A stretch of DNA of 64,000 nt from Stentor roeselii. Its lineage: Eukaryota > Ciliophora > Heterotrichea > Heterotrichida > Stentoridae. The stretch spans positions 62,001-126,000 of the forward strand of contig RSEH01000040.1 of the NCBI GenBank assembly GCA_006503475.1, written 5' to 3'. Numbering within the stretch: the first letter of the stretch is position 1; each line of letters opens with the position of its first letter. The notes under the pieces were generated by a model that saw nothing but the letters and a program-made list of their open reading frames with translations, was not told the DNA's origin and searched no databases. This document shows, in pieces, positions 1 to 64,000 of the stretch. The translations under genes and the position numbers were made by a program.

Positions 1-882
1 GAGATTCAAGTTTAGATGAAGAAATAAAGACATTTTGTATTTTATAGATAATTTTAATGAAATGAAATTTTGTAGGGGAGAGTTTTTTTGTAGTTTTACA
101 GAATTTTTTATTGAGGGATAAGGAGAAGAATCCCGAAGTCTTTTTGTTGGTGGGAAATGAAAATAATAAGCAAGTTGATAATTATAGTTTTACTGTATTT
201 TAGAAGATTCTTTCTGGAATTGTTTAAAGAACTAGCTTCTTTATAAAGTTTAGAATCGATTAAGTTTCTAGTTTATCTTGATTAATTTCAGAAATATCTA
301 AATTCTTTATTGTGAAGTTTAATTTAACTCTAACCCGGATATCTTCGCCTATCCAGATATTGCATTAGAAAATGAAATTCTCTCTAGTTAATCAAGTAAT
401 TCAGGATCTTTAGGGATCTTATTAATGTTGCATTCATTTTTATCTAAAAATCTGCTAATAATAATATCTAAACTATATAAAATTTGGTTAAATTTCAATA
501 TAATCACAATTTTCTGATTCTTTTGAACATTTATTTTCTTCGTTTGATTTTTTATGCTAAAGTTTTGTAATTTCTGCCAAATTCATTTATCATAACTCAT
601 GGTATCATTCTAGTCGAGTTTTCGTTTTGTAAACTTCATACTTATAATACAGTAGGGTCAAAATTAAAATATCTACTTTATTATAATCTTTATTCTCATT
701 AAGCCTTTGGTTTCTGTTTAGGTCGAGTTGCCTTTTCAACATACCGATAAATTTTAACTAGAAGAAATTTAAGAGTTTTTCATTTTAGAAGGTATTATTA
801 ACTGGATTGAGGGAATTATTTACAATTTTAATTTTTTTACTAATAAACTCTATTAGTTTATGATGGATTTCTTTAAATTATA
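1..882. other. AT-rich region without a recognised gene
   Basis: No open frame of useful length and no RNA gene is seen. The first gene starts at 883 directly after an AT-rich stretch. Whatever gene lies before the window leaves no recognisable coding end here. Confidence 0.6.
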
Positions 883-2634
883 ATGATTTTTCTTGGGATC
901 TTGATAAGTGTCACTGCTGATCTTTGTCTGGAAAGTCTTACAGATGGAAGAACAGCATCGAAATTTGTTGAGTCAATGAGATATTCAGGAAAAGGCCTGA
1001 ACGAGCAAGGTAAGCAACAAGCCTGCAAGGATTCAGGCTCAGATTACTACATCTTATTCCTTAAAGACAAATCATATCAAGACCTAACCCATATCGGCGT
1101 CTGCTTACCTAAAACCTGTGACATTTTCCATCTTTCAAAAATACTCTCAACCTACTCAATCTTCGTGGAAACCCCAGAAAATTCTGAAATTTCTACCTGG
1201 GGGACAGTTTTTGCAGTAGTGCTTTTACTTTACATAGCACTTTGCATATTTTGTGGAATTATTCAATATTCAAGACCAGACTTAAAAAAAATTAAGATAA
1301 TACAGTCATTTTCATCTTTGGCTGCGATTAAAGGACTTCTAAAGACAAGACCTAACAACGACCTAGGCCTGTTCAATGGTTTAAGACTAATCAGCTTCAT
1401 AATGGTAATCTACGGACACACCATTCTCATAAAGCTCAAAACATCCTTAATCAACATAGAAGAAATCGGAGAAACTTTCAAACACTGGTGGGGAGTCTGG
1501 GCTTACGCCGGTTTTTTCTCAGTCGACGTGTTTTTCTTCATTTCAGGTTTTATAATTGCTTACTTTTTATTGATGCACCTAGTAAAAAACCAAAAAATCT
1601 CCTTGGTACTGTTATACATTCATAGAATAACAAGAATATTGCCAGCGTTACTCGTCGCTCTTGGAGTAAATTATTTCCTAGTCCCTTCACTATTCTCAGG
1701 TCCAATCTGGAAGTACTACCGTCAAAGTTTAACCTCAGGATGTTCAAATTACTGGTGGGCTCAAGTTTTATTCATCAACAATTTTTACCCGAACCAACAA
1801 AAAGATGACTGTTTTGGGACTACCTGGTACATAGCGAACGATATGCAGTTCTTTTTAGTGAGTCCTTTGATAATAAACGTTTATTTCAGAAGTGCTAGAA
1901 AATATTGGATCTGGTATTTTAGTGGATTGACTTTTTTAGCTATTTTTGTGAGTTCTTCATTAATCGGGTACAATTATCGTGTTTCAGTCAACCCGTTAGC
2001 GGCCGAGTATGAAGATGGAGTCGATGTTAATTTTAGGTACTTTTATGTGAGACCTTATGTCAGGTTCCCTCCTTATCTTCAAGGACTGCTGCTTGGAGTG
2101 CTTTATTATCATTTAAAAAATCCTGATGAGTTTCAAGAAGACTGGATTTCGAAATCAGTTGTAAATCAGTTTAAAAAATCTCTTGTTATTCAAATAGGAG
2201 CATTTTTCCTTGGAGTTTTCTTAATGGTTCATTCAGTGCTGGTCCAGAAACCTGTTTACGAAGATCTTTTTGATACCAGTAAATTAAGTAGATGGGAAAA
2301 TGCAATTTTTATGTCTTACTTTCGATTTGGTTTCACTTTAGGACTTGCCCTAGTGGTCTTTTTAATGCTTATCGGAAAATGCAAGGCCATAAATTTTCTC
2401 TTATCAGCAAGATGGATGGAAGTGCTAGGAAAGCTAACTTATTCAGGGTACTTATACCACATCATAGTCTTAGCCGCTCTGAGTTATACCAGTCATCACA
2501 CTTTCATGTCAGGTACTTTTTTACTAAAAGAAATCGTCGTCTTCACACTTTTAAGTCTTCTCTGCGGTTTTTGTTCTTACATCTGGGTGGAAGTCCCTTT
2601 ACAAAATCTAGAAGAAATGTTGCTAAAGCACTAA
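883..2634 (+). CDS. NRF-6-like acyltransferase-3 membrane protein
   Basis: 583 aa. The N-terminus is hydrophobic (MIFLGILISVTA), probably a signal peptide. A short Cys-containing lumenal region follows, with GVCLPKTCD near residue 75, typical of the NRF domain. After a transmembrane segment (~105-128) comes a polytopic acyltransferase-3 domain. Family landmarks are NGLRLISFIMVIYGHT near 160-175, with the conserved His, VDVFFFISGF near 212-222, and YSGYLYHIIV near the C-terminus. About ten membrane helices are expected. The family (nose resistant to fluoxetine; related to bacterial OafA) transfers acyl groups to membrane or exported substrates; the substrate here cannot be told. The start fits: an earlier ATG at 861 runs into a stop before this one, and AATTATA precedes the ATG. 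It is convergent with the MORN gene, 37 bp between stops. Confidence 0.85.
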   Translation: MIFLGILISVTADLCLESLTDGRTASKFVESMRYSGKGLNEQGKQQACKDSGSDYYILFLKDKSYQDLTHIGVCLPKTCDIFHLSKILSTYSIFVETPENSEISTWGTVFAVVLLLYIALCIFCGIIQYSRPDLKKIKIIQSFSSLAAIKGLLKTRPNNDLGLFNGLRLISFIMVIYGHTILIKLKTSLINIEEIGETFKHWWGVWAYAGFFSVDVFFFISGFIIAYFLLMHLVKNQKISLVLLYIHRITRILPALLVALGVNYFLVPSLFSGPIWKYYRQSLTSGCSNYWWAQVLFINNFYPNQQKDDCFGTTWYIANDMQFFLVSPLIINVYFRSARKYWIWYFSGLTFLAIFVSSSLIGYNYRVSVNPLAAEYEDGVDVNFRYFYVRPYVRFPPYLQGLLLGVLYYHLKNPDEFQEDWISKSVVNQFKKSLVIQIGAFFLGVFLMVHSVLVQKPVYEDLFDTSKLSRWENAIFMSYFRFGFTLGLALVVFLMLIGKCKAINFLLSARWMEVLGKLTYSGYLYHIIVLAALSYTSHHTFMSGTFLLKEIVVFTLLSLLCGFCSYIWVEVPLQNLEEMLLKH

Positions 2635-2671
2635 AAATCACTAGTCATTGTAATTAGCCTTACAATCTAAC

Positions 2672-3778
2672 TTAGGTAGTTTTATCACCCTTGACCTTTT
2701 CAAGGAAAGTGCCGTCTTTCCAGATGCCATGCAACTTTTTGCCTTTATTATACATGATGCCCTGTCCGTCTTGTTTTCCATTTGCCCAGTTGCCTTCATA
2801 TCTTTTTTCGTCAGTCCATTTAAAAATTCCGAAGCCATGTTTATTGCCATCCAGATAATCTCCAGAGTAACTTCTTCCATCAAAGAAGGAAAAAGTGCCT
2901 TTTCCATGCATTTTGCTATTTTTCCAATCCCCGTCGTATTCCTTATCAGGCCATACATATTTTCCTCTGCCTTCGTACATATCTTGAACGAAATTTCCTT
3001 CGTAACTTGAACCGTCTGGCCAGGTGCTTTTGCCGAAACCATGTTTTAGTCCGTTTTCGAATGAGCCGATATGCTGAAAGCCGTCAGCATGAGTTTCTTT
3101 TCCTATACCATGGCACATGTCGTCTTTCCATTCACCTTCGTATACGTTTCCTCCGTTGAATTCGATTCTTCCCTTTCCGTTTCTTTTTCCATCTTTGAAT
3201 TCGCCTTCGTATGAATCTCCGAATTTACTGAACCATCTTCCTTGGCCATTCCAAAAACCCTGGATTATGCTTCCTTCGTAGAAATCGCCTCCAGAGGTTA
3301 GCATACTGCCTGACCCGTGAGGCTTTCCCAGTTGAACTTCTCCTTGATACCAAGTCCCATCATCCATCAAATGAAAAGTTTTATACTCAAAACCAGCAGG
3401 TTCTTTAAACAAGAAAGGCTCCGAAGAGAGTACTTTGGCTTTAAGAGGTTCAGTGACATCAACTTGATCAGGTAACGCAGTGAAATCAAGCCGGAAGACA
3501 GGAAGTGGCTTTCTTTTAAAATCGTCCCAATTCTTACGAGCCAAAAACGCGCGGAAGATAGACTGGACCTGGCTGAGGAGAAGGTTGGGGTCTTGTGCAG
3601 TCTCTTCTTGCACTTCTTTCACTGATGGAAGGTCTGGGACTGGTAAAACGTTAGTAGCGACAACTTCTGGCTCTGATGGAGGCTCAGGCGGAGCAGCTTC
3701 TTGTTTGTCTTTTGATGGGTCGTTGACAAGCTCCGCGGTCGTGTCTGTTTTCTTGCTCATACAGTTGCAGGCTCCCAT
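2672..3778 (-). CDS. MORN-repeat protein with N-terminal acylation signal and IQ motif
   Basis: 368 aa. It begins MGACNC: Gly2 with Cys at 4 and 6 fits N-myristoylation plus palmitoylation, so membrane anchoring is likely. Residues ~10-60 are acidic, Pro-rich linker. An IQ-like helix (SIFRAFLARKNW, ~73-85) could bind calmodulin. Nine to ten MORN repeats (YEGEFKDGKRNGKG type) fill ~140-360. MORN arrays bind lipids or scaffold ciliary and basal-body complexes (RSPH1/RSPH10B, apicomplexan MORN1). I cannot assign a specific ortholog. The start is preceded by TAATAA touching the ATG. It belongs to a minus-strand run MORN-IQ-MORN, with an 880-bp gap upstream. Confidence 0.85.
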   Translation of the reverse strand: MGACNCMSKKTDTTAELVNDPSKDKQEAAPPEPPSEPEVVATNVLPVPDLPSVKEVQEETAQDPNLLLSQVQSIFRAFLARKNWDDFKRKPLPVFRLDFTALPDQVDVTEPLKAKVLSSEPFLFKEPAGFEYKTFHLMDDGTWYQGEVQLGKPHGSGSMLTSGGDFYEGSIIQGFWNGQGRWFSKFGDSYEGEFKDGKRNGKGRIEFNGGNVYEGEWKDDMCHGIGKETHADGFQHIGSFENGLKHGFGKSTWPDGSSYEGNFVQDMYEGRGKYVWPDKEYDGDWKNSKMHGKGTFSFFDGRSYSGDYLDGNKHGFGIFKWTDEKRYEGNWANGKQDGQGIMYNKGKKLHGIWKDGTFLEKVKGDKTT

Positions 3779-4658
3779 TTATTAGAAAGGTGATAATAAG
3801 GATATTAAGAGATTTTTTTTAAGAAGAGTTTGTTTTGAATGGTGTCGATGAATATCAGTCTATTTTTAGTCTAGACTGATATTAAAGGCTCAGAGATTAT
3901 TTAAATTTGATTTTCCTTGAAAAATCAGGAATTTCTGGTTAGGTTCATGATCAAAACATTAACTTCATTAAGGTAAAAAAAACTAGCTTGACTAGGATCG
4001 AGACTATCGATGAACTCCTGACATTGTGATAAGAGATTTTTAACAAGATTGAGTTACCTAGTGACTTGGAAGGAATCAAAAATGGCAGTTTTTTCAAGTC
4101 ACTTCAGAATCCTAAACAATAAATCAGCAGGGTCGTTTTCTCTTTCAGTGAATAAAATGATTGCACTAGCATTCATATCTTTTACATTTTCTCTTGAAAG
4201 TGCTTACCTGAACAGACAAAGTACTTTTTTTTAAATTTGTTGTAATGATGAAGGTTGATAGGCACTTGTAAAGGTGAAGCGATTTGATGAGGAATATAAA
4301 GAATAATGAGAAGAGGGTTGGAAGCAAAGCGTATTTAAAGAAACGTTAAAGAATTGATATAGAAGTTACATAATCTCGAAATTGTTGAATGAAAGTTCAT
4401 CAATTAAAGGGAATCATGAGAGTTAGGGAATAGATTGAGTGGTACATCAGGTTTGTTTTGAACTTTTGAAATGAAAAACTTTATCCTGATAATAATAGCC
4501 ATCTTTAAAGGTCTGATAATAATTTTATTTATTCTTCGGTAAATAGTTTCAAATTCATATTTTCTATAATAAGTTATATAAAAATGACTGATTTTTTATT
4601 TTCTCAAGTTAATAAAAAGATTAAATTTGAAAGTTTAATACTTATCTAAAAAACCCTA
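3779..4658. other. Intergenic region, no supported gene
   Basis: AT-rich. Apart from the inverted repeat at 3851-3883 I see only a short plus-strand frame (ATG at about 4081, ~50 aa) with one hydrophobic stretch. It has no recognisable domain, so I do not call it a gene. Confidence 0.55.
3851..3883. repeat. Perfect 12-bp inverted repeat (hairpin)
   Basis: AATATCAGTCTA at 3851-3862 is the exact reverse complement of TAGACTGATATT at 3872-3883, with a 9-nt spacer. It lies about 70 bp upstream of the MORN gene start at 3778. The function is unknown; it could be a regulatory cruciform or RNA hairpin. Confidence 0.6.
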
Positions 4659-5903
4659 TCAAAGAATTATATCCTCATCATTTTCATTCTCATCAGAAAT
4701 CGAGTTCTCAATAGGAGCACTTGTAGCTATCTGGAACCAATGATCCATATATTTATCAAAATCCAGAGTTTCAGACCACTTCATCAATCCATTAACATAT
4801 TCATTCAATTCCTCCTCATTAAGTTCCATCAACTTTTCATCTTCAAAAGGATTTTTAGGGTCAACATCCCCTTCATCTTCAAACTCTTCAACAGTTTTAA
4901 TAACATCATGTTGATTTTCCATTTCCTCAATTTTTTTCCCTTCATCATACAACTTTTTAAGCCACCTGATTTTTTTCTTCTTTTTTTCATTTGCCCTGAT
5001 TTCCCTTCTTTTACTTTTATCATAATGAAAAGGTACAGGTTTAATAGCAGTTTGAAGTTCGACCTTATCAAAAGGCATGATAATATTTTCCGTGATCGGT
5101 CTCCATCCATTATTATCAGTCCTTTCATACCATCCATCTTTGATATCCTTGGCTTCATCCTCTTCAAACCTGATATTAACAGTTGCTTTCTTCGTGAATT
5201 TTTTAATAGCGTTGTAGTCTCTTGGAGCGAAACTGTTGATATCAACACATCCTGAGTGAATATAGATCTTGTAATAAATCAACGGAGGAAACTTATAACC
5301 GCCGAGTCTAAACCGAATGTGAATGTTGGAAGCCTTGTCAATCAAAAAAGACTCTCCAGGGTTGATAGTCTTTAACAAGTCTTTCGGGTTGCCTTTCAGT
5401 TTAAACCGGATTAATTCTTTGTAGTACTTGAAAATTTTAACGTTTGTATATGAACGCCATGCTCGCTGGATTCGCACAGAAGCCTGGTGAATTGATAATG
5501 GAGCACTTTGTTGACGTGCCATTCTTTGGTACCGCCAGGCTGTTTGGATTATTGAAGCCGCTTTGGAGTAGATAAAATACTTGGAAATCACGTATCTTTG
5601 ACGCAACTTGAACCTTCGCCAGGCTGATTGGATTTTTGTTGCACAGAAATGTTTGAAGTTCACCTCTTCTGGCTGTTTAAAGGATTTACTCGATACGAAC
5701 TGTTCTCGAAGAGATCGCTTGGGTAATTTTAAAGGGGGTTGAAAACCTTTTCGAACAAGATGTCCTCGAATGTTTTTTTGCAGTTTTATGGCAGCTAGTT
5801 GAAAAGCGGCCATTGGAAGTTTAGAAGGATTTTTGAGGATATCCTGAATTTTTCTTACTTTTTGAATACCTTGTTTTTTTTTCAGGTAGTAAGGCGCAAA
5901 CAT
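4659..5903 (-). CDS. Multi-IQ-motif protein, C11orf65/MFI-like
   Basis: 414 aa. Four IQ-type helices occupy ~36-160 (AIKLQKNIRGHLVRKG, ATKIQSAWRRFKLRQR, ASIIQTAWRYQRMAR, SVRIQRAWRSYTN). A conserved-looking globular stretch at ~175-235 follows (INPGESFLIDKASNIHIRFR, then GGYKFPPLIYYKIYIHSG and PRDYN), then a Lys/Glu-rich acidic tail. The combination of IQ motifs with IHIRFRLGG...PPLIYYKI is, from memory, that of metazoan C11orf65/MFI-like proteins, which are poorly characterised. Calmodulin or centrin binding is the likely property. The gene ends with tandem stops TGA-TAG. It lies 52 bp downstream of the MORN gene on the same strand. Confidence 0.75.
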   Translation of the reverse strand: MFAPYYLKKKQGIQKVRKIQDILKNPSKLPMAAFQLAAIKLQKNIRGHLVRKGFQPPLKLPKRSLREQFVSSKSFKQPEEVNFKHFCATKIQSAWRRFKLRQRYVISKYFIYSKAASIIQTAWRYQRMARQQSAPLSIHQASVRIQRAWRSYTNVKIFKYYKELIRFKLKGNPKDLLKTINPGESFLIDKASNIHIRFRLGGYKFPPLIYYKIYIHSGCVDINSFAPRDYNAIKKFTKKATVNIRFEEDEAKDIKDGWYERTDNNGWRPITENIIMPFDKVELQTAIKPVPFHYDKSKRREIRANEKKKKKIRWLKKLYDEGKKIEEMENQHDVIKTVEEFEDEGDVDPKNPFEDEKLMELNEEELNEYVNGLMKWSETLDFDKYMDHWFQIATSAPIENSISDENENDEDIIL

Positions 5904-5955
5904 TTTAATATGATGTAAAGTCTAATACTTAAAGTGGTTATCTAAGATGATTATA

Positions 5956-7467
5956 CTAAATGTTTATTTTTTTTATAGAATTCGATCTGAGCATATTTTC
6001 ATTCACAAAGCCTCCTTCGTAGTAGTCCCCATTAGAAAAAATCACTTTTCCTGTCACTCCATGCCTCCTGTCATTGGCCCACATGCCTTTATACTGAGTT
6101 CCGTTATTCCAGGCCATGACTCCAAATCCATGTCTTTTGTCCTCCCTCCACTGTCCAAGATAAACCCCTTCAGTTTCAGGGAACCATCTGCAGACATGCT
6201 CAGGGTCAGAAAATTTCATCATTCCATATCCATGTCTTTTTCCATCAAAAAACTCGCCGAAGTACTCCCCGACATGTCCATATCTGGCATGTCCAGCGCC
6301 TTGAAGCTTCCCAGCAAGAAAGCTTCCATCTTTGAAACCTTTTTCATACTGAGGCAAAAAACGGGAGCTTTTTGATAAGGTCATGAAAACCAGGTCTAAG
6401 TTACTTATCGGACTTGAGTCGAAGAAGGGAAAGTTTTCAAAACCTGGAAAAAAATCACTTTTGAATAAATTTGGGTAAAAGTCTGATGTGCTTGACTCTG
6501 AGAATGTTTTGAAAAAAACTAACACTCCTGGTCCTTCTGTATGGTCTGAAATGAAATTTCCTTCGAAGAGCATTTGGTCTGGAGTTAATAATAGTCCTGG
6601 ACCTGATCTTTGGTCTGACTTCCAGATGCCTTTGAATGTGGTGAGGCTTGGGTAGAGCTGAGTTCCTGAACCTTCACGTTGACCTTCTTTGATTTCCCCT
6701 TGGAAAAGGGTTTTGTTTGAATAGGTTATTGAAGCGGAGGAGTCTTCTAAAATTCCTTCGTTGAATAAACCTTCAAGAACATACCCAAAAGAAAATTCCA
6801 AAATCGCAGGCCCATCAAGTTTATTCTTATAAAAATTTCCAGTAATTTGAAGTTGATGACCAGAAACATAAAAAATTCCTTTTCCATGTCTTTTAAAATT
6901 TCTCAGATGCCCTTTATACCAGTCTCCATTCTCATAAACCTTCTCAACAAACCCGTTTTCAATCTTTTTTTCACTTTCCAAACAATCCTCTTCATAATTT
7001 TTCCTCATCAAAAAAGAAACTCGACTTTGAGAGAAGTTCCTTGAAGGAGTTTTCGACAAGGACTTGATCCTAGACTGAGACTTGATCCTCACAACACCTG
7101 AACTAAAAGGAGTTGTCACTTTTCGATAAATCAGATGAGAATACCCTGGACTTGATAATAAAGAAAGCGAGTCGTTATTGGTTCTTTTAACTTTTGAAGG
7201 ATTTTTCACAATTGGTAAAGAACTCTTGATGAAGCCCAAGGCACGGAAAGACTCCAAAACTTTTGACTTTTCTAAAAATTTTTCTGATTTTCCCAGGTTG
7301 AATGGAATTGTTGCTGTTATTAAAGGAGATTCACTTTCACGGATTGGACTGCATTTTTTTAACTCTTGGGTGTAAAGTGATCTGTCGGGTTCTTGAGGTA
7401 GTTTTGAAAATCGTGCGAATTTGGAGGAAGTTGAAGAATTTAGTTTTCGGTATTTGGGTTTATCCAT
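5956..7467 (-). CDS. MORN-repeat protein
   Basis: 503 aa. Residues 1-150 are Ser/Lys-rich and probably disordered. MORN repeats start at ~180 (YENGDWYKGHLRNFKRHGKG), with more near 255-330 and a regular C-terminal set (EYFGEFFDGKRHGYG, YLGQWREDKRHGFG, YKGMWANDRRHGVTG, YEGGF). The arrays are separated by a non-MORN insert (~335-395). This fits a ciliary or cortical scaffold. Unlike the MORN gene at 2672 it has no N-terminal acylation signal. The start ATG is preceded by CATCTTCA rather than the usual TAATAA-type sequence. Confidence 0.83.
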   Translation of the reverse strand: MDKPKYRKLNSSTSSKFARFSKLPQEPDRSLYTQELKKCSPIRESESPLITATIPFNLGKSEKFLEKSKVLESFRALGFIKSSLPIVKNPSKVKRTNNDSLSLLSSPGYSHLIYRKVTTPFSSGVVRIKSQSRIKSLSKTPSRNFSQSRVSFLMRKNYEEDCLESEKKIENGFVEKVYENGDWYKGHLRNFKRHGKGIFYVSGHQLQITGNFYKNKLDGPAILEFSFGYVLEGLFNEGILEDSSASITYSNKTLFQGEIKEGQREGSGTQLYPSLTTFKGIWKSDQRSGPGLLLTPDQMLFEGNFISDHTEGPGVLVFFKTFSESSTSDFYPNLFKSDFFPGFENFPFFDSSPISNLDLVFMTLSKSSRFLPQYEKGFKDGSFLAGKLQGAGHARYGHVGEYFGEFFDGKRHGYGMMKFSDPEHVCRWFPETEGVYLGQWREDKRHGFGVMAWNNGTQYKGMWANDRRHGVTGKVIFSNGDYYEGGFVNENMLRSNSIKKINI

Positions 7468-7894
7468 TGAAGATGTATTTTTGATGAGTTTTTATTAAGA
7501 TTAAAATCTTTTAATTGATGGAGGTTTTGTCAATTATAGATTTGGAATTTTGGAATTTATAAGAATAAAGGAAAGTTATATGTAATCCTATTTTTTTGAG
7601 TGGTTTAAATAATATTAAATAGATTATCTCAATTAGTTGATTGATTCTTAAAGTCAGTGTTTACTTGAAGTTTCATAAATTTTAGCTTTTATATAATAGT
7701 ATTTATTTAAATTTAAAATTTTTGAGTTTTCTGCAGACTTTCAAAACATTAAAATCAAATAATTCTCATTAAAACAATGTTTAATCCTCTTCTAAAACCC
7801 ACAACTCTTCCCAAAACTGCACTTCTCCAAAATCTAAACTACCTCAAAACCAAATCTGTCTAAATCATAATTTCTGAATTCCGCTAATAATAAA
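7468..7894. other. AT-rich divergent intergenic region
   Basis: 427 bp between the divergent starts of the MORN gene (minus) and the cyclase gene (plus). It ends in CTAATAATAAA directly before the ATG at 7895. No other feature is seen. Confidence 0.6.
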
Positions 7895-10800
7895 ATGAAC
7901 GAAGAAAACAGCAGACAAGTCCTTCTCTCCCACCTCCCAGTAACCTTTTCCCCATATTCAAAAAACACAATCCTATCAACTCCAAGCAACTGGTTAACTC
8001 TAATCCCAAAGACGTTATTCATTCAATTTTTCAGCATTCCTCAACTATTTTTACTGATCCAAGTAATCCTCCAGCAATTTCCCTCATATTCTAACTACGC
8101 TCTTTACTCAACAGGTCTTCCTCTAATATTTCTGCTTTCATTTAATCTGACAAAAGACGCTTTTCGTATAAATTTCGGTAAAAAGCTTGATTCAGTGATC
8201 AACAGTGCAGAAATTTTTGTTTGGGATGGAAACCTCTTCAAAAGCGAGCAAAGCAAAACGTTGCTAGTCGGGCAGATCGTGAAAGTCTTTGACCTGGAAA
8301 AGTCCTTAGCTGACCTGCTTGTTCTTTACTCAAGCAACTCAGATGGAACTTTTTACGCTGACTATGACGGGCTGGTTGGAAGTGTTGATATCAAAACACA
8401 AAAAGCGGTTTATGAGACTCAAAGTTTACTTGCTAATGACCCGACTTGCATTGAAACTTTAAACGGCAGGATTTGCTTTCAAGAGCCGAATAATGACTAT
8501 TTGAGCTTCAGTGGAAAGCTGAATTTGGATAAAAATCCGAAGGTTGTTGACTTGGGACATAAAAACATGCTTTATAGGAACTCGAAGTTGATTAGGACTG
8601 AGTATGTTATTGGAGTGGTTTTATATGCAGGTGTGGAAACGAAATCATTTTTCAATATAAAAAAAACTACGAATAAGAGAAATGTGATTCAGAAGAAAAT
8701 GAATGTTTTTTATGGTGTTTTGATTTTTATTTATGCTGCTTCTGTGATGATATCTGTTTTCTTGACTGCCGCATCAGGGGAGTCCTGGCCTCAAATAGAG
8801 TTTTTCAAGTACTACCTCGCTCGATACAGTTTTTTCATTCCTAGTTTCGTTTTAATCTTGTTAGACATCTGCAGGCTGATACAGATCCTTTCATCTAAAA
8901 ATGATTTGAAGAAAAAGTGCTCATTTTCGACTGTCAATATAAATGAAAACTTAGGAAAACTTGAATATATCGTCACAAGTACATCAGGAACTTTGACAGA
9001 GTCCTTAATTCAAGTGAAAGCCTGTATGATTGGAAATGCGCTTTACACAGATGACCCAGGAATGGATTCAAGACCTTCATCCACAGGTGACGAAACTTCA
9101 ATAAACCTGCATAATAATACTTTTTCTTTTTCAGACTTGCAAAAAACTCTTTCCACCCAATCGACTCAAGAGTTCTTTCTGTTAATGAGTCTTTGCAACT
9201 CGATAACAATCAGCAAAATACAGAATTCTGAACTTTTCACGCTGTCTCGAGAAGAACTAGCTATGATTGCTATGTGCAAAGAATTCAATGTACAGCTGAC
9301 TAACAAGACCTCTTCTCAGGTAGATATTCAATTTCTCAAGGAAAAATTCCAGTTTAAGGTGATCGCTTCAGGAAAAGGCCGAAACAGTCGAATTTTGATA
9401 GAAAAAGATGAAAAACTAACCTTGCTCGTTAGAGGAACCATCGATCATATGCTTCACTTGATCCTTTTTGATGACTCAACCCGTGACTCTTTGCTTGAAA
9501 AATTCTCTTCAATCAGTTCAAAAGGTTACCAAATCTTCATAGTAGCTAAAAGAACATTTAAAGAACTTGAAGTTTCTTCAACCCTAAAAAAAATCGCAAA
9601 TGCCAAAAGTTTTCCCAGCCGAGCTTCTTCAAAAATTGAGAAATTTTTCAGGAAAAATGAAAGAAAACTCGTTTATGTCGGGATGTTTGCCTTAGAAGAT
9701 CAAGTACTTTCTGAAACTCAAGAAGCTGTGACTCGCATAAGACAAGCTGGGATTAAAATTTGGGCTGCAAGTGGTGAAAGTAAATTTTCAGCAGTGGCCA
9801 CATGCAGACGAAGCCGATTAATTGACCCGGAGACTCCTCTGGTTTATTTGAGTCATGTTAGGAACTATGCTGCTTGTATTAAGTTGCTGGCTTCTTGCAT
9901 TTCTAGGTATGTTTTTCAGGAAGCTGATTATGAAAATTCTGAAATTATGACTATTTTGAAGTATAAAAGTTCTAAGGTTGGGGAAATGCTTTCGTCGATT
10001 GGGTCTTCTGATGGGATTAGTTTTAGTGGAGATACTTATGGAAGGATGTATGAAAATGCTGAAATTTCACATAAAATGAGTCTTGTTGAGGAGAAGTTAC
10101 TGGAAGTTATTGATAGGGGTTATTCTGCTGATTTAATCAAATTTTCACTAGTAGTCGACCGAGAATTCTTTAAAATCGCATCAAGCCATCCTCACACACA
10201 GAAGATGTTAACTTGTTTACTTTTCGCAGCAGATTCTGTATGTTTCGTAAAATTAATGAGCCAAGACAAAGCAGACGTAGTTGAACTAATCCAGAAAAAC
10301 TTAAAGTTTCGGCCATACGTCTTAGCTCTAGGAGACAAAGAGGCCGACATTCCAATGATGCAGCAAGCAGACGTCGGAGTTTGCGCAAGAAGAAGTGAGT
10401 CAAGACCACCTCAGTGCTACGCTGACATCGTAGTTGAACATTTTTCATTGTGTAAAGAGTTGATTTTGATTTATGGGAACTTAAACCTGAGAAGAATCAG
10501 CAGGTTAGTGCTACTTCACTGCTTTTCCAATCAACTTTTCACTTTTTTCATGGTTTTTCAGTTCTTTTTATCTGATTTTTTGGTATTTGAAGGGTTCGAT
10601 GTTTATTATTTCTTGTTTTTTAACCTTTTGATTATATTTTTACCTCAGCTTTACCTTGGGATTGAAGAAGGACATTTAAAAAAATTCAAGATAATCAAGG
10701 GGAGTAGGTCTTACAACTCAAGTCTTCTGAATAGAGACTTTAGCATGAAGACCTTTTTTGTTTATTTGACCTGCTCCTTCCTAGACGCTTTGATCATATT

Positions 10801-13800
10801 TTTCACGATAAATCGATGTTTAACCTCAGTACTAAACAGTAAAGGACTCACTGAAGACTTATCAATCAGTTCAACTTACTCATTCATTATCTTAGTTCTA
10901 ACGAGTTTGCTTCAAACAATCGAAAAAACATCTAAAATTTCAAGTCTTTCCTTAAACTTCTACCTTCTTTCCTTAGTCCTGATGATTCTAGTGTTAATCT
11001 GCGGATTTTCTTTAGATTCATCTTTACAAGGTTTTTCTCTTGAAATAATGCAAGCTCCTTTATTGCTTCTTAACATTTTAACTATTCCCAGTCTTTGTAT
11101 TCTGACAAATTCTTTGATTTTTTTTGCTTTTCACACATTTTTCAAGTTGAAACCTGTGAATCGCATGAAGCAGTTCGAGTCGAAATTAAGTTCAGTTTAC
11201 AAAGGCCGGGAACCAACAAAACAATTAAAAAAAGACATCTACGACCTGAATCCATTAAAAGTGAAGTTTTACAGTCCTCACATTGAAACAGCGTACCAAG
11301 AAAGTTTCACAAATTCCAACATTAAGAACCTAAGAATATTGGTCATCATTTACGTGATTCTTTACCTGATCTGGACAATAATCGAGCCTCTTATTGAATC
11401 TTTGAACAAGTTTTACATAATGGTTCGATCGATAGTTGCACTGATTCTGATACTTTTTACTTTTCTTACAAGGACTAGGTTTTTTCAAGTGAATTTTCAG
11501 AAAATTTTCATCATTTTATTCGCTTTTGGCCTGTTTTACAAGTTGATTGTTGAGATCTTTTTCGTTGAGATTTCAGTGCTGCTTACATTGATGATCCCTT
11601 CAATTAGTTTTGTTTTCTTGAACTTCGAATGGTTAAAAATAACTCTTTTGAACCTGTTCAACTTCCTGTTGTTCACCTTTGAGATTTTTTATCTTTACAA
11701 AGGAAAATTGGAGACAATAGAGAAATTGATAAGTATTTTAACCCTTTTCTGCATTTTCATCACTTTATGTTTCTTGGCAAGGACTCTTGAGAGAACACAT
11801 AGAATGCGATTTAAACTAATGAGGCTTCAAGAGATCACCTATGAAAAAACCCAAAGAATTCTAGGCTTTTTACTCCCAAGCTTTGTGAAAAAGAAGGTAA
11901 AAGACGGAGTAAGATACATCGCAGAAGACCAAGGAACAGTAACAGTTTTATTTTGTGACATTTCTGACTTCGACACAATAATCGCCGACTACTCTACAAG
12001 TGAATTAGTAACTTTTCTCGATACTTTTTACCAACGTCTTGACATCCTCTGCATCACTCACGGAGTAAGTAAAATCGAGACAGTTGGAAAGACATACATG
12101 GCCTGTTCAGGTTTAAAAGACTCAGAACTCGAAATGGATGCTTCAATCACTTCACTGCACCATTCAAAACGAGCTTTAAACCTGGCATTCGCCATCATCG
12201 AAGAAACAAAAAAGATCTCCTTAAAAAGCGGTTCTCGACTAGAGGTAAAAATCGGCCTTCATTCAGGGCAAGTCACTGCAGGGGTCGTCGGGTACCACAA
12301 GCCTCAATTTTCGCTTGTCGGCGATACTGTCAATACAGCCTCTCGTATGTGTTCAACTCTTGAAATTGGAAACGCTATTCAAATTTCAACTGAAATTTAT
12401 GAAAATGCTCCAGAATTCCTTAGTAATAAATTCAGTCCTAATCGAATCAATGCGAAAGGAAAAGGAATTCTTGATACTTTTGTTTATTCTGCAAATGGAC
12501 CTTGGGAATGTTGGAATTTTTTAGATGAACTTACTTCTTATAAGACAAGTTCAGCGATTAGTTCTGTTTTTCATACGGAAAAGACTGAAAATCGTTCTGC
12601 TACTCGGGAAAAAGGGATGATGGGGTTTTTAGATGAAACTTTTAGGATGGACACGGTTTATCTGCAGAGCTCGAAGTGTTGTTTTTGCACTTTTACTGAA
12701 AGTGATAAGGAGAGAAGGTTTAGGATGGATAAGTTGGAAAGTAACAAGGATTTTATGAAGTTTGGACTCGTGGTTTGCTTTTGTTATTATTTAGTGACTC
12801 TGGGCTTGGAGCTCAGTCATCATGCTCGTATGTTAAAAAGTAGTTTTCAAGAGTTTTTATTGAGAATTTTCACTGTTTTTCTGTTTTTTGTACTAGTTCT
12901 GGCTTTTAAAAAACATTATAAAAGCAGGGCGTATGGGGCTGTGATTTATGTGATCATCTTACTGGTACTAGCTGATCTGCTCTTGATGAGTTACAACTTA
13001 AAACATGACTTTTTGATGACTACCACGAGTTTTTTCTATCAAATCGTGATTCTCAACCACCTTTCAGGATATTCTTACACTTTGATCTGCTGGCTTGAAA
13101 TCCCTTTGCTCTTCTTCTGGCTGGCCTTTGCCCTGCTCTTCGAAAGGTCAGAATTTCTAATAACGACTACTTTGTTCTTAGTTCTCTTCTCATTCATCAA
13201 CACTTTAGCAGTTTACATTCGTGAAAATCAACTCAGAAACTATTTCAATTTGAAAGCTTTGACTGAAAAAGACATGGCGAAGACGGAAAAACTCTTGATT
13301 CAGATGATGCCTCCGCATGTACTTGAAAATATGAAGAATAACAAAACTTTCACTGATAAACTTTATGATGTGACATTGCTTTATGCGGATATTGTTGGCT
13401 TTACTTCTTGGAGCTCGAATAAGACTCCCAAGGAAGTGGTTGAAATGCTTTCGAACCTTTTTACGCGCTTTGATAAGCTTTGTGTTATTCACAAGGTGTA
13501 TAAAGTTCATACTATAGGAGATTGCTATGTCGTCATGGGGTATTTAGAGGGGAAAGAAAGAGATCCTCATAATGAGTGCAATAGTGTGGTTAATATGGCA
13601 CTGAGCATGATTTCTGTCATTGATAAGGTAAACCGCGAGAAAGGAATCGACTTGAAGATGAGAATCGGAATTCACACTGGAAGCATCATAGCTGGTATCA
13701 TCGGAACTAATATCGTCCGATACGATATCTATGGTCCTGACGTCCTCATCGCTAATAAAATGGAAAGTTGTGGAGAGCCTGGAAAAATCAACATCAGTGA

Positions 13801-13921
13801 TGTCACAAAAAGGTACTTAACCGAAAACTGCTTAGGTGACTATTCTTTCACTGTCAACAAAGAAATCGTTTTAAAGTCAATCAGCAGAAAGCATTTGAGC
13901 TACTTTTTAAGTGTTAACTAG
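7895..13921 (+). CDS. P4-ATPase-like / guanylyl cyclase fusion
   Basis: 2008 aa in one frame. Residues ~1-1080 have P4-ATPase topology; ~1130-1300 are six further helices; cyclase domain 1 is ~1345-1535, then more helices, then cyclase domain 2 (~1825-1995). This is the alveolate bifunctional guanylyl cyclase architecture known from Paramecium, Tetrahymena and apicomplexans. The ATPase half has lost catalytic residues: DKTGTLT is STSGTLT (~residue 364), the DGET region reads DGLV (~157), and TGDKLETA reads ASGESKFS. Cyclase 1 carries the guanine-type Glu (KIETVG) and the Asn-Arg pair (VNTASRM) but has Lys for one metal Asp. Cyclase 2 keeps both metal Asp (ADIVGF, TIGDCY) and lacks Asn-Arg. 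This is the reverse of the mammalian C1/C2 order. cGMP synthesis at one composite site is expected. CTAATAATAAA precedes the ATG. Confidence 0.93.
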   Translation: MNEENSRQVLLSHLPVTFSPYSKNTILSTPSNWLTLIPKTLFIQFFSIPQLFLLIQVILQQFPSYSNYALYSTGLPLIFLLSFNLTKDAFRINFGKKLDSVINSAEIFVWDGNLFKSEQSKTLLVGQIVKVFDLEKSLADLLVLYSSNSDGTFYADYDGLVGSVDIKTQKAVYETQSLLANDPTCIETLNGRICFQEPNNDYLSFSGKLNLDKNPKVVDLGHKNMLYRNSKLIRTEYVIGVVLYAGVETKSFFNIKKTTNKRNVIQKKMNVFYGVLIFIYAASVMISVFLTAASGESWPQIEFFKYYLARYSFFIPSFVLILLDICRLIQILSSKNDLKKKCSFSTVNINENLGKLEYIVTSTSGTLTESLIQVKACMIGNALYTDDPGMDSRPSSTGDETSINLHNNTFSFSDLQKTLSTQSTQEFFLLMSLCNSITISKIQNSELFTLSREELAMIAMCKEFNVQLTNKTSSQVDIQFLKEKFQFKVIASGKGRNSRILIEKDEKLTLLVRGTIDHMLHLILFDDSTRDSLLEKFSSISSKGYQIFIVAKRTFKELEVSSTLKKIANAKSFPSRASSKIEKFFRKNERKLVYVGMFALEDQVLSETQEAVTRIRQAGIKIWAASGESKFSAVATCRRSRLIDPETPLVYLSHVRNYAACIKLLASCISRYVFQEADYENSEIMTILKYKSSKVGEMLSSIGSSDGISFSGDTYGRMYENAEISHKMSLVEEKLLEVIDRGYSADLIKFSLVVDREFFKIASSHPHTQKMLTCLLFAADSVCFVKLMSQDKADVVELIQKNLKFRPYVLALGDKEADIPMMQQADVGVCARRSESRPPQCYADIVVEHFSLCKELILIYGNLNLRRISRLVLLHCFSNQLFTFFMVFQFFLSDFLVFEGFDVYYFLFFNLLIIFLPQLYLGIEEGHLKKFKIIKGSRSYNSSLLNRDFSMKTFFVYLTCSFLDALIIFFTINRCLTSVLNSKGLTEDLSISSTYSFIILVLTSLLQTIEKTSKISSLSLNFYLLSLVLMILVLICGFSLDSSLQGFSLEIMQAPLLLLNILTIPSLCILTNSLIFFAFHTFFKLKPVNRMKQFESKLSSVYKGREPTKQLKKDIYDLNPLKVKFYSPHIETAYQESFTNSNIKNLRILVIIYVILYLIWTIIEPLIESLNKFYIMVRSIVALILILFTFLTRTRFFQVNFQKIFIILFAFGLFYKLIVEIFFVEISVLLTLMIPSISFVFLNFEWLKITLLNLFNFLLFTFEIFYLYKGKLETIEKLISILTLFCIFITLCFLARTLERTHRMRFKLMRLQEITYEKTQRILGFLLPSFVKKKVKDGVRYIAEDQGTVTVLFCDISDFDTIIADYSTSELVTFLDTFYQRLDILCITHGVSKIETVGKTYMACSGLKDSELEMDASITSLHHSKRALNLAFAIIEETKKISLKSGSRLEVKIGLHSGQVTAGVVGYHKPQFSLVGDTVNTASRMCSTLEIGNAIQISTEIYENAPEFLSNKFSPNRINAKGKGILDTFVYSANGPWECWNFLDELTSYKTSSAISSVFHTEKTENRSATREKGMMGFLDETFRMDTVYLQSSKCCFCTFTESDKERRFRMDKLESNKDFMKFGLVVCFCYYLVTLGLELSHHARMLKSSFQEFLLRIFTVFLFFVLVLAFKKHYKSRAYGAVIYVIILLVLADLLLMSYNLKHDFLMTTTSFFYQIVILNHLSGYSYTLICWLEIPLLFFWLAFALLFERSEFLITTTLFLVLFSFINTLAVYIRENQLRNYFNLKALTEKDMAKTEKLLIQMMPPHVLENMKNNKTFTDKLYDVTLLYADIVGFTSWSSNKTPKEVVEMLSNLFTRFDKLCVIHKVYKVHTIGDCYVVMGYLEGKERDPHNECNSVVNMALSMISVIDKVNREKGIDLKMRIGIHTGSIIAGIIGTNIVRYDIYGPDVLIANKMESCGEPGKINISDVTKRYLTENCLGDYSFTVNKEIVLKSISRKHLSYFLSVN

Positions 13922-13924
13922 TTA
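13915..13924. terminator. Palindrome holding overlapping convergent stop codons
   Basis: TAACTAGTTA is a perfect 10-bp palindrome. The TAG of the plus-strand cyclase gene (13919-13921) and the TAG of the minus-strand ORF (13920-13918) share two bases in its centre. Termination function is inferred from position only. Confidence 0.4.
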
Positions 13925-14112
13925 TCATCTGAATCACTTTCATTGCGGATTCGAGTTGTTTTATCTCCATCTTCTTCATTCGAAGCAGCTGAAAAAAACT
14001 CTTGAATCGCTTGGCGGGTATTTTTAAGATAATTAAAAAAACCCTTCATCGAAGTGACTTTCGGTTTCTGCCCTTCAGGGTCAATAATAGAAAAGTTAGT
14101 AGGAGTCATCAT
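13918..14112 (-). CDS. Small acidic-tailed hypothetical protein
   Basis: 64 aa starting MMTPTNFSIIDPEGQK and ending in an acidic Ser/Asp run (NESDSDDN). The ATG is preceded by CTTAATAAT, the same start context as the surrounding genes. The frame exactly fills the space between the EF-hand/C2 gene stop (14136) and the cyclase stop. No family is recognised. It might instead be an unused frame in a 3' UTR. The good start context and tight packing favour a real gene. Confidence 0.5.
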   Translation of the reverse strand: MMTPTNFSIIDPEGQKPKVTSMKGFFNYLKNTRQAIQEFFSAASNEEDGDKTTRIRNESDSDDN

Positions 14113-14135
14113 ATTATTAAGAAATTTTCATCTTT

Positions 14136-15518
14136 TTACTCAAGTTTAAGAAATCCATATCTTTTCGCGATGATCAAAGAAAAAAGTCCTTTGAAGCCGA
14201 TTAAGAACAAGCAAAGTAAAACAGCTTCAGTTTCTATCATAAGCCAGGACTTTCCCCAACAAAATACCCAGACGAGGTCGAATATTTCACTGATTAAAAC
14301 AGCTGATAAGAACATCTTCATTCCTTGCACGTCTTGGAACCTCCAGTGATAATATCCAACGACGCTGGCAGTGGTCTGAATAAGGATTACGTTTAAAAAG
14401 TCGGGTCTTTTAAAGTTATTTAAAACTGCGAGAATGATGTAGATGTAGATCAGAGATATCATTACTCCTGCACTTTCTGACCATTCAATAAATGAATTTT
14501 TTGCAACTGGGGCACGGATTGGAACTATTATTGTATTGTCTATTGCACCTGAAATACTTGGCTCGTATATGTAGTCGAAACCTGGGGTTAGAGAAGCGAA
14601 GGGCTTTAGAAGTTTTGACATTTGTGACTTTAAACTCTCGATTTTTTCTTGGTCTTCTTTTATGAACTTTTCTTGTTGGGAGATTATGTCTGAGTAGTAT
14701 TTGACCATACTCCAAATCCATGTCAATTCAAGCAAAACTTTTCCTTGCCAAGTTTCTCCCTGTTCAGACAAAAGATTATAATACTGTTCAATCTGAGTTT
14801 GATCAGCAAGCTGCGCCAAAGAAGCAGAAGTTTTTCCAACGAATTTAGTTCCAAGTCCTGATTTGCTAAAAACAGTCAAATTCAAAGTAGCTCCTTTATT
14901 AATGATAGGAATTTCAAATACTTCATCCCAAGTAGGACTCAAAGAATTGGGAACCACTCTGGTTGTAGTATTAGTCCCATCACACTCAACCATCACAAAA
15001 GCATTACAAGTTCCATCAGCAGTAGTTGGAAAGAGGTTTAAAGCACTTTTGACATTAACAGTAAGACAACTACCTTCCATAATTCCATTACTTCTCAATA
15101 TTTCAGTTTCTCGAGCTTTTTTTAACTTTTCTTGGTTTTCTTTTATGCTTTTTTCTAATGTCTTGATTTCTTTCATCACCGTTTTTATTTGCTTCACTAT
15201 AAGACTTTCGACTTCCACGTAATTCGCGATGAACTCGTCTATTGTGACCATTGAGTCGTGGTCCTTGTCCATCCTTGCGAAGAGCTCTGAGCAGAGAATC
15301 ATGTCGAATTCTTCGTCTTGTTGAGATGTGAGAAAAGCCTGGATTTCTTCGAAGGATAACTTTTTGTCGTGGTTTGTATCGATTTGTTCGAATATTCTTG
15401 TTAGTTGCTTGATTCTTTCTTCTTCATTTGCTGACAATGGAGAGCTTCCATAAGATTTTTGGACATTCCTGAAACTGGTTCTTACAGGACTAGGAGGTTT
15501 TCTGGGAGTGGCCTTCAT
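14136..15518 (-). CDS. EF-hand and C2 domain membrane protein
   Basis: 460 aa. Two EF-hands (loops DTNHDKKLSFEE ~48-59 and DKDHDSMVTIDE ~85-96) precede a short coiled coil (~108-145). A C2 domain follows (~150-265; LTVNVKSALNLFP, SLSPTWDEVFEIPI), then a second coiled coil (~275-300) and about four C-terminal transmembrane helices (~345-450). Both EF loops keep acidic ligands, so Ca2+ binding is likely. The layout recalls Ca2+ sensors at membrane contact or fusion sites, but I cannot name an ortholog. Its ATG is only 8 bp from the ATG of the divergent AP-2 alpha-like gene. Confidence 0.82.
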   Translation of the reverse strand: MKATPRKPPSPVRTSFRNVQKSYGSSPLSANEEERIKQLTRIFEQIDTNHDKKLSFEEIQAFLTSQQDEEFDMILCSELFARMDKDHDSMVTIDEFIANYVEVESLIVKQIKTVMKEIKTLEKSIKENQEKLKKARETEILRSNGIMEGSCLTVNVKSALNLFPTTADGTCNAFVMVECDGTNTTTRVVPNSLSPTWDEVFEIPIINKGATLNLTVFSKSGLGTKFVGKTSASLAQLADQTQIEQYYNLLSEQGETWQGKVLLELTWIWSMVKYYSDIISQQEKFIKEDQEKIESLKSQMSKLLKPFASLTPGFDYIYEPSISGAIDNTIIVPIRAPVAKNSFIEWSESAGVMISLIYIYIILAVLNNFKRPDFLNVILIQTTASVVGYYHWRFQDVQGMKMFLSAVLISEIFDLVWVFCWGKSWLMIETEAVLLCLFLIGFKGLFSLIIAKRYGFLKLE

Positions 15519-15526
15519 ATAATAAA
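15519..15526. promoter_or_regulatory. 8-bp divergent intergenic element
   Basis: Only ATAATAAA separates the two start codons, CAT (15516-15518, minus) and ATG (15527, plus). Both ATGs thus touch an A/T element of the type seen before most genes here. Promoter sequence must lie in this element and/or inside the opposing coding regions. Confidence 0.6.
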
Positions 15527-17446
15527 ATGTCCAACATGCGTGGTTTGACTATTTTTATCGCAGATATCAAGAACTGCCAGACAAAAGAAGCAGAAGAAAA
15601 AAGAGTTCTAAGAGAAATGGCGAAGATCAGAGAAAAATTCGCGAATTCTCGAAAGGCGATCAGTGGATATGACCGTAAAAAGTATATCTGGAAATTGCTT
15701 TACATACATATGCTCGGCTATGACGCTGACTTCGGCCATCTCGAAGCAATAAACATGATTTGTTCACCAAGGTACAGTGAAAAGTACACTGGTTACATGG
15801 CTGCATCTTTGCTCCTCACTCCGAATTCAGCTCTTTTGGAGCAAATCATTAATGCAATCCGAAATGACCTGCTCAGCATGGACCCCGTGAACCAGTCTTT
15901 ATCCTTAGCCACAATTGCGAACATCGGAGGAAAACTCGTAGTCGACGAGTTAGGCAAAGACGTTCTAACTTTATTATTTAATGACAGTCTCAGACTTCAA
16001 CCAGACATAATGAAAAAAGTGATATCCTGTCTTTCACGTCTATTCAAGCAAGACAAAAACTTAATAACCCCAGGTCCGATCGCAACGAAAATCAGTGAAA
16101 TTCTTGAAACGAAGATGATTGGTTTAATCCTGTCAGTTTGCGGTCTTCTTCTGCAGCTGATCCCAGTGCACGGTTACGACCAATACAAATACAGCTACAG
16201 TAAACTTTTGAGTCATTTGTACCGCTTGTCAGTATCACGAGAAGTATCAACAGATTACATGTACTACCAGACAGCATGTCCCTGGCTCCAAATAAAGATT
16301 TTGAAAGTTCTTCAAATGTTTCCCTACCCGATCGACCCGCGGCTTTGCCAAGACCTGAGCGATTCCTTGCAGAAGATAATAACTTCCACTGATGTGACAA
16401 GGTCGATTAATAAAAACAATACAGATCATAGTATTTTGTTTGAAGCTATTAACCTTATTATTCATTATAAGGAAAGTATTCCAAGTAGTACTCGAAGTCA
16501 GGCAGTTGCTTTGCTGGGAAAGTTTATTTCGGTTAAAGAACCGAATATTAGGTATATTGGACTGGAGACTATGGCGAAACTTAGTGAACATCCGGATAGC
16601 AGGGATATGATCGCTAAACATCAGTCTACTGTTTTTATTTCTTTGAGGGATCCGGATATTTCTATCAAAAAAAGAGCACTTGATGTCGTTTTTCAGATGT
16701 GCAATAATAATAATTGCAATGGTATTATTGAGGAACTGCTTAATGATCTTAAGGAAGCTGACTTTAATATTAAGGAGGATATCGTCCAAAAAACTGCGGT
16801 TTTAGCTGAGAAGTACTGCAAAGATCAGAAGTGGTATACAGATGTAATAATCCAGCTGTTAACTCATTCAGGTGACTACGTCTCAAACGACATCTGGTAC
16901 CGTTTAGTCCAAGTAGTAACCGGTTACGGTGACAACCCAAACCTAAACCTGCAAGAATACGCAGTATCAAAATCAGTTCAAGCCCTAAGTCTATCCCACG
17001 TGCACGACAAAATGTTAAAGCTCGCAAGTGTTCTAATCGGTGAGTTCTGTTCCCATCTCTCAGACCCAAGTCCAATCCTCGATCACTTCCAACGTCACTT
17101 CCCTCACAGTTCAGTAGAAACAAAATGCATGATTCTTTCCTGTTACTTAAAACTGACTCACACTTACCCAATTCTCGTAAACACGACTTTTCCCATCTTT
17201 GAGCATCACACGTATCACGTGAACCCCGAGCTTCAACAACGAGCAGTTGAATGTTACAACCTGTGCAGCGAGACTTACGAAGAAATGAGGTCTCAGGTGA
17301 TATACGCTCTTCCCACTTTCAACGAAGACATGCAGCGACAGAACCAGCTTCTTCAAAAGATAGTCAGCGCAGAGCCTGTGGAAGAAAGACCTGCTCAAGT
17401 GGTTCAATCCAAAGTGCCTGTTTCAGTGGATTTGTTAGATCTTTAG
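15527..17446 (+). CDS. AP-2 complex alpha-adaptin-like trunk, no ear domain
   Basis: 639 aa. The start (MRGLTIFIADIKNCQTKEAE) and the helical-solenoid landmarks throughout match alpha-adaptin of the clathrin adaptor AP-2: FGHLEAINMICSPRYSEKYTGY, LFEAINLIIHY, IRYIGLETMAKL, GDYVSNDIWYRLVQVV, IGEFCSHL. Alpha-adaptins are about 940 aa; this one stops after the trunk and a short hinge, so the C-terminal appendage that recruits endocytic accessory proteins is absent. The last residues are SVDLLDL, resembling a clathrin box. No continuation is possible on this strand, because the stop is 8 bp from the end of the convergent BPI-like gene. Role: cargo binding and clathrin coat assembly at the plasma membrane. 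Assignment to alpha rather than gamma rests on the N-terminal match. Confidence 0.88.
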   Translation: MSNMRGLTIFIADIKNCQTKEAEEKRVLREMAKIREKFANSRKAISGYDRKKYIWKLLYIHMLGYDADFGHLEAINMICSPRYSEKYTGYMAASLLLTPNSALLEQIINAIRNDLLSMDPVNQSLSLATIANIGGKLVVDELGKDVLTLLFNDSLRLQPDIMKKVISCLSRLFKQDKNLITPGPIATKISEILETKMIGLILSVCGLLLQLIPVHGYDQYKYSYSKLLSHLYRLSVSREVSTDYMYYQTACPWLQIKILKVLQMFPYPIDPRLCQDLSDSLQKIITSTDVTRSINKNNTDHSILFEAINLIIHYKESIPSSTRSQAVALLGKFISVKEPNIRYIGLETMAKLSEHPDSRDMIAKHQSTVFISLRDPDISIKKRALDVVFQMCNNNNCNGIIEELLNDLKEADFNIKEDIVQKTAVLAEKYCKDQKWYTDVIIQLLTHSGDYVSNDIWYRLVQVVTGYGDNPNLNLQEYAVSKSVQALSLSHVHDKMLKLASVLIGEFCSHLSDPSPILDHFQRHFPHSSVETKCMILSCYLKLTHTYPILVNTTFPIFEHHTYHVNPELQQRAVECYNLCSETYEEMRSQVIYALPTFNEDMQRQNQLLQKIVSAEPVEERPAQVVQSKVPVSVDLLDL

Positions 17447-17457
17447 TTAGCTAACTA
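17444..17457. terminator. 14-bp palindrome joining two convergent stop codons
   Basis: TAGTTAGCTAACTA is its own reverse complement. It begins with the TAG of the adaptin gene and ends with the reverse-strand TAG of the BPI-like gene. A possible bidirectional end signal; the function is inferred only from position. Confidence 0.45.
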
Positions 17458-18888
17458 GGTAGAAAACGACGGGTCTGAGAGGATTGAGAAGTACTCGTCG
17501 TTTAAAACCAACTCAGAGTCTTGAAGGTTGACTCCTGGAACTGGCGGCAGGGGGAAGCCAGGGTTAATCACTCGCTGGTTGAAGAAAGGAAGGGTCAAGT
17601 TCGCTAGAAGATTCAAAAAGTCTTCCATGCCTTGAGTGTTCACTGTTCCTCCTTGAATGTTGTTCTTGATAACTTCGATGTCTTGAACGTTTAGAAGAGC
17701 AATGTTTCCGGATAACTCCCAGTTGGCTAGTTGAAGAGTCGTGTTCGCTTCTACGTTGACTTGAAGACTTATCGCCAGTTGATTTATGGAAGAGACTGTC
17801 ACGTTGCATTGAGCGAGAAAGGTGGAAGTTACATATCCACTGGTAAATGTGAAACTTGGTGCATGAATCACTGAACTTGGATAAGTATTCGCATTGCAGG
17901 TTATTATGCATGGCTGGTTTGGAGTGAAAGTGGTTTCTATCCCTGGAAGGATGTAGTTTAAAGTTGAAGTCGTTATCGTCAAGTTCGTCGTCTGAGAGTC
18001 GATGATTCTCATAAAGGCTCCTTCTTGGAACATCACGTTGGTTAAAGTGTTCAGGGTGTAAGCAGAGGTGTAGATCTGAATAGGTAATGAAGTTGACTTG
18101 TAATTAGGCACGTTCACTTGTCCTATAACATTCGGAGTCAAGTCAGGTTTTTTCATATTCACAAAAACTCCCATCATATTCAGCTGAAGTGAACTAGTAT
18201 CAGCGACAGGGTCTCCATTCAACCCATAATAAAAAGCGTAATTCTTAGAAATCGGTGCCATTAAAGAAAGTTCAGAAATTTGTTCATTTATATTAACGAT
18301 CAACACGTCAGTAAAAATCGAAACAGCAACTTCTTGAAGACTTTGCTCAATGAACCCGCTAAAGTAGTTTAATATAAGGACCATGGCAGAAGCTTCTTGT
18401 CCTCCATAGATCTGCGTGTCGAATTTTTTGATGAGATAAGAAGTTTTCTTGGGATTGAGTTTAAGAGTGCCGTTTGATAGAGTGTGCATCTCGACAACAG
18501 CTGAAAAAGTCGAATCGTAAATGTCCATATATCCTTCTCCTGAGTCTTTAGTGACTTTCGAAGAGTATTTCCAGTTGAATTTAATATACCCTGCCAAATT
18601 CGTCAAGTTCAAGACTATCAGATTAGGAGACTTCAGGTAAACTCCTGAGACGTCAGTGTTGACACTGACTCGAGTCACTACTGGCTCGATGACACTAAAT
18701 TTGATTTTAAAGGCTCCATCGAAGTAAGAGTAATCTTTCTGGGGGAATAAAGGCCGGTTAAGCATTCGCCCACCAATATCGTAAAGGATTTTTTGCTTGT
18801 AGACTTCTAGAATTCTATCTGATATGCAAAAGTCCATCACATTTGTGGAGGAGGCTAAAGTAAAAATATTCAACAGGGTGAACAACAT
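17455..18888 (-). CDS. BPI/LBP/CETP-like secreted lipid-binding protein
   Basis: 477 aa. MLFTLLNIFTLASST is a signal peptide. The body has the long-beta, tubular-lipid-binding pattern of the BPI/LBP family. The N-terminal barrel has alternating strands (FDGAFKIKFSVIEPVV, VNTDVSGVYLKSPNLIVLNL), FSGFIEQSLQEVAVSIF is the usual amphipathic segment, and INPGFPLPPVPGVNLQDSELVLNDEY is the typical family end. BPI proteins bind lipids or lipopolysaccharide extracellularly or in phagosomes. In a bacteria-eating ciliate a digestive or antibacterial role is plausible (inference). It is convergent with the adaptin gene and its start is preceded by TTTATAAA. Confidence 0.85.
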   Translation of the reverse strand: MLFTLLNIFTLASSTNVMDFCISDRILEVYKQKILYDIGGRMLNRPLFPQKDYSYFDGAFKIKFSVIEPVVTRVSVNTDVSGVYLKSPNLIVLNLTNLAGYIKFNWKYSSKVTKDSGEGYMDIYDSTFSAVVEMHTLSNGTLKLNPKKTSYLIKKFDTQIYGGQEASAMVLILNYFSGFIEQSLQEVAVSIFTDVLIVNINEQISELSLMAPISKNYAFYYGLNGDPVADTSSLQLNMMGVFVNMKKPDLTPNVIGQVNVPNYKSTSLPIQIYTSAYTLNTLTNVMFQEGAFMRIIDSQTTNLTITTSTLNYILPGIETTFTPNQPCIITCNANTYPSSVIHAPSFTFTSGYVTSTFLAQCNVTVSSINQLAISLQVNVEANTTLQLANWELSGNIALLNVQDIEVIKNNIQGGTVNTQGMEDFLNLLANLTLPFFNQRVINPGFPLPPVPGVNLQDSELVLNDEYFSILSDPSFST

Positions 18889-18990
18889 TTTATAAATTTT
18901 TTCAGAATTTTTAAGAGAAGGTTTAATGGAATGTTTTTTGATGAGGGTTTTTGGTTTGGTATTTAACTTTGATTGGGGTAGGATTGAAAA

Positions 18991-19063
18991 GCCCGTCTAG
19001 CTCAGTTGGTAGAGCGCAAGGCTTTTAACCTTGTGGTCGTGGGTTCGAGCCCCACGGTGGGCG
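18991..19063 (+). tRNA. tRNA-Lys(UUU)
   Basis: 73 nt without intron. The acceptor stem is GCCCGTC/GGTGGGC with two G-T pairs, the D arm is GCTC...GAGC, the anticodon stem is CAAGG/CCTTG with loop CTTTTAA (anticodon TTT at 19024-19026), and the T arm is GTGGG-TTCGAGC-CCCAC. The discriminator base is G. Internal A box (TAGCTCAGTTGG) and B box (GGTTCGAGCCC) are clear. Confidence 0.97.
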
Positions 19064-19069
19064 TTTTTT
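19064..19069 (+). terminator. RNA polymerase III terminator
   Basis: Run of six T immediately after the tRNA discriminator base. Confidence 0.9.
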
Positions 19070-19148
19070 GTGGAGATTGAGAAAAGATTCAAAATATTGA
19101 CAAGATGTTAATTTATATGAAAATAATGCAAAATGATTTGTTTCAATT

Positions 19149-20663
19149 TTAAAAAGTTAATTCGAATTGCCGAGGAGTTGATAATGCACATCGAGCTGAA
19201 GGGGAAACTCTGGAGCTTCGGATTCTCTGAACTTCTAAGTTGCTTCTTCTTTTATTATAAGAAACTTCATGTTTATATTTATTGAGTTCTTCAGCGACTT
19301 GATTCAATTGTTTATGTTTTTCCATGACCTTCTGTTTTCTCATGATCTAGATAAAAATTACTTCTTCTCTTTGACGTTCAATGTAATTTCTGAAATGTCT
19401 TTCAGTCCTCATGAAGTTCCTTTGTTTTTTCTCATCGTAGTTTCTCTTTATACTTGTTTTTATAGAATTCAAGACTTTTTCTTTTCTCTTGAAACGGTCT
19501 TCGATTTGCTCGAGTCTTCTAGACTCTTCCACTGAAACCTCAGAAAGTCCTCTTCGGTTTTTAGAGAAACTTTCAGTCATCATTTTTTTTAGTTTTTCTG
19601 AACTTTCAGAAGCCATCAGAGATTTTTGTCTAACTTTTTTAGTGGAGATTAAAGACTTGTGGACATTTTTCATGAGAGATTCAGTTTTATTGAAAGAGTC
19701 GATTTTTATCGAGTTTCTGAAAGTATTGTCAACTTTTAAAGAATGGTCTCTAGCTGACTGGACACGAGTTCCAATAAGTCCCAGGTAGTCATTAACCCTT
19801 TTATCAATTTTCGATTTGATATCAACTAAAAGTTTTTCAGCAAGAAGGTCGTATTCCTTTTCCATTTTCATCTGATTTTCAAAGCGATTTCTTTTTTCTT
19901 CCATCCTTTGTCTGAACTTATCCAGTTTATTTTTAAGTTTTTTCCTAATCTCGATTTTTTGCCAGTTGTTGAGTTTGTCCATTCTTTTTTCCAGTTGTTT
20001 TCCATATTCATTCATCTCGACATCGATTTTTTTCCTATTTTCATGTTTTTTTTCCAATATTCTCCTGCGATGCTCAATGTTATTCCCAACGATTTTCTGA
20101 AATTCTTCACTTTTTCTGTTGCGATTTTGACTAATGACGCGAGTTTGTTGATCAAATTTTTCTCTTTTCATATCAGCTTGAGTTTGAGCAGCTTCTCTAA
20201 GCATTGCGATTCTTTCCATTGTTCGAAGACTTTTATTAAACTTGTCTTTTTCCCTTTCATGGCCGTAGTTGATGTAGTCCTGAGGACGGGTGAATGAAAA
20301 AGAAATCGATCGTGATGATTTTGCTGAATTTTGATGAGACAAACGCGGATTTTCGCTGTGTTGAAGAAGAATTTTCAGTGAGGGAGACGCTGTTTAACTG
20401 ATACCTTCGCCTGTTTTGACCACTTCGCCTGCGATTTTTAAAATCTTGGCGATTCGACGTTCTTCGTGGTGGTTATAACGAATTGTGACTAAATCCACTG
20501 TAACTCCTTTTTCTTGGAAGTCTTCTTTGGATGATGGGTTTAAGTCCTCGATTTTGTATCCGAGTTCTTCACAGATTTTTAGAGTTTCTTCGTAACTTGA
20601 TTTGAATAGCTCTTCGAGGACTTGGGAAGCGAGTCTTTTACGTTTGTCTGAAGATGATTCCAT
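19149..20663 (-). CDS. Coiled-coil protein, three exons with two 15-nt introns
   Basis: Three pieces that look like separate frames join when two 15-nt GT...AG introns are removed: exons 20663-20405, 20389-19362 and 19346-19149, giving 494 aa. Exon 1 (MESSSDKRKRLASQVLEELF...) ends in a stop only because TAA lies inside intron 1. Exon 2 has no usable ATG of its own. Intron 2 ends in an in-frame TAG. Residues ~1-85 are a small helical region with no recognised domain; ~85-130 are Ser-rich linker. Most of the rest (~130-460) is charged coiled coil (DIKSKIDKRVNDYLG, ERMDK type, rich in Lys, Glu, Arg). A cytoskeletal or ciliary role is likely for such a protein, but no family is recognised. Confidence 0.85.
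19347..19361 (-). other. 15-nt intron (intron 2 of the coiled-coil gene)
   Basis: On the minus strand GTAATTTTTATCTAG, phase 0, between two Glu codons and ATC ATG. Removal joins ...RQREE to IMRKQKVMEK in one coiled coil. Confidence 0.88.
20390..20404 (-). other. 15-nt intron (intron 1 of the coiled-coil gene)
   Basis: On the minus strand GTATCAGTTAAACAG, phase 1. It contains the in-frame TAA that would otherwise end the first exon after 89 codons. Removal reads VKTGE-ASPSLKILLQHSEN. Confidence 0.82.
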
Positions 20664-21088
20664 TTTTTAGTTTATGAAGAGTTTAGGTGAGTTTTTTTTG
20701 GGATTATGGATGAGGAGAGAATGATTATTTGGTAGTTGTTTGAATGTGCTAGAATTTAGGAATTTTTGAATAGGTTTTATTATTTCATTTATTGTTTATT
20801 AGAGTTGACATCTCTAATGTATAGGGGATAATGAGCATCGATGAATTGACTTTAATCTTCTTCAAGCTCTTAATATCCAATTATGTACTTAATTAACACT
20901 CTTGTTCCTTTAATATAAATAAACTTTCTTTAGTCAGAAAATCAATGATTTTTCACAGAAAAATTTATAAATTCACTACAAACAAAAATGAATTTCAACT
21001 CAAAAAATTGATAGTCATTTCTCAAAATTTTTATATATTCCGTAATTTTGAACCCATCCAAATAAAATTTAACTTAATTAACCTTCAA
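20664..21088. other. AT-rich intergenic region
   Basis: 425 bp between a gene start (20663, minus) and a gene end (21089, minus). No gene, RNA or repeat recognised. Confidence 0.6.
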
Positions 21089-21628
21089 TCAAAAAACAAC
21101 GCAACTCTCTCCACGGCACTTTCCTCTATTGATAGAAAAAGCCTGATCCTGGAGTTCACACAGTTCTTTTTTAAGCGCTTTTTTTTCCTGTTCAGCTTTC
21201 TTGATTTCCATCATTTTCTGGTCCAGTTCACTTCTGGTTCTTCTATGTTGGGACTTAAGATTATTCACAGTATGTAAAAGTCGAAGTAAATCATGATTAT
21301 CGGTTTTTTCAGCCCTTAACTTCGAGTAATTTGAATTAACTTCAATGTTTTTAACTTTGGGCTTTTCAATGTTTTGCTGAAAAGGAGAAACTGACTCAAT
21401 TGTGTCAGGGTTCATCAAAAGTCGTGAAGTGTGTTTGAATGACATGAATCTATCAGCGATTTGTTTGCACATTTTACGATTTGTTCTTTTTATATACTCT
21501 ACTTCAAAGTCTTCGTCTGAACTGTTTATGCTTTCGCTTGAAGAATATTGTGGTTCTGGCCCTGTTGTTGAAAATTTTTCTCTTTGTCTTCGGATGAAAG
21601 CTTTAGAAGCTGCTGAATTCTTTTCCAT
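21089..21628 (-). CDS. Coiled-coil protein with C-terminal CaaX box
   Basis: 179 aa. The N-terminus is basic, followed by a Ser/acidic patch (SSSESINSSDEDFEVEY ~29-46). A coiled coil fills ~110-165 (LKSQHRRTRSELDQKMMEIK). The protein ends CVVF followed by TGA: a CaaX motif (Cys, two aliphatic residues, Phe) that would direct geranylgeranylation and membrane attachment. No family is recognised. TAATAA touches the ATG. It is divergent from the gene at 21705, 76 bp apart. Confidence 0.75.
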   Translation of the reverse strand: MEKNSAASKAFIRRQREKFSTTGPEPQYSSSESINSSDEDFEVEYIKRTNRKMCKQIADRFMSFKHTSRLLMNPDTIESVSPFQQNIEKPKVKNIEVNSNYSKLRAEKTDNHDLLRLLHTVNNLKSQHRRTRSELDQKMMEIKKAEQEKKALKKELCELQDQAFSINRGKCRGESCVVF

Positions 21629-21704
21629 TTATTAGAGGATAAAGTTCGGCACATCTGCATTAAAATGAATCTTAAAACATATGAAAATCAACCATATAAT
21701 AATA

Positions 21705-22151
21705 ATGTCCTTAACTTACAACTCAGAGCACTTAGCATGGCAACAAAGAATAGGCCAAGAGCGTTCAAGATCAAATAATTTCTACAAAACCACAGGAAGT
21801 TTCTACAAAACCTCAGGAACCTTTTACACGAGTTCATCCCCAATGTGCCGTTCTCCATTCCCATCAGCCAACCAAGACTCAGCTCCAATAAACTACAAAA
21901 CTCTTTCTTACAACCTAGGCTTCACCTTCGGCGGTACAAAGAACATAAAGCACGCAAAGCACGACTCTCCTAAAAACTTGGCAGACCGTCTTCGAAATCA
22001 AGTAAAAGACACTCAAAAAAAAGACCCTAAAAAGTCCTCTCATCTAAAAAAACGTCATCTTGATAAATACGTCTCAGAACTCCAGTCAAAAATAGCAGAA
22101 GAGCGGAAAAAACGAGAAAATCTCGAGAAAAAGCTAAAAATCTTTAGTTAA
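21705..22151 (+). CDS. Small basic hypothetical protein
   Basis: 148 aa from MSLTYNSEHLAW. I prefer this ATG, preceded by ATAATAATA, over one 24 bp upstream that lacks the usual context. It has aromatic Ser/Thr repeats at ~27-44 (NNFYKTTGSFYKTSGTFYTS, three copies of a FYKTSG-like unit), a Gly/Phe stretch (LGFTFGG), then a Lys-rich helical C-terminus (KYVSELQSKIAEERKKR). No family is recognised. Its TAA stop is one base before the ATG of the flippase gene. Confidence 0.7.
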   Translation: MSLTYNSEHLAWQQRIGQERSRSNNFYKTTGSFYKTSGTFYTSSSPMCRSPFPSANQDSAPINYKTLSYNLGFTFGGTKNIKHAKHDSPKNLADRLRNQVKDTQKKDPKKSSHLKKRHLDKYVSELQSKIAEERKKRENLEKKLKIFS

Positions 22152-22152
22152 A

Positions 22153-25100
22153 ATGGAATCCTCTCGAATTTTTTACATAAACGGGAAAGAGTTCAACTCT
22201 TTGCAAGGTTTTTCGTCGAATTACATAAGTAGCACGAAGTACAACTTGTTGACTTTTTTGCCTTTGTGCTTATTTGACCAGTTCCGAAGAGTGGCGAATA
22301 TTTATTTCTTGGCAGTGGCGATTTTGCAGTCGATTCCAATGATTTCGCCTTTGCAGCCTTTTAGTGCCGTGGCTCCGTTTGTACTGGTCATCGCTGTTTC
22401 GATGATAAGAGAAGCGATTGAAGATTATAGAAGATATAAGTCGGACCGCGAGACGAACTCGATGCCTTGTTTTAAGTATTTGAAGGGATTTGAAAGTGTA
22501 CCGTCTTATCAAATTGAGGTTGGCGATGTGGTTATGGTTAAGAAAGATCAGCCTTTTCCATGTGATCTTATCATGCTTAGCTCATCTGAGGATAGCGGCA
22601 TGTGTTTTATTGAAACATCCAGTCTAGATGGCGAAAAAAACTTGAAACCCCGTGTCAGTTTTAACGGAACTTCTTCAGAACTAAACGAAAAAACACTAAT
22701 CCGACTATTCAACCTAATTGAAGCTGAACTACCAAATTCCAGGCTATACCAATTCAGTGCCGCAATCGATTTCAAAGGCGAGAAGTGTCCCCTAGATAAA
22801 AGTAACCTTCTTCTCTCAGGAGCAGTCCTTCGCAACACCATGTGGGTGATCGGAGCAGCAGTTTACACAGGTGAAGAAACCAAACTTCGTATGAACCTAA
22901 TGAAACGGTCGTTTAAACAAAGTTCAATCGAAAGAAAAGTAAACAAATTCATCATCTTCATCATTTTGCTTCAAATCCTCTTCTGTCTCATCCCTGCAGT
23001 CCTCGGCATCCTAAATTCACACAAATGGAAAAGCCACAGTTACCTCGACATCGACCCAGACAAGTACTTCAACGGCTTCCTTTTATTTTTCACTTACTTC
23101 CTCCTTCTAAACACAATGCTTCCAATTTCCCTGATAATTTCCTTAGAAATCGCTAAAATGATTCAAGGTTTTTTCATGGAAAAATCAACAACTCTTTACA
23201 GTGGAGTGAAAAAACAGAACTGCAAAGTCTTCTCCTCAAGTTTAAATGAAGAACTCGGCATGGTCAAGCACATCTTCACTGATAAGACCGGGACTTTAAC
23301 ATGTAATCGAATGAAGTTCAGGTTTTGCACAATTGGAAAGAAACTTTATGGATCTTCTCCTGAGAAACTAGGACCTGGAGTCACTTATGACGGGCCAAAA
23401 GAACTGCAAGATGACCTTTTCGGCCCTTTGAAAGAAGATTTCGACCCTTTCCGCATGAATGTGGAAAAATTGATCCTTGAAGTGAAGGATCACAAGCAAC
23501 TCGCTGATCAGTTCATGAAGTGTCTTTGCATTTGTCATGAATGTCTCGTCGATCGAGAAACTGGAAAGTACATCGGCCCTAGTCCTGATGAAATCGCTTT
23601 GTTAGAGACTTGCAAGAAAATCGGATTCACTTTTCATTCACTTTCTGATAAAAAAATCAACTTGAAAATACTTCCTTTTGGCTCGAAATTACTACAGATC
23701 AGTGAAACCTTTGAACATATCTGCACCTTGGAATTCAATTCAGACCGGAAGAGAAACTCAGTAATCGTCAAAGACCCGAGCACTGGATTTATTTTTTTAT
23801 ACACGAAAGGAGCTGATAATATGATTTTAAAGCGACTTTCAAGTCACAACCCGAAATCGACTACTGAGAAGATACTTGCTGACCTTTTAACCTTTTCTCA
23901 AAAAGGCTTCAGGACCTTACTTCTTGCTTTTAGAATTGTTGGACCCAAAGAGTTTTCTGAGTGGAAAGCCAAGTATGACCTTGCAGTTAACTCGATTTTA
24001 AATAGGGATGAAGAAATTGCAAAACTTGCTGAAGAGATCGAAAATGAACTCATTTTACTTGGATGCACTGCCGTCGAAGACTCGTTGCAGGACCAGGTCA
24101 ATGAAACTATTCAGGAAATTCTTGCTGCTGGGATTCATGTTTGGATGCTCACTGGTGATAAACTTGAAACTGCTGTTAATATTTCTAAGACTTGTGGACT
24201 TGTTGGAGAAAATTCAGTTGTTTGTAAATTGAAAAATCCGAAGGCTGAGAAATGTTTTGAGAAATTAGAAAAGTTTTTGGAAAAAATTGGGGAATCGCAT
24301 TGTGATGCTTTTTTGGTTATTGAAGGGGAGAGTTTAGAAGTGGTTTTTGAGAAGGGATCTGGGTGTATTGAGATGTTTTTTAAGGCCAGTCAACTTTGTA
24401 AGACTGTTGTTTGTTGTCGAGTTAGTCCTGGGCAGAAGAAGAGAGTTGTTCAAGTAATGAAAGAAAGATATCAAACTATAAACCTAGCAATAGGAGATGG
24501 TGCAAACGACGTATCAATGATTCTAGAAGCAAACATTGGTATAGGAATCTTCGGTGAAGAAGGAATGCAAGCAGTGCAAGCCAGTGACTTCGCAATTGGC
24601 GAATTCCGGCTATTATGGAGTCTAATGCTTCAGCACGGGCGAGTGAACTACCTGAGACAATCCGAAATGATTCTTTATTTCTTCTACAAAAACATGGTCT
24701 TTACTCTTCCCCAGCTCTTCTTCGCCTTTCTCTGTTTTTACAGTGGCCAAACAATATACGACGACTGGTACATCACTCTTTACAACATGGTCTTCACAGC
24801 TCTTCCTCTGATGATGAAAGCTGTATTAGAAAGAGACACTCGTTACTTTGTTAATAAAATTGAAGGATTTGATGAAAAAGATCTAGTGGCTCAAGCTTAT
24901 TCTTTAGGAAAAGAAAATAAAATCTTTACTTCAGGGACTTTTTCTTTGTGGATATTGAAAGGATTTTTTCATGCTGTTCTCGTTTTTTTTATTCCTTTTT
25001 CTGCTCTTGGGTCGCATGTTATTCAGAGTGACGGAAGAACTTCGGACTTTTGGGTCAGTTCAATCACTTCTTTTACTGCTGTGATCTTTATTGTTACTGT

Positions 25101-25413
25101 GAATTTGTGTGTTACTGTCAGGTTTTGGACTGTTTGGCATGGGACTTCTATTGTTTTGCTTAGTTTGGGACTTTACTTTGGGTTTATTTTACTTTATGAT
25201 CGCCTTCCTGTCAGCTCTGGAGGCGTGATTAAGAACTTGACTGCTTCTCCTTTGCCATTTTTGGTGATTTTGGTTTGTATTTGTTTGAGTTTTTGTGTTG
25301 ATGTCGCAATTTTTTTGGTTCAAAAAGTTGTCTTTCCGAATGCATCTGATCAGCTTTTAAGTAGGAAGAATTACCAGAAGTTGTATACAAAAGTAGCTCC
25401 TTTGACTGACTAA
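22153..25413 (+). CDS. P4-ATPase, phospholipid flippase
   Basis: 1086 aa, normal length for the family. The N-terminus (FSSNYISSTKYNLLTFLPLC then LFDQFRRVANIYFLAVAILQ) is diagnostic. Catalytic motifs are intact: IFTDKTGTLTCN with the phosphorylated Asp (~376), LDGEKNLK at the actuator site (usual DGET with Thr to Lys; the catalytic Glu is kept), MLTGDKLETAVN and IGDGANDVSMI. Ten membrane helices, the last six at ~840-1070. Role: ATP-driven flipping of aminophospholipids to the cytoplasmic leaflet, usually with a CDC50 partner, which is not in this window. The ATG lies one base after the previous gene's stop, so its promoter must lie within that gene unless the two are co-transcribed. Confidence 0.96.
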   Translation: MESSRIFYINGKEFNSLQGFSSNYISSTKYNLLTFLPLCLFDQFRRVANIYFLAVAILQSIPMISPLQPFSAVAPFVLVIAVSMIREAIEDYRRYKSDRETNSMPCFKYLKGFESVPSYQIEVGDVVMVKKDQPFPCDLIMLSSSEDSGMCFIETSSLDGEKNLKPRVSFNGTSSELNEKTLIRLFNLIEAELPNSRLYQFSAAIDFKGEKCPLDKSNLLLSGAVLRNTMWVIGAAVYTGEETKLRMNLMKRSFKQSSIERKVNKFIIFIILLQILFCLIPAVLGILNSHKWKSHSYLDIDPDKYFNGFLLFFTYFLLLNTMLPISLIISLEIAKMIQGFFMEKSTTLYSGVKKQNCKVFSSSLNEELGMVKHIFTDKTGTLTCNRMKFRFCTIGKKLYGSSPEKLGPGVTYDGPKELQDDLFGPLKEDFDPFRMNVEKLILEVKDHKQLADQFMKCLCICHECLVDRETGKYIGPSPDEIALLETCKKIGFTFHSLSDKKINLKILPFGSKLLQISETFEHICTLEFNSDRKRNSVIVKDPSTGFIFLYTKGADNMILKRLSSHNPKSTTEKILADLLTFSQKGFRTLLLAFRIVGPKEFSEWKAKYDLAVNSILNRDEEIAKLAEEIENELILLGCTAVEDSLQDQVNETIQEILAAGIHVWMLTGDKLETAVNISKTCGLVGENSVVCKLKNPKAEKCFEKLEKFLEKIGESHCDAFLVIEGESLEVVFEKGSGCIEMFFKASQLCKTVVCCRVSPGQKKRVVQVMKERYQTINLAIGDGANDVSMILEANIGIGIFGEEGMQAVQASDFAIGEFRLLWSLMLQHGRVNYLRQSEMILYFFYKNMVFTLPQLFFAFLCFYSGQTIYDDWYITLYNMVFTALPLMMKAVLERDTRYFVNKIEGFDEKDLVAQAYSLGKENKIFTSGTFSLWILKGFFHAVLVFFIPFSALGSHVIQSDGRTSDFWVSSITSFTAVIFIVTVNLCVTVRFWTVWHGTSIVLLSLGLYFGFILLYDRLPVSSGGVIKNLTASPLPFLVILVCICLSFCVDVAIFLVQKVVFPNASDQLLSRKNYQKLYTKVAPLTD

Positions 25414-26145
25414 GGCAATTTAAGGTTTTATTATTTTATATATCAAGAAAACAATTAATGCTAATAATTCTCTTCCATTTAATTATTATGATAATTATAG
25501 ATCTTCTTTCATATTGATGTTTCATCCTTAAGCTAATTCTTAAAATTAACAAACATTAGAATAAATTTACCTTGTGTGTTGGATATTCACATAAAGAGTA
25601 TTGAAAAATCTTTGAAATAATTAGGAGGTGTTCAGACTTTACTAAAGATAATTTTTTTATTAAATATTAAAATATTCGACTCATATCCGACACATTAATT
25701 TGTAGAATTAAATATTTGTAACTTAGGAATCCTTATAGTACAAGAGAGATATACATAAAAATTAATAGTGGCTGTAATCGGAAACTCTTTTAGTACTAGA
25801 AAGTTTAGTATCTATTCTATTCATAAATAATTATTAAATAAACCCTTAGGGTTAGTAAAAAATTGATATTTTCTATGTTCTACTAAATACTGAAAATAAA
25901 TTCAATTCTTTTTGTTGTTATAAAAGTGAAAATAAAGTTCAATCCAATTAAAATGCATAGACTTCAAAGATTAATTAGACCTTTACCTCAAACTAAAGTG
26001 CTCGTATCAACCAGAATAAAAATTAATCATCTTAAATTTTGTGGGTTGGTAGATGAATTGTTTAGAACATTAACAATAAATTTTCGCTATTCTCGTTAAT
26101 GCTTAACACTCTATTGAAAATATAGACATTTCATTAGTTAAGTAA
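25414..26145. other. AT-rich intergenic region
   Basis: 732 bp, strongly AT-rich, between two plus-strand genes. No gene, RNA or repeat recognised. Confidence 0.6.
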
Positions 26146-27468
26146 ATGTCTTGCCATACATGTGGAAACGAAGCATTTTACTCAATAACATTCAAAGACA
26201 AATCCAACAAACTCTCATGTGCAGACCACTTATCCAGCTACCGAAGCAACCGTCTTTACGCAAACAGTCAACTAATGATTCCAAATTCCAAAAAGTTGCT
26301 AATTTCTTCTGAATTATCTTCAAACCTGACTTTAATCGAAGGAATGATAGGAATGTACCTAAAAATATCAGACAGAATAAACTCATCTCTAGTTTTCAAC
26401 GATTTTATCGACCAGCTCAGCAGATGTCGCCTTTTCCTGACGAGGCAACTTGTAGCAGTTCTTCAATGTAATGAGGTGGAGCTTTCGAATGAAATGGTTG
26501 CAAACATCACGTCTTCTGATGAGCAGCTTCAACAAGAAGTGCAAAAATGGGTTTATCCTGATATTTGGATTGACCTTGACAGTGAAAGTCAGGTCTCGGC
26601 TACTCAGTTGGATGCAGTCAAAAAGTCTTTTTATGAAAAAGTTATGATCGACTTTTTCATTGGAGGAAACTCAGGGTCTTCAATTTTTGCATCTATTAGC
26701 TATTATGATGAAAGAGAGGATAATTGCTTGAAAACTTATGATGTTAGGAATGGGGGTTCGGTTATTGTTAGGCTTATTCGATTTGGAAGGACTATTTTTA
26801 CACCTTGCACTGTTAACCTACCGAAAATGAATCTGATGCTGGTAATAGGAGGGTTTCGTAATGGAGATCAACCAATGAATTCATGTTTTTTAGTTAATAC
26901 AGAGCTAGCAAGCGTGATCTCAATGTTTTACTTTCCTATATCAGTGATTATTAACTACTCAACAGTCGGCATTTACCATAACATGAACATCTATTTAATA
27001 GGCCCTAAAGGTGCTAATAGTAGCAATACTGAAATCTGGAGTCTTAGCCTTTTAACTCAAGAATTTAAAAAGCTAATAAATATTCCTGAGTCTTTAGAAC
27101 AAATTTCAGCTATTCTCATCAAAGACAACATTTATTTTACTGGTTTTGGAACATTCAAAGTCTATAAATACTCAATTCTCAACAATGAAGTTTCTAAAAT
27201 TTTAGAATTGAATAAAAATACTGAAGATATCGCAAGTTTACTTACTTTCGGAAAAAGAGTTTTTCTAGTCTATGGAGGTCAGATGCTTGAAACTGATGAA
27301 AAATTTACCTCGATTAGGGTTGTTAAAGAAGATGTTCCTGAAGAGTTTAATGCGGTTGAATATGTTGAGAAAGAAAACGGAATAATTTTCAGGGATTACA
27401 GTTGCTTGAACTTTTTAGACATTCGAAATTTTTCTTGTGTTAATATTTCAGAAGAAGAAATTCAATAA
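26146..27468 (+). CDS. Kelch-like protein with N-terminal zinc-binding-type motif
   Basis: 440 aa. The first 27 residues have a B-box-like Cys/His pattern (CHTCG...LSCADHL). A helical region follows (~35-165). Residues ~180-435 look like a beta-propeller with kelch-like blades (LMLVIGGFRNGDQPMNSCFL, IYLIGPKGANSSNTEIWSL, IYFTGFGTFKVYKYSI, VFLVYGG). Blades are divergent and few have the full Gly-Gly plus Tyr/Trp pattern. B-box/kelch proteins are common adaptor proteins; the partner is unknown. It could be a lineage-specific family in a large ciliate genome (inference). Confidence 0.7.
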   Translation: MSCHTCGNEAFYSITFKDKSNKLSCADHLSSYRSNRLYANSQLMIPNSKKLLISSELSSNLTLIEGMIGMYLKISDRINSSLVFNDFIDQLSRCRLFLTRQLVAVLQCNEVELSNEMVANITSSDEQLQQEVQKWVYPDIWIDLDSESQVSATQLDAVKKSFYEKVMIDFFIGGNSGSSIFASISYYDEREDNCLKTYDVRNGGSVIVRLIRFGRTIFTPCTVNLPKMNLMLVIGGFRNGDQPMNSCFLVNTELASVISMFYFPISVIINYSTVGIYHNMNIYLIGPKGANSSNTEIWSLSLLTQEFKKLINIPESLEQISAILIKDNIYFTGFGTFKVYKYSILNNEVSKILELNKNTEDIASLLTFGKRVFLVYGGQMLETDEKFTSIRVVKEDVPEEFNAVEYVEKENGIIFRDYSCLNFLDIRNFSCVNISEEEIQ

Positions 27469-27790
27469 TGAATTAATTAGAGATTTATTGGTTTATCAAA
27501 GTATGTTTATAAGATTTTATGTAAAACCTACTAGAATAAAGAAATAGTAAATCTTATTAAAAACTGCGATGATTCAGTCTACTTCTTCAACTTAAAATTA
27601 TAAAAAAGCAAGTTTCCTTTAAACAATATAATTACTTAAGGTCTTCCACGATTTCCTTTAACTTAAATAATTTCTCTCAAATTTAAAATAATTTCCATAA
27701 GGTTTAATATAATCCCTTAAGATTTGAAAAAAATCTTAAGTTTTCAACCATATCCATTCCTTATCCCATCCTAATCCTTACCTAACTTAG
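27469..27790. other. Convergent intergenic region with AT-rich imperfect repeats
   Basis: 322 bp between convergent stops. At ~27640-27740 short blocks resembling ATTTCC..TTTAA and CTTAAGATTT recur imperfectly. No gene seen. Confidence 0.4.
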
Positions 27791-28381
27791 TTATACTGGA
27801 AATTCTCTATTCTGTGGGAACTCAAATACAACTTCCTTATTAGTGAGTTTGCTATAAACAGCACTAACAACATCAAGTTTATCCTGAATCTCTTCCCTAG
27901 CATTAGGGTCAAGAATAACTTTAAAAACCCTTCTTCCATCAGTTTTAACCCTAATCCTCTTTCCCAGAATTCCAACAGGATAAACCAAATCATCAAGAAT
28001 AGCCTCATGAACCTGAGTCAAAGTCCTAGAATAAGGTCTTTTTTGTTGTCCCTTACTTTTGAAGTACTTCGGCAGAATAGTTCTCTGAAGTACCAAGACT
28101 ACAGTTTTTCTGAATCTTTTTCCAAGTTCATTTTGCAGTCTTGTGTGAATCTTCTTGAGTGCAGTTTTTGACTTGTGGTGCACAAAAATAATGACCGCTT
28201 GTCTAACAGCTCCTCGATATTTGCCTTCAAATTCAGACGCAGCAGTGATGCGAATATCTTTCAGTTCTCCCTTAAGATCTGCAGACGAGGCCTCGATTTC
28301 TCCTAAGGTCTGAGCGACGTGATATTCGAATTCGGTGGGCTTGGCAACTTTTTTATGGATTTTTCCACTTGGGTCTGACAT
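27791..28381 (-). CDS. RPS7: 40S ribosomal protein eS7
   Basis: 196 aa, normal length. Clear eS7 signatures: KPTEFEYHVAQTLGEIE, IRITAASEFEG, AVIIFVHHKSKTALKKIHTR, RTILPKYFKSKGQQKRPYSR, TLTQVHEAILDDLVYPVGIL, GKRIRVKTDGRRVFKVILD and a C-terminal TNKEVVFEFP. Component of the small ribosomal subunit with a role in 18S rRNA maturation. Unlike most genes here the ATG is preceded by GCCAC, with a TAATAATTATTA palindrome just upstream. Confidence 0.97.
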   Translation of the reverse strand: MSDPSGKIHKKVAKPTEFEYHVAQTLGEIEASSADLKGELKDIRITAASEFEGKYRGAVRQAVIIFVHHKSKTALKKIHTRLQNELGKRFRKTVVLVLQRTILPKYFKSKGQQKRPYSRTLTQVHEAILDDLVYPVGILGKRIRVKTDGRRVFKVILDPNAREEIQDKLDVVSAVYSKLTNKEVVFEFPQNREFPV

Positions 28382-28502
28382 GTGGCTAATAATTATTATC
28401 TAAATGGCAGAGAAGGCTTCACTGCCATGTTCCTTTCGTCTTTTGATGATTGGAAGAGTTTTTTGGTTAAGTTAGATTATTGCTCTTTTCGATTATTATA
28501 TT
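28382..28502. promoter_or_regulatory. Divergent promoter region of the eS7 gene
   Basis: 121 bp between divergent ATGs. It contains the 12-bp palindrome TAATAATTATTA (28387-28398) next to the eS7 start and a 7-bp inverted repeat ATGGCAG/CTGCCAT (28404-28410 and 28422-28428). GATTATTATATT abuts the plus-strand ATG. Confidence 0.5.
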
Positions 28503-28940
28503 ATGTCCAGTCTTGCTATCAAAGCTAGTCTTCTTCTTGAACACTTGATTTTCATGGGAAGGAATTCAAGGTGGCCTAATAAGGCTAATCATGGAGCCAG
28601 ACCTTGCTCTAGTGTCATGAGAAGAATGAGACGAGAAGCATATTATCATAGGCCTAGGGCTGAAGGAAATGCTGGAGTTGATATTGGCACCGATGATGAT
28701 GAGCTACGTGCTAGTGGAGATGATGAGGAACAAGGAGAAACTATCGCGGCCACTGATCAGGCTGGAACTGGACAGGGAGCTGGACAGGGAACTGGACAGG
28801 GAACTGGACAGGGAACTGGACAGGGTGGCAAGGATGCTGGAAAAGATTCAAAAACCCCTGCGAATCAAAAGGCCGGTGGAAAGGATGGTGGAAAAGGTGA
28901 CTCCGGAAAACAAGATTCTGCCAAGGCTAAGGGTAAATAA
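28503..28940 (+). CDS. Small protein with basic N-terminus and Gly/Gln repeat tail
   Basis: 145 aa. The N-terminus (MSSLAIKASLLLEHLIF) could be a mitochondrial or signal sequence. A basic Arg-rich block follows (NHGARPCSSVMRRMRREAYY, ~28-47), then an acidic patch and a low-complexity tail of GTGQ units and Gly/Lys/Asp. The RPCSSVMRRMRR block looks conserved-type and might belong to a small mitochondrial or ribosome-associated protein, but I cannot name it. It is divergent from the eS7 gene. Confidence 0.65.
   Translation: MSSLAIKASLLLEHLIFMGRNSRWPNKANHGARPCSSVMRRMRREAYYHRPRAEGNAGVDIGTDDDELRASGDDEEQGETIAATDQAGTGQGAGQGTGQGTGQGTGQGGKDAGKDSKTPANQKAGGKDGGKGDSGKQDSAKAKGK
28764..28823 (+). repeat. 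12-bp coding minisatellite
   Basis: Five tandem copies of GGAACTGGACAG (the second copy has GCT instead of ACT), encoding GTGQ/GAGQ in the tail of the small Gly-rich protein. Confidence 0.9.
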
Positions 28941-29172
28941 CACTTTAAGAATCAGAAGAAGTAAGTGAGTTGATGAGGGTTCCTTTGGGTATTATAAAAA
29001 TAATTCCTAAGAGTTAGACTGATATTTTTTAGGCTTACTCTAGATAAGAGTTGTTTTTCAAAGAAACATGTCATAGAGACTTATAAAAGATTATTTATAT
29101 TTGACTATGTATTAATATTCGAGCTGCACTAAAACAATAGAAAATCTAAGGTTTTAATAAGGGATATTTTGA

Positions 29173-30651
29173 TTAAGTAAAGCAAAAAAATTCATCTCGA
29201 TTATCTAATAGTGGTCCCTTATAATTACCATGAAAATCTAATTGTGGTCCTATATAATCACCGTGAAAATCTAATAGTGGTCCCATATAAAAATAAGGCT
29301 TTATTTCAATTTCATGAAAATAATTTATTTTCAAAAATGATTTCAAGTTATCCCATCTACTTAAACACTCTGAAGAATGGGTATTCAATTTACAACATGA
29401 AAATTTAAACTCCGAGCATAGTAGATCACAATCTATTTCAGAAAACAAAACATTCAATAAAGATTTTAATATGAGTTGATAAGATTCTTCCTGATAAAAT
29501 TCTCTAAAAAATGATTTATATTTTTTTTTCTTTCCCGAACTAAAAGTTCTAAGCTTTGTTCATCTTTCAAGCGTCTAAATATATCTGTGATTTTTTTCCA
29601 TTCTTCACGGTGATTCTTGTTGGTTATATGGAAAATAGTAGATGGGATCCTATACCCTATAAAGATATCATAAGCATTTTTCATTTGATCATACATTCTC
29701 TCGCTAAGATCGTTTAGTTCTGGGTGTTTATTGAGAGTTCGCTGTTTATTTGATTTTTGTGAAGGGCATTTTCTAAACTTTTTTAAAATTGTTTTTGATT
29801 CAAGTTCTGTTGATATTTCAAATGATGCGATATCAGATGATCTTAAGTCTTCCGAATCGGAGGATTCGAGAAGTTGATAAGATTTGAAATTTTCATTATT
29901 TACTCCGAGATTGGTCAAATACTGATTTTTAAGGTATTGTTCAAGATCGTTCCAAGATGATTGACATGAACTCGTATGAGTTTGGGAGGAACAGCAAAAT
30001 ATTTTTAATAAGTTACACAAAGCACTGCATTCAGTATTCGAAAAAATTATATCAATAATAACTTTAAAAGCTTCTTTATTAATATAATTATTTTCATAAA
30101 AATCTTTAAAATTAGAATTTGACAAAGATTTTTTCATATTTAGATTTTCATTGAAAGATTGCTGATTTTTAAGATAGATTGCTGATAGATCCAACCATCT
30201 TTGATATTGTTTTTGGTTGTTTATATCAATTTTTGTTAAGAATTTCTTAGGAACTTTACATTTTGAAATAAAGCGATAACAGTTTCTATTCCTTTGGTAA
30301 ATTTTAGATGGAAGTTTTTTGCTGTTGGTTTCTGATTATTCTTTGAGGTAAATTTCGACAATAGTTTTCTTAATGGTGTTGGCTCTCTTCCAAGTCTAGT
30401 TAAAGGTAAGGATTGAGTATTATAGATGACTTCATAATTACTTGTTGAGAATACGATAGATGTCATTTTATAGTTCTTAAAATCATCAATTTTTTCGTTT
30501 GATTTTAAATAACTTGGTGAGTATTTGTCAGATGTTATCTTATTGTCCTGAAAAACATCAATTTCTTCTTTGAATTCTAAATTATTTTGTGAGTCCTCAA
30601 AAAATCAATCTCTTCTTTGGATTCTGAATTACTTATTGAGTCAAATTTCAT
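29173..30651 (-). pseudogene. Family member A: broken two-unit CCHCW protein
   Basis: The member is spread over three to four frames. An ATG at 30651 (preceded by ACTATAAA as in member C) opens it. Reading shifts near 30600 (T6 run on the coding strand), near 30245 and near 29520 (A9 run). Two units survive: unit 1 (TKIDINNQKQYQRWLDL..., then CCSSQTHTSSCQSSW) and unit 2 (then CCKLNTHSSECLSRW). The tail carries an 11-residue repeat (GPLLDFHGDYI). It is most like member B (31258) in order. Two of the shifts sit in homopolymers and could be assembly errors; the one near 30245 does not, so I favour a decaying copy. The function is unknown, as for the family. Confidence 0.7.
29203..29283 (-). repeat. 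33-bp tandem repeat in the tail of member A
   Basis: Units start with GGACCAC at 29283, 29250 and 29217 on the minus strand, exactly 33 bp apart, encoding GPLLDFHGDYI, GPQLDFHGNYK and GPLLDN. Absent from the other family members. Confidence 0.85.
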
Positions 30652-31257
30652 TTTATAGTACTGTAAAAGAAAAATTTTGAAGGATCTAAAAACTTGAAAA
30701 TATTACCATCAAAGAGATATCTACTACCAATTGTCTACATTTTTTTCAAACTTTTGATAAATATACAATTTGATTAAACCTTATTAATGTTTAATAGATT
30801 ATATTACCATTAATTTATATTGAAGGCTCAAATCTTATAAATAAGAGTTTCTAATGTGTCATAATATCTCTTTAGTAAGCATAACTTTTGAATATGAACT
30901 CAAATTCAAGTAAGATTAATATCTTATTAAGAGTTGAGAATTATTATGTTTCCATAAGTAGCCTTATCAAAATAACAATTTTACTATCTGTCAATCCTTA
31001 ATGATATAGAGCTCTTTAAGGAATAAAATTTACCATAATCAACAATCAGAAATAATTCATCAATTACTTATTCGTATAATATATATTTAATATTATGGAT
31101 TAATTGATATTATATTTATATTAGTAGTCAAAATTTCACTTGGTGATGAAGGAACGACTTAGATCTTTATGACATATTCGTCTCACTCAATGTTATTAAT
31201 TTAAATCCTTGAAATTTAATCTTGATGCGATTAAATTTACAGAATCATATTCACATA
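30652..31257. other. AT-rich spacer in the family cluster
   Basis: 606 bp, very AT-rich. No gene or recognisable remnant of the family signature seen. Confidence 0.55.
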
Positions 31258-32538
31258 TTAAAAAAAATGAAAATGAGTTTCATTTGAAGTAACAACCTCA
31301 ATTTCTTTAAAATAATTGATCTTCAAAAAGTATTCAAGATCACCCCATTTATCAATACATTGAGAGCTATGTTCATTCAAATTACAACACGAAAATCCAA
31401 ATTCCTCACATAATTTTTTGCATTCCAATGGATCAAATATAACATTAAGTATACCTCTCAATATTGATTGCGTAAATTCTTCTGAATAAAAATTTCTAAA
31501 AAAAGTTTCCTTGTATTTATTTTTTCTTTTTTTTAAATATTCTAGCATGTTGTGATTCTTTGGATCATTGAAAATATGCACAATTTTTCTCCATTCAAGT
31601 TGATGATTACTGTTCTTCAGATCGAACACAGTTTTCTGTTTTGAGGGAAACTTATCTATATTAAATATTTTATAAAGTTTTTCGATTATTTTGATAAGTT
31701 TGATACTTAAATTTCTTAATTTTAGCCGATTTGTTGTATTGTGGTTTCTATTTGAACTACTCAATTCGAAGATACTGAATATATGATTTGAAGTTAATTG
31801 ATTTATGCAATATATTGAATGATTGACATTTAATCTAGAGTCTTGAGAAACATTAAAATCTGGAGCATTTTCTAAAGACTCTTCATTCAAAATTAAATGA
31901 GACTTAATCTCAATTTTTTCAAAAATAAGCGCATCTAATTCAACTAGATATTGATGATCTAAGTATTTTCTAAGATAACTCCAATTATTTTCGCAATTAT
32001 CAGAATGATATCTATAAGTACAGCAACTAAATCTAAACCAACTAGAGAGAGTACTTGAATCTGCATATTCAAAAAGAATAACGATTAAATATCGAAAAAT
32101 TTGTTGATTGATGAAATTACTAAAGAACTCTTTGAAATACGATGTTTTAATTAGTTCATTTTTACTTTTACAATAATTGTTCATATCATGTTTTTTTATG
32201 TATCCTTGAATATTTTTGTAGTTCCTGGCATTTATCACTGCTGCTTGCTTACTATATTCTTCATTGTTTAAGCATATAATTAAAAGATCGAAAAATATTT
32301 CATATAGGTTTACGTTTTTTATTATATTTTTAGGAACTCTAAAGGCTTGAATATCATTTAAAATACTTTTGATATCTTTATTAAATTTTTTGGCTATTTG
32401 ATTTTGTGTCAGAGGAGTTTCGATATTTGAAAAATTCAAAAGTACTTCTGATAAATTTTTTTGAAAACTTTCAGAATAATTCCTTTGAGTAGGTAACTTC
32501 GAAGTGCCTTCAAACTCTCGATTATGTTTACATTCCAT
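31258..32538 (-). CDS. Family member B: two-unit CCHCW protein
   Basis: 426 aa from the ATG at 32538 (MECKHNREFEG). The open frame reaches further upstream but without any ATG. Unit 1 ends in CCTYRYHSDNCENNW (Cys pair ~172-173), unit 2 in CCNLNEHSSQCIDKW (~384-385). Each signature is followed by L..(Y/F)L...Y(L/F).E(L/I) and preceded by a helical stretch of the type FFSNFINQQIFRYLIVILF. The region between units (~205-330) ends in a conserved block, NSNHQLEWRKIVHIFNDPKN. No known domain is recognised. Cys/His spacing suggests a small metal site. The protein is AT-driven in composition (Asn, Ile, Lys). Confidence 0.8.
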   Translation of the reverse strand: MECKHNREFEGTSKLPTQRNYSESFQKNLSEVLLNFSNIETPLTQNQIAKKFNKDIKSILNDIQAFRVPKNIIKNVNLYEIFFDLLIICLNNEEYSKQAAVINARNYKNIQGYIKKHDMNNYCKSKNELIKTSYFKEFFSNFINQQIFRYLIVILFEYADSSTLSSWFRFSCCTYRYHSDNCENNWSYLRKYLDHQYLVELDALIFEKIEIKSHLILNEESLENAPDFNVSQDSRLNVNHSIYCINQLTSNHIFSIFELSSSNRNHNTTNRLKLRNLSIKLIKIIEKLYKIFNIDKFPSKQKTVFDLKNSNHQLEWRKIVHIFNDPKNHNMLEYLKKRKNKYKETFFRNFYSEEFTQSILRGILNVIFDPLECKKLCEEFGFSCCNLNEHSSQCIDKWGDLEYFLKINYFKEIEVVTSNETHFHFF

Positions 32539-33228
32539 TAATATTTGTATGTAATAATATATAAAATCGATTAAAAATGTACCATCAATTGTAAAAGGTA
32601 GATTTGAAATAAAAGTAGATCTAGACAAGGTAGATCTCAAAAAGATAGATTCACTCCTATTTTTATATAGTAATCAAGAAAATATAGCAAGATTACATAT
32701 AAATATGCATTTTGATTGAATAATCACTGAATTTATACAAAAAAGTGTAGCCGGGTAGGATTAAATTTTTTTTTTTTAAATTGAAGTTGATTACATACTT
32801 TTATTATATTTGTTATAGAAATTAATAGATATTGTTAAATTAGTTCTTTTAATCTTAAAAAATTGTTAGTTTATACTGAATTACTTTCTTTTACCTATTT
32901 CCAGAGTTATTATGGTACATTTTTTTGTAAATTTCATTTTTGAAAATTGTATTTTAATTGAATTTCATTATTCCTCAAGTTTCAGGCTACTATTAGTTTA
33001 TAACATAAAAATTTAGAGAGAACCTGAAAACAAAATAAATCATATCCTATATCTTAAGCCAAACTTTAGTCAAACCTGCTGAAATGGCATCTATGGAATA
33101 TAATTTTCACATTACTTTACCCAGGTAGTTGTAATGACTCTATTTTGATATAAAACAGCCACTTAATTTAAAAAACTCCAACATTTCTAAGAATTGACAT
33201 ACGATCAGATTCATGTCCAAGAGAAGAA
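32539..33228. other. AT-rich spacer in the family cluster
   Basis: 690 bp with no supported gene. The frame of member B continues upstream to about 32680 without a start codon. Confidence 0.55.
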
Positions 33229-35169
33229 TTAATTATCAATTATTACTCCAAGGTCTACTAAATATTCACAATCCAAATACTCTTTAAGAGTATTCCACTT
33301 AACATTACATTCAATCCCATGACAATTTTCAGAGCAACAGGTAATCCTAAACCTTTCCGCAAGTTTCTCTGGTTGAAAATCAGAAAAGAATAATTTAACA
33401 ACAACCTTGAATGCGCATTGAACTGAAGGATGAGAAAAGAAATGCCTACAAAAAGCATTATCATGACTTTTATAAGTATTTTTTGAAATATATAGAAAAT
33501 TTTCTTCTTTTTTTCTATTCATTTTTCCGTCAGGTCCAAATATTGTTTTTGAGATTTTTTTTATAATTTCTGGGTTTTCATTGAAAATATTTTTCAACTC
33601 ACTCCAGCAACTAACTTCAGCAGGGATATTTTCATTCACTTTTATACAGGTTTTCGTTGGAATCCTATTCGAAACTACACATCGTAAAATTCGCTTAATA
33701 GCTCGGATTATAAAAACATTGAAAAAGATAGTCCTAAATTTTTTTTTTAAATTTTTCGTTTCGAAAGCTTCTAATATTTTAGTAAATCTGTTTTTCTGTC
33801 TTCTTGAGATGTTTATATCTGGAATGATTGATGAGTTGTTCAAGTCAGAACTTATTTGGTTACCTTCTTCAATGAACTTTAGATTATAAGGAGGATAGGG
33901 TGTTATTTCATTTATATATTTTGTGTTTAGGGATAATTTTAGAGAAGTCCACTTTTCGATACATGTTGAGGAATGGTCATCAGAACTACAGCAGAAAATT
34001 TCAAGCTCAGAACATAATTTCTGAATATTTGATTCTGAAAAAATCACTTCTAGTAAAGATTTCATTATTAATCGAGTAGCTTCTTGAGTGTAAAGTTTCT
34101 TTAAGAATTTTTCGTCATTTTTTACATTTTTTTCTTTAAGGTATTGAAATATTATTTCGTTTTTTTGGTCTCTAAAAATTTTAACGATAGTTTCCCATTC
34201 TTTTCTGTGAGAAGGATTTCTTAAGTCAAATAAACTATTTTCGGTAGAGGGAAGCTCTGCTTCAGTAAAAATTTTAAAAGTTTCTCGAATTCTAGTCACT
34301 AGCTTCTGGTTAATTTGATTTAATTTTAGTTGCTTTTGAGTAAAGGCCTTACAGTCAGGTATTTTCAATTTAAACTCCTTTAAAATCTCTGTCAAATCGA
34401 TTTCGTTGACCAGATAAAGTGAATCAACGGTTCTCATGCTTGAGTCTTCCCAATCAGGATTTGAAAATTTAGATTTTATTTCAAAGGGATCTTTACCTTC
34501 TTGATTTAAATTAAAACTCATGACATTAACTCTTTCATCAAATATTTCAACTTTTAGTTCAACCAAGTATTGGCTTTCAAAGAAGGTTTGAAGTGATTTC
34601 CATTTTTTTATACAGTCTTCGGAATGTAGTTCTAGGTTACAACATTGAAATTTAAACCTATTGCATAGCGAAATGCAATTCATCTCTGCAAAAATAATAT
34701 CAATAATAGCATAATAGGCAGTCTGATTTACCCTATTACTATAAAACTCTCTGCAAAAGGAATTATTTATAGATTTTTCATTTTTGCTTTCAAGAGATAC
34801 ATCGATTTCCATTTTCTTTCGTTTTTCCTTCCCTTCATACTCAGGGCCATTTATGGTCTGAGAAATTTTATTACAAAATTCTTGATTATTCAAACATAAA
34901 ACAAAAATATCTAAATATCTGGAGTATTGTCTTTCATTATTAATATCAATTTTCGTAAATGAGTTTTTAGAAGTTTTTGATTTTAAGGAATCCCTATAAC
35001 TTCTTTTTATACCTCGAATTATATTAACACTTATATTTTTTAGTCTTGGAAATCGCCCCTGCTTAGTTTTAAAATTTCCTAGGATAATTGTTGAATTTTT
35101 TGACTTTCTTCCAATCTGATTTAATTTTGTTTGATTTTGGTAGCTTTCTAGATTATAGTGTGTTCTCAT
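33229..35169 (-). CDS. Family member C: three-unit CCHCW protein
   Basis: 646 aa, ATG preceded by ATCTATAAA. Unit 1 ~45-210 (Cys pair 176-177; CCNLELHSEDCIKKW), unit 2 ~285-425 (393-394; CCSSDDHSSTCIEKW), unit 3 ~455-643 (611-612; CCSENCHGIECNVKW). Unit 1 and unit 3 start with an (I)IR(G/A)IKR helix and contain (T/C)IK(V/I)(D/N), ISxT..GP and a basic KRKK-like patch, then a helical block NxFCRxF(F/Y)S...Q.A. Unit 2 resembles the second unit of members A and B. Unit 3 resembles the single unit of members D and E, including the preceding KNRFTKILEAF. So C looks like an A/B-type protein joined to a D/E-type protein. No known family is recognised. Confidence 0.85.
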   Translation of the reverse strand: MRTHYNLESYQNQTKLNQIGRKSKNSTIILGNFKTKQGRFPRLKNISVNIIRGIKRSYRDSLKSKTSKNSFTKIDINNERQYSRYLDIFVLCLNNQEFCNKISQTINGPEYEGKEKRKKMEIDVSLESKNEKSINNSFCREFYSNRVNQTAYYAIIDIIFAEMNCISLCNRFKFQCCNLELHSEDCIKKWKSLQTFFESQYLVELKVEIFDERVNVMSFNLNQEGKDPFEIKSKFSNPDWEDSSMRTVDSLYLVNEIDLTEILKEFKLKIPDCKAFTQKQLKLNQINQKLVTRIRETFKIFTEAELPSTENSLFDLRNPSHRKEWETIVKIFRDQKNEIIFQYLKEKNVKNDEKFLKKLYTQEATRLIMKSLLEVIFSESNIQKLCSELEIFCCSSDDHSSTCIEKWTSLKLSLNTKYINEITPYPPYNLKFIEEGNQISSDLNNSSIIPDINISRRQKNRFTKILEAFETKNLKKKFRTIFFNVFIIRAIKRILRCVVSNRIPTKTCIKVNENIPAEVSCWSELKNIFNENPEIIKKISKTIFGPDGKMNRKKEENFLYISKNTYKSHDNAFCRHFFSHPSVQCAFKVVVKLFFSDFQPEKLAERFRITCCSENCHGIECNVKWNTLKEYLDCEYLVDLGVIIDN

Positions 35170-36422
35170 TTTATAGATATTAAAATTCGTAATATTTTTT
35201 CGATTTGGATAATATATTAAAAGATAAGTGTTAGGAAATGGTATAAAAATTTGTATTCTTAACTATATTAACTTGTGCTGCTTGAAGATAATAGAAAAAG
35301 CAAAGACTTTAGATTTCATTCGGTTTTCAATATAATTATGGATATTAGGAACAATTGATACTAATGATTGCTTTTATATGGGTGAAACAAATGTCTATTT
35401 GAAATATTAGTAGGATTATCACCATGATCATAGAAAGGTCAACCAAAATATTAAATACGAAAGAGCACATAGACAATAATTAAAATAATAAATATATAAT
35501 TTTTTCAGTAATCTTTTTGAGGTTACATGTAATTTATTGTTTGAGTTGATATCTATGATCATTTGTATTTACAACAACATTTGAAGAGTTCTAAAAAGAT
35601 TGAGAGCCTTAAATTCATGTAAAGACCATAATACTTATGACTTTAAACGTAACCTATAATCATTAAGCATAATAAGAGGACTTTGTAACCTCATCATTTT
35701 ATTTATATATTTCGAATCAAGCCATATCCTATTTTAATGCAATCTTTAAATTATAAACAAATGTTTTTCTTGAAGAATATAGTTTCGGGAATCAATTTGA
35801 ATATGATGAGATTCTTAATTCTGGCTATTTGGGTTCCAAGGTTTAAGTGTCTATCATATGAAATCAATTCATGCTATCGAAGTAATGATTAATATCTGCT
35901 TATTTTCTTCTATTTGCCGGTAATTAGATTATAAAATTTTGTAATACTTTTCAAGGTCTAAATAATTATTGAACTACTCCAGAACAATCAGACTAACATA
36001 AAAATATTAAATGTAAATTGATTTATTATTACAATAAAAGAGTCGTTTTCCAATCAACCACAAAATGTTTCTGTATCTTTTAAATCTTCACAAACATTTT
36101 ACCCTCAAGAATTTATCGAAAAATTAATGAATTTGAATAAAAACTTATCTACAGTTAGGATTTTTATGATACCTACTTGAAAAACAGACTCCAGTTGGCA
36201 ATTAATTTTAATAATAATACAAATTTGAACCCAGGGATTTTTACTCAAACTTGAATTAATAAAGTTTCTATCCTTATATTTAAACTGAGTCAAAAAGTAA
36301 ATAAAATGATAACTCCAAACACTTAATCTTGAAAATAATGAATAGATACCATATAATAAGCTAAACTAAAGTAAAAAAATGATATATTCGAAAGCCTAAT
36401 ATTTTCTAATAGGAATCTAAAT
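35170..36422. other. AT-rich spacer in the family cluster
   Basis: 1253 bp without supported genes. I looked for the family's Cys-Cys/His/Cys/Trp signature on the minus strand and saw no remnant. Confidence 0.5.
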
Positions 36423-37181
36423 CTAATTAGGATCTTCTAGAATAAAATCAGAACACTCAATACCAGTATCATCCCCAACTAATCTCACTTCTAAATCTTC
36501 AAAATAATAACGATCCAAATAATCTCTAAGTTTTTCCCACTTTTGATTACAAGCATATTCATGACCCTTTTCTGAACAGCATCTAAATCCAAATCTTTCC
36601 ACAAGTATTGAAGGCTCGAATTCAGAGAATAAAATATTAAAAATAGCCCGAAAAGCTCTTTGAACTAAAACTTCTGAAAAAAAACTCTTACAGTAACTAT
36701 TGTTAAAACTTTTACTAACACTTTCAGGACCAGCACCTTTTTTTCTCTTTCTCTTTCCATCAGTTTCAGGTCCATTTTCAGTTTTTGAAATTTCTTCAAT
36801 CAAAGAATAGTTTTCTCTGTAAATTCTTCCAATTTCTTCCCAGCTTTCAGCTTGGACCGGGTTTAAAATATCGATTTTTATGCAAGTTTTTTCAGGGATT
36901 TTTCTGTATATCAAACATCGAAAGGCTCTCTTGATAGCTCTGATAATGAAAGTATTAAAAAACTCTTTTTTAGGTGGTTTATGCGATTTTTTGGTTTTGA
37001 AATGTTCTAAGATTAATGTAAAACGATTTTTTGACCTGCCGAGAGTTAAACTGTGAGAACTTGAACCTGCGGTGTTGTAAGTGAAACTTGAGCTGAATTT
37101 CATTTCTTCTTGTGAAAATTGCTGGACTGGGCTTCCTGTCGAATATATAAAGTATTCTGCTACATCGATTGAATTTTCCAT
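36423..37181 (-). CDS. Family member D: single-unit CCHCW protein
   Basis: 252 aa. The N-terminus (~1-48) is Ser/Thr-rich. KNRFTLILEHFKTKK (~51-65) leads into the unit: FIIRAIKRAFR (~78-88), KTCIKID, SWEEIGRIYREN, ISKTENGPETDGKRKRKK (~131-148), FNNSYCKSFFSEVLVQRAF, then FGFRCCSEKGHEYACNQKW with Cys 201, 202, 211, His 207 and Trp 215. The basic KRKRKK run could be a nuclear localisation signal (inference). It is closest to member E (39892), sharing long identical stretches. Function unknown. Confidence 0.82.
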   Translation of the reverse strand: MENSIDVAEYFIYSTGSPVQQFSQEEMKFSSSFTYNTAGSSSHSLTLGRSKNRFTLILEHFKTKKSHKPPKKEFFNTFIIRAIKRAFRCLIYRKIPEKTCIKIDILNPVQAESWEEIGRIYRENYSLIEEISKTENGPETDGKRKRKKGAGPESVSKSFNNSYCKSFFSEVLVQRAFRAIFNILFSEFEPSILVERFGFRCCSEKGHEYACNQKWEKLRDYLDRYYFEDLEVRLVGDDTGIECSDFILEDPN

Positions 37182-38435
37182 TATATTGGAGGTTTTGTGC
37201 CATCATTAGGAAAATTAGTAAAAATTTATCTGGAATGTTGATAAAGAAGTTCGATGAGTGATTTCAAAGGTTTATGAAAAAAAATTTAAAATCATTTTTT
37301 ACTATATTTCTTTTATTTTGTAGAATTATCTATTGTATTTATATGGAATAAAACCCAATTGTAGACTGTAGAAGATTGAGGTAATCGTTTATTATGTGAA
37401 TAATTTCACTTTAGTTTAATGTTGAAAGGGCGAAATTAAGACTTAAGAAAATTATTTATGATTTATTGTTCATATATAAGTATTAGCTTCTTGAATGGAA
37501 ATTATTCTGAAATATTCTAAATTCATGGCGTTTCTACGTGAATTTGATTGAATAGCTTTGGATGGTTAAAGCTATAAGCTTCAATCGTTTACAGATAATA
37601 TATTTCATATTCTAAAGTGATTTATTATGATTATGTTTATACAGATCTAACTTTGAGATAAATACTTTATATTATTGGAAAAGAATTGAAGAGATTAGAT
37701 ATAAGTAAATTATTTCACATTATCAATTCCATAGACTAATCAGAGTACCTATAACTATGATTGACTTAAGAAATGCTAAAATTATTTAAAGAATAGTCCA
37801 TCTTCAAAAAAAATTTGTATATATGCATGCCCTTACGCTAGTTTCAAGTTTTTAGCAAGATTTTCAAGAGAACTATTAGCAGATGCTCAAGTCCAGTTCA
37901 AAGGATTTTAATATATAACAATATCCATAAATTAATAGAATAGAAGGTAAAAAGGGTAAGGATATCATTATCTCAGCACTTTAAACTGCATCTCAATCTT
38001 TGTATGTTTTTTAAGTTATATTAAATTAGATTTATTATCATATAAAGAGATAGAAATGCATGCTTATCTTTTCTTATGAATAAAGAGTATAACATTTGAG
38101 ATATAAAGGAATGAATTGATAGATCATGCTTAATTAAAGATTATCACCTGGTTGCCGATATTTTAATATAACCTTACTCAGTAGATCATTATATTAAATT
38201 CTCTTGAATATTTTTGTATATTTAATACCTAAAATTTTAAAATATATCAAATTCAGCATCAAGTATTATCTTTACATTCATAAACTTTTATATATCTTTC
38301 TTCATATGAAGTATCTTGTATCAATATTTGAAAAGTTTAGAAAGGTAGCGAATACTTAGGATTATTTAAGAGTTTATAAAATCGACCTTCAAAGATAACT
38401 AAATACCATTTATTAGATTAGATGGAAAAGAGAAT
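37182..38435. other. AT-rich divergent spacer
   Basis: 1254 bp between the divergent starts of member D and the DHHC gene. No gene or repeat recognised. Confidence 0.5.
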
Positions 38436-39176
38436 ATGAAGCTCTGGGGTAAAGGAATCAACGGGATTTGGATGGTTTTCTTAACTTTAGTCATGATCTT
38501 CTTTGTAAGTTTGACTGTTTTTAACATTCTGATACCTTGGATTCGTGAAAAGATGATCCTTGCAATATTCGGATATGGATTACTGATCCTTTTACAGGCA
38601 TTAGCTTGCTGGAGTTTTTTGATAAGTTCTTTTTCGAATCCAGGAATTGGAACAGCTGAGAATATAGAAGGTGCCAGATGTGGAAAATGTGGAATAAGAA
38701 GAGACATCAGCTCTCATCACTGTTCTAAATGCAAAGTCTGTGTTTCAGGTATGGACCATCACTGCATTTGGATTAATAACTGCGTCGGATCTGGTAACAG
38801 AAAAACTTATGCACTTTTTTTAGGTTACACTGCAAGTTACTGTGTTGTAAGCATCATAATCATTGTTTGGTGTAAGCTTTATTGTTACAAGCGAATTGAT
38901 GAGTATTGTATCGAGCAAGGGGTTTATTTTGCTGAGTTTTCGAAATTATTGTCGATTGGGCTCTGTCTTTTCTTTTTAGTTTTTCTTATTTACTTAGCTG
39001 TCGAACTTTTTGAGTCAATTTCTACTGGAAGGGCGGGTATCGATAGACTGAAATTTGGAAATGTGAAAGATCATGAAAAAATAGCATTTTCTAAAGTTAT
39101 GCGCGGGTTTTCATTGGCTTGGCTAATACCTTACAATTGCTCTACTCATGTAATCCCTCTTAAAGTTAACGAATAG
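38436..39176 (+). CDS. DHHC palmitoyltransferase
   Basis: 246 aa. Two N-terminal transmembrane helices (~10-32, ~38-60) precede the Cys-rich DHHC domain: CGKCGIRRDISSHHCSKCKV, then CVSGMDHHCIWINNCVGSGN (~78-116). Two further helices (~123-145, ~175-197) follow. The catalytic DHHC and all zinc-ligand Cys/His are present. The enzyme S-palmitoylates cytoplasmic Cys of target proteins at Golgi or other membranes. At 246 aa it is a small member with a short C-terminal tail. It is the only plus-strand gene within the CCHCW cluster and shows no sequence relation to it. Confidence 0.93.
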   Translation: MKLWGKGINGIWMVFLTLVMIFFVSLTVFNILIPWIREKMILAIFGYGLLILLQALACWSFLISSFSNPGIGTAENIEGARCGKCGIRRDISSHHCSKCKVCVSGMDHHCIWINNCVGSGNRKTYALFLGYTASYCVVSIIIIVWCKLYCYKRIDEYCIEQGVYFAEFSKLLSIGLCLFFLVFLIYLAVELFESISTGRAGIDRLKFGNVKDHEKIAFSKVMRGFSLAWLIPYNCSTHVIPLKVNE

Positions 39177-39891
39177 ATAAGAAATGTTTTGGAAATAAAC
39201 TTTTGGATATCAAGAGTAGTTAACTAATAAATATCTCATTAAAATTCAATATTTAAAAGATTTGAAGTACTAAAACCCTCAACTTAATTATCATAAAACC
39301 AAATTTCATCAGAGATCTTTCAAATTAATAGAAACCTCTGAGAATATTATTATATTCCTTGGTAAAACTTAATAGACCTAAATCCTAAGTAAAATAAAAA
39401 TTTTTTGTTCTTTTTTTGAAAAAGTGTATTTTAGATGAATAAAAAAGATTTTTCAATATATACTTTTTTCTTCTTGTTGAATTTTAAAGCATATGAAATT
39501 GAAAAATAATCCAAGAAACAATTATTAGATTATTGTTATAGATTTTCCTATATTCGGATTCTAAATCTTAGTCTAGAATTAGTTAAATTAATGTTATTTT
39601 GCTTCTGCTACTGGCGAAATGGGTTGTTTAATGCTTTAGAGTCTTAAACCGATTTAAATTACATAAACTAATTGAGTATACAAATTTATTAAAAATATAG
39701 AAAAATCTTTATATTCGTAGACTAGAGTATTAGTTTAAAATTACAGAAATTTGAGTTATCACAGATTACTTTTCATCGAGATTGATATCTTAAAGTACTT
39801 TTGGGTATTTATAATTATTTTTTCTAAATCATCAAAATTTAAAATCAACCAATAATTAAGGTCTTATCTAATAAAAATTATCCTAGCCGAA
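39177..39891. other. AT-rich convergent spacer
   Basis: 715 bp between the DHHC stop and the member E stop. No gene recognised. Confidence 0.5.
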
Positions 39892-40695
39892 TTAAAATTC
39901 AGGAATCATCATCGGAATTTCATCAGAATTCGTAGGATCATAATTTGAAATAACTTCAAGATCTTTGAAGTATCGATTATCAAAATAATCCTTAAGTGTA
40001 GTCCACTTACTTTCACATTCAGGCCCATGTTCTTTATGAGAACAGCATCTAAAGCTAAACCGTTTTTTAAGTTTTTCAGGTTCGAACTCCGAAAACATGA
40101 TCTCGATAACCGCATTAAAAGCCCTTTGCACTAAAACTTCAGAGAAGAAACTTTTACAGAAACTGTTATTAAAACTTTTGCTAATATTTTCTGATTTTTG
40201 ACTATTTCCATCTTTTCCTTTTCTTTTTGGTTTCCCATCAGTTTCAGGTCCATTTTCAGTTTTCGAGATTTCTTCAATCAAAATAGGATTTTCCCTATAA
40301 ATATTTCCAATTTCAGTCCAATTTCTGGCTTGTGCAGGGATCCTTTGGTCGACTTGTATGCAAGTTGTTTTCGGGACTTTATTCGAAATCACACAACGAA
40401 AGGCTCGTTTAATAGCTCGGATGATGAAAGCATTGAAAAATTCCTTTTTCGGGGATTTTTTGGTATCTCCTGACCTGAAAAGGTCTAAAACATGAGTAAA
40501 TGCATTTTTTGTCCTTCCTGGAGCCCCTCCCCTTGAAATGGAACTCGAGCCAATTGAAAAGTACAAGTCAGAACTCAATTGAATATCTCTCTCGATAGGA
40601 CTGGAAATCTCCCTCGCGTATAAGTTTGAAAGGCCGAGGTCAGGAATTTCATCGAGAAGTTCAGCTGCTAAGTCAATATCAGTTTGCATGTTCAT
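39892..40695 (-). CDS. Family member E: single-unit CCHCW protein
   Basis: 267 aa, start context CTAATAAAT. Leader ~1-60 acidic/Ser-rich, then KNAFTHVLDLF (63-73), FFNAFIIRAIKRAFR (86-100), TCIQVD, NWTEIGNIYREN, ISKTENGPETDGKPKRKGK (143-161), FNNSFCKSFFSEVLVQRAF (175-193), MFSEFEPEKLKKRFSFRCCS (200-219). Signature residues: Cys217, Cys218, His223, Cys227, Trp231, followed by LKDYFDNRYFKDLEV. It is the clear sister of member D. The best-preserved block lies in the last 90 residues of the unit, which suggests that this is the functional core. No known domain recognised. Confidence 0.83.
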   Translation of the reverse strand: MNMQTDIDLAAELLDEIPDLGLSNLYAREISSPIERDIQLSSDLYFSIGSSSISRGGAPGRTKNAFTHVLDLFRSGDTKKSPKKEFFNAFIIRAIKRAFRCVISNKVPKTTCIQVDQRIPAQARNWTEIGNIYRENPILIEEISKTENGPETDGKPKRKGKDGNSQKSENISKSFNNSFCKSFFSEVLVQRAFNAVIEIMFSEFEPEKLKKRFSFRCCSHKEHGPECESKWTTLKDYFDNRYFKDLEVISNYDPTNSDEIPMMIPEF

Positions 40696-40998
40696 ATTTA
40701 TTAGTTGATTAATATTACCATTTAAGTTTCCGCAAATAATCTATATTCGAAAAAAATGAAAAAGGCAAGAAATAATTTTTTAGATTTTAAAAACTTTTTT
40801 CGTGTTTAAAAGAAAATTTCTCATCAAATTAAAAAATTTTTGGATTTTTCATCAAAATGAAAAAATTTCAGATTTCTGTGATTTTTTTGAAATTACTACT
40901 TTTGCCCAGTCATTAATCTTTCACTTTCGAGTCAAATGTTTTTTCCTTGCTTAAAATCCAGCATCGCCTAAAAATGTCGAAGCAAGTCTGGAATATAA
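40696..40998. other. AT-rich divergent intergenic region
   Basis: 303 bp between the divergent starts of member E and the small membrane protein. No feature beyond the usual A/T run before each ATG. Confidence 0.5.
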
Positions 40999-41412
40999 AT
41001 GACATCTTTTAAGACCGCTCAAGAGAAAGGACTTAAATGGCCATTGGGCCCAGACGACCTCTGCCCTTCCAAGATCGAAAATGTTTACCTTTATGGAGGA
41101 GGAAGAACAGACCGTCTTAAAAACCTCTTGGCTACGATTTCAGTTGGATGGTTTGGTAGCATTTGGGCTCTTGACAAGTATCTTACCAAAAACAGGGCGA
41201 ACGTTGCGAAGAACTACTTCTTGGAAAGGGTTTGTGTTCATTCCACAAGATACTTCTGGCCTGTAATGTTCGTTTGGTGGGTCGGTCTTCCGATCAGCCA
41301 GAGCTTCTACTGGTGGCTGTTAGATGTATCAGTCGGAGCAAAGCCGACGATATCCAGAAACCCACGACCTAACTGGCCTCCAGGGCAAGGAATGCTTGAT
41401 AGAGCTCAGTAG
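40999..41412 (+). CDS. Small hydrophobic/aromatic-rich hypothetical protein
   Basis: 137 aa. N-terminal MTSFKTAQEKGLKWPLGPDD, a possible helix at ~44-60 (LATISVGWFGSIWALDKYL), then an aromatic membrane-like segment at ~84-108 (STRYFWPVMFVWWVGLPISQ) and a Pro-rich end (RPNWPPGQG). Codon use is richer in G/C than the spacers around it, and the sequence does not look low-complexity, so it is likely real and conserved. The composition would suit a ciliate-specific mitochondrial inner-membrane complex subunit (inference). The stop is followed by TTAGCTAA, the same sequence as at the adaptin gene end. Confidence 0.7.
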   Translation: MTSFKTAQEKGLKWPLGPDDLCPSKIENVYLYGGGRTDRLKNLLATISVGWFGSIWALDKYLTKNRANVAKNYFLERVCVHSTRYFWPVMFVWWVGLPISQSFYWWLLDVSVGAKPTISRNPRPNWPPGQGMLDRAQ

Positions 41413-41420
41413 TTAGCTAA
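41410..41420. terminator. Stop codon with TAGTTAGCTAA element
   Basis: The 11 bases starting at this TAG stop are identical to those starting at the adaptin stop (17444). TTAGCTAA is a palindrome. Possible 3' end signal; two occurrences only. Confidence 0.3.
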
Positions 41421-41591
41421 GTTAGGTTATTCAGAAATAAACCTCACTCAAATACCAACAATTCTCAAGTCTCAACTTCTTCCACCCATCCTTCTCAAGT
41501 TCTTCCTGAAACATCATCATCCTCAATCAAAAAAAAATTCCTTCTCTACAACATAAACCTCATCAAAAAATAATACAATCCTATATAATCC

Positions 41592-43031
41592 TTAACTATT
41601 CTTCATCATCAACTGGCCATATTCAGCCATTCTCCCTTCTTGGTTTTTATATGCTTCAATCTCTTCATCTCTCACGTCAAAAGGCGCCTGACTCATCGGA
41701 TTCCCTGTCACTGGGAAACTCGGGACTACTTTCGGATGATTTTTTGTAAACTTGACTTGTTGAAAAGCTGGATGAGCAGCGAGTTCAGGAATATTGCTCT
41801 GGTTTTTTAAATAAGTGATTGACGGGTCTTTCAAGTTATAAGAAGGAAAACTTCCATAAACGTATTGAGCAGTGTCTTTTAAAACTCCAGTGATCGGGTT
41901 GTAACAAATGGTTTTCGGGGTCTTTTTCGTGAAAGAAGCAGGGGAATAGCCTAAGTTGCTGTTTGAGTTGTTGCTTCTGATTGGCTCGTAATTCTGAGGA
42001 GGAGCTTCAAAGGGCTTGGGCAGGTCGTTTCTTTGGAACATTCTTTCTTGGTTTCTTATATTTGACTTTACAAGATTCTGAACTTCAAGTTGTTCTCTGT
42101 ACTCCTTCGCCCTTCTGAGCTTTTCCATTCTTTCAAAAGCTTCATCTTCTTTAAGTTTCTTCAACATTTCCAGCCTCATCGCTTGTTCCCTGTCTTTTTC
42201 CTGCTGATATAAGGACTTCATGCGATTTTTTTCATTTAACTGGTAGTCAAGGGTAGAACTGTTGATTTTTCTCTGGTCTTCTATTCGCTGTTTGTCAAAC
42301 ATGGCCTTGTTAATGCGACTGTAGATGGCTTCTTGTGATTCAACTTGTTTAGTCGGTGTTTTATTGAAGTTTTGATTGTAAGTTGCGAGTTCTTCTTCTT
42401 TTCTTCTAAGTTCTTCTTTTAACTTTTCAATCTCGTCGTAGTACTCGCCTTGTTTTGGCTCTTCTGAGGGTCTGGCTTTGAGAGACTCGTCTTGATGTCT
42501 TGGGTAGTCCTGTGTTGGTTGAAACTTCGCATCTTCATATTGTCCTCCAGCTCTAACATCTCTGAAAGAGTCGTTTGAAGGCCGGTCTTCGTAGTTGTTT
42601 TCGTATTGAACTTCCGCGTCGTACTTCGGGCCTTGTGAAGGGTTCGAAGGGTAGTTGGGGTAGTTTTGATAGTTTTGATAGTTTGGAGGATTTGATGGAT
42701 TTGATGGATTTGATGGATTTCCTTGTGACGCCCCGTAGTAAGGATAACTTGAGTCTCGCAAAGACCCTCCTTTCGCCTCTCCTGCCTTGTATGGGGAATA
42801 TTTGCTGGGATCTTGGTAGTCGCCTTGTAATGGGTATGCCACTGAAGGGTCCTCTGGGTAAGACTTTTTACCTGCGTGGCTCAGGCCATAACCGTAGCTT
42901 AAACCTGATGACTCTTCGTTTTTGTGAACATCGAACCTTTTTCGGCCGGCTCTTTGCTCGGAAACTGAGTATTCTAGTTGGGGGTGGCTTACTTTCAAGG
43001 CACCTCGGTCGTATACTGCACTGTAATTCAT
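41592..43031 (-). CDS. Coiled-coil protein with Asn/Pro/Tyr repeats, probably cytoskeletal
   Basis: 479 aa from the ATG at 43031 (MNYSAVYDRG), preceded by CTTATTAAT. The frame extends 18 bp upstream but only to a TTG. Residues ~1-190 are Tyr/Ser/Pro/Gly-rich and disordered, including a repeat zone (NPSNPSNPSNPPNYQNYQNY). A charged coiled coil runs ~195-345 (EIEKLKEELRRKEEELATYN). The C-terminus (~370-479) has short Pro-containing motifs (TPKTICYNPITGVLKDTAQY) like those of microtubule-associated or luminal ciliary proteins (inference). It is divergent from DRC8 with 26 bp between ATGs, which could mean co-expression with ciliary genes. No ortholog named. Confidence 0.75.
   Translation of the reverse strand: MNYSAVYDRGALKVSHPQLEYSVSEQRAGRKRFDVHKNEESSGLSYGYGLSHAGKKSYPEDPSVAYPLQGDYQDPSKYSPYKAGEAKGGSLRDSSYPYYGASQGNPSNPSNPSNPPNYQNYQNYPNYPSNPSQGPKYDAEVQYENNYEDRPSNDSFRDVRAGGQYEDAKFQPTQDYPRHQDESLKARPSEEPKQGEYYDEIEKLKEELRRKEEELATYNQNFNKTPTKQVESQEAIYSRINKAMFDKQRIEDQRKINSSTLDYQLNEKNRMKSLYQQEKDREQAMRLEMLKKLKEDEAFERMEKLRRAKEYREQLEVQNLVKSNIRNQERMFQRNDLPKPFEAPPQNYEPIRSNNSNSNLGYSPASFTKKTPKTICYNPITGVLKDTAQYVYGSFPSYNLKDPSITYLKNQSNIPELAAHPAFQQVKFTKNHPKVVPSFPVTGNPMSQAPFDVRDEEIEAYKNQEGRMAEYGQLMMKNS
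42645..42720 (-). repeat. 9-bp coding repeats
   Basis: GGATTTGAT on the plus strand (AATCCATCA-like on the coding strand) is repeated with related TAGTTTTGA units, encoding NPS and NYQ repeats. Confidence 0.75.
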
Positions 43032-43057
43032 ATTAATAAGTTGATTCAAATTTATAA
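43032..43057. promoter_or_regulatory. 26-bp divergent promoter
   Basis: Entire space between the coiled-coil gene ATG (minus) and the DRC8 ATG (plus). It contains ATTAATAAG next to one start and TTTATAA next to the other. Confidence 0.55.
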
Positions 43058-43609
43058 ATGTTTAGAAATACGAAATCTGGAGTCGAACGGCTTCGACAAA
43101 TTGAGTATCTTAAGTCGCTTATTAGGGAAGCTTTTGGGTATCTTGAAAAGGATGGGAAAGGTTACGTTATCCGAGAAGAAATCAGTTCAATTATGAGATA
43201 CTTCGGGCAGTTTCCTTCAGAGGCACAAGTAGTTGATGTGATTTTACCAGAGATCCAAGAAGACGAGCCCACCAACTACGTTTACTATGAAAAGTTCGAG
43301 AAGTACATGTTAAACGCGATCATTAACAACGAGTTCGAGCCTGATGACACCGAAACATTGCTTGCCGCTTTTAAAGTCCTTGACCCTGAAGGAAAAGGAT
43401 ACATCGAAGTAGATGCAATGAAGAAACTTCTACTAAATGACGGAATTCCATTCTTCGAGCAGGAATGGCAGGAGTTCGAAAGGTACGCTGTTGATGCAGA
43501 AACAAATGTGATCAACTATGAGGACTATGTCTCGAAACTGGTTCTGGAAAACGAAAAACATATCAACAACCTTATGAAAGGACTGGAGAAGTTTAAGTAT
43601 CCTTATTAA
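43058..43609 (+). CDS. DRC8: Dynein regulatory complex subunit 8 (EFCAB2-like)
   Basis: 183 aa. Calmodulin-like fold with degenerate EF-hands (LEKDGKGYVIREE ~28-40; LDPEGKGYIEVDA ~108-120). The stretches IREAFGYLEKDG, IMRYFGQFPSEAQV, EDEPTNYVYYEKF, LLAAFKVLDPEGKGYIEVDA, DGIPFFEQEW and INYEDYVSKLV align in order with human EFCAB2/DRC8. DRC8 is part of the nexin-dynein regulatory complex that links axonemal doublets and controls dynein activity in cilia. It fits with the dynein heavy chain and CFAP97-like genes further on. Confidence 0.88.
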   Translation: MFRNTKSGVERLRQIEYLKSLIREAFGYLEKDGKGYVIREEISSIMRYFGQFPSEAQVVDVILPEIQEDEPTNYVYYEKFEKYMLNAIINNEFEPDDTETLLAAFKVLDPEGKGYIEVDAMKKLLLNDGIPFFEQEWQEFERYAVDAETNVINYEDYVSKLVLENEKHINNLMKGLEKFKYPY

Positions 43610-43770
43610 AACTAGCCTACAGGGATAAGTCTTTTTCTTGGTTTTCTAAATTTGGATTATTTTTGAGTATTTTTGTCAATTTTCCATTTTTTACTAAATC
43701 TTCAACTTAGGTCTTGGAAACTGATTGAATTCAAATGAAATTTGACTCAAATTCAAGAAAAGATATATTC

Positions 43771-44098
43771 TTCTTTTATCCTCAATTAAAATATATAGAA
43801 TACTTCGCACCAAATACCTTAAAATTGATATTTTTAAATAAAACCCTAGAAAAATCTGAAATTTGATACTTTTATTATTCTTTATCTTCAATTAAAATTT
43901 ATAGAACACTCTGCACCCAAAACCTTTAAAATTGTAATATTTTCTAAACATCTAGAAAAATCTAATATTTGTTACTTTTATTCTTGACCTCCAATCAACT
44001 TTATAGAACATTTATCAAATCATTTCTCCCAAAACCCATAAAAACCTATATTTTCCAACCATCTAGAAAAATCTGTAAATTTGATACTTTTGTTATTC
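43771..44098. repeat. Three degenerate ~105-118-bp tandem repeats upstream of the DnaJ gene
   Basis: Units ~43771-43880, 43881-43983 and 43984-44098 share the order: CAATTAAAATTTATAGAAC-like block, Cys-rich-looking CACCCAAAACC block, AAAATTG/ATATTTT, then CTAGAAAAATCT, then TTTGATACTTTTATTATTC. CTAGAAAAATCT is retained in all three. It lies directly upstream of the heat-shock-type DnaJ gene and may be regulatory. Confidence 0.75.
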
Positions 44099-44118
44099 TG
44101 TCAATCTTTGAAATAAAG

Positions 44119-45405
44119 ATGTTTGGAGGCATTCCATTTGAGTTCTTCGAAAGAGGAGGAGGTGGATTCCCAGGTTTTCCAGGTCGCGAAGAGAGAGAAC
44201 CGAAAAAGGTTGACAACACTCGCTACTACGAACTGCTTGGAGTTGAAAAAAACGCCACATCGCAAGACATTCTAAAAGCCTATCGAAACATGGCTCGAAC
44301 TAAGCATCCTGACAAAGGAGGCGACCCGAAGTTATTCGCCGAGATCACTCAAGCGAAAGAAGTCTTGTCAGACCCAGACAAGCGAAAAGTCTACGACACC
44401 CACGGAGAAGAAGGCATCAACAAAGGAATGTCCTCGACAAGTGAAGAAGGAATGAGCATCTTTGACCTTCTTAGTGGAAGAGCAGGGGCCAGGCAACAGG
44501 AAGGTCCGAAAAAATGCCAAGATACTACCCATGAGTTGAAAGTAACACTTGAAGAGATCTATAATGGTTCTACGAAAAAACTCGCCATAAGCCGCACGAG
44601 GAATTGTGTTGATTGCAAAGGAAAAGGTGGGGATAAAGTCACGGTATGCTCTGAATGCAGGGGAAATGGAAGAGTGAAAAAACTCGTCCAGCTCGGTCCA
44701 GGAATGTACTCTCAAAGTGTCGGCCCTTGTGACGAGTGCAGAGGACAGGGCAAGTCCATCGACCCTGCCTCCAGATGCAAGACCTGCAACGGCAAACAAG
44801 CTTCAAATGAACGAAAGGTAATCGAAGTCGTGATAGATAAAGGCACTCCCAACCATCACAAGCAAAACTTTCACGGAGAAGGTGATGAAGAACCAGGAGT
44901 CGCTGCAGGGGATGTCATCATCGTCATAGTCGAAAAAGAACATTCAGTCTTCAAGAGAAAAAAAAGCGACTTGATCATGACCAAGAAGATCTCTTTGAAA
45001 GAAGCCCTGACTGGATACTGCTTCACTTTAAAGCATCTTGATGGTGATAAAGTCATTCAGTCTGCACCTGGAGATGTCATTAAACCTGGAGATGTTCGCA
45101 CTGTTGAGGAACTTGGAATGCCGATCATGAGAACTCCTTACAAATTTGGAAATTTGTTTATTTCTTTTGAAGTCGAATTCCCTAAACCCAAGATTATTTC
45201 TAAGGCAGCAGCGAAGATTCTTGATGAATGTTTACCTGGACAAAAGCAAAATTATGAGGGAAAGTCTATTAAAGCGATTCCTTTTGAAAAGTCACATGTC
45301 ACGGAAAATCAGACTGGAATTCATACTGACTACCAGGATGAAGATGATGATGAAGGCAGACATCATGGAGGGCAGAGGGTTCAGTGCTCAGGGACGATTT
45401 TTTAG
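44119..45405 (+). CDS. Type I (class A) DnaJ/HSP40 co-chaperone
   Basis: 428 aa from the ATG at 44119 (MFGGIPFEFF). The open frame upstream to 43969 lies in the repeat region and has no coding character. J-domain ~33-95 with HPD (KHPDKGGD), short Gly-rich linker, then four zinc motifs CVDCKGKG, CSECRGNG, CDECRGQG and CKTCNGKQ (~155-225), and a C-terminal substrate-binding region. The C-terminus HHGGQRVQCSGTIF resembles DNAJA1 (which ends in a farnesylated CaaX), but the Cys is six residues from the end, so the CaaX site is lost or extended. It delivers unfolded clients to cytosolic HSP70 and stimulates its ATPase. Confidence 0.95.
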   Translation: MFGGIPFEFFERGGGGFPGFPGREEREPKKVDNTRYYELLGVEKNATSQDILKAYRNMARTKHPDKGGDPKLFAEITQAKEVLSDPDKRKVYDTHGEEGINKGMSSTSEEGMSIFDLLSGRAGARQQEGPKKCQDTTHELKVTLEEIYNGSTKKLAISRTRNCVDCKGKGGDKVTVCSECRGNGRVKKLVQLGPGMYSQSVGPCDECRGQGKSIDPASRCKTCNGKQASNERKVIEVVIDKGTPNHHKQNFHGEGDEEPGVAAGDVIIVIVEKEHSVFKRKKSDLIMTKKISLKEALTGYCFTLKHLDGDKVIQSAPGDVIKPGDVRTVEELGMPIMRTPYKFGNLFISFEVEFPKPKIISKAAAKILDECLPGQKQNYEGKSIKAIPFEKSHVTENQTGIHTDYQDEDDDEGRHHGGQRVQCSGTIF

Positions 45406-45527
45406 TTTTAGTAGTAGAATTATTCATTTGCAGGGTTTTTAGTATTTTCAGGGTTTTTAAGAGTTTTTAGAATATGGGACTTTGAATGGGTTTCTTTTAT
45501 TTTAAAATTTTTCAAAATTTTTAATAA

Positions 45528-47003
45528 ATGGATAATGATGTCGTGGTAATCGAGCACTGGTAATGCTTAATAAGCCTCAACTGTGAAAAACATAAATGGT
45601 GCACTAATCATGATGAGAGAAAGTACAAAGAAATGTATGATAGGGTTAAAGCTGCAGTTGAGAGTGAATGCCCTGAAGTAACCGTACTGGAAAATGAAGA
45701 GCATCCTTCTATCAAGGGAATTTTAACTCAGAAAATAGAAAGAATGCCTCATAATCAGCTTAAATTTCCAAAAACAGGTTCCTTCGAAGTTTACTACCAA
45801 AGCAAGCTAGTCTACTCAAAACTAAAATCAGGTGTATGGCCCAACCCATTAATGTTAGCAAGCACAATCAGAAACATCATCGACAAAGTGATAGAGCCAA
45901 AAGATTTCAACATTTCTTCAACAAAAACCCTTCTAAAAAAGCCAGAAGTCCCAAAGTTCAGCAAAAATCGAAGTGAAGCCGTTTTAAGTCAAACAAAACG
46001 AGATCAGGTGCCTCAGACCTCTCACGAATCCAAAAGAAACAAAAACTTCTCCTCAACTGAGCAACTTCGAGGTATTTCTAAAGAGGCTAAAGAAGAAAAA
46101 AAGACTGAAAGAGAAGAAAATTCCTCAGAAAAAGAAAAAAAACTTCCAAAATTTCAAGAAATCGAGTCTCCAAAGTCAACTTCTCCATACAAAGAACCTG
46201 AACCTCTACGAAAAAACAACAGCTTAAAAGGATTCGACAGTCAAAACCCTCCAAAGGCTGAGGAAAAAGAGCCTGTAAAGAAACAGGAAAGTTTAAAAAC
46301 GCCTCCATTGCCTCCACCACCTTCATCCGCTCCAAACTCGACATCAAACTTTCCCCAGATACCTCAAAACAGTCCTCCTCGAGAATCAAAACCTTCAGAT
46401 TCCCAAAAAGACCCTCTGATAAAACAACCAACACTTCCAAGTACTACATCAATTCCTCCAACTTTCCCCACCCCTCATCAATCTCCTCCAAATTCAATCC
46501 TTCAGAAATCTCCATCTCTTCCAAAAACAGAAGAAAAAAGTGCTCCAATCCAAAACTCTTCAAAAGAATATTCAATATCAGCAGAGCCTTATTCTCAGCT
46601 TTCCGAGGAAAAATCAGAAAAACCAGAAGACTTAAAAAAACAAGACTCAAGTTCATCCATTTCCAAAAAAAGCAGAAAATCTTCCTCATCCTCCGAAGAT
46701 CTTCCAACTTCTTCAATAATCACTGACAGTTTCAAGCTCACCCTTCAACAAAACGAAGGAAAACATTCAAAACTTCCATTAAAAAACAACGGATCCTCTT
46801 CAAAAACCTTTAAAGTTTCACTCCGTAACAAAAAATTACTAAAACTTGAAGAAGAAATCTACGAAGTACCTCCAAACATTCCACAGAAGTTAAAACTTGA
46901 GATTCTGGGTCAGTCATCAACCGGAACTTACAAAGGTTACATCCTAGTATCATGTGAAGACGAGTTGATCAGTTGTTACGAAATCGTTGTAGAAGTTCAA
47001 TAA
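45528..47003 (+). CDS. Rdx (SelW/SelT/SelH-type) thioredoxin-like domain fused to disordered tail and C-terminal beta domain
   Basis: 486 aa from exons 45528-45559 and 45575-47003. Removing a 15-nt intron gives MDNDVVVIEHCLNCEKHK: the CxxC (Cys11, Cys14) of the Rdx family, where selenoproteins have CxxU. GSFEVYYQSKLVYSKLKSG (~82-100) and the helix LASTIRNIIDKV match the SelW end. Residues ~125-395 are Ser/Pro/Lys/Glu-rich and disordered. Residues ~395-486 look like an Ig/ASH-type beta-sandwich (FKLTLQQNEGK, TFKVSLRNKK, GTYKGYILVS). SelW-type proteins are normally ~90 aa, so this fusion is unusual. The ATG at 45528 has TTAATAA before it, the usual context; the later in-frame ATG at 45633 does not. 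Redox function is inferred from CxxC. Confidence 0.82.
45560..45574 (+). other. 15-nt intron in the Rdx fusion gene
   Basis: GTAATGCTTAATAAG, phase 2, between TG and C of the first CxxC cysteine codon. Unspliced, the frame hits TAA at once. The acceptor is AAG rather than the TAG of the 19347 intron. Confidence 0.82.
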
Positions 47004-47050
47004 TAAAGTCCTTCAGTAATCGATTCCCTCCATAACATTATAATATTCAA

Positions 47051-50000
47051 ATGAAGCCTTCAACAGGACCAAGTCCCATTCCACGACAGTCGCCAGGGCC
47101 TAAGAAGCCTTTGATCCACGTTGACCCTCAGCGTGTTCATGACTTGCGAAGTCGACTAGTTGACCGGGGAATATCCCCGAATCCTCTTCCTTCAGTCAAG
47201 CGTCCAAAGATAACAAACAGTTCCCTTAACCGTCCTCGCATGCCAGTCGTTCCTCAGCACGTTGAAGAACCTGCAATAAAACCTGACTCGAGCTTTTCAG
47301 TCATTCGCCCGCGGAAGAATGATGAACATTCAGGCTTTGTCTCAGTTGGAAAACTCAGACCTACGACGGCAATTCGGAAAAAATCAGGAAGAAGGGAAAA
47401 TGAAACTAGTTTCGCTTCTCTTTCAAGACCTGTGACGAGTCAGCATAAGTTACAACCGTCGATGAGCAATAATTTTTCAAATGATGACTCGAAACGGGCG
47501 ATGAAACTATTGGAAAGGATGCAAGGTTCACATAAGCATATTAAAGTGATTGCTACTACGCATAACCCGTTATTCGTGAAGGAGGACTCGGAGTATAAGA
47601 TGAATGAACTGGTGGAGGATAAGATTGGAGAAGTTGATTTGTTTATCAAGTCCCTGCAGGATGATAAAAAAGATATGGGGTTTATTTATTGCTTAGAAAA
47701 TCAACCACATAACCCTTATGACTTGAAAAAAATCATCAGTCCTCAGGAATACGCTGAGTATTACACGCTCAGTAAGAAAGGCATCGCTTTTTTCATCAAT
47801 GGCTCACCGATTGAATTCACCAGACTCTCTGACTGGCTGGTAGAGAGAAAAGCTTACAATCAACTTAAAAACATCTCTTTTTTTAAGAAGTTCCGCACCT
47901 GGAAAACTTGCATCATGTGGAAAAGAAAAGTAAACCGTTATCGAAGAAATAAAAGAAGTAAGAAATTAGTTGAAAAACTTTTCTGGCTTAATGGGATTTA
48001 CAGTGAAATGATTCTTCAACACCGAGGCACTTGCGTTGATATTGAAAGGACTCGCTTCATGGACCTCACTCCGATTCCTGAAGGTTACACCGTCGACGGG
48101 TTTAAAGAACTGCAGAGAAAAAGACAGGCAGAAATCAAGGGAAAATTAGCAGAAATCGGTGAAAGTATGAGAGAAAACGTCAATACTCACATCAAGCAAA
48201 TCATGGATATCCTCAGAGAAAACATTGTCAGTCAAATGGCAGGTCAAAAAACAAATCCCCGGTCAAGCAACAACCTGGCGCCTCCAGGTCGTCACATGTG
48301 CGCACTTTACGAAAAGCTAGGATTTCCAGAGAACATGTCCTTCGAGCACCGTTCTCATCTACGTAAAGAATGTTCAAGATTTCTCCGTTTTTCCTATCTT
48401 GCTGATTTCTTCGTCCTTGAAAGTCTCTATCGAATTTACATCTCTACTTGTGAAGAATTCGTTGACAGGATTTCAGACCTGGTGAATCTTTTTGATAGTC
48501 AAGAAGTGAAAACAAAACGATTGAAGCATAATAACCCGATGTTCATCCTGGAGCTCATCATGTCACCGAAGAAAGTCCCGAAGGGAGAGCTGGTGTCAGT
48601 CAACGTGTTTGACTACCTCCCTGCTCCTCATGGGTCTTCGACGTTAGACGACTTTTACATCCCGCTTCACTTGTCACTGATGCCAGAGTCAGGAGAAGAC
48701 CTGCAACTTCCCCTCGAGCCTGATGAGCCAATAGGGAAAAAGCCTTCAGTTCCTAATATTCTAAGCCTGTGGCTTTCAGTCCATCCTCATCTTGACAGTT
48801 TAGTTGAAAATATTATTGACGTCATTTCTGATGGCATTTCAAGCATGCTGGTCATTGAACGTTGGAGTCGACATCATGAAATTCAAGACTTCGCCACTGC
48901 TCTTGAGGACTGGGATGATAAAGTCGCTGATGTCTGGGAAGTCGCCCAGGACCTCAGCCTTGACCCCAGGCAGTGGCTTCATGATCACCGGCTTTTTAAT
49001 AACTTGACTGAGATCTTGCAGGGACTGCTTTCAAGAGGGTATGACCAGGCTGTGAGTCTTTTGGGCCCTCTGCATTATTTTGTCCATACCTACTGGGAAA
49101 ACTCGACTTATAATTTAGAAATACTTGAAAATGACCAGCTTCGAAGTCAGCCTGAAGCTTTTTCGCATACTTATCAGAAGTTTTCAGTACAGAATAAAAA
49201 ATTTCAAACTATCGGCAATTTGATTAACACCCAACTACTCAGCATTCATTGTTCTAATGTAAAGGAAATGCTGATAAAATCACCTCAGAAACACTTGAGT
49301 TATATAATCAAACTCATGCCGAACTTGATGAAGAGAAGATGCCTTCAAATTAAAGAATGGTTCAATAATGCTATTAAAATTCTTCCTGTCAAGATTTCGA
49401 ATGTTGAAGAATTTGTGACGCAAAGACAGGCCCTGGCTCAGATTAATGTCAGTCTTGGTGATAAGAAGATACTTTTAGGGTGCTTGTCGCAGTTGTATAC
49501 TTTGGCTCAGATACTTGATGTGCCTTTTCCTAGAGAAGATTTGGAAGAACTTGGAGAGGTGAGCTCTTTGATGTCGGTTCTTACTAATAATATCATTTTT
49601 GCGGAAAGTAACAATGATAAGTATGTTATGATCTTTAGAAAGGATGTCAATCAGATGGTTCCTGATTATGTCAAAGAAGTTAATGGTCTTACTACTAAAG
49701 TTGTTGATGATAAGTATTTGGCTATTCAGTCGATTACTAGTATTGTTATTAGGGAACTTGAGGAATATTCCGAAAAATGTAGAGCGCTTGAAAAAAGAGC
49801 TGAAAGGATTAATATGTATCAGAAAATACTTGATTTGGCTGTCTCCGCCTTTACTGACATTGAAACATTAAGAGAAGATCTCGACCTTCGCCTTTCTCTC
49901 TGGACAGCCCTTCGCAACTGGCTCTCACTTCAAAGTGAATGGAAATCGACACCATTTTCCAAAATAAACGCAAAGTTCATCCGAGAACGTTCAGAAGAAT

Positions 50001-53000
50001 ATTCAAAAATCGTATCAAGATGCGAAAGCACCCTGCCGCCGTCCTCGACACTCACTGAGTTAAAATCTTTGGTTTTTTCATTTAAAGAAACTATGCCAGT
50101 TGTAGAAGCCATGCGAGTTCCTCTTGAAGAGTCTCATTGGCGGAAAATAAAAGTAATTATTGGACGTGATTTCGAAATAACTCCGGAATTTACCTTAGGC
50201 GACCTCATGAAAATGAACGTTGTGACAAAGCAAGAAGAAATTCAGGCAGTTGCTACACAAGCAGCTCAAGAAGCGCAGCTGAAGTCACAGTTGGAAGAAA
50301 TTAAAGTTTTGTGGCAGGACCAAGAACTACCAGTCCAAGGTTTCAAAGACATAGCAGACGTATACATTTTAGGTGACTTAGAAGAGATGCTAAGTATTTT
50401 AGACGACTCCTGCGCAAAACTCAGCAACATTGCAGGTAATCGTTACGTGGCCGCTCTTCGTGACGAGGTAAACAAATGGAAAGACGACTTGAACACAATG
50501 CAAGACATAATGGAAGAATGGATAAACTGTCAAAAGGCCTGGATGTACCTCCAGAACATATTCTCAGGAGGCGACATAAAAAGACACCTTCACAACGAAA
50601 GCACCATGTTCGAAGGCGTCGACAAGTTCTTCAAAAACCTCATGAAAAAGACCTTCAACCGGAACCAGGCCTTAAGAGCCACAATTGGAAGCCCAGGTCT
50701 TTTAACAGAGTTAAAAAGACACAACGCGACTTTAGACCAAGTCCAAAAACAGCTAAACAAATACCTGGAGACTAAAAGAAGAGCTTTTCCCAGGTTTTAC
50801 TTCTTAAGTGACGACGAACTTCTCCAGATTCTCGCAAATTCTCAAGATGTACAAAAAGTCCAGCCTCATCTAAAAAAATGCTTTGATAACATCTACGCCC
50901 TTGACTTTGGAAATGACCCGAAAAGTGTTGATATCTACGCCATGGAGTCACAAGAAGGGGAAAAAGTCAGCTTTTTAGGAAAGGTCTTAAAGGCAAGAGG
51001 AAATGTTGAAGAATGGCTCGGGTCTGTTCAGACCTCTATGGTCGAAGTCCTTTCGAAACTCATGATCATCGGAAAGGATGACTTGGAAAATTCTGATCGA
51101 AAAGAATGGGTCCTTAAACATCCTGGGCAAATTGTCGCTACTAATACTCAGGTCGCTTGGTGTAATGAAAGTGAAATCGCGATTGAGTCTATGCCTGAAA
51201 ATTCTAATTCTTTGGATGAGTGGTATGCTACTAATGGTGTTCAGTTACAGGCTCTTGTTGAACTTGTTAGGGGAAATTTGACTTCGCTTCAGAGAAAAGT
51301 TGTTGTTGCACTTATTACTACTGATGTACATAATCGAGATATTGTTGAGATACTTAAAAATGAAGGCGTGGAAACTGTACAGGACTTTTTGTGGCAACAG
51401 CAGTTGAGGTATTATTGGGAAGGGGAATTGATTGTGGTTAGACAGATCAATGCTATTCTTAGTTATGGATATGAGTATATGGGTGCAACTTCAAGACTAG
51501 TGATCACTCCACTAACAGACCGTTGTTGGATAACAATAACAAGTGCTCTAAACATAAAACTCGGAGCATCGCCAGCAGGCCCAGCAGGAACAGGTAAAAC
51601 CGAGTCAACAAAAGACTTAGCCAAAGCTATCGGAATGCAATGCGTGGTCTTCAACTGTTCTGAGCAAATAACCTACAAAATGATGGGTCGATTATTCTCA
51701 GGCCTTGCTCAGCAAGGCGCATGGAGCTGTTTAGACGAATTCAATCGAATTGACATTGAGGTACTTTCAGTTATTGCTCAGCAACTTCTAACTATTCAGA
51801 ATGCTTTGCGCGAAAATGCAAGCGAGTTTTTGTTTGAAGACTCAAGTATTCCATTGAAGCATTCTTGTGGAGTCTTTATCACAATGAACCCAGGATATGC
51901 AGGTCGAACAGAACTTCCAGATAATCTGAAAGTTTGTTTCAGGCCAGTCGCAATGATGATTCCAGACTACGCGATGATCGCTGAAATCATGCTTTTCGCT
52001 GAAGGTTTCTCAGAAGCAAAAGTCCTAAGCAAGAAGATGGTGCAGCTCTACAAGCTGGCATCAGAGCAGTTATCCCAACAAGACCACTACGATTTCGGAA
52101 TGAGAGCCGTAAAAAGCGTACTAGTAATGGCCGGGGAGGTGAAAAGGGCAAGTCCGACCCTAAGCGAGGACCTAGTTTTAATCCGAGCAATGCGAGACTC
52201 GAACATTCCAAAGTTCATCTCTCACGACATTCCATTATTCGAGGCACTAGTAAAAGACCTGTTCCCATTAATCGCGATATCTGAGCCATCTCAAGGTGAC
52301 CTTGACCGTCAAATCGCTTTATCAGTTCAAAACTTCAAGTTACAAAGGGTAAAAGCCTTCGAAAAAAAAGTAGTCCAACTCTTCGACACCCTCACCGTTC
52401 GCTTCGGCGTCATGCTCGTCGGCCCGACAGGCAGTGGGAAGTCAGCCTGTCTGAAAGTCTTAAGCGACAGTCTCAGCAAGTTAAGAGAAAAAGGCAACAA
52501 AGATAAAAGATTCCAAAAAGTCGACATGACCATCATCAACCCGAAGTGCATTTCAATGGGAGAGCTTTATGGAGAAGTCAACCCTTTGACCCAGGACTGG
52601 AAAGAAGGACTCGCGTCTTCTATTATGAGAAATGCCGCTTCTGAAAAAGGCGAGGATAGGAAGTGGATTGTCTTTGATGGGCCTGTGGATTCACTGTGGA
52701 TTGAAAATATGAACACGGTGCTTGATGATAACATGATGCTTTGTTTGGCAAATGGAGAAAGAATAAAACTCACTTTTCAAATGAGGATCTTGTTTGAAGT
52801 TCAAGATCTGGCCGTTGCGTCTCCAGCGACTGTTTCCAGATGTGGAATGGTTTATCTTTCCCCGGAAGACCTTGGGTGGAAACCTTTTCTTCAGTCCTGG
52901 CTCGCTGTGAACATCTCAGATGACCAGCAAGAATTCCGAACTTCTATTTTAAAACTCTGTGAATCAGTTTTTCCTCCAATCCTGAAATTCAAGAAAAGCG

Positions 53001-56000
53001 TTGACGAGCTAATTTTCACGTCAGAAATTCAATCAGCTTCAAATGTCTGCAAGTTTTTAGAAGTCCTTCTTTCAACTCACAAGCTGCCTGACCAACCTGA
53101 GGAAAAAATTAAGTATTTCGCGTCTTTGTTCGTTTTTGCATTCACCTGGGGAGTCGGAGGGTGCATCAAAGCAATTCATAGGGAAAAGTTTTCGGATTAC
53201 TCAAGGTCAGTCTTCGGGTCGATCACGAACCTTCCAAGTCATGACACGCTTTATGATTATTTCTTGGTCGGGAAGGTTTTTAAGCACTGGTCAGAAAAAG
53301 TACCTGATTTTTCTTTTGATAGTGAAAAGTCTTACTTTTCTTTAGTTGTTCCAACGATTGATACTACTTCGACTGAGTTTTTGTTAGGACTGCTGTATTT
53401 GAAGAACCTTCCTGTGATGCTTACTGGCGATACTGGGGTGGGAAAGTCAGTGATTATCAGTTCTTTTATTAGCAAAATGAAAGCTGAAGGTGAAATAGAA
53501 CCGGCGCTTATGAACTTCTCAGCGCAAACTTCAAGTCTTCGCACTCAGGTCACACTTGAAAGCAAAGTTGAGAGGAAGTCGAAAGGAAGCTACTCAGCTG
53601 TTGGAAATAAAAAACTGATGATTTTTATTGATGACGTCAGCATGCCCGCCATTGAAGTCTTCGGAGCTCAGCCGCCGATTGAGTTACTTCGAAGTTTCTT
53701 GGAATTTAAAGGATTTTACGATAGACAAAAGCTGTTCTGGAAAAAAATCACGAACTTTCAGCTACTCTGCGCTTGTGCCCCTCCTGGAGGTGGGCGAAAT
53801 GAGATGACTCCACGTTTTTTAAAACATTTTAACATCATCTCACTTCCAGAGCCTTCAACCAAGACCTTATCCAAGATCTTCACCAGTCTTTTATCAGGCT
53901 TTCTCGAAACCTCCTTCGCGGAAAACATAAAAAAAACAACTGAAGCTGTCGTTTCTTCAACTATCGAAGTTTTCTTTAAAATAATCGAAACCTTGAAGCC
54001 GACTCCAGCACGTTTTCATTACATGTTCAATTTAAGAGACGTTTCTAAAGTTTTTCAAGGAATTCTTATGAGTTCTCCAAAGTCGCTTCCTACTCCAGAG
54101 TCAATGTCACGACTTTGGATTCATGAAAGTTGCAGAATTTTCGGAGACCGGCTGATAAATGCAGAAGATTTAAGGTGGTTTACTGAGTTGTTAACAGAGC
54201 AAATCACACGAAACTTTAAAATGCCGAATAATCATGAAGATTTATTTGAAAATCGTAAAATTCAGTTTTCTTGTGTGTTGAACTTGAATAAACCTGTGGC
54301 TTTTTATGAGGAAATTGTTGATAAGAAGAAGTTGTTGAAGGAATTGAATATAAAACTTGATGAGTTCAACACTTCAAGTACGAAAAAAATGAATCTCGTG
54401 TTTTTTGACTTGGCAGTTGACCATGTGCTGAGAATCACCAGGACCTTGAGGCAGCCCAGGGGAAACATGCTGTTGATTGGAGTAGGAGGAAGTGGAAAAC
54501 AAACTCTTACCATTCTCGCTGCTCATATTTTAAACTATAGCATTTATCAGATCGAACTCACTAAAAACTATGGACTTGATGCTTTTCGAGAAGACTTGAA
54601 AAAAATGATGGAAATTTCTGGAGTTGAAGGGAAAGACCTTGCTTTTATCCTCACTGATACCCAGATTTCCTCTGAAAGCTTTTTAGAAGATATCAACAGT
54701 ATTTTAAATACTGGGGAAGTTACTTCTTTGTTTGAAAAAGAAGAAGTTGATGGAATTGTTAATCGATTACGGCCTGAAGTTGTTGGGAAACTTAAAATGA
54801 TTGACTCGGTTGATGTCATTTATTCAGCTTTTGTGCAGAGGGTCAGGGATAAACTGCATATCATTCTTTGTATGTCGCCTGTTGGAGAAACTTTAAGGGT
54901 CAGATGTCGCAAGTTCCCTTCTCTTGTCAATTGTGCAACACTTGACTGGTTTTCCAAATGGCCTCAAGAAGCGCTTTTGTCAGTTTCTTCTCAGTTTATT
55001 AAGGATTTAACAGTTTCTGATGAACTTAAAAAAGCACTCTCTACTATGTGCATGGAAATTCATACGTCTGTTGAAGCTGCTGGAGAAAGGTTTTTTGTTG
55101 AATTGAGACGGAAGATGTATACTACTCCTAAAAGCTTTTTGGATTTAATTGGGTTTTATATTTCTCAACTTGAAAAGAAAAAATCGGAAGCTAACTTGGC
55201 TAAGACCCGTTTAGAAAATGGTCTAAACAACTTAAAAACAACTCGAGAAACAGTCAACACTCTCCAAATCAAGTTAACCAAAATGGCTCCAGAACTTGAC
55301 ATCCAGAAGAAAAAAACCGAGGAGTATTTCAAAGAAGTCCAAAAAGAAACAAAAGCAGCTGAAATCCTTCGAGAGCAAGTTGAACGCGAAAAAGAAGTCG
55401 TTAATCATCAGATGATGGACTGTAAATCGAAAGCTGACGAAGCCGAAGAAGATCTGGCGCAAGTTATTCCAGTTCTAGAAAAGGCTTTAAAAGCATTAGA
55501 CACAATCAACCAAAAAGATATAACTGAACTGAAAAACTATAAAAACCCGGTCCCAGCAATTAAAATGGTGCTTGAATCAGTCTGCATTCTTCTTGGAGAA
55601 CAAACTGAATGGACAGCAGTTCAACACGTGCTGGGCCGTATGGACTTTTTAGACCGTCTTCGTCTCTACAACAAAGAAGAAATCTCCAAATCCGTCCTTC
55701 GCAAACTAAAACACTATCTTGGCAAGCCCGAATACGACCCAGAAATCGTAGGAACAAAATCGCAAGCCTGTAAAAGTCTCTGTCAATGGGCGATCGCAAT
55801 GAACAACTTTTCCGAAGCAACAGAGTTAGTAAAGCCAAAGAAAGAGCGAGTTCAACAAATGCAGCAAAAACTCGAAGCAGACATGCAAAAGCTTCGTGAG
55901 AAAGAAAACGAGTTAAAAGAAGTTCAAGACAAAGTCAGCAACTTGAAAGACGAGTGCCAGTCGACCGAGGCGCGAATGCTTCAGCTTGAAAAAGACATTG

Positions 56001-59000
56001 AAATGACAAAAGTCCGTTTAATAAGAGCCGAGCTCCTCCTGGACCTTCTCGCCGACGAAGGAGTTCGATGGGAAGAAAGTCTTGTAGGATTAAAAAAAGA
56101 CGTGGAAGTCATCGTCGGGAACGTTTTTTTATCTGCGGCTTCAGTTTCATACCTCGGACCCTTTGATGGAAACTACAGAAAAACTCTTGTCAATCAATGG
56201 CTTTCCAGGTGTAGTGAGTTGAAAATCCCTTGCGCTGAAGACTTTTCCATTGAAAAAATCCTCTCGTCACAAGTGCAGATCCAAGAATGGAACATCGCCG
56301 GGTTGCCTTCAGATTCAGTTTCTGTAGTCAATGGAATCATCGCAAGTGCTTCACAGCGCTGGCCACTTCTCATCGATCCTCAGATGCAAGGATTCAACTG
56401 GATAAAAAACATGGAAAAAGAAAACGACTTAAAAATCATGAAAATGAAATCATTTGAAGACAACTCAGAAAAAAGTAAAAAAGAGTCAAAAGAGTTTATC
56501 AGAAGTATTGAAAATTGTTTAACTAATGGAAAACCTATTCTTTTTGAAGACATCGGAGAAACACTCGACCCGACAGTGGACCCGGTCATTTCGAAGCAGT
56601 TTTATAAAGAACCTGACGGGCGGGTACTTTTAAGACTAGGCGACTCGACTGTTCCTTATGACCCGAAGTTCCGCTTGTACCTGACGACGAAGTTGCCGAA
56701 TCCTCATTACCTTCCAGAAGTTTCAATCAAGGTGAACATCATCAACTTCACCGTCACTTTTCCTGGACTTGAAGAACAGTTATTGGCTGATGTTGTAAAA
56801 ATTGAGAATAATCAGGTCGAACAGCAGAAAAATGAACTTATCACTCAAATGGCAGCTGATAATAAAATTTTAAAAGAAATTCAAGATAATATCTTGAAGT
56901 TAATTGGAGATTCCACTGGAAATATCTTGGATGACACGAAATTGATTGAAACCATGCAAAGGTCTAAACAAACAAGCAGGGTCATCTCTGAGAGAATGGC
57001 TCAGGCAAGCAGTATTGAACAGAACTTAAATAAAGTAAGAGAAGGGTATCGAGTTGTAGCTACTCGAGGAGCGATTCTTTACTTTGTGATGGTTGAAATG
57101 TCAAGAATCGACCCGATGTACCAAAATTCTCTGAAATATATGAAAAAACTTTTCAACTTTTCTATTGAAAACTCTCAGAATTCCAATGATTTAAGTATTC
57201 GACTTGGAGTACTTATTGAAGCCATCACTCGAAATATTTATTCAAATGTCTGTCGAGGGCTATTTGAGACTCATAAATATATTTTTTCATTTTTAATTGC
57301 AACGTCGATTGATAGAAAGTCTGGAATTATCTCAGGAAATATCTGGAATCTTTTGTTAAGAGGAGCTGGACTTGTCACTGGAAAAGTGCCGAATAATCCA
57401 AATCCGTCTGTTATCAGTAAAAATAGCTGGGAAGTTTTATATGCGCTTGAAAAACAAGGAAGTTCTTTTGAACCGCTTTGTAGAAGTATCACTTTGAAGC
57501 TTGAGGAATGGCAGAAGTACTCGTCTGCTGAGAATATCTTCACTGCTGAGATGCCTGATTTCTTTAGTGAGAAATTTGATAACTTTTCAAAGATACTTAT
57601 TACTAGATGCTTGAGACCTGATAAGCTTTTGAATGCTTTTATTCAATATGTTAAATTATCGATTGGACAGTTTTTCACTGAAAGTCCTCCGGCTACTATG
57701 GAGAAGTTGTATGGGGATTCGGATAAATACACTCCGGTTATTTTTGTATTATCTCAAGGGGCTGATCCTACTATTTCTTTGATGAACTTCGCACATCAGC
57801 TGGGATGGAATGAAAAAGTTACGATCATTTCACTTGGACAAGGCCAAGGTCCGAAAGCAACTGAAGAGCTCATGCAAGCTAAAAAGTCAGGAAAATGGCT
57901 CTTATTGCAAAACTGTCATCTTGCCAAGAGCTGGATGCCAAGTCTCGAGAAGTTAGTCCAAGAGCTTCAAGAAGACTCATCAACATCCAACACTTTCCGA
58001 TTGTTCCTGACATCAATGCCGACTGACTACTTCCCAGTGAGTATCTTGCAAAACGGTTTGAAAATGACAACTGAGCCACCTCGAGGAATAAAGGCGAACT
58101 TGAAGAGTGGATACTCAGAAATCACTGAAGAAATCCTGAATGAAAGCTCAAAACCTGCTGCATGGAAAAAGCTTCTCTTTGCTCTTAGCTTTTTCCATGC
58201 AACTGTGCAAGAAAGAAGAAAATTTGGGCCTTTAGGGTTCAATATTCGATATGAATTCAATACTTCTGACTTGGATACTTCGAAAAAGTTCTTAAAGAAG
58301 TTTTTAGAGGAAAATGAAGAAATTCCTTGGGAAGCTTTGATTTACTTGACAGGACATATTAATTATGGAGGAAGGGTTACTGATGATTGGGATAGAAATT
58401 GCTTGCTGGCTACTTTGAAGAAGTTTTATAATCCGGAGCTGTTTGAAGATAATTTGAACTTTAGTGAATCTGGAATTTATCGTGTTCCTAGTGATGGGAA
58501 GTTAAATGATTATAAGGATTATATTGATTCTTTGCCTTTTAATGACCTTCCCGAAATCTTCGGTCTTCACGAAAACGCAAACATTTCATACCAAACCCAA
58601 GAATCCGAAAAAATTCTCCAAACAATTCTCTCAATCCAGCCTCGAGAAAGTGCATCAGCAGGAGAAAAATCAGGTGACGAGATAGTAACAGAATTTATCC
58701 AAACAGTAATCTCATCAATTCCCGACCCTCTCGACCAGCGTCAAGGTTCAGCAGAGCTATTCGTAAAAGCCGAATACGACCTGATCCCATCACTGACAAC
58801 AGTTCTTCTTCACGAGATTGAGCGATTCAACAACTTACTAAAAAAAATGAAGAGTTCAATGATAGACTTGCAAAAAGCAATAAAAGGTGAGATAGTAATG
58901 AGTCAAGAACTAGACGACATGTACTCTTCGATCTTAAAGTTCCAAGTTCCCCAGAACTGGAAAAAAGTCTCTTACCCTTCATTAAAACCACTGTCTTCTT

Positions 59001-59530
59001 GGGTTGCTGACCTGAAAGAACGTGTTGGATTTATGGAAGAATGGCTTAAAAAGGGAAATCCGGCTTGTTTTTGGCTTTCAGGGTTTTTCTTTCCACAAAG
59101 CTTTATCACTGGGACTCTTCAGACTTACTCTCGAAGGACGAAGATTTCTATTGATAAGATCAAGTTTAGCTTCAATGTTCTTGATAGGGATAAGGAAGAA
59201 GTGACTAAAGGACCTTATGATGGGGTCTTTGTTTATGGACTTTATATGGATGGAGCTCGGTGGGAACGTGATGATCGCCTTGTTGAAGATCAACACCCTG
59301 GAGAACTTTACTGTAAAATGCCTGTTATTCACTTTATGCCTTCTGAGGATTATGAAACTTCACCAAATGACTACTCTTGCCCTGTTTATAAAACTAGTGT
59401 TAGGGCTGGAGTCTTATCGACTACTGGACATTCTACTAATTTTATACTGCCTGTGGACTTGCCTACTGAGGAACTTCCTGAACATTGGACTCTTAGAGGT
59501 GCTGCTTTGTTGTGTCAGTTAAATGATTAA
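47051..59530 (+). CDS. Axonemal inner-arm (single-headed) dynein heavy chain, DNAH3/7/12 type
   Basis: 4159 aa in one uninterrupted frame, full length. Tail ~1-1450. AAA1 P-loop GPAGTGKT (~1510) with CLDEFNRIDIEVLSVIAQQ; AAA2 GPTGSGKS (~1790); AAA3 GDTGVGKS (~2126); AAA4 GVGGSGKQ (~2476). The stalk coiled coil with the microtubule-binding tip lies ~2700-3050 (tip ~2850). AAA5, AAA6 and the C-terminal domain follow, ending YKTSVRAGVLSTTGHSTNF and a final RGAALLCQLND. That ending and the length fit the monomeric inner-arm group (DNAH3/7/12) rather than outer-arm or cytoplasmic dyneins. It drives ciliary bending. The first ~130 residues are Pro/Arg/Ser-rich leader. The start is preceded by AATATTCAA. 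Confidence 0.96.
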   Translation: MKPSTGPSPIPRQSPGPKKPLIHVDPQRVHDLRSRLVDRGISPNPLPSVKRPKITNSSLNRPRMPVVPQHVEEPAIKPDSSFSVIRPRKNDEHSGFVSVGKLRPTTAIRKKSGRRENETSFASLSRPVTSQHKLQPSMSNNFSNDDSKRAMKLLERMQGSHKHIKVIATTHNPLFVKEDSEYKMNELVEDKIGEVDLFIKSLQDDKKDMGFIYCLENQPHNPYDLKKIISPQEYAEYYTLSKKGIAFFINGSPIEFTRLSDWLVERKAYNQLKNISFFKKFRTWKTCIMWKRKVNRYRRNKRSKKLVEKLFWLNGIYSEMILQHRGTCVDIERTRFMDLTPIPEGYTVDGFKELQRKRQAEIKGKLAEIGESMRENVNTHIKQIMDILRENIVSQMAGQKTNPRSSNNLAPPGRHMCALYEKLGFPENMSFEHRSHLRKECSRFLRFSYLADFFVLESLYRIYISTCEEFVDRISDLVNLFDSQEVKTKRLKHNNPMFILELIMSPKKVPKGELVSVNVFDYLPAPHGSSTLDDFYIPLHLSLMPESGEDLQLPLEPDEPIGKKPSVPNILSLWLSVHPHLDSLVENIIDVISDGISSMLVIERWSRHHEIQDFATALEDWDDKVADVWEVAQDLSLDPRQWLHDHRLFNNLTEILQGLLSRGYDQAVSLLGPLHYFVHTYWENSTYNLEILENDQLRSQPEAFSHTYQKFSVQNKKFQTIGNLINTQLLSIHCSNVKEMLIKSPQKHLSYIIKLMPNLMKRRCLQIKEWFNNAIKILPVKISNVEEFVTQRQALAQINVSLGDKKILLGCLSQLYTLAQILDVPFPREDLEELGEVSSLMSVLTNNIIFAESNNDKYVMIFRKDVNQMVPDYVKEVNGLTTKVVDDKYLAIQSITSIVIRELEEYSEKCRALEKRAERINMYQKILDLAVSAFTDIETLREDLDLRLSLWTALRNWLSLQSEWKSTPFSKINAKFIRERSEEYSKIVSRCESTLPPSSTLTELKSLVFSFKETMPVVEAMRVPLEESHWRKIKVIIGRDFEITPEFTLGDLMKMNVVTKQEEIQAVATQAAQEAQLKSQLEEIKVLWQDQELPVQGFKDIADVYILGDLEEMLSILDDSCAKLSNIAGNRYVAALRDEVNKWKDDLNTMQDIMEEWINCQKAWMYLQNIFSGGDIKRHLHNESTMFEGVDKFFKNLMKKTFNRNQALRATIGSPGLLTELKRHNATLDQVQKQLNKYLETKRRAFPRFYFLSDDELLQILANSQDVQKVQPHLKKCFDNIYALDFGNDPKSVDIYAMESQEGEKVSFLGKVLKARGNVEEWLGSVQTSMVEVLSKLMIIGKDDLENSDRKEWVLKHPGQIVATNTQVAWCNESEIAIESMPENSNSLDEWYATNGVQLQALVELVRGNLTSLQRKVVVALITTDVHNRDIVEILKNEGVETVQDFLWQQQLRYYWEGELIVVRQINAILSYGYEYMGATSRLVITPLTDRCWITITSALNIKLGASPAGPAGTGKTESTKDLAKAIGMQCVVFNCSEQITYKMMGRLFSGLAQQGAWSCLDEFNRIDIEVLSVIAQQLLTIQNALRENASEFLFEDSSIPLKHSCGVFITMNPGYAGRTELPDNLKVCFRPVAMMIPDYAMIAEIMLFAEGFSEAKVLSKKMVQLYKLASEQLSQQDHYDFGMRAVKSVLVMAGEVKRASPTLSEDLVLIRAMRDSNIPKFISHDIPLFEALVKDLFPLIAISEPSQGDLDRQIALSVQNFKLQRVKAFEKKVVQLFDTLTVRFGVMLVGPTGSGKSACLKVLSDSLSKLREKGNKDKRFQKVDMTIINPKCISMGELYGEVNPLTQDWKEGLASSIMRNAASEKGEDRKWIVFDGPVDSLWIENMNTVLDDNMMLCLANGERIKLTFQMRILFEVQDLAVASPATVSRCGMVYLSPEDLGWKPFLQSWLAVNISDDQQEFRTSILKLCESVFPPILKFKKSVDELIFTSEIQSASNVCKFLEVLLSTHKLPDQPEEKIKYFASLFVFAFTWGVGGCIKAIHREKFSDYSRSVFGSITNLPSHDTLYDYFLVGKVFKHWSEKVPDFSFDSEKSYFSLVVPTIDTTSTEFLLGLLYLKNLPVMLTGDTGVGKSVIISSFISKMKAEGEIEPALMNFSAQTSSLRTQVTLESKVERKSKGSYSAVGNKKLMIFIDDVSMPAIEVFGAQPPIELLRSFLEFKGFYDRQKLFWKKITNFQLLCACAPPGGGRNEMTPRFLKHFNIISLPEPSTKTLSKIFTSLLSGFLETSFAENIKKTTEAVVSSTIEVFFKIIETLKPTPARFHYMFNLRDVSKVFQGILMSSPKSLPTPESMSRLWIHESCRIFGDRLINAEDLRWFTELLTEQITRNFKMPNNHEDLFENRKIQFSCVLNLNKPVAFYEEIVDKKKLLKELNIKLDEFNTSSTKKMNLVFFDLAVDHVLRITRTLRQPRGNMLLIGVGGSGKQTLTILAAHILNYSIYQIELTKNYGLDAFREDLKKMMEISGVEGKDLAFILTDTQISSESFLEDINSILNTGEVTSLFEKEEVDGIVNRLRPEVVGKLKMIDSVDVIYSAFVQRVRDKLHIILCMSPVGETLRVRCRKFPSLVNCATLDWFSKWPQEALLSVSSQFIKDLTVSDELKKALSTMCMEIHTSVEAAGERFFVELRRKMYTTPKSFLDLIGFYISQLEKKKSEANLAKTRLENGLNNLKTTRETVNTLQIKLTKMAPELDIQKKKTEEYFKEVQKETKAAEILREQVEREKEVVNHQMMDCKSKADEAEEDLAQVIPVLEKALKALDTINQKDITELKNYKNPVPAIKMVLESVCILLGEQTEWTAVQHVLGRMDFLDRLRLYNKEEISKSVLRKLKHYLGKPEYDPEIVGTKSQACKSLCQWAIAMNNFSEATELVKPKKERVQQMQQKLEADMQKLREKENELKEVQDKVSNLKDECQSTEARMLQLEKDIEMTKVRLIRAELLLDLLADEGVRWEESLVGLKKDVEVIVGNVFLSAASVSYLGPFDGNYRKTLVNQWLSRCSELKIPCAEDFSIEKILSSQVQIQEWNIAGLPSDSVSVVNGIIASASQRWPLLIDPQMQGFNWIKNMEKENDLKIMKMKSFEDNSEKSKKESKEFIRSIENCLTNGKPILFEDIGETLDPTVDPVISKQFYKEPDGRVLLRLGDSTVPYDPKFRLYLTTKLPNPHYLPEVSIKVNIINFTVTFPGLEEQLLADVVKIENNQVEQQKNELITQMAADNKILKEIQDNILKLIGDSTGNILDDTKLIETMQRSKQTSRVISERMAQASSIEQNLNKVREGYRVVATRGAILYFVMVEMSRIDPMYQNSLKYMKKLFNFSIENSQNSNDLSIRLGVLIEAITRNIYSNVCRGLFETHKYIFSFLIATSIDRKSGIISGNIWNLLLRGAGLVTGKVPNNPNPSVISKNSWEVLYALEKQGSSFEPLCRSITLKLEEWQKYSSAENIFTAEMPDFFSEKFDNFSKILITRCLRPDKLLNAFIQYVKLSIGQFFTESPPATMEKLYGDSDKYTPVIFVLSQGADPTISLMNFAHQLGWNEKVTIISLGQGQGPKATEELMQAKKSGKWLLLQNCHLAKSWMPSLEKLVQELQEDSSTSNTFRLFLTSMPTDYFPVSILQNGLKMTTEPPRGIKANLKSGYSEITEEILNESSKPAAWKKLLFALSFFHATVQERRKFGPLGFNIRYEFNTSDLDTSKKFLKKFLEENEEIPWEALIYLTGHINYGGRVTDDWDRNCLLATLKKFYNPELFEDNLNFSESGIYRVPSDGKLNDYKDYIDSLPFNDLPEIFGLHENANISYQTQESEKILQTILSIQPRESASAGEKSGDEIVTEFIQTVISSIPDPLDQRQGSAELFVKAEYDLIPSLTTVLLHEIERFNNLLKKMKSSMIDLQKAIKGEIVMSQELDDMYSSILKFQVPQNWKKVSYPSLKPLSSWVADLKERVGFMEEWLKKGNPACFWLSGFFFPQSFITGTLQTYSRRTKISIDKIKFSFNVLDRDKEEVTKGPYDGVFVYGLYMDGARWERDDRLVEDQHPGELYCKMPVIHFMPSEDYETSPNDYSCPVYKTSVRAGVLSTTGHSTNFILPVDLPTEELPEHWTLRGAALLCQLND

Positions 59531-59635
59531 GAGATATTTAATGGATTTATTTTTATTAAAGGTTAGATGGGTAGGTTTTTGGATTGTAGAGTTGTTAAGA
59601 TTTTTGCTGAGTTTAAAAGACTAAATAGTTAAAGA

Positions 59636-60961
59636 TTACGATGGAACTACTGACAATTCAGCTTCAGGAAGTTCGCTGTTTTCTGGAGGGTCATCACTAA
59701 TGACTGCTTCGGGAGGCTTTTGAACTTCGATGACTGGCTCTAAACTGTTTTCCTCATTATCGAGATTGATTTCTTTTATATTTTCTTTACTTTCTTCATG
59801 AATATCTTCTCCTTTTTCTTCTTTTTTATTATGTTTTCCTTCAGTTTTTTCAATTTTTGCTACTTTCTTTTCGTGTTCTCCTTTATCTTCCTCATTTCCT
59901 TCATTGATTTTTATATCTTTTCCTTCACCTTCTTTCTGCTTTTCATCTTCATCATGTTTCTTTAAATTTATTTCCTGTGATTTTTCAATCTGCTGTAATT
60001 TATTCTCACTTTTTTTTCCCTTTTTCTCTTCTAACTGATAATTCCTCTCATTTTCACTAATCTCATGAAAACCTTCAACTTTTTCACTACTTTTCTCAGG
60101 TCTCAAACGACTATCCTGATTCCTTCCATTAAAACTTCTTCCATTTTTTTCCTCTTCATCCTTCATTCCACTTTTCCCAAAACTTTTATCCTTTTCCTCA
60201 ATTTTATTTTGAAATTTAATCTCACTAAAATCTTTTTCATTGACTCCTTTTCCCTGATTTCCATGAACAAGTTCTTTCTTCAATAATCCTTGACTAGCCT
60301 TAGGTGTATCTTTATCTTCATTAGCGACTTCAAGAACACTTCCAGGTAACGAGCTATTAAAATTCGGTGAAAAGCTATTCTTATAAGTTTCAGGAGCAGG
60401 GGACTTTAAACTGATAACTTTTTTACTTCCGATATCAGAGCTCGGAACACTATGCATGAACTTATTAAGTTCCTCAAGTTTTGGCAGTTTTCTGATATTT
60501 CTTTTCGAAATTGAATTCATATATTTAGTAGTATTCTGCCATTCATCATCAAATCTTTTGAAAGAAACTCCCCTAGTTGACTCACTAAGTCTCTTAGCAA
60601 GTGCATAGTTATCTTCAACAATTCTCTGAGCTTCTTTTTTCCTGCTGGTCATATTGAGACTTTTAGGCTTGGGAGTGGCTTTGATACTTTCACACATGGA
60701 GTAAATACTTGAGGCTCTTTTTCCATCTGAAATCTTAGAAATGATCTGAAAAATCTTCTCATTTTCTCGGTTTATGTGAGTCTTGCGCTCCCTAGTCTGA
60801 CTGGCATATCCAGACCGTTTGATTTGTTGATACTTCAAAGTCCTTGGAACTGAGTTGTTGATGCGTGTTGAGATCTTAGACTTGATGTCGTTAAGTCTCT
60901 GTTTATGGAGTTTATGAGAATAAAGTCGAAAAACTCGGGATGTCAACTTTTCATCCAGCAT
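59636..60961 (-). CDS. CFAP97/hemingway-domain protein with long acidic tail
   Basis: 441 aa. Residues ~35-165 carry the CFAP97 (KIAA1430) pattern: HINRENEKIFQIISKI, later SLNMTSRKKEAQRIVEDNYA with LAKRLSES, and FDDEWQNTTKYMNSIS, closely like CFAP97D1/D2 (LNxEKRxxELxRVxxEN, DWQ..YMxNI). Residues ~200-441 are low-complexity Lys/Glu-rich and probably disordered. CFAP97-type proteins are needed for flagellar axonemes in animals. Animal CFAP97D proteins are under 200 aa, so the acidic tail is an addition. It lies between the dynein gene (convergent) and the IPP isomerase gene (same strand, 54 bp). Confidence 0.82.
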   Translation of the reverse strand: MLDEKLTSRVFRLYSHKLHKQRLNDIKSKISTRINNSVPRTLKYQQIKRSGYASQTRERKTHINRENEKIFQIISKISDGKRASSIYSMCESIKATPKPKSLNMTSRKKEAQRIVEDNYALAKRLSESTRGVSFKRFDDEWQNTTKYMNSISKRNIRKLPKLEELNKFMHSVPSSDIGSKKVISLKSPAPETYKNSFSPNFNSSLPGSVLEVANEDKDTPKASQGLLKKELVHGNQGKGVNEKDFSEIKFQNKIEEKDKSFGKSGMKDEEEKNGRSFNGRNQDSRLRPEKSSEKVEGFHEISENERNYQLEEKKGKKSENKLQQIEKSQEINLKKHDEDEKQKEGEGKDIKINEGNEEDKGEHEKKVAKIEKTEGKHNKKEEKGEDIHEESKENIKEINLDNEENSLEPVIEVQKPPEAVISDDPPENSELPEAELSVVPS

Positions 60962-61015
60962 TTATAAATCTATTCGAAATAATGAAGGTTACTATCTAAA
61001 GCTATCTTTAAATAA

Positions 61016-61702
61016 CTACTCTCCTTTCAGCTCAGTGATCAGAGAACTGTCGACTTGTAAGTCGCCTGATAGATATTTAGACCACCAGGTGGTGAACTGG
61101 GTCTGCTCAGTGATGCGCTTGAACCAGGGTGTTACTAATTTCGTTTCTTTCACGAAAGACTTCACGTCTGACAGACTTAACCATTGAGTGGCTCCGACTT
61201 CTTCTTTATTTGGTGTGAAATTCAACTGGCTCTGGTTGAGTTTAAAGAAATAAAGATAGTCAAGTTCGTATTCTCCCCAGATTTCATCGAATTTTGCACG
61301 ATATAAGACTTTTCCTACCTGCTTTCCTGAGTTTTCATTTATTGAAACTTGAATTCCGACTTCGAGGACTGTTCTTTCAATTGCCTCTTGGAATGTTCCT
61401 TCTTGTGATGTTGATCTTAGAGGATGACTGCAGCAGGAGTTGGTCCAGTATAACGGGAATGTTACTTTTGTTGAACTACGCTGTTGGAGAAGAAGCTGGC
61501 CAGAAGGGTTGAATAAAAAGACTGAAAATGCTCGGTGTGGAAGAGCTTCTTTGCTGAATATGTAGCTGTTCAGATGAGCTGTTTTTTTGTCTAACTCGCC
61601 TTTTAGATTGTCTTTTGAATCTACTAGGAATAAGGGGTCGGAGAAGGTCTTAACTTGCGTTGGGTCGTATTTGTTCATGTTGACAAAACGCCTAGCGAGC
61701 AT
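61016..61702 (-). CDS. IDI1: Isopentenyl-diphosphate delta-isomerase, type I
   Basis: 228 aa. Nudix-fold type I IPP isomerase: HRAFSVFLFNPSGQLLLQQR (~56-75), STKVTFPLYWTNSCCSHPL with the catalytic Cys, the EAIERTVLEVGI Nudix-like helix, and WGEYELDYLYFF with the metal-binding Glu pair. It interconverts IPP and DMAPP in isoprenoid synthesis. The start ATG is preceded by GTAATAA. An in-frame Met at residue 9 could also serve; no strong targeting peptide is evident, so the compartment is uncertain. Confidence 0.94.
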   Translation of the reverse strand: MLARRFVNMNKYDPTQVKTFSDPLFLVDSKDNLKGELDKKTAHLNSYIFSKEALPHRAFSVFLFNPSGQLLLQQRSSTKVTFPLYWTNSCCSHPLRSTSQEGTFQEAIERTVLEVGIQVSINENSGKQVGKVLYRAKFDEIWGEYELDYLYFFKLNQSQLNFTPNKEEVGATQWLSLSDVKSFVKETKLVTPWFKRITEQTQFTTWWSKYLSGDLQVDSSLITELKGE

Positions 61703-61859
61703 TTATTACAGAATTATCAACTTTAACATGGTAATATGGGAAATATTTATTTTTATTTGCAGGATTGGGTAGTAAATTATCTCCTTTTGGTTTTTGTAGC
61801 TATCTTGACACATTAGCACAGTGAATATACTTCCATACCTAAGAATCACATTTAAATAA

Positions 61860-63260
61860 ATGTCTGACTATTTTTCTATCCGAAATCAACACTTCCTAAA
61901 ATACTCATCATCAACTTCTCAGAAAGAAACTGAAAACTTTTCAATTCTCCTTCGAAAAAAAAAGCGAATCGATGCCCAAGAAGCAATAAGAAAAAATAAT
62001 TTAAATTCTTTACTCAACTTCCCCATCCAAGGTCCATTTTCTTATCAAAGCGATAGATTTACCCTAAAGACCCATATAAAATCAAACAACTGCAACGAGG
62101 AAAACTCAATGATTGAGCAAGTTTTCCTCGATTCTCTTCTGGAATCAAAGTCGCAGACCTTAAAAAGCTTAATCGATTTTGATTATCTGGAAAAAATCAT
62201 CTCAGATCTGGTATCAAGTCCTTTTCCTGATCCACTCACCTGTCTAGATCTCCTCGAACTTATCCTAAAAGACCCTCAAGAAAAGAACCACGAAAAAAAC
62301 CCGGATTTATTCTTAGCTCTCTTCTTAAAACTCTTAAAAAATCCAGATTCAGAGGAAAATTTCAGAAAAACCTTGAAAATTCTCTCGATTTTCTTGAAAC
62401 GTTCAAGAAAAATCTGCGAATCATTAAAAAAAACTCAAGATTTCGAAGATTTTTTTATGTTTTTCGAAAGATTTCCAAGTAAAAATAGTCAATTTGCAAT
62501 TCTAAAAGTTTTTAAATGTTTTTCAAGCCATGAAGAAATATTTAACGATTTTGAAGTTTCTGCTTTTTTTGACTCTTTTAGAATTTTTAAGACTTGTGAC
62601 TTGAAAGTAAGAAAAAAATGTTTTTCTGTTTTAGTGAAAATCATTCAAGGGCATGAATGGAGTTCAGAGATTTTCATGGACCATGAGATTTTTTTAGATG
62701 TGATGACTGGGGCAAGAGAAGAGAGTTTTTTAAAAAATTATTGTGAAATAGTTTCAGTTTGCTCTTGTGGAACGAATAGACAAATGCAAAGACTTTTGGA
62801 TTTCGATGTTTTAGATGATTTTTTCGTTGTTTTTAAGAGAAAATGTTGGAAAACTGCGAAAAATGTTTATTTCACTTTGGCTAATATTGTCGCGGGGACT
62901 AGTGACCAGTTTAGTCAACTTCTTAGTCATCCTGTGTTTGAAGAAAGTTTGAAATACTTGAATCAACTTCCTGTGGAAGGTAAAATTGAGGCTTCTTTTT
63001 ATGTGAGGAACTTGATGAAACTTACTAGTGAATTTATCAAGATTAAAATCTTGCAGAGTTCATTTCCTGACACTTTGAAAGAGCTTTTATCAACTCCTGA
63101 CTCTACATCAGTCATCAACTATTTGACAGTTTTTGAAGAGATTTTGAAGATATTCGGAAGAGAGTATTTTATTGAGAAAAATTTCGAAAACATTGTGGAG
63201 GGTTTATTAAAAAGTAGTAGCTTGGAAGTGTATCAAAGAGTATCAAGTCTTTTATTTTAA
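61860..63260 (+). CDS. Importin-alpha-like ARM-repeat protein
   Basis: 466 aa. LLRKKKRIDAQEAIRKNN (~30-47) resembles an importin-beta-binding domain. About eight helical ARM repeats fill ~75-460, with landmarks KILSIFLKRSRK, AKNVYFTLANIVAGTSDQFSQLL (compare the LSNI.AG...Q of importin-alpha) and VINYLTVFEEILKIFG. The usual Trp/Asn ladder is mostly lost, and it is shorter than typical importin-alpha (~530 aa), so cargo (NLS) binding may differ. Role inferred: nuclear import adaptor or a divergent derivative. The last codons form the start of a 119-bp tandem repeat. Confidence 0.72.
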   Translation: MSDYFSIRNQHFLKYSSSTSQKETENFSILLRKKKRIDAQEAIRKNNLNSLLNFPIQGPFSYQSDRFTLKTHIKSNNCNEENSMIEQVFLDSLLESKSQTLKSLIDFDYLEKIISDLVSSPFPDPLTCLDLLELILKDPQEKNHEKNPDLFLALFLKLLKNPDSEENFRKTLKILSIFLKRSRKICESLKKTQDFEDFFMFFERFPSKNSQFAILKVFKCFSSHEEIFNDFEVSAFFDSFRIFKTCDLKVRKKCFSVLVKIIQGHEWSSEIFMDHEIFLDVMTGAREESFLKNYCEIVSVCSCGTNRQMQRLLDFDVLDDFFVVFKRKCWKTAKNVYFTLANIVAGTSDQFSQLLSHPVFEESLKYLNQLPVEGKIEASFYVRNLMKLTSEFIKIKILQSSFPDTLKELLSTPDSTSVINYLTVFEEILKIFGREYFIEKNFENIVEGLLKSSSLEVYQRVSSLLF

Positions 63261-63680
63261 TGATTAATTTGGTTAGCTTCATGATGACTCTATTCAACAT
63301 TCAAAACCATTTAAATCATTACCTTCATTAAAATTACAAGTTTACAAGTAAATCAAAGAGTATCAGTCTTTTTTTTTAATGATTAATTTGGTTAGCTTCA
63401 TGATGACTCCATTCTACATTCAAAACCATTTAAATCATTACCTTCATTAAAATTACAAGTTTACAAGTAAATCAAAGAGTATCAGTCTTTTTTTTTAATG
63501 ATTAATTTGGTTAGCTTCATGATGACTCCATTCTACATTCAAAACCATTTAAATCATTACCTTCATTAAAATTACAAGTTTACAAGTAAATCAAAGAGTA
63601 TCAGTCTTTTTTTTAATGATTAATTTTCTAAGCTTCATGATGACTCCATTCTACATTCAAAACCATTTAAATCAATACCT
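63232..63680. repeat. 119-bp tandem repeat, about 3.75 copies, overlapping a gene end
   Basis: Units begin with ATCAAAGAG at 63232, 63352, 63471 and 63590 (periods 120, 119, 119). Units 2 and 3 are nearly identical; unit 1 (the gene's last ~29 bp plus 3' flank) and unit 4 differ by a few bases, and unit 4 is cut short near 63680. From 63681 to 63836 the sequence is A/C-rich spacer without a gene. Confidence 0.93.
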
Positions 63681-63836
63681 TTAAAACCCTTAAAATGTTC
63701 CAATAAACCAACTCCTTCAAACCTTATAAAAAAACCCTAACCTTCCCCTTAAAACCCAATCCCCATCCACCCTTCACCCTCCAAAATTTCTAAAATCCTT
63801 CATCTCCAAAGGATCTCCATAGTAGAATAAATACAA

Positions 63837-64000
63837 ATGAAAGAAAACCTGATCGAAGAAGCCCCACCAAAGCGAAGTACAACTCTTATATCTTCAACAC
63901 GAGTCTTCCAAATTCCCCTGACAGGTTCTCCCTACAAATCCAACAAAATCTCAACAAGTAAATACAACTGCCTAACATTCCTTCCAAAGAACCTCTGGGA
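63837..64000 (+). CDS. P4-ATPase flippase, N-terminal fragment cut by window end
   Basis: 54 codons before the window edge. MKENLIEEAPPKRS is followed by RVFQIPLTGSPYKSNKISTS and KYNCLTFLPKNLW, the N-terminal signature of P4-ATPases (compare YISSTKYNLLTFLP in the flippase at 22153). The start is preceded by AATAAATACAA. Catalytic motifs lie outside the window. Confidence 0.85.
   Translation, partial: MKENLIEEAPPKRSTTLISSTRVFQIPLTGSPYKSNKISTSKYNCLTFLPKNLW

Follow-up and report, generated by a model that had tools for sequence, protein, structure and literature searches.

The main trend among specific transcription factors in eukaryotes is that one DNA-binding family expands per lineage, examples in the available part of PMC3537659 being ApiAP2, the C6 fingers of Naegleria, and MYB in ciliates, Entamoeba, and Trichomonas. 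The same part of that source deals with the ALOG regulators of land plants, which arose from the DNA-binding part of a transposon and whose predicted DNA-binding domain is all-helical and carries an insert with a metal site between helices (PMC3537659). Here, we describe a protein family from a ciliate that resembles ApiAP2, C6, and MYB in having many paralogues of one domain in a single genome, and ALOG in pairing a predicted, mostly helical domain with a putative metal site. Nine copies of its domain lie in a stretch of 64 kb, hereafter the window, which corresponds to bases 62001-126000 of contig C295 in a genome of 44.39 Mb assembled in 522 contigs.

Scanning the window in six frames for CC-x4-H-x3-C-x3-W returned exactly nine matches, all on the minus strand (two each at loci A and B, three at C, and one each at D and E), while the motif was absent from 100 sequences of equal length generated by a first-order Markov model. 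This bears out the nine copies at five minus-strand loci listed in an initial annotation of this DNA (Table 1). The conserved blocks that it had noted upstream and downstream of the motif are also present in an alignment of the nine units, where F141, L149, C157, C158, H163, C167, W171, L174, and Y182 are invariant. Other parts of that description need to be narrowed. B, C, D, and E are open throughout, but locus A passes through three frames, and its break inside 29466-29559 includes a run of nine A; the broken frame would reflect either a decayed copy, an unrecognised intron, or a sequence error. The spacing of the motif, said to be invariant, is so in the nine window units but not in the family, where the exact motif was found in 45 of the 63 pieces scored (two of these are fragments that end short of it). 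As for the basic run reported to precede the motif in several copies, the strict form KRKRK/KEKRKK occurs in D and C1 only, with looser basic runs in E, C3, and B2. Genes D and E are 64% identical across the domain.

Most of the cluster lies in an AT-rich part of the window (30001-40000, 24-28% GC); the median for the 15 other window ORFs is 38%. The neighbourhood contains two short tandem repeats, a 12-nt repeat GGAACTGGACAG at 28764-28825 (5.2 copies), in a plus-strand frame adjoining the eS7 gene, and a 33-nt repeat at 29203-29290 (2.7 copies), where the end of locus A consists of repeated GPLLDFHGDYI-like sequence. Further along, a plus-strand frame of 4164 residues runs without interruption from 47036 to 59530.

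Table 1. Genes and domain units of the family in the window (positions count from the first base of the window).
Feature	Position	Strand	Motif	Description
Gene E	39892..40695	-		267-residue open frame, one domain, acidic N-terminal tail
Domain unit E	39940..40503	-	40003-40047	
Gene D	36423..37181	-		252-residue open frame, one domain
Domain unit D	36477..37025	-	36537-36581	
Gene C	33229..35169	-		646-residue open frame, three tandem domain units
Domain unit C1	34537..35097	-	34600-34644	
Domain unit C2	33886..34398	-	33949-33993	shortened linker
Domain unit C3	33232..33789	-	33295-33339	
Gene B	31258..32538	-		426-residue open frame, two domain units
Domain unit B1	31918..32493	-	31981-32025	
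Domain unit B2	31282..31794	-	31345-31389	shortened linker
Locus A	29173..30651	-		two units; frame breaks inside 30236-30335 and inside 29466-29559
Unit A1	29889..30332	-	29952-29996	portion in one frame
Unit A2, C-terminal lobe	29290..29559	-	29353-29397	N-terminal half in another frame, 29472-29801

Alignments of the nine units, and then of 57 members from the genome, revealed a conserved unit of ~185 residues with two conserved parts. An N-terminal block reading approximately PKKEYxRxxLIRxxKKxIR stands far upstream of the motif and is followed by a linker (often GPxTDGKxKR), then by KSxNxxF...FF, and finally by the CC/H/C/W motif. When this unit was modelled with AlphaFold2, using the nine window units as alignment with unit E first, we obtained a pLDDT of 80.3 and a pTM of 0.78, with linker residues 92-116 under 50 pLDDT, while the C-lobe modelled alone, again with unit E first, gave a pLDDT of 81.9 and a pTM of 0.70. 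The motif, which had been taken for a small module in itself, is thus predicted to form one section of the C-terminal lobe in a ~185-residue domain. The model of unit E has short strands at 14-15 (early in the N-lobe) and 155-156 (just before CC), the second of which is missing from the model of the C-lobe alone; these two strands, for which DSSP gives no strand partner, suggest that the two lobes pack together. In the same model, Cys157-158 come directly after the short strand, His163 just before a helix, and Cys167 in the first turn of that helix.

The conservation of the motif residues points to a metal site. Among the 57 members, all have the last Cys, 55 have CC, and 55 have the W; PV or PK replaces CC in two members. 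The Cys and His residues of the motif are all within 11 positions of each other in sequence, and the loop from CC to the last Cys is 8 residues long in 43 of the 55 CC members. A loop His is present in 46 of these 55 and missing from 9, and a loop Cys was found in 8 of the 9 His-less members vs. 4 of the 46 with His (Fisher p 3.4e-6, a value that is too small because the rows are related and not independent). Such His/Cys swaps are scattered over several distinct branches of the tree. There are also departures from the pattern: L060 has CC without a fourth ligand as aligned and is, like L043, a rearranged form, while in L040 both CC and the site are lost. Swapping of this kind is the pattern expected of a metal ligand, and we infer from it a supported, if putative, metal site, so that the "metal-binding" in the initial annotation's "small metal-binding module" gains support while the "small" does not. 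The metal would most likely be zinc, and it would be unusual for one zinc ion to be bound by two neighbouring cysteines. The CCHC zinc knuckle, C-x2-C-x4-H-x4-C, shares with our family the order C, C, H, C and the four residues from the second Cys to the His, but in our family the cysteines are adjacent, three residues separate His from Cys, and the site would be inside a large helical domain. We rejected this candidate, since 9 of 9 window units read C-C-x4-H-x3-C instead.

That the family contains no known domain, as first proposed, was upheld by searches of Pfam, NCBIfam, PDB sequences, and structures (Foldseek), none of which produced a credible relative, and profile comparison with Pfam and NCBIfam gave no strong match to a known domain. 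When the 57 members were compared with Pfam at E<=10, the commonest family among the matches listed (the best 25 of 31 and the best 25 of 49) was CFAP97, with 3 of 57 members, and every other listed family matched 1 of 57 (best E 0.0011). In NCBIfam, 14 families were each matched by 1 of the 57 members, with a best E of 0.0018. Curated Pfam cut-offs were compared for member 1 and the six window proteins, none of which passed any. Nothing better than E 0.52 was found among PDB sequences or better than E 0.5 by Foldseek in PDB and viral models, and neither the domain as a whole nor the C-lobe by itself gave a DNA-binding fold in Foldseek. L007 used as a single query, which reaches close relatives only, had no relative in prokaryotic or viral contigs.

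The likeness to Hemingway/CFAP97 (PF13879) amounts to weak matches of 3 among the 57 members, the best at E 0.0043, and it was rejected at 14.0 bits for gene D, 17.2 for gene E, and 18.2 for unit E vs. a cut-off of 25.6. The window has a true CFAP97 gene at 59636-60961, which scores 48.8 bits. ALOG, going by the available part of PMC3537659, has HxxxC and CxC, whereas the order in the present family is CC, H, C. We rejected this candidate as well: in place of the ALOG metal motifs between helices 2 and 3 (PMC3537659), 45 of 63 family pieces have CC-x4-H-x3-C, and there was no ALOG profile among the Pfam matches listed (best 25 of 31; best 25 of 49) and no fold match. Our domain also differs from those of ApiAP2, C6, and MYB proteins, and the Pfam matches listed include none of the AP2, C6, or Myb profiles. 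The last helix, C-x2-K-W-x2-L-K-x2-Y/F, resembles by eye the third helix of Myb/SANT, trihelix, and MADF domains. No profile of these three was found among the matches listed (those beyond, in one list, are single members at E about 0.08 or more), and the model of the C-lobe (pLDDT 82, pTM 0.70) had no Foldseek match in PDB.

The family extends well beyond the window. Protein searches of the same genome with six queries gave 60, 66, 33, 31, 33, and 53 matches, with a cut-off of E<=0.001 except for the second and third queries (66 and 33 matches), for which it was E<=0.01. After merging matches within 250 nt, the domain is at about 74 places on 55 of the 522 contigs, a figure in which the weakest places may be chance and in which merging fused two C92 genes and two gene C units. 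In DNA extracted around the matches, the family profile picks up 71 pieces (E<=0.01), which are spread over 67 open frames, most of these pieces having themselves been used to build it. Complete single-domain frames have ~175 to 375 residues, and there is usually one domain per short gene. Short genes with variable tails are also found in the ApiAP2, Naegleria C6, and MYB expansions.

Most copies are open. In one genome search under the standard code, 57 of 60 family matches were stop-free, as were 3 of 3 for uL3 and 21 of 23 for tubulin, and the standard genetic code therefore fits this genome; a few family copies (C227, C477) have several stops inside. The 23 tubulin-family matches include some that are partial. 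Alpha-tubulin usually ends in tyrosine, and one alpha-tubulin-like protein (L082) ends in EEEEAA without this residue. A search of the genome for alveolin (PF12314) gave no match, which is odd for a ciliate.

The cluster had been presented as a recent expansion, which the divergence of its copies does not support. Our own pairwise count (Nei-Gojobori scheme) gave a dS of 1.47 and a dN/dS of 0.19 for D and E. Twelve pairs were tested, 5 of which were saturated in dS while the remaining 7 had dN/dS values of 0.11-0.39; since all seven unsaturated pairs are this low, the family is under purifying selection. In a tree of 57 units, the seven that come from the window do not form one group, three label changes being required, and C3, D, and E group with a C92 gene with modest support (80/93). 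Taken together with the spread of matches over 55 contigs, these findings show that the family is old, evolves under purifying selection, and has seen some tandem growth but no recent burst.

The domain is strongly basic. In 56 of 57 members it carries a positive net charge (median +11), most of which stems from the N-lobe (median +10), and K/R occupies three positions (i, i+4, i+7) of one helix in 95, 96, and 93% of cases. Basic residues stand directly before the domain, which makes a nuclear location plausible. The tails are different. Of 22 C-terminal tails, 20 have a negative net charge, and N-terminal tails have a median net charge of -2 vs. +2 in control N-termini. The controls for the composition rules below were open frames near family members (89 frames, or 65 for the looser threshold) and not verified genes; for the tails, length-matched N-termini of such frames were drawn. 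We applied to 39-residue tiles the improved rule for acidic activation domains, as set out in the available part of PMC10550315. It was satisfied by 13 of 38 N-terminal tails (control mean 1.0, maximum 4 in 300 draws) and by 18 of 61 whole proteins (control mean 5.2, maximum 12); gene E qualifies with its residues 5-44. With the stricter original rule, again as it appears in that part of the source, 3 of 38 N-terminal tails (control mean 0.4, maximum 4) and 6 of 61 whole proteins (control mean 2.3, maximum 7) qualified, both inside the control range. A looser threshold of our own selected 17 of 38 N-terminal tails vs. 5.6 in controls (maximum 13).

Since a basic domain with a putative metal site and activator-like tails is encoded by dozens of short genes under purifying selection, the family may represent an expanded set of DNA-binding transcriptional regulators, a reading that we consider evenly poised between right and wrong. 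Because no relative of known function was found, the case for DNA binding is built from charge and architecture. In such regulators, a mostly helical domain of ~185 residues would be flanked by variable tails. Its N-terminal lobe would present the conserved basic face of a long helix (the PKKEYxRxxLIRxxKKxIR block), and a variable linker, often with the GPxTDGKxKR run, would lead to the C-terminal lobe, where C-C, H, and C, which precede the W of the last helix, would form a structural metal site, most likely for zinc, that fixes this helix. The basic domain would hold DNA in the nucleus, the acidic, aromatic-rich tails would recruit the transcription machinery, and members would differ in target sequence and in tail. 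A second regulator family is not needed in this organism, since Mybs already make up a very large family in its genome, with at least 150 scored repeats, all above the Pfam cut-off, out of 249 candidates.

The same evidence can be read in other ways. A basic domain with a basic helix face would suit any nucleic acid, and the family could therefore consist of RNA-binding or general chromatin proteins, in which the metal-containing domain would bind RNA or DNA regardless of sequence, RNA processing being one possible setting. We think this rather unlikely, given that nothing specific indicates RNA and that activator-like N-terminal tails are enriched over neighbouring frames by one of the two published rules. 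Alternatively, the domain might be a docking scaffold in protein-interaction adaptors, basic so as to receive acidic partners, with tail motifs as ligands. One such motif, D.IEP, is present in 6 of 50 N-terminal tails (L070, L053, L039, L040, L043, and L058) vs. a mean of 0.07 and a maximum of 2 after shuffling, or in 6 of 58 tails and 0 of 65 control frames when recounted with a larger set, and genes B and C string together two and three domains, as adaptors might. Yet K/R at 93-96% of three helix positions would be more typical of phosphate contacts, and we consider adaptors improbable.

Origin from a mobile element, domesticated or still active, would have the domain derive from the DNA-binding part of a transposon and its copies spread by transposition, which would account for matches on 55 contigs and for those with several stops at C477 and C227; ALOG regulators have such an origin, according to the available part of PMC3537659. 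We rate this possibility as low. No inverted repeats were found in window 28500-42000, the region in which flanks were searched, and the sole block shared within it, besides the two short tandem repeats, is D/E coding sequence. By eye, no family frame has a transposase-like part (the full-length Pfam scan covered the window genes), 57 of 60 matches are stop-free, and the tested pairs are under purifying selection. Finally, many protist surface families combine conserved cysteines with expansion, and those of the present family might thus form disulfides in secreted or surface proteins. This is very improbable, since disulfides would leave the His/Cys ligand swaps unexplained and no signal peptide is evident by eye in the family frames.

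The preferred reading, in which these proteins are DNA-binding regulators, has a stronger form that we put forward tentatively and hold to be doubtful: the domain might define a new DNA-binding class that combines a compact CC-H-C metal site with a fold absent from PDB, and the proteins carrying it might make up one of the major transcription factor families of a protist lineage, alongside its Mybs. It is an open question how large sets of genes are controlled in protists that have few recognised transcription factors. For apicomplexans, the discovery of one overlooked domain, ApiAP2, provided the answer. If the domain described here does bind DNA, it would provide dozens of candidate regulators in one genome and a new metal-containing DNA-binding fold.
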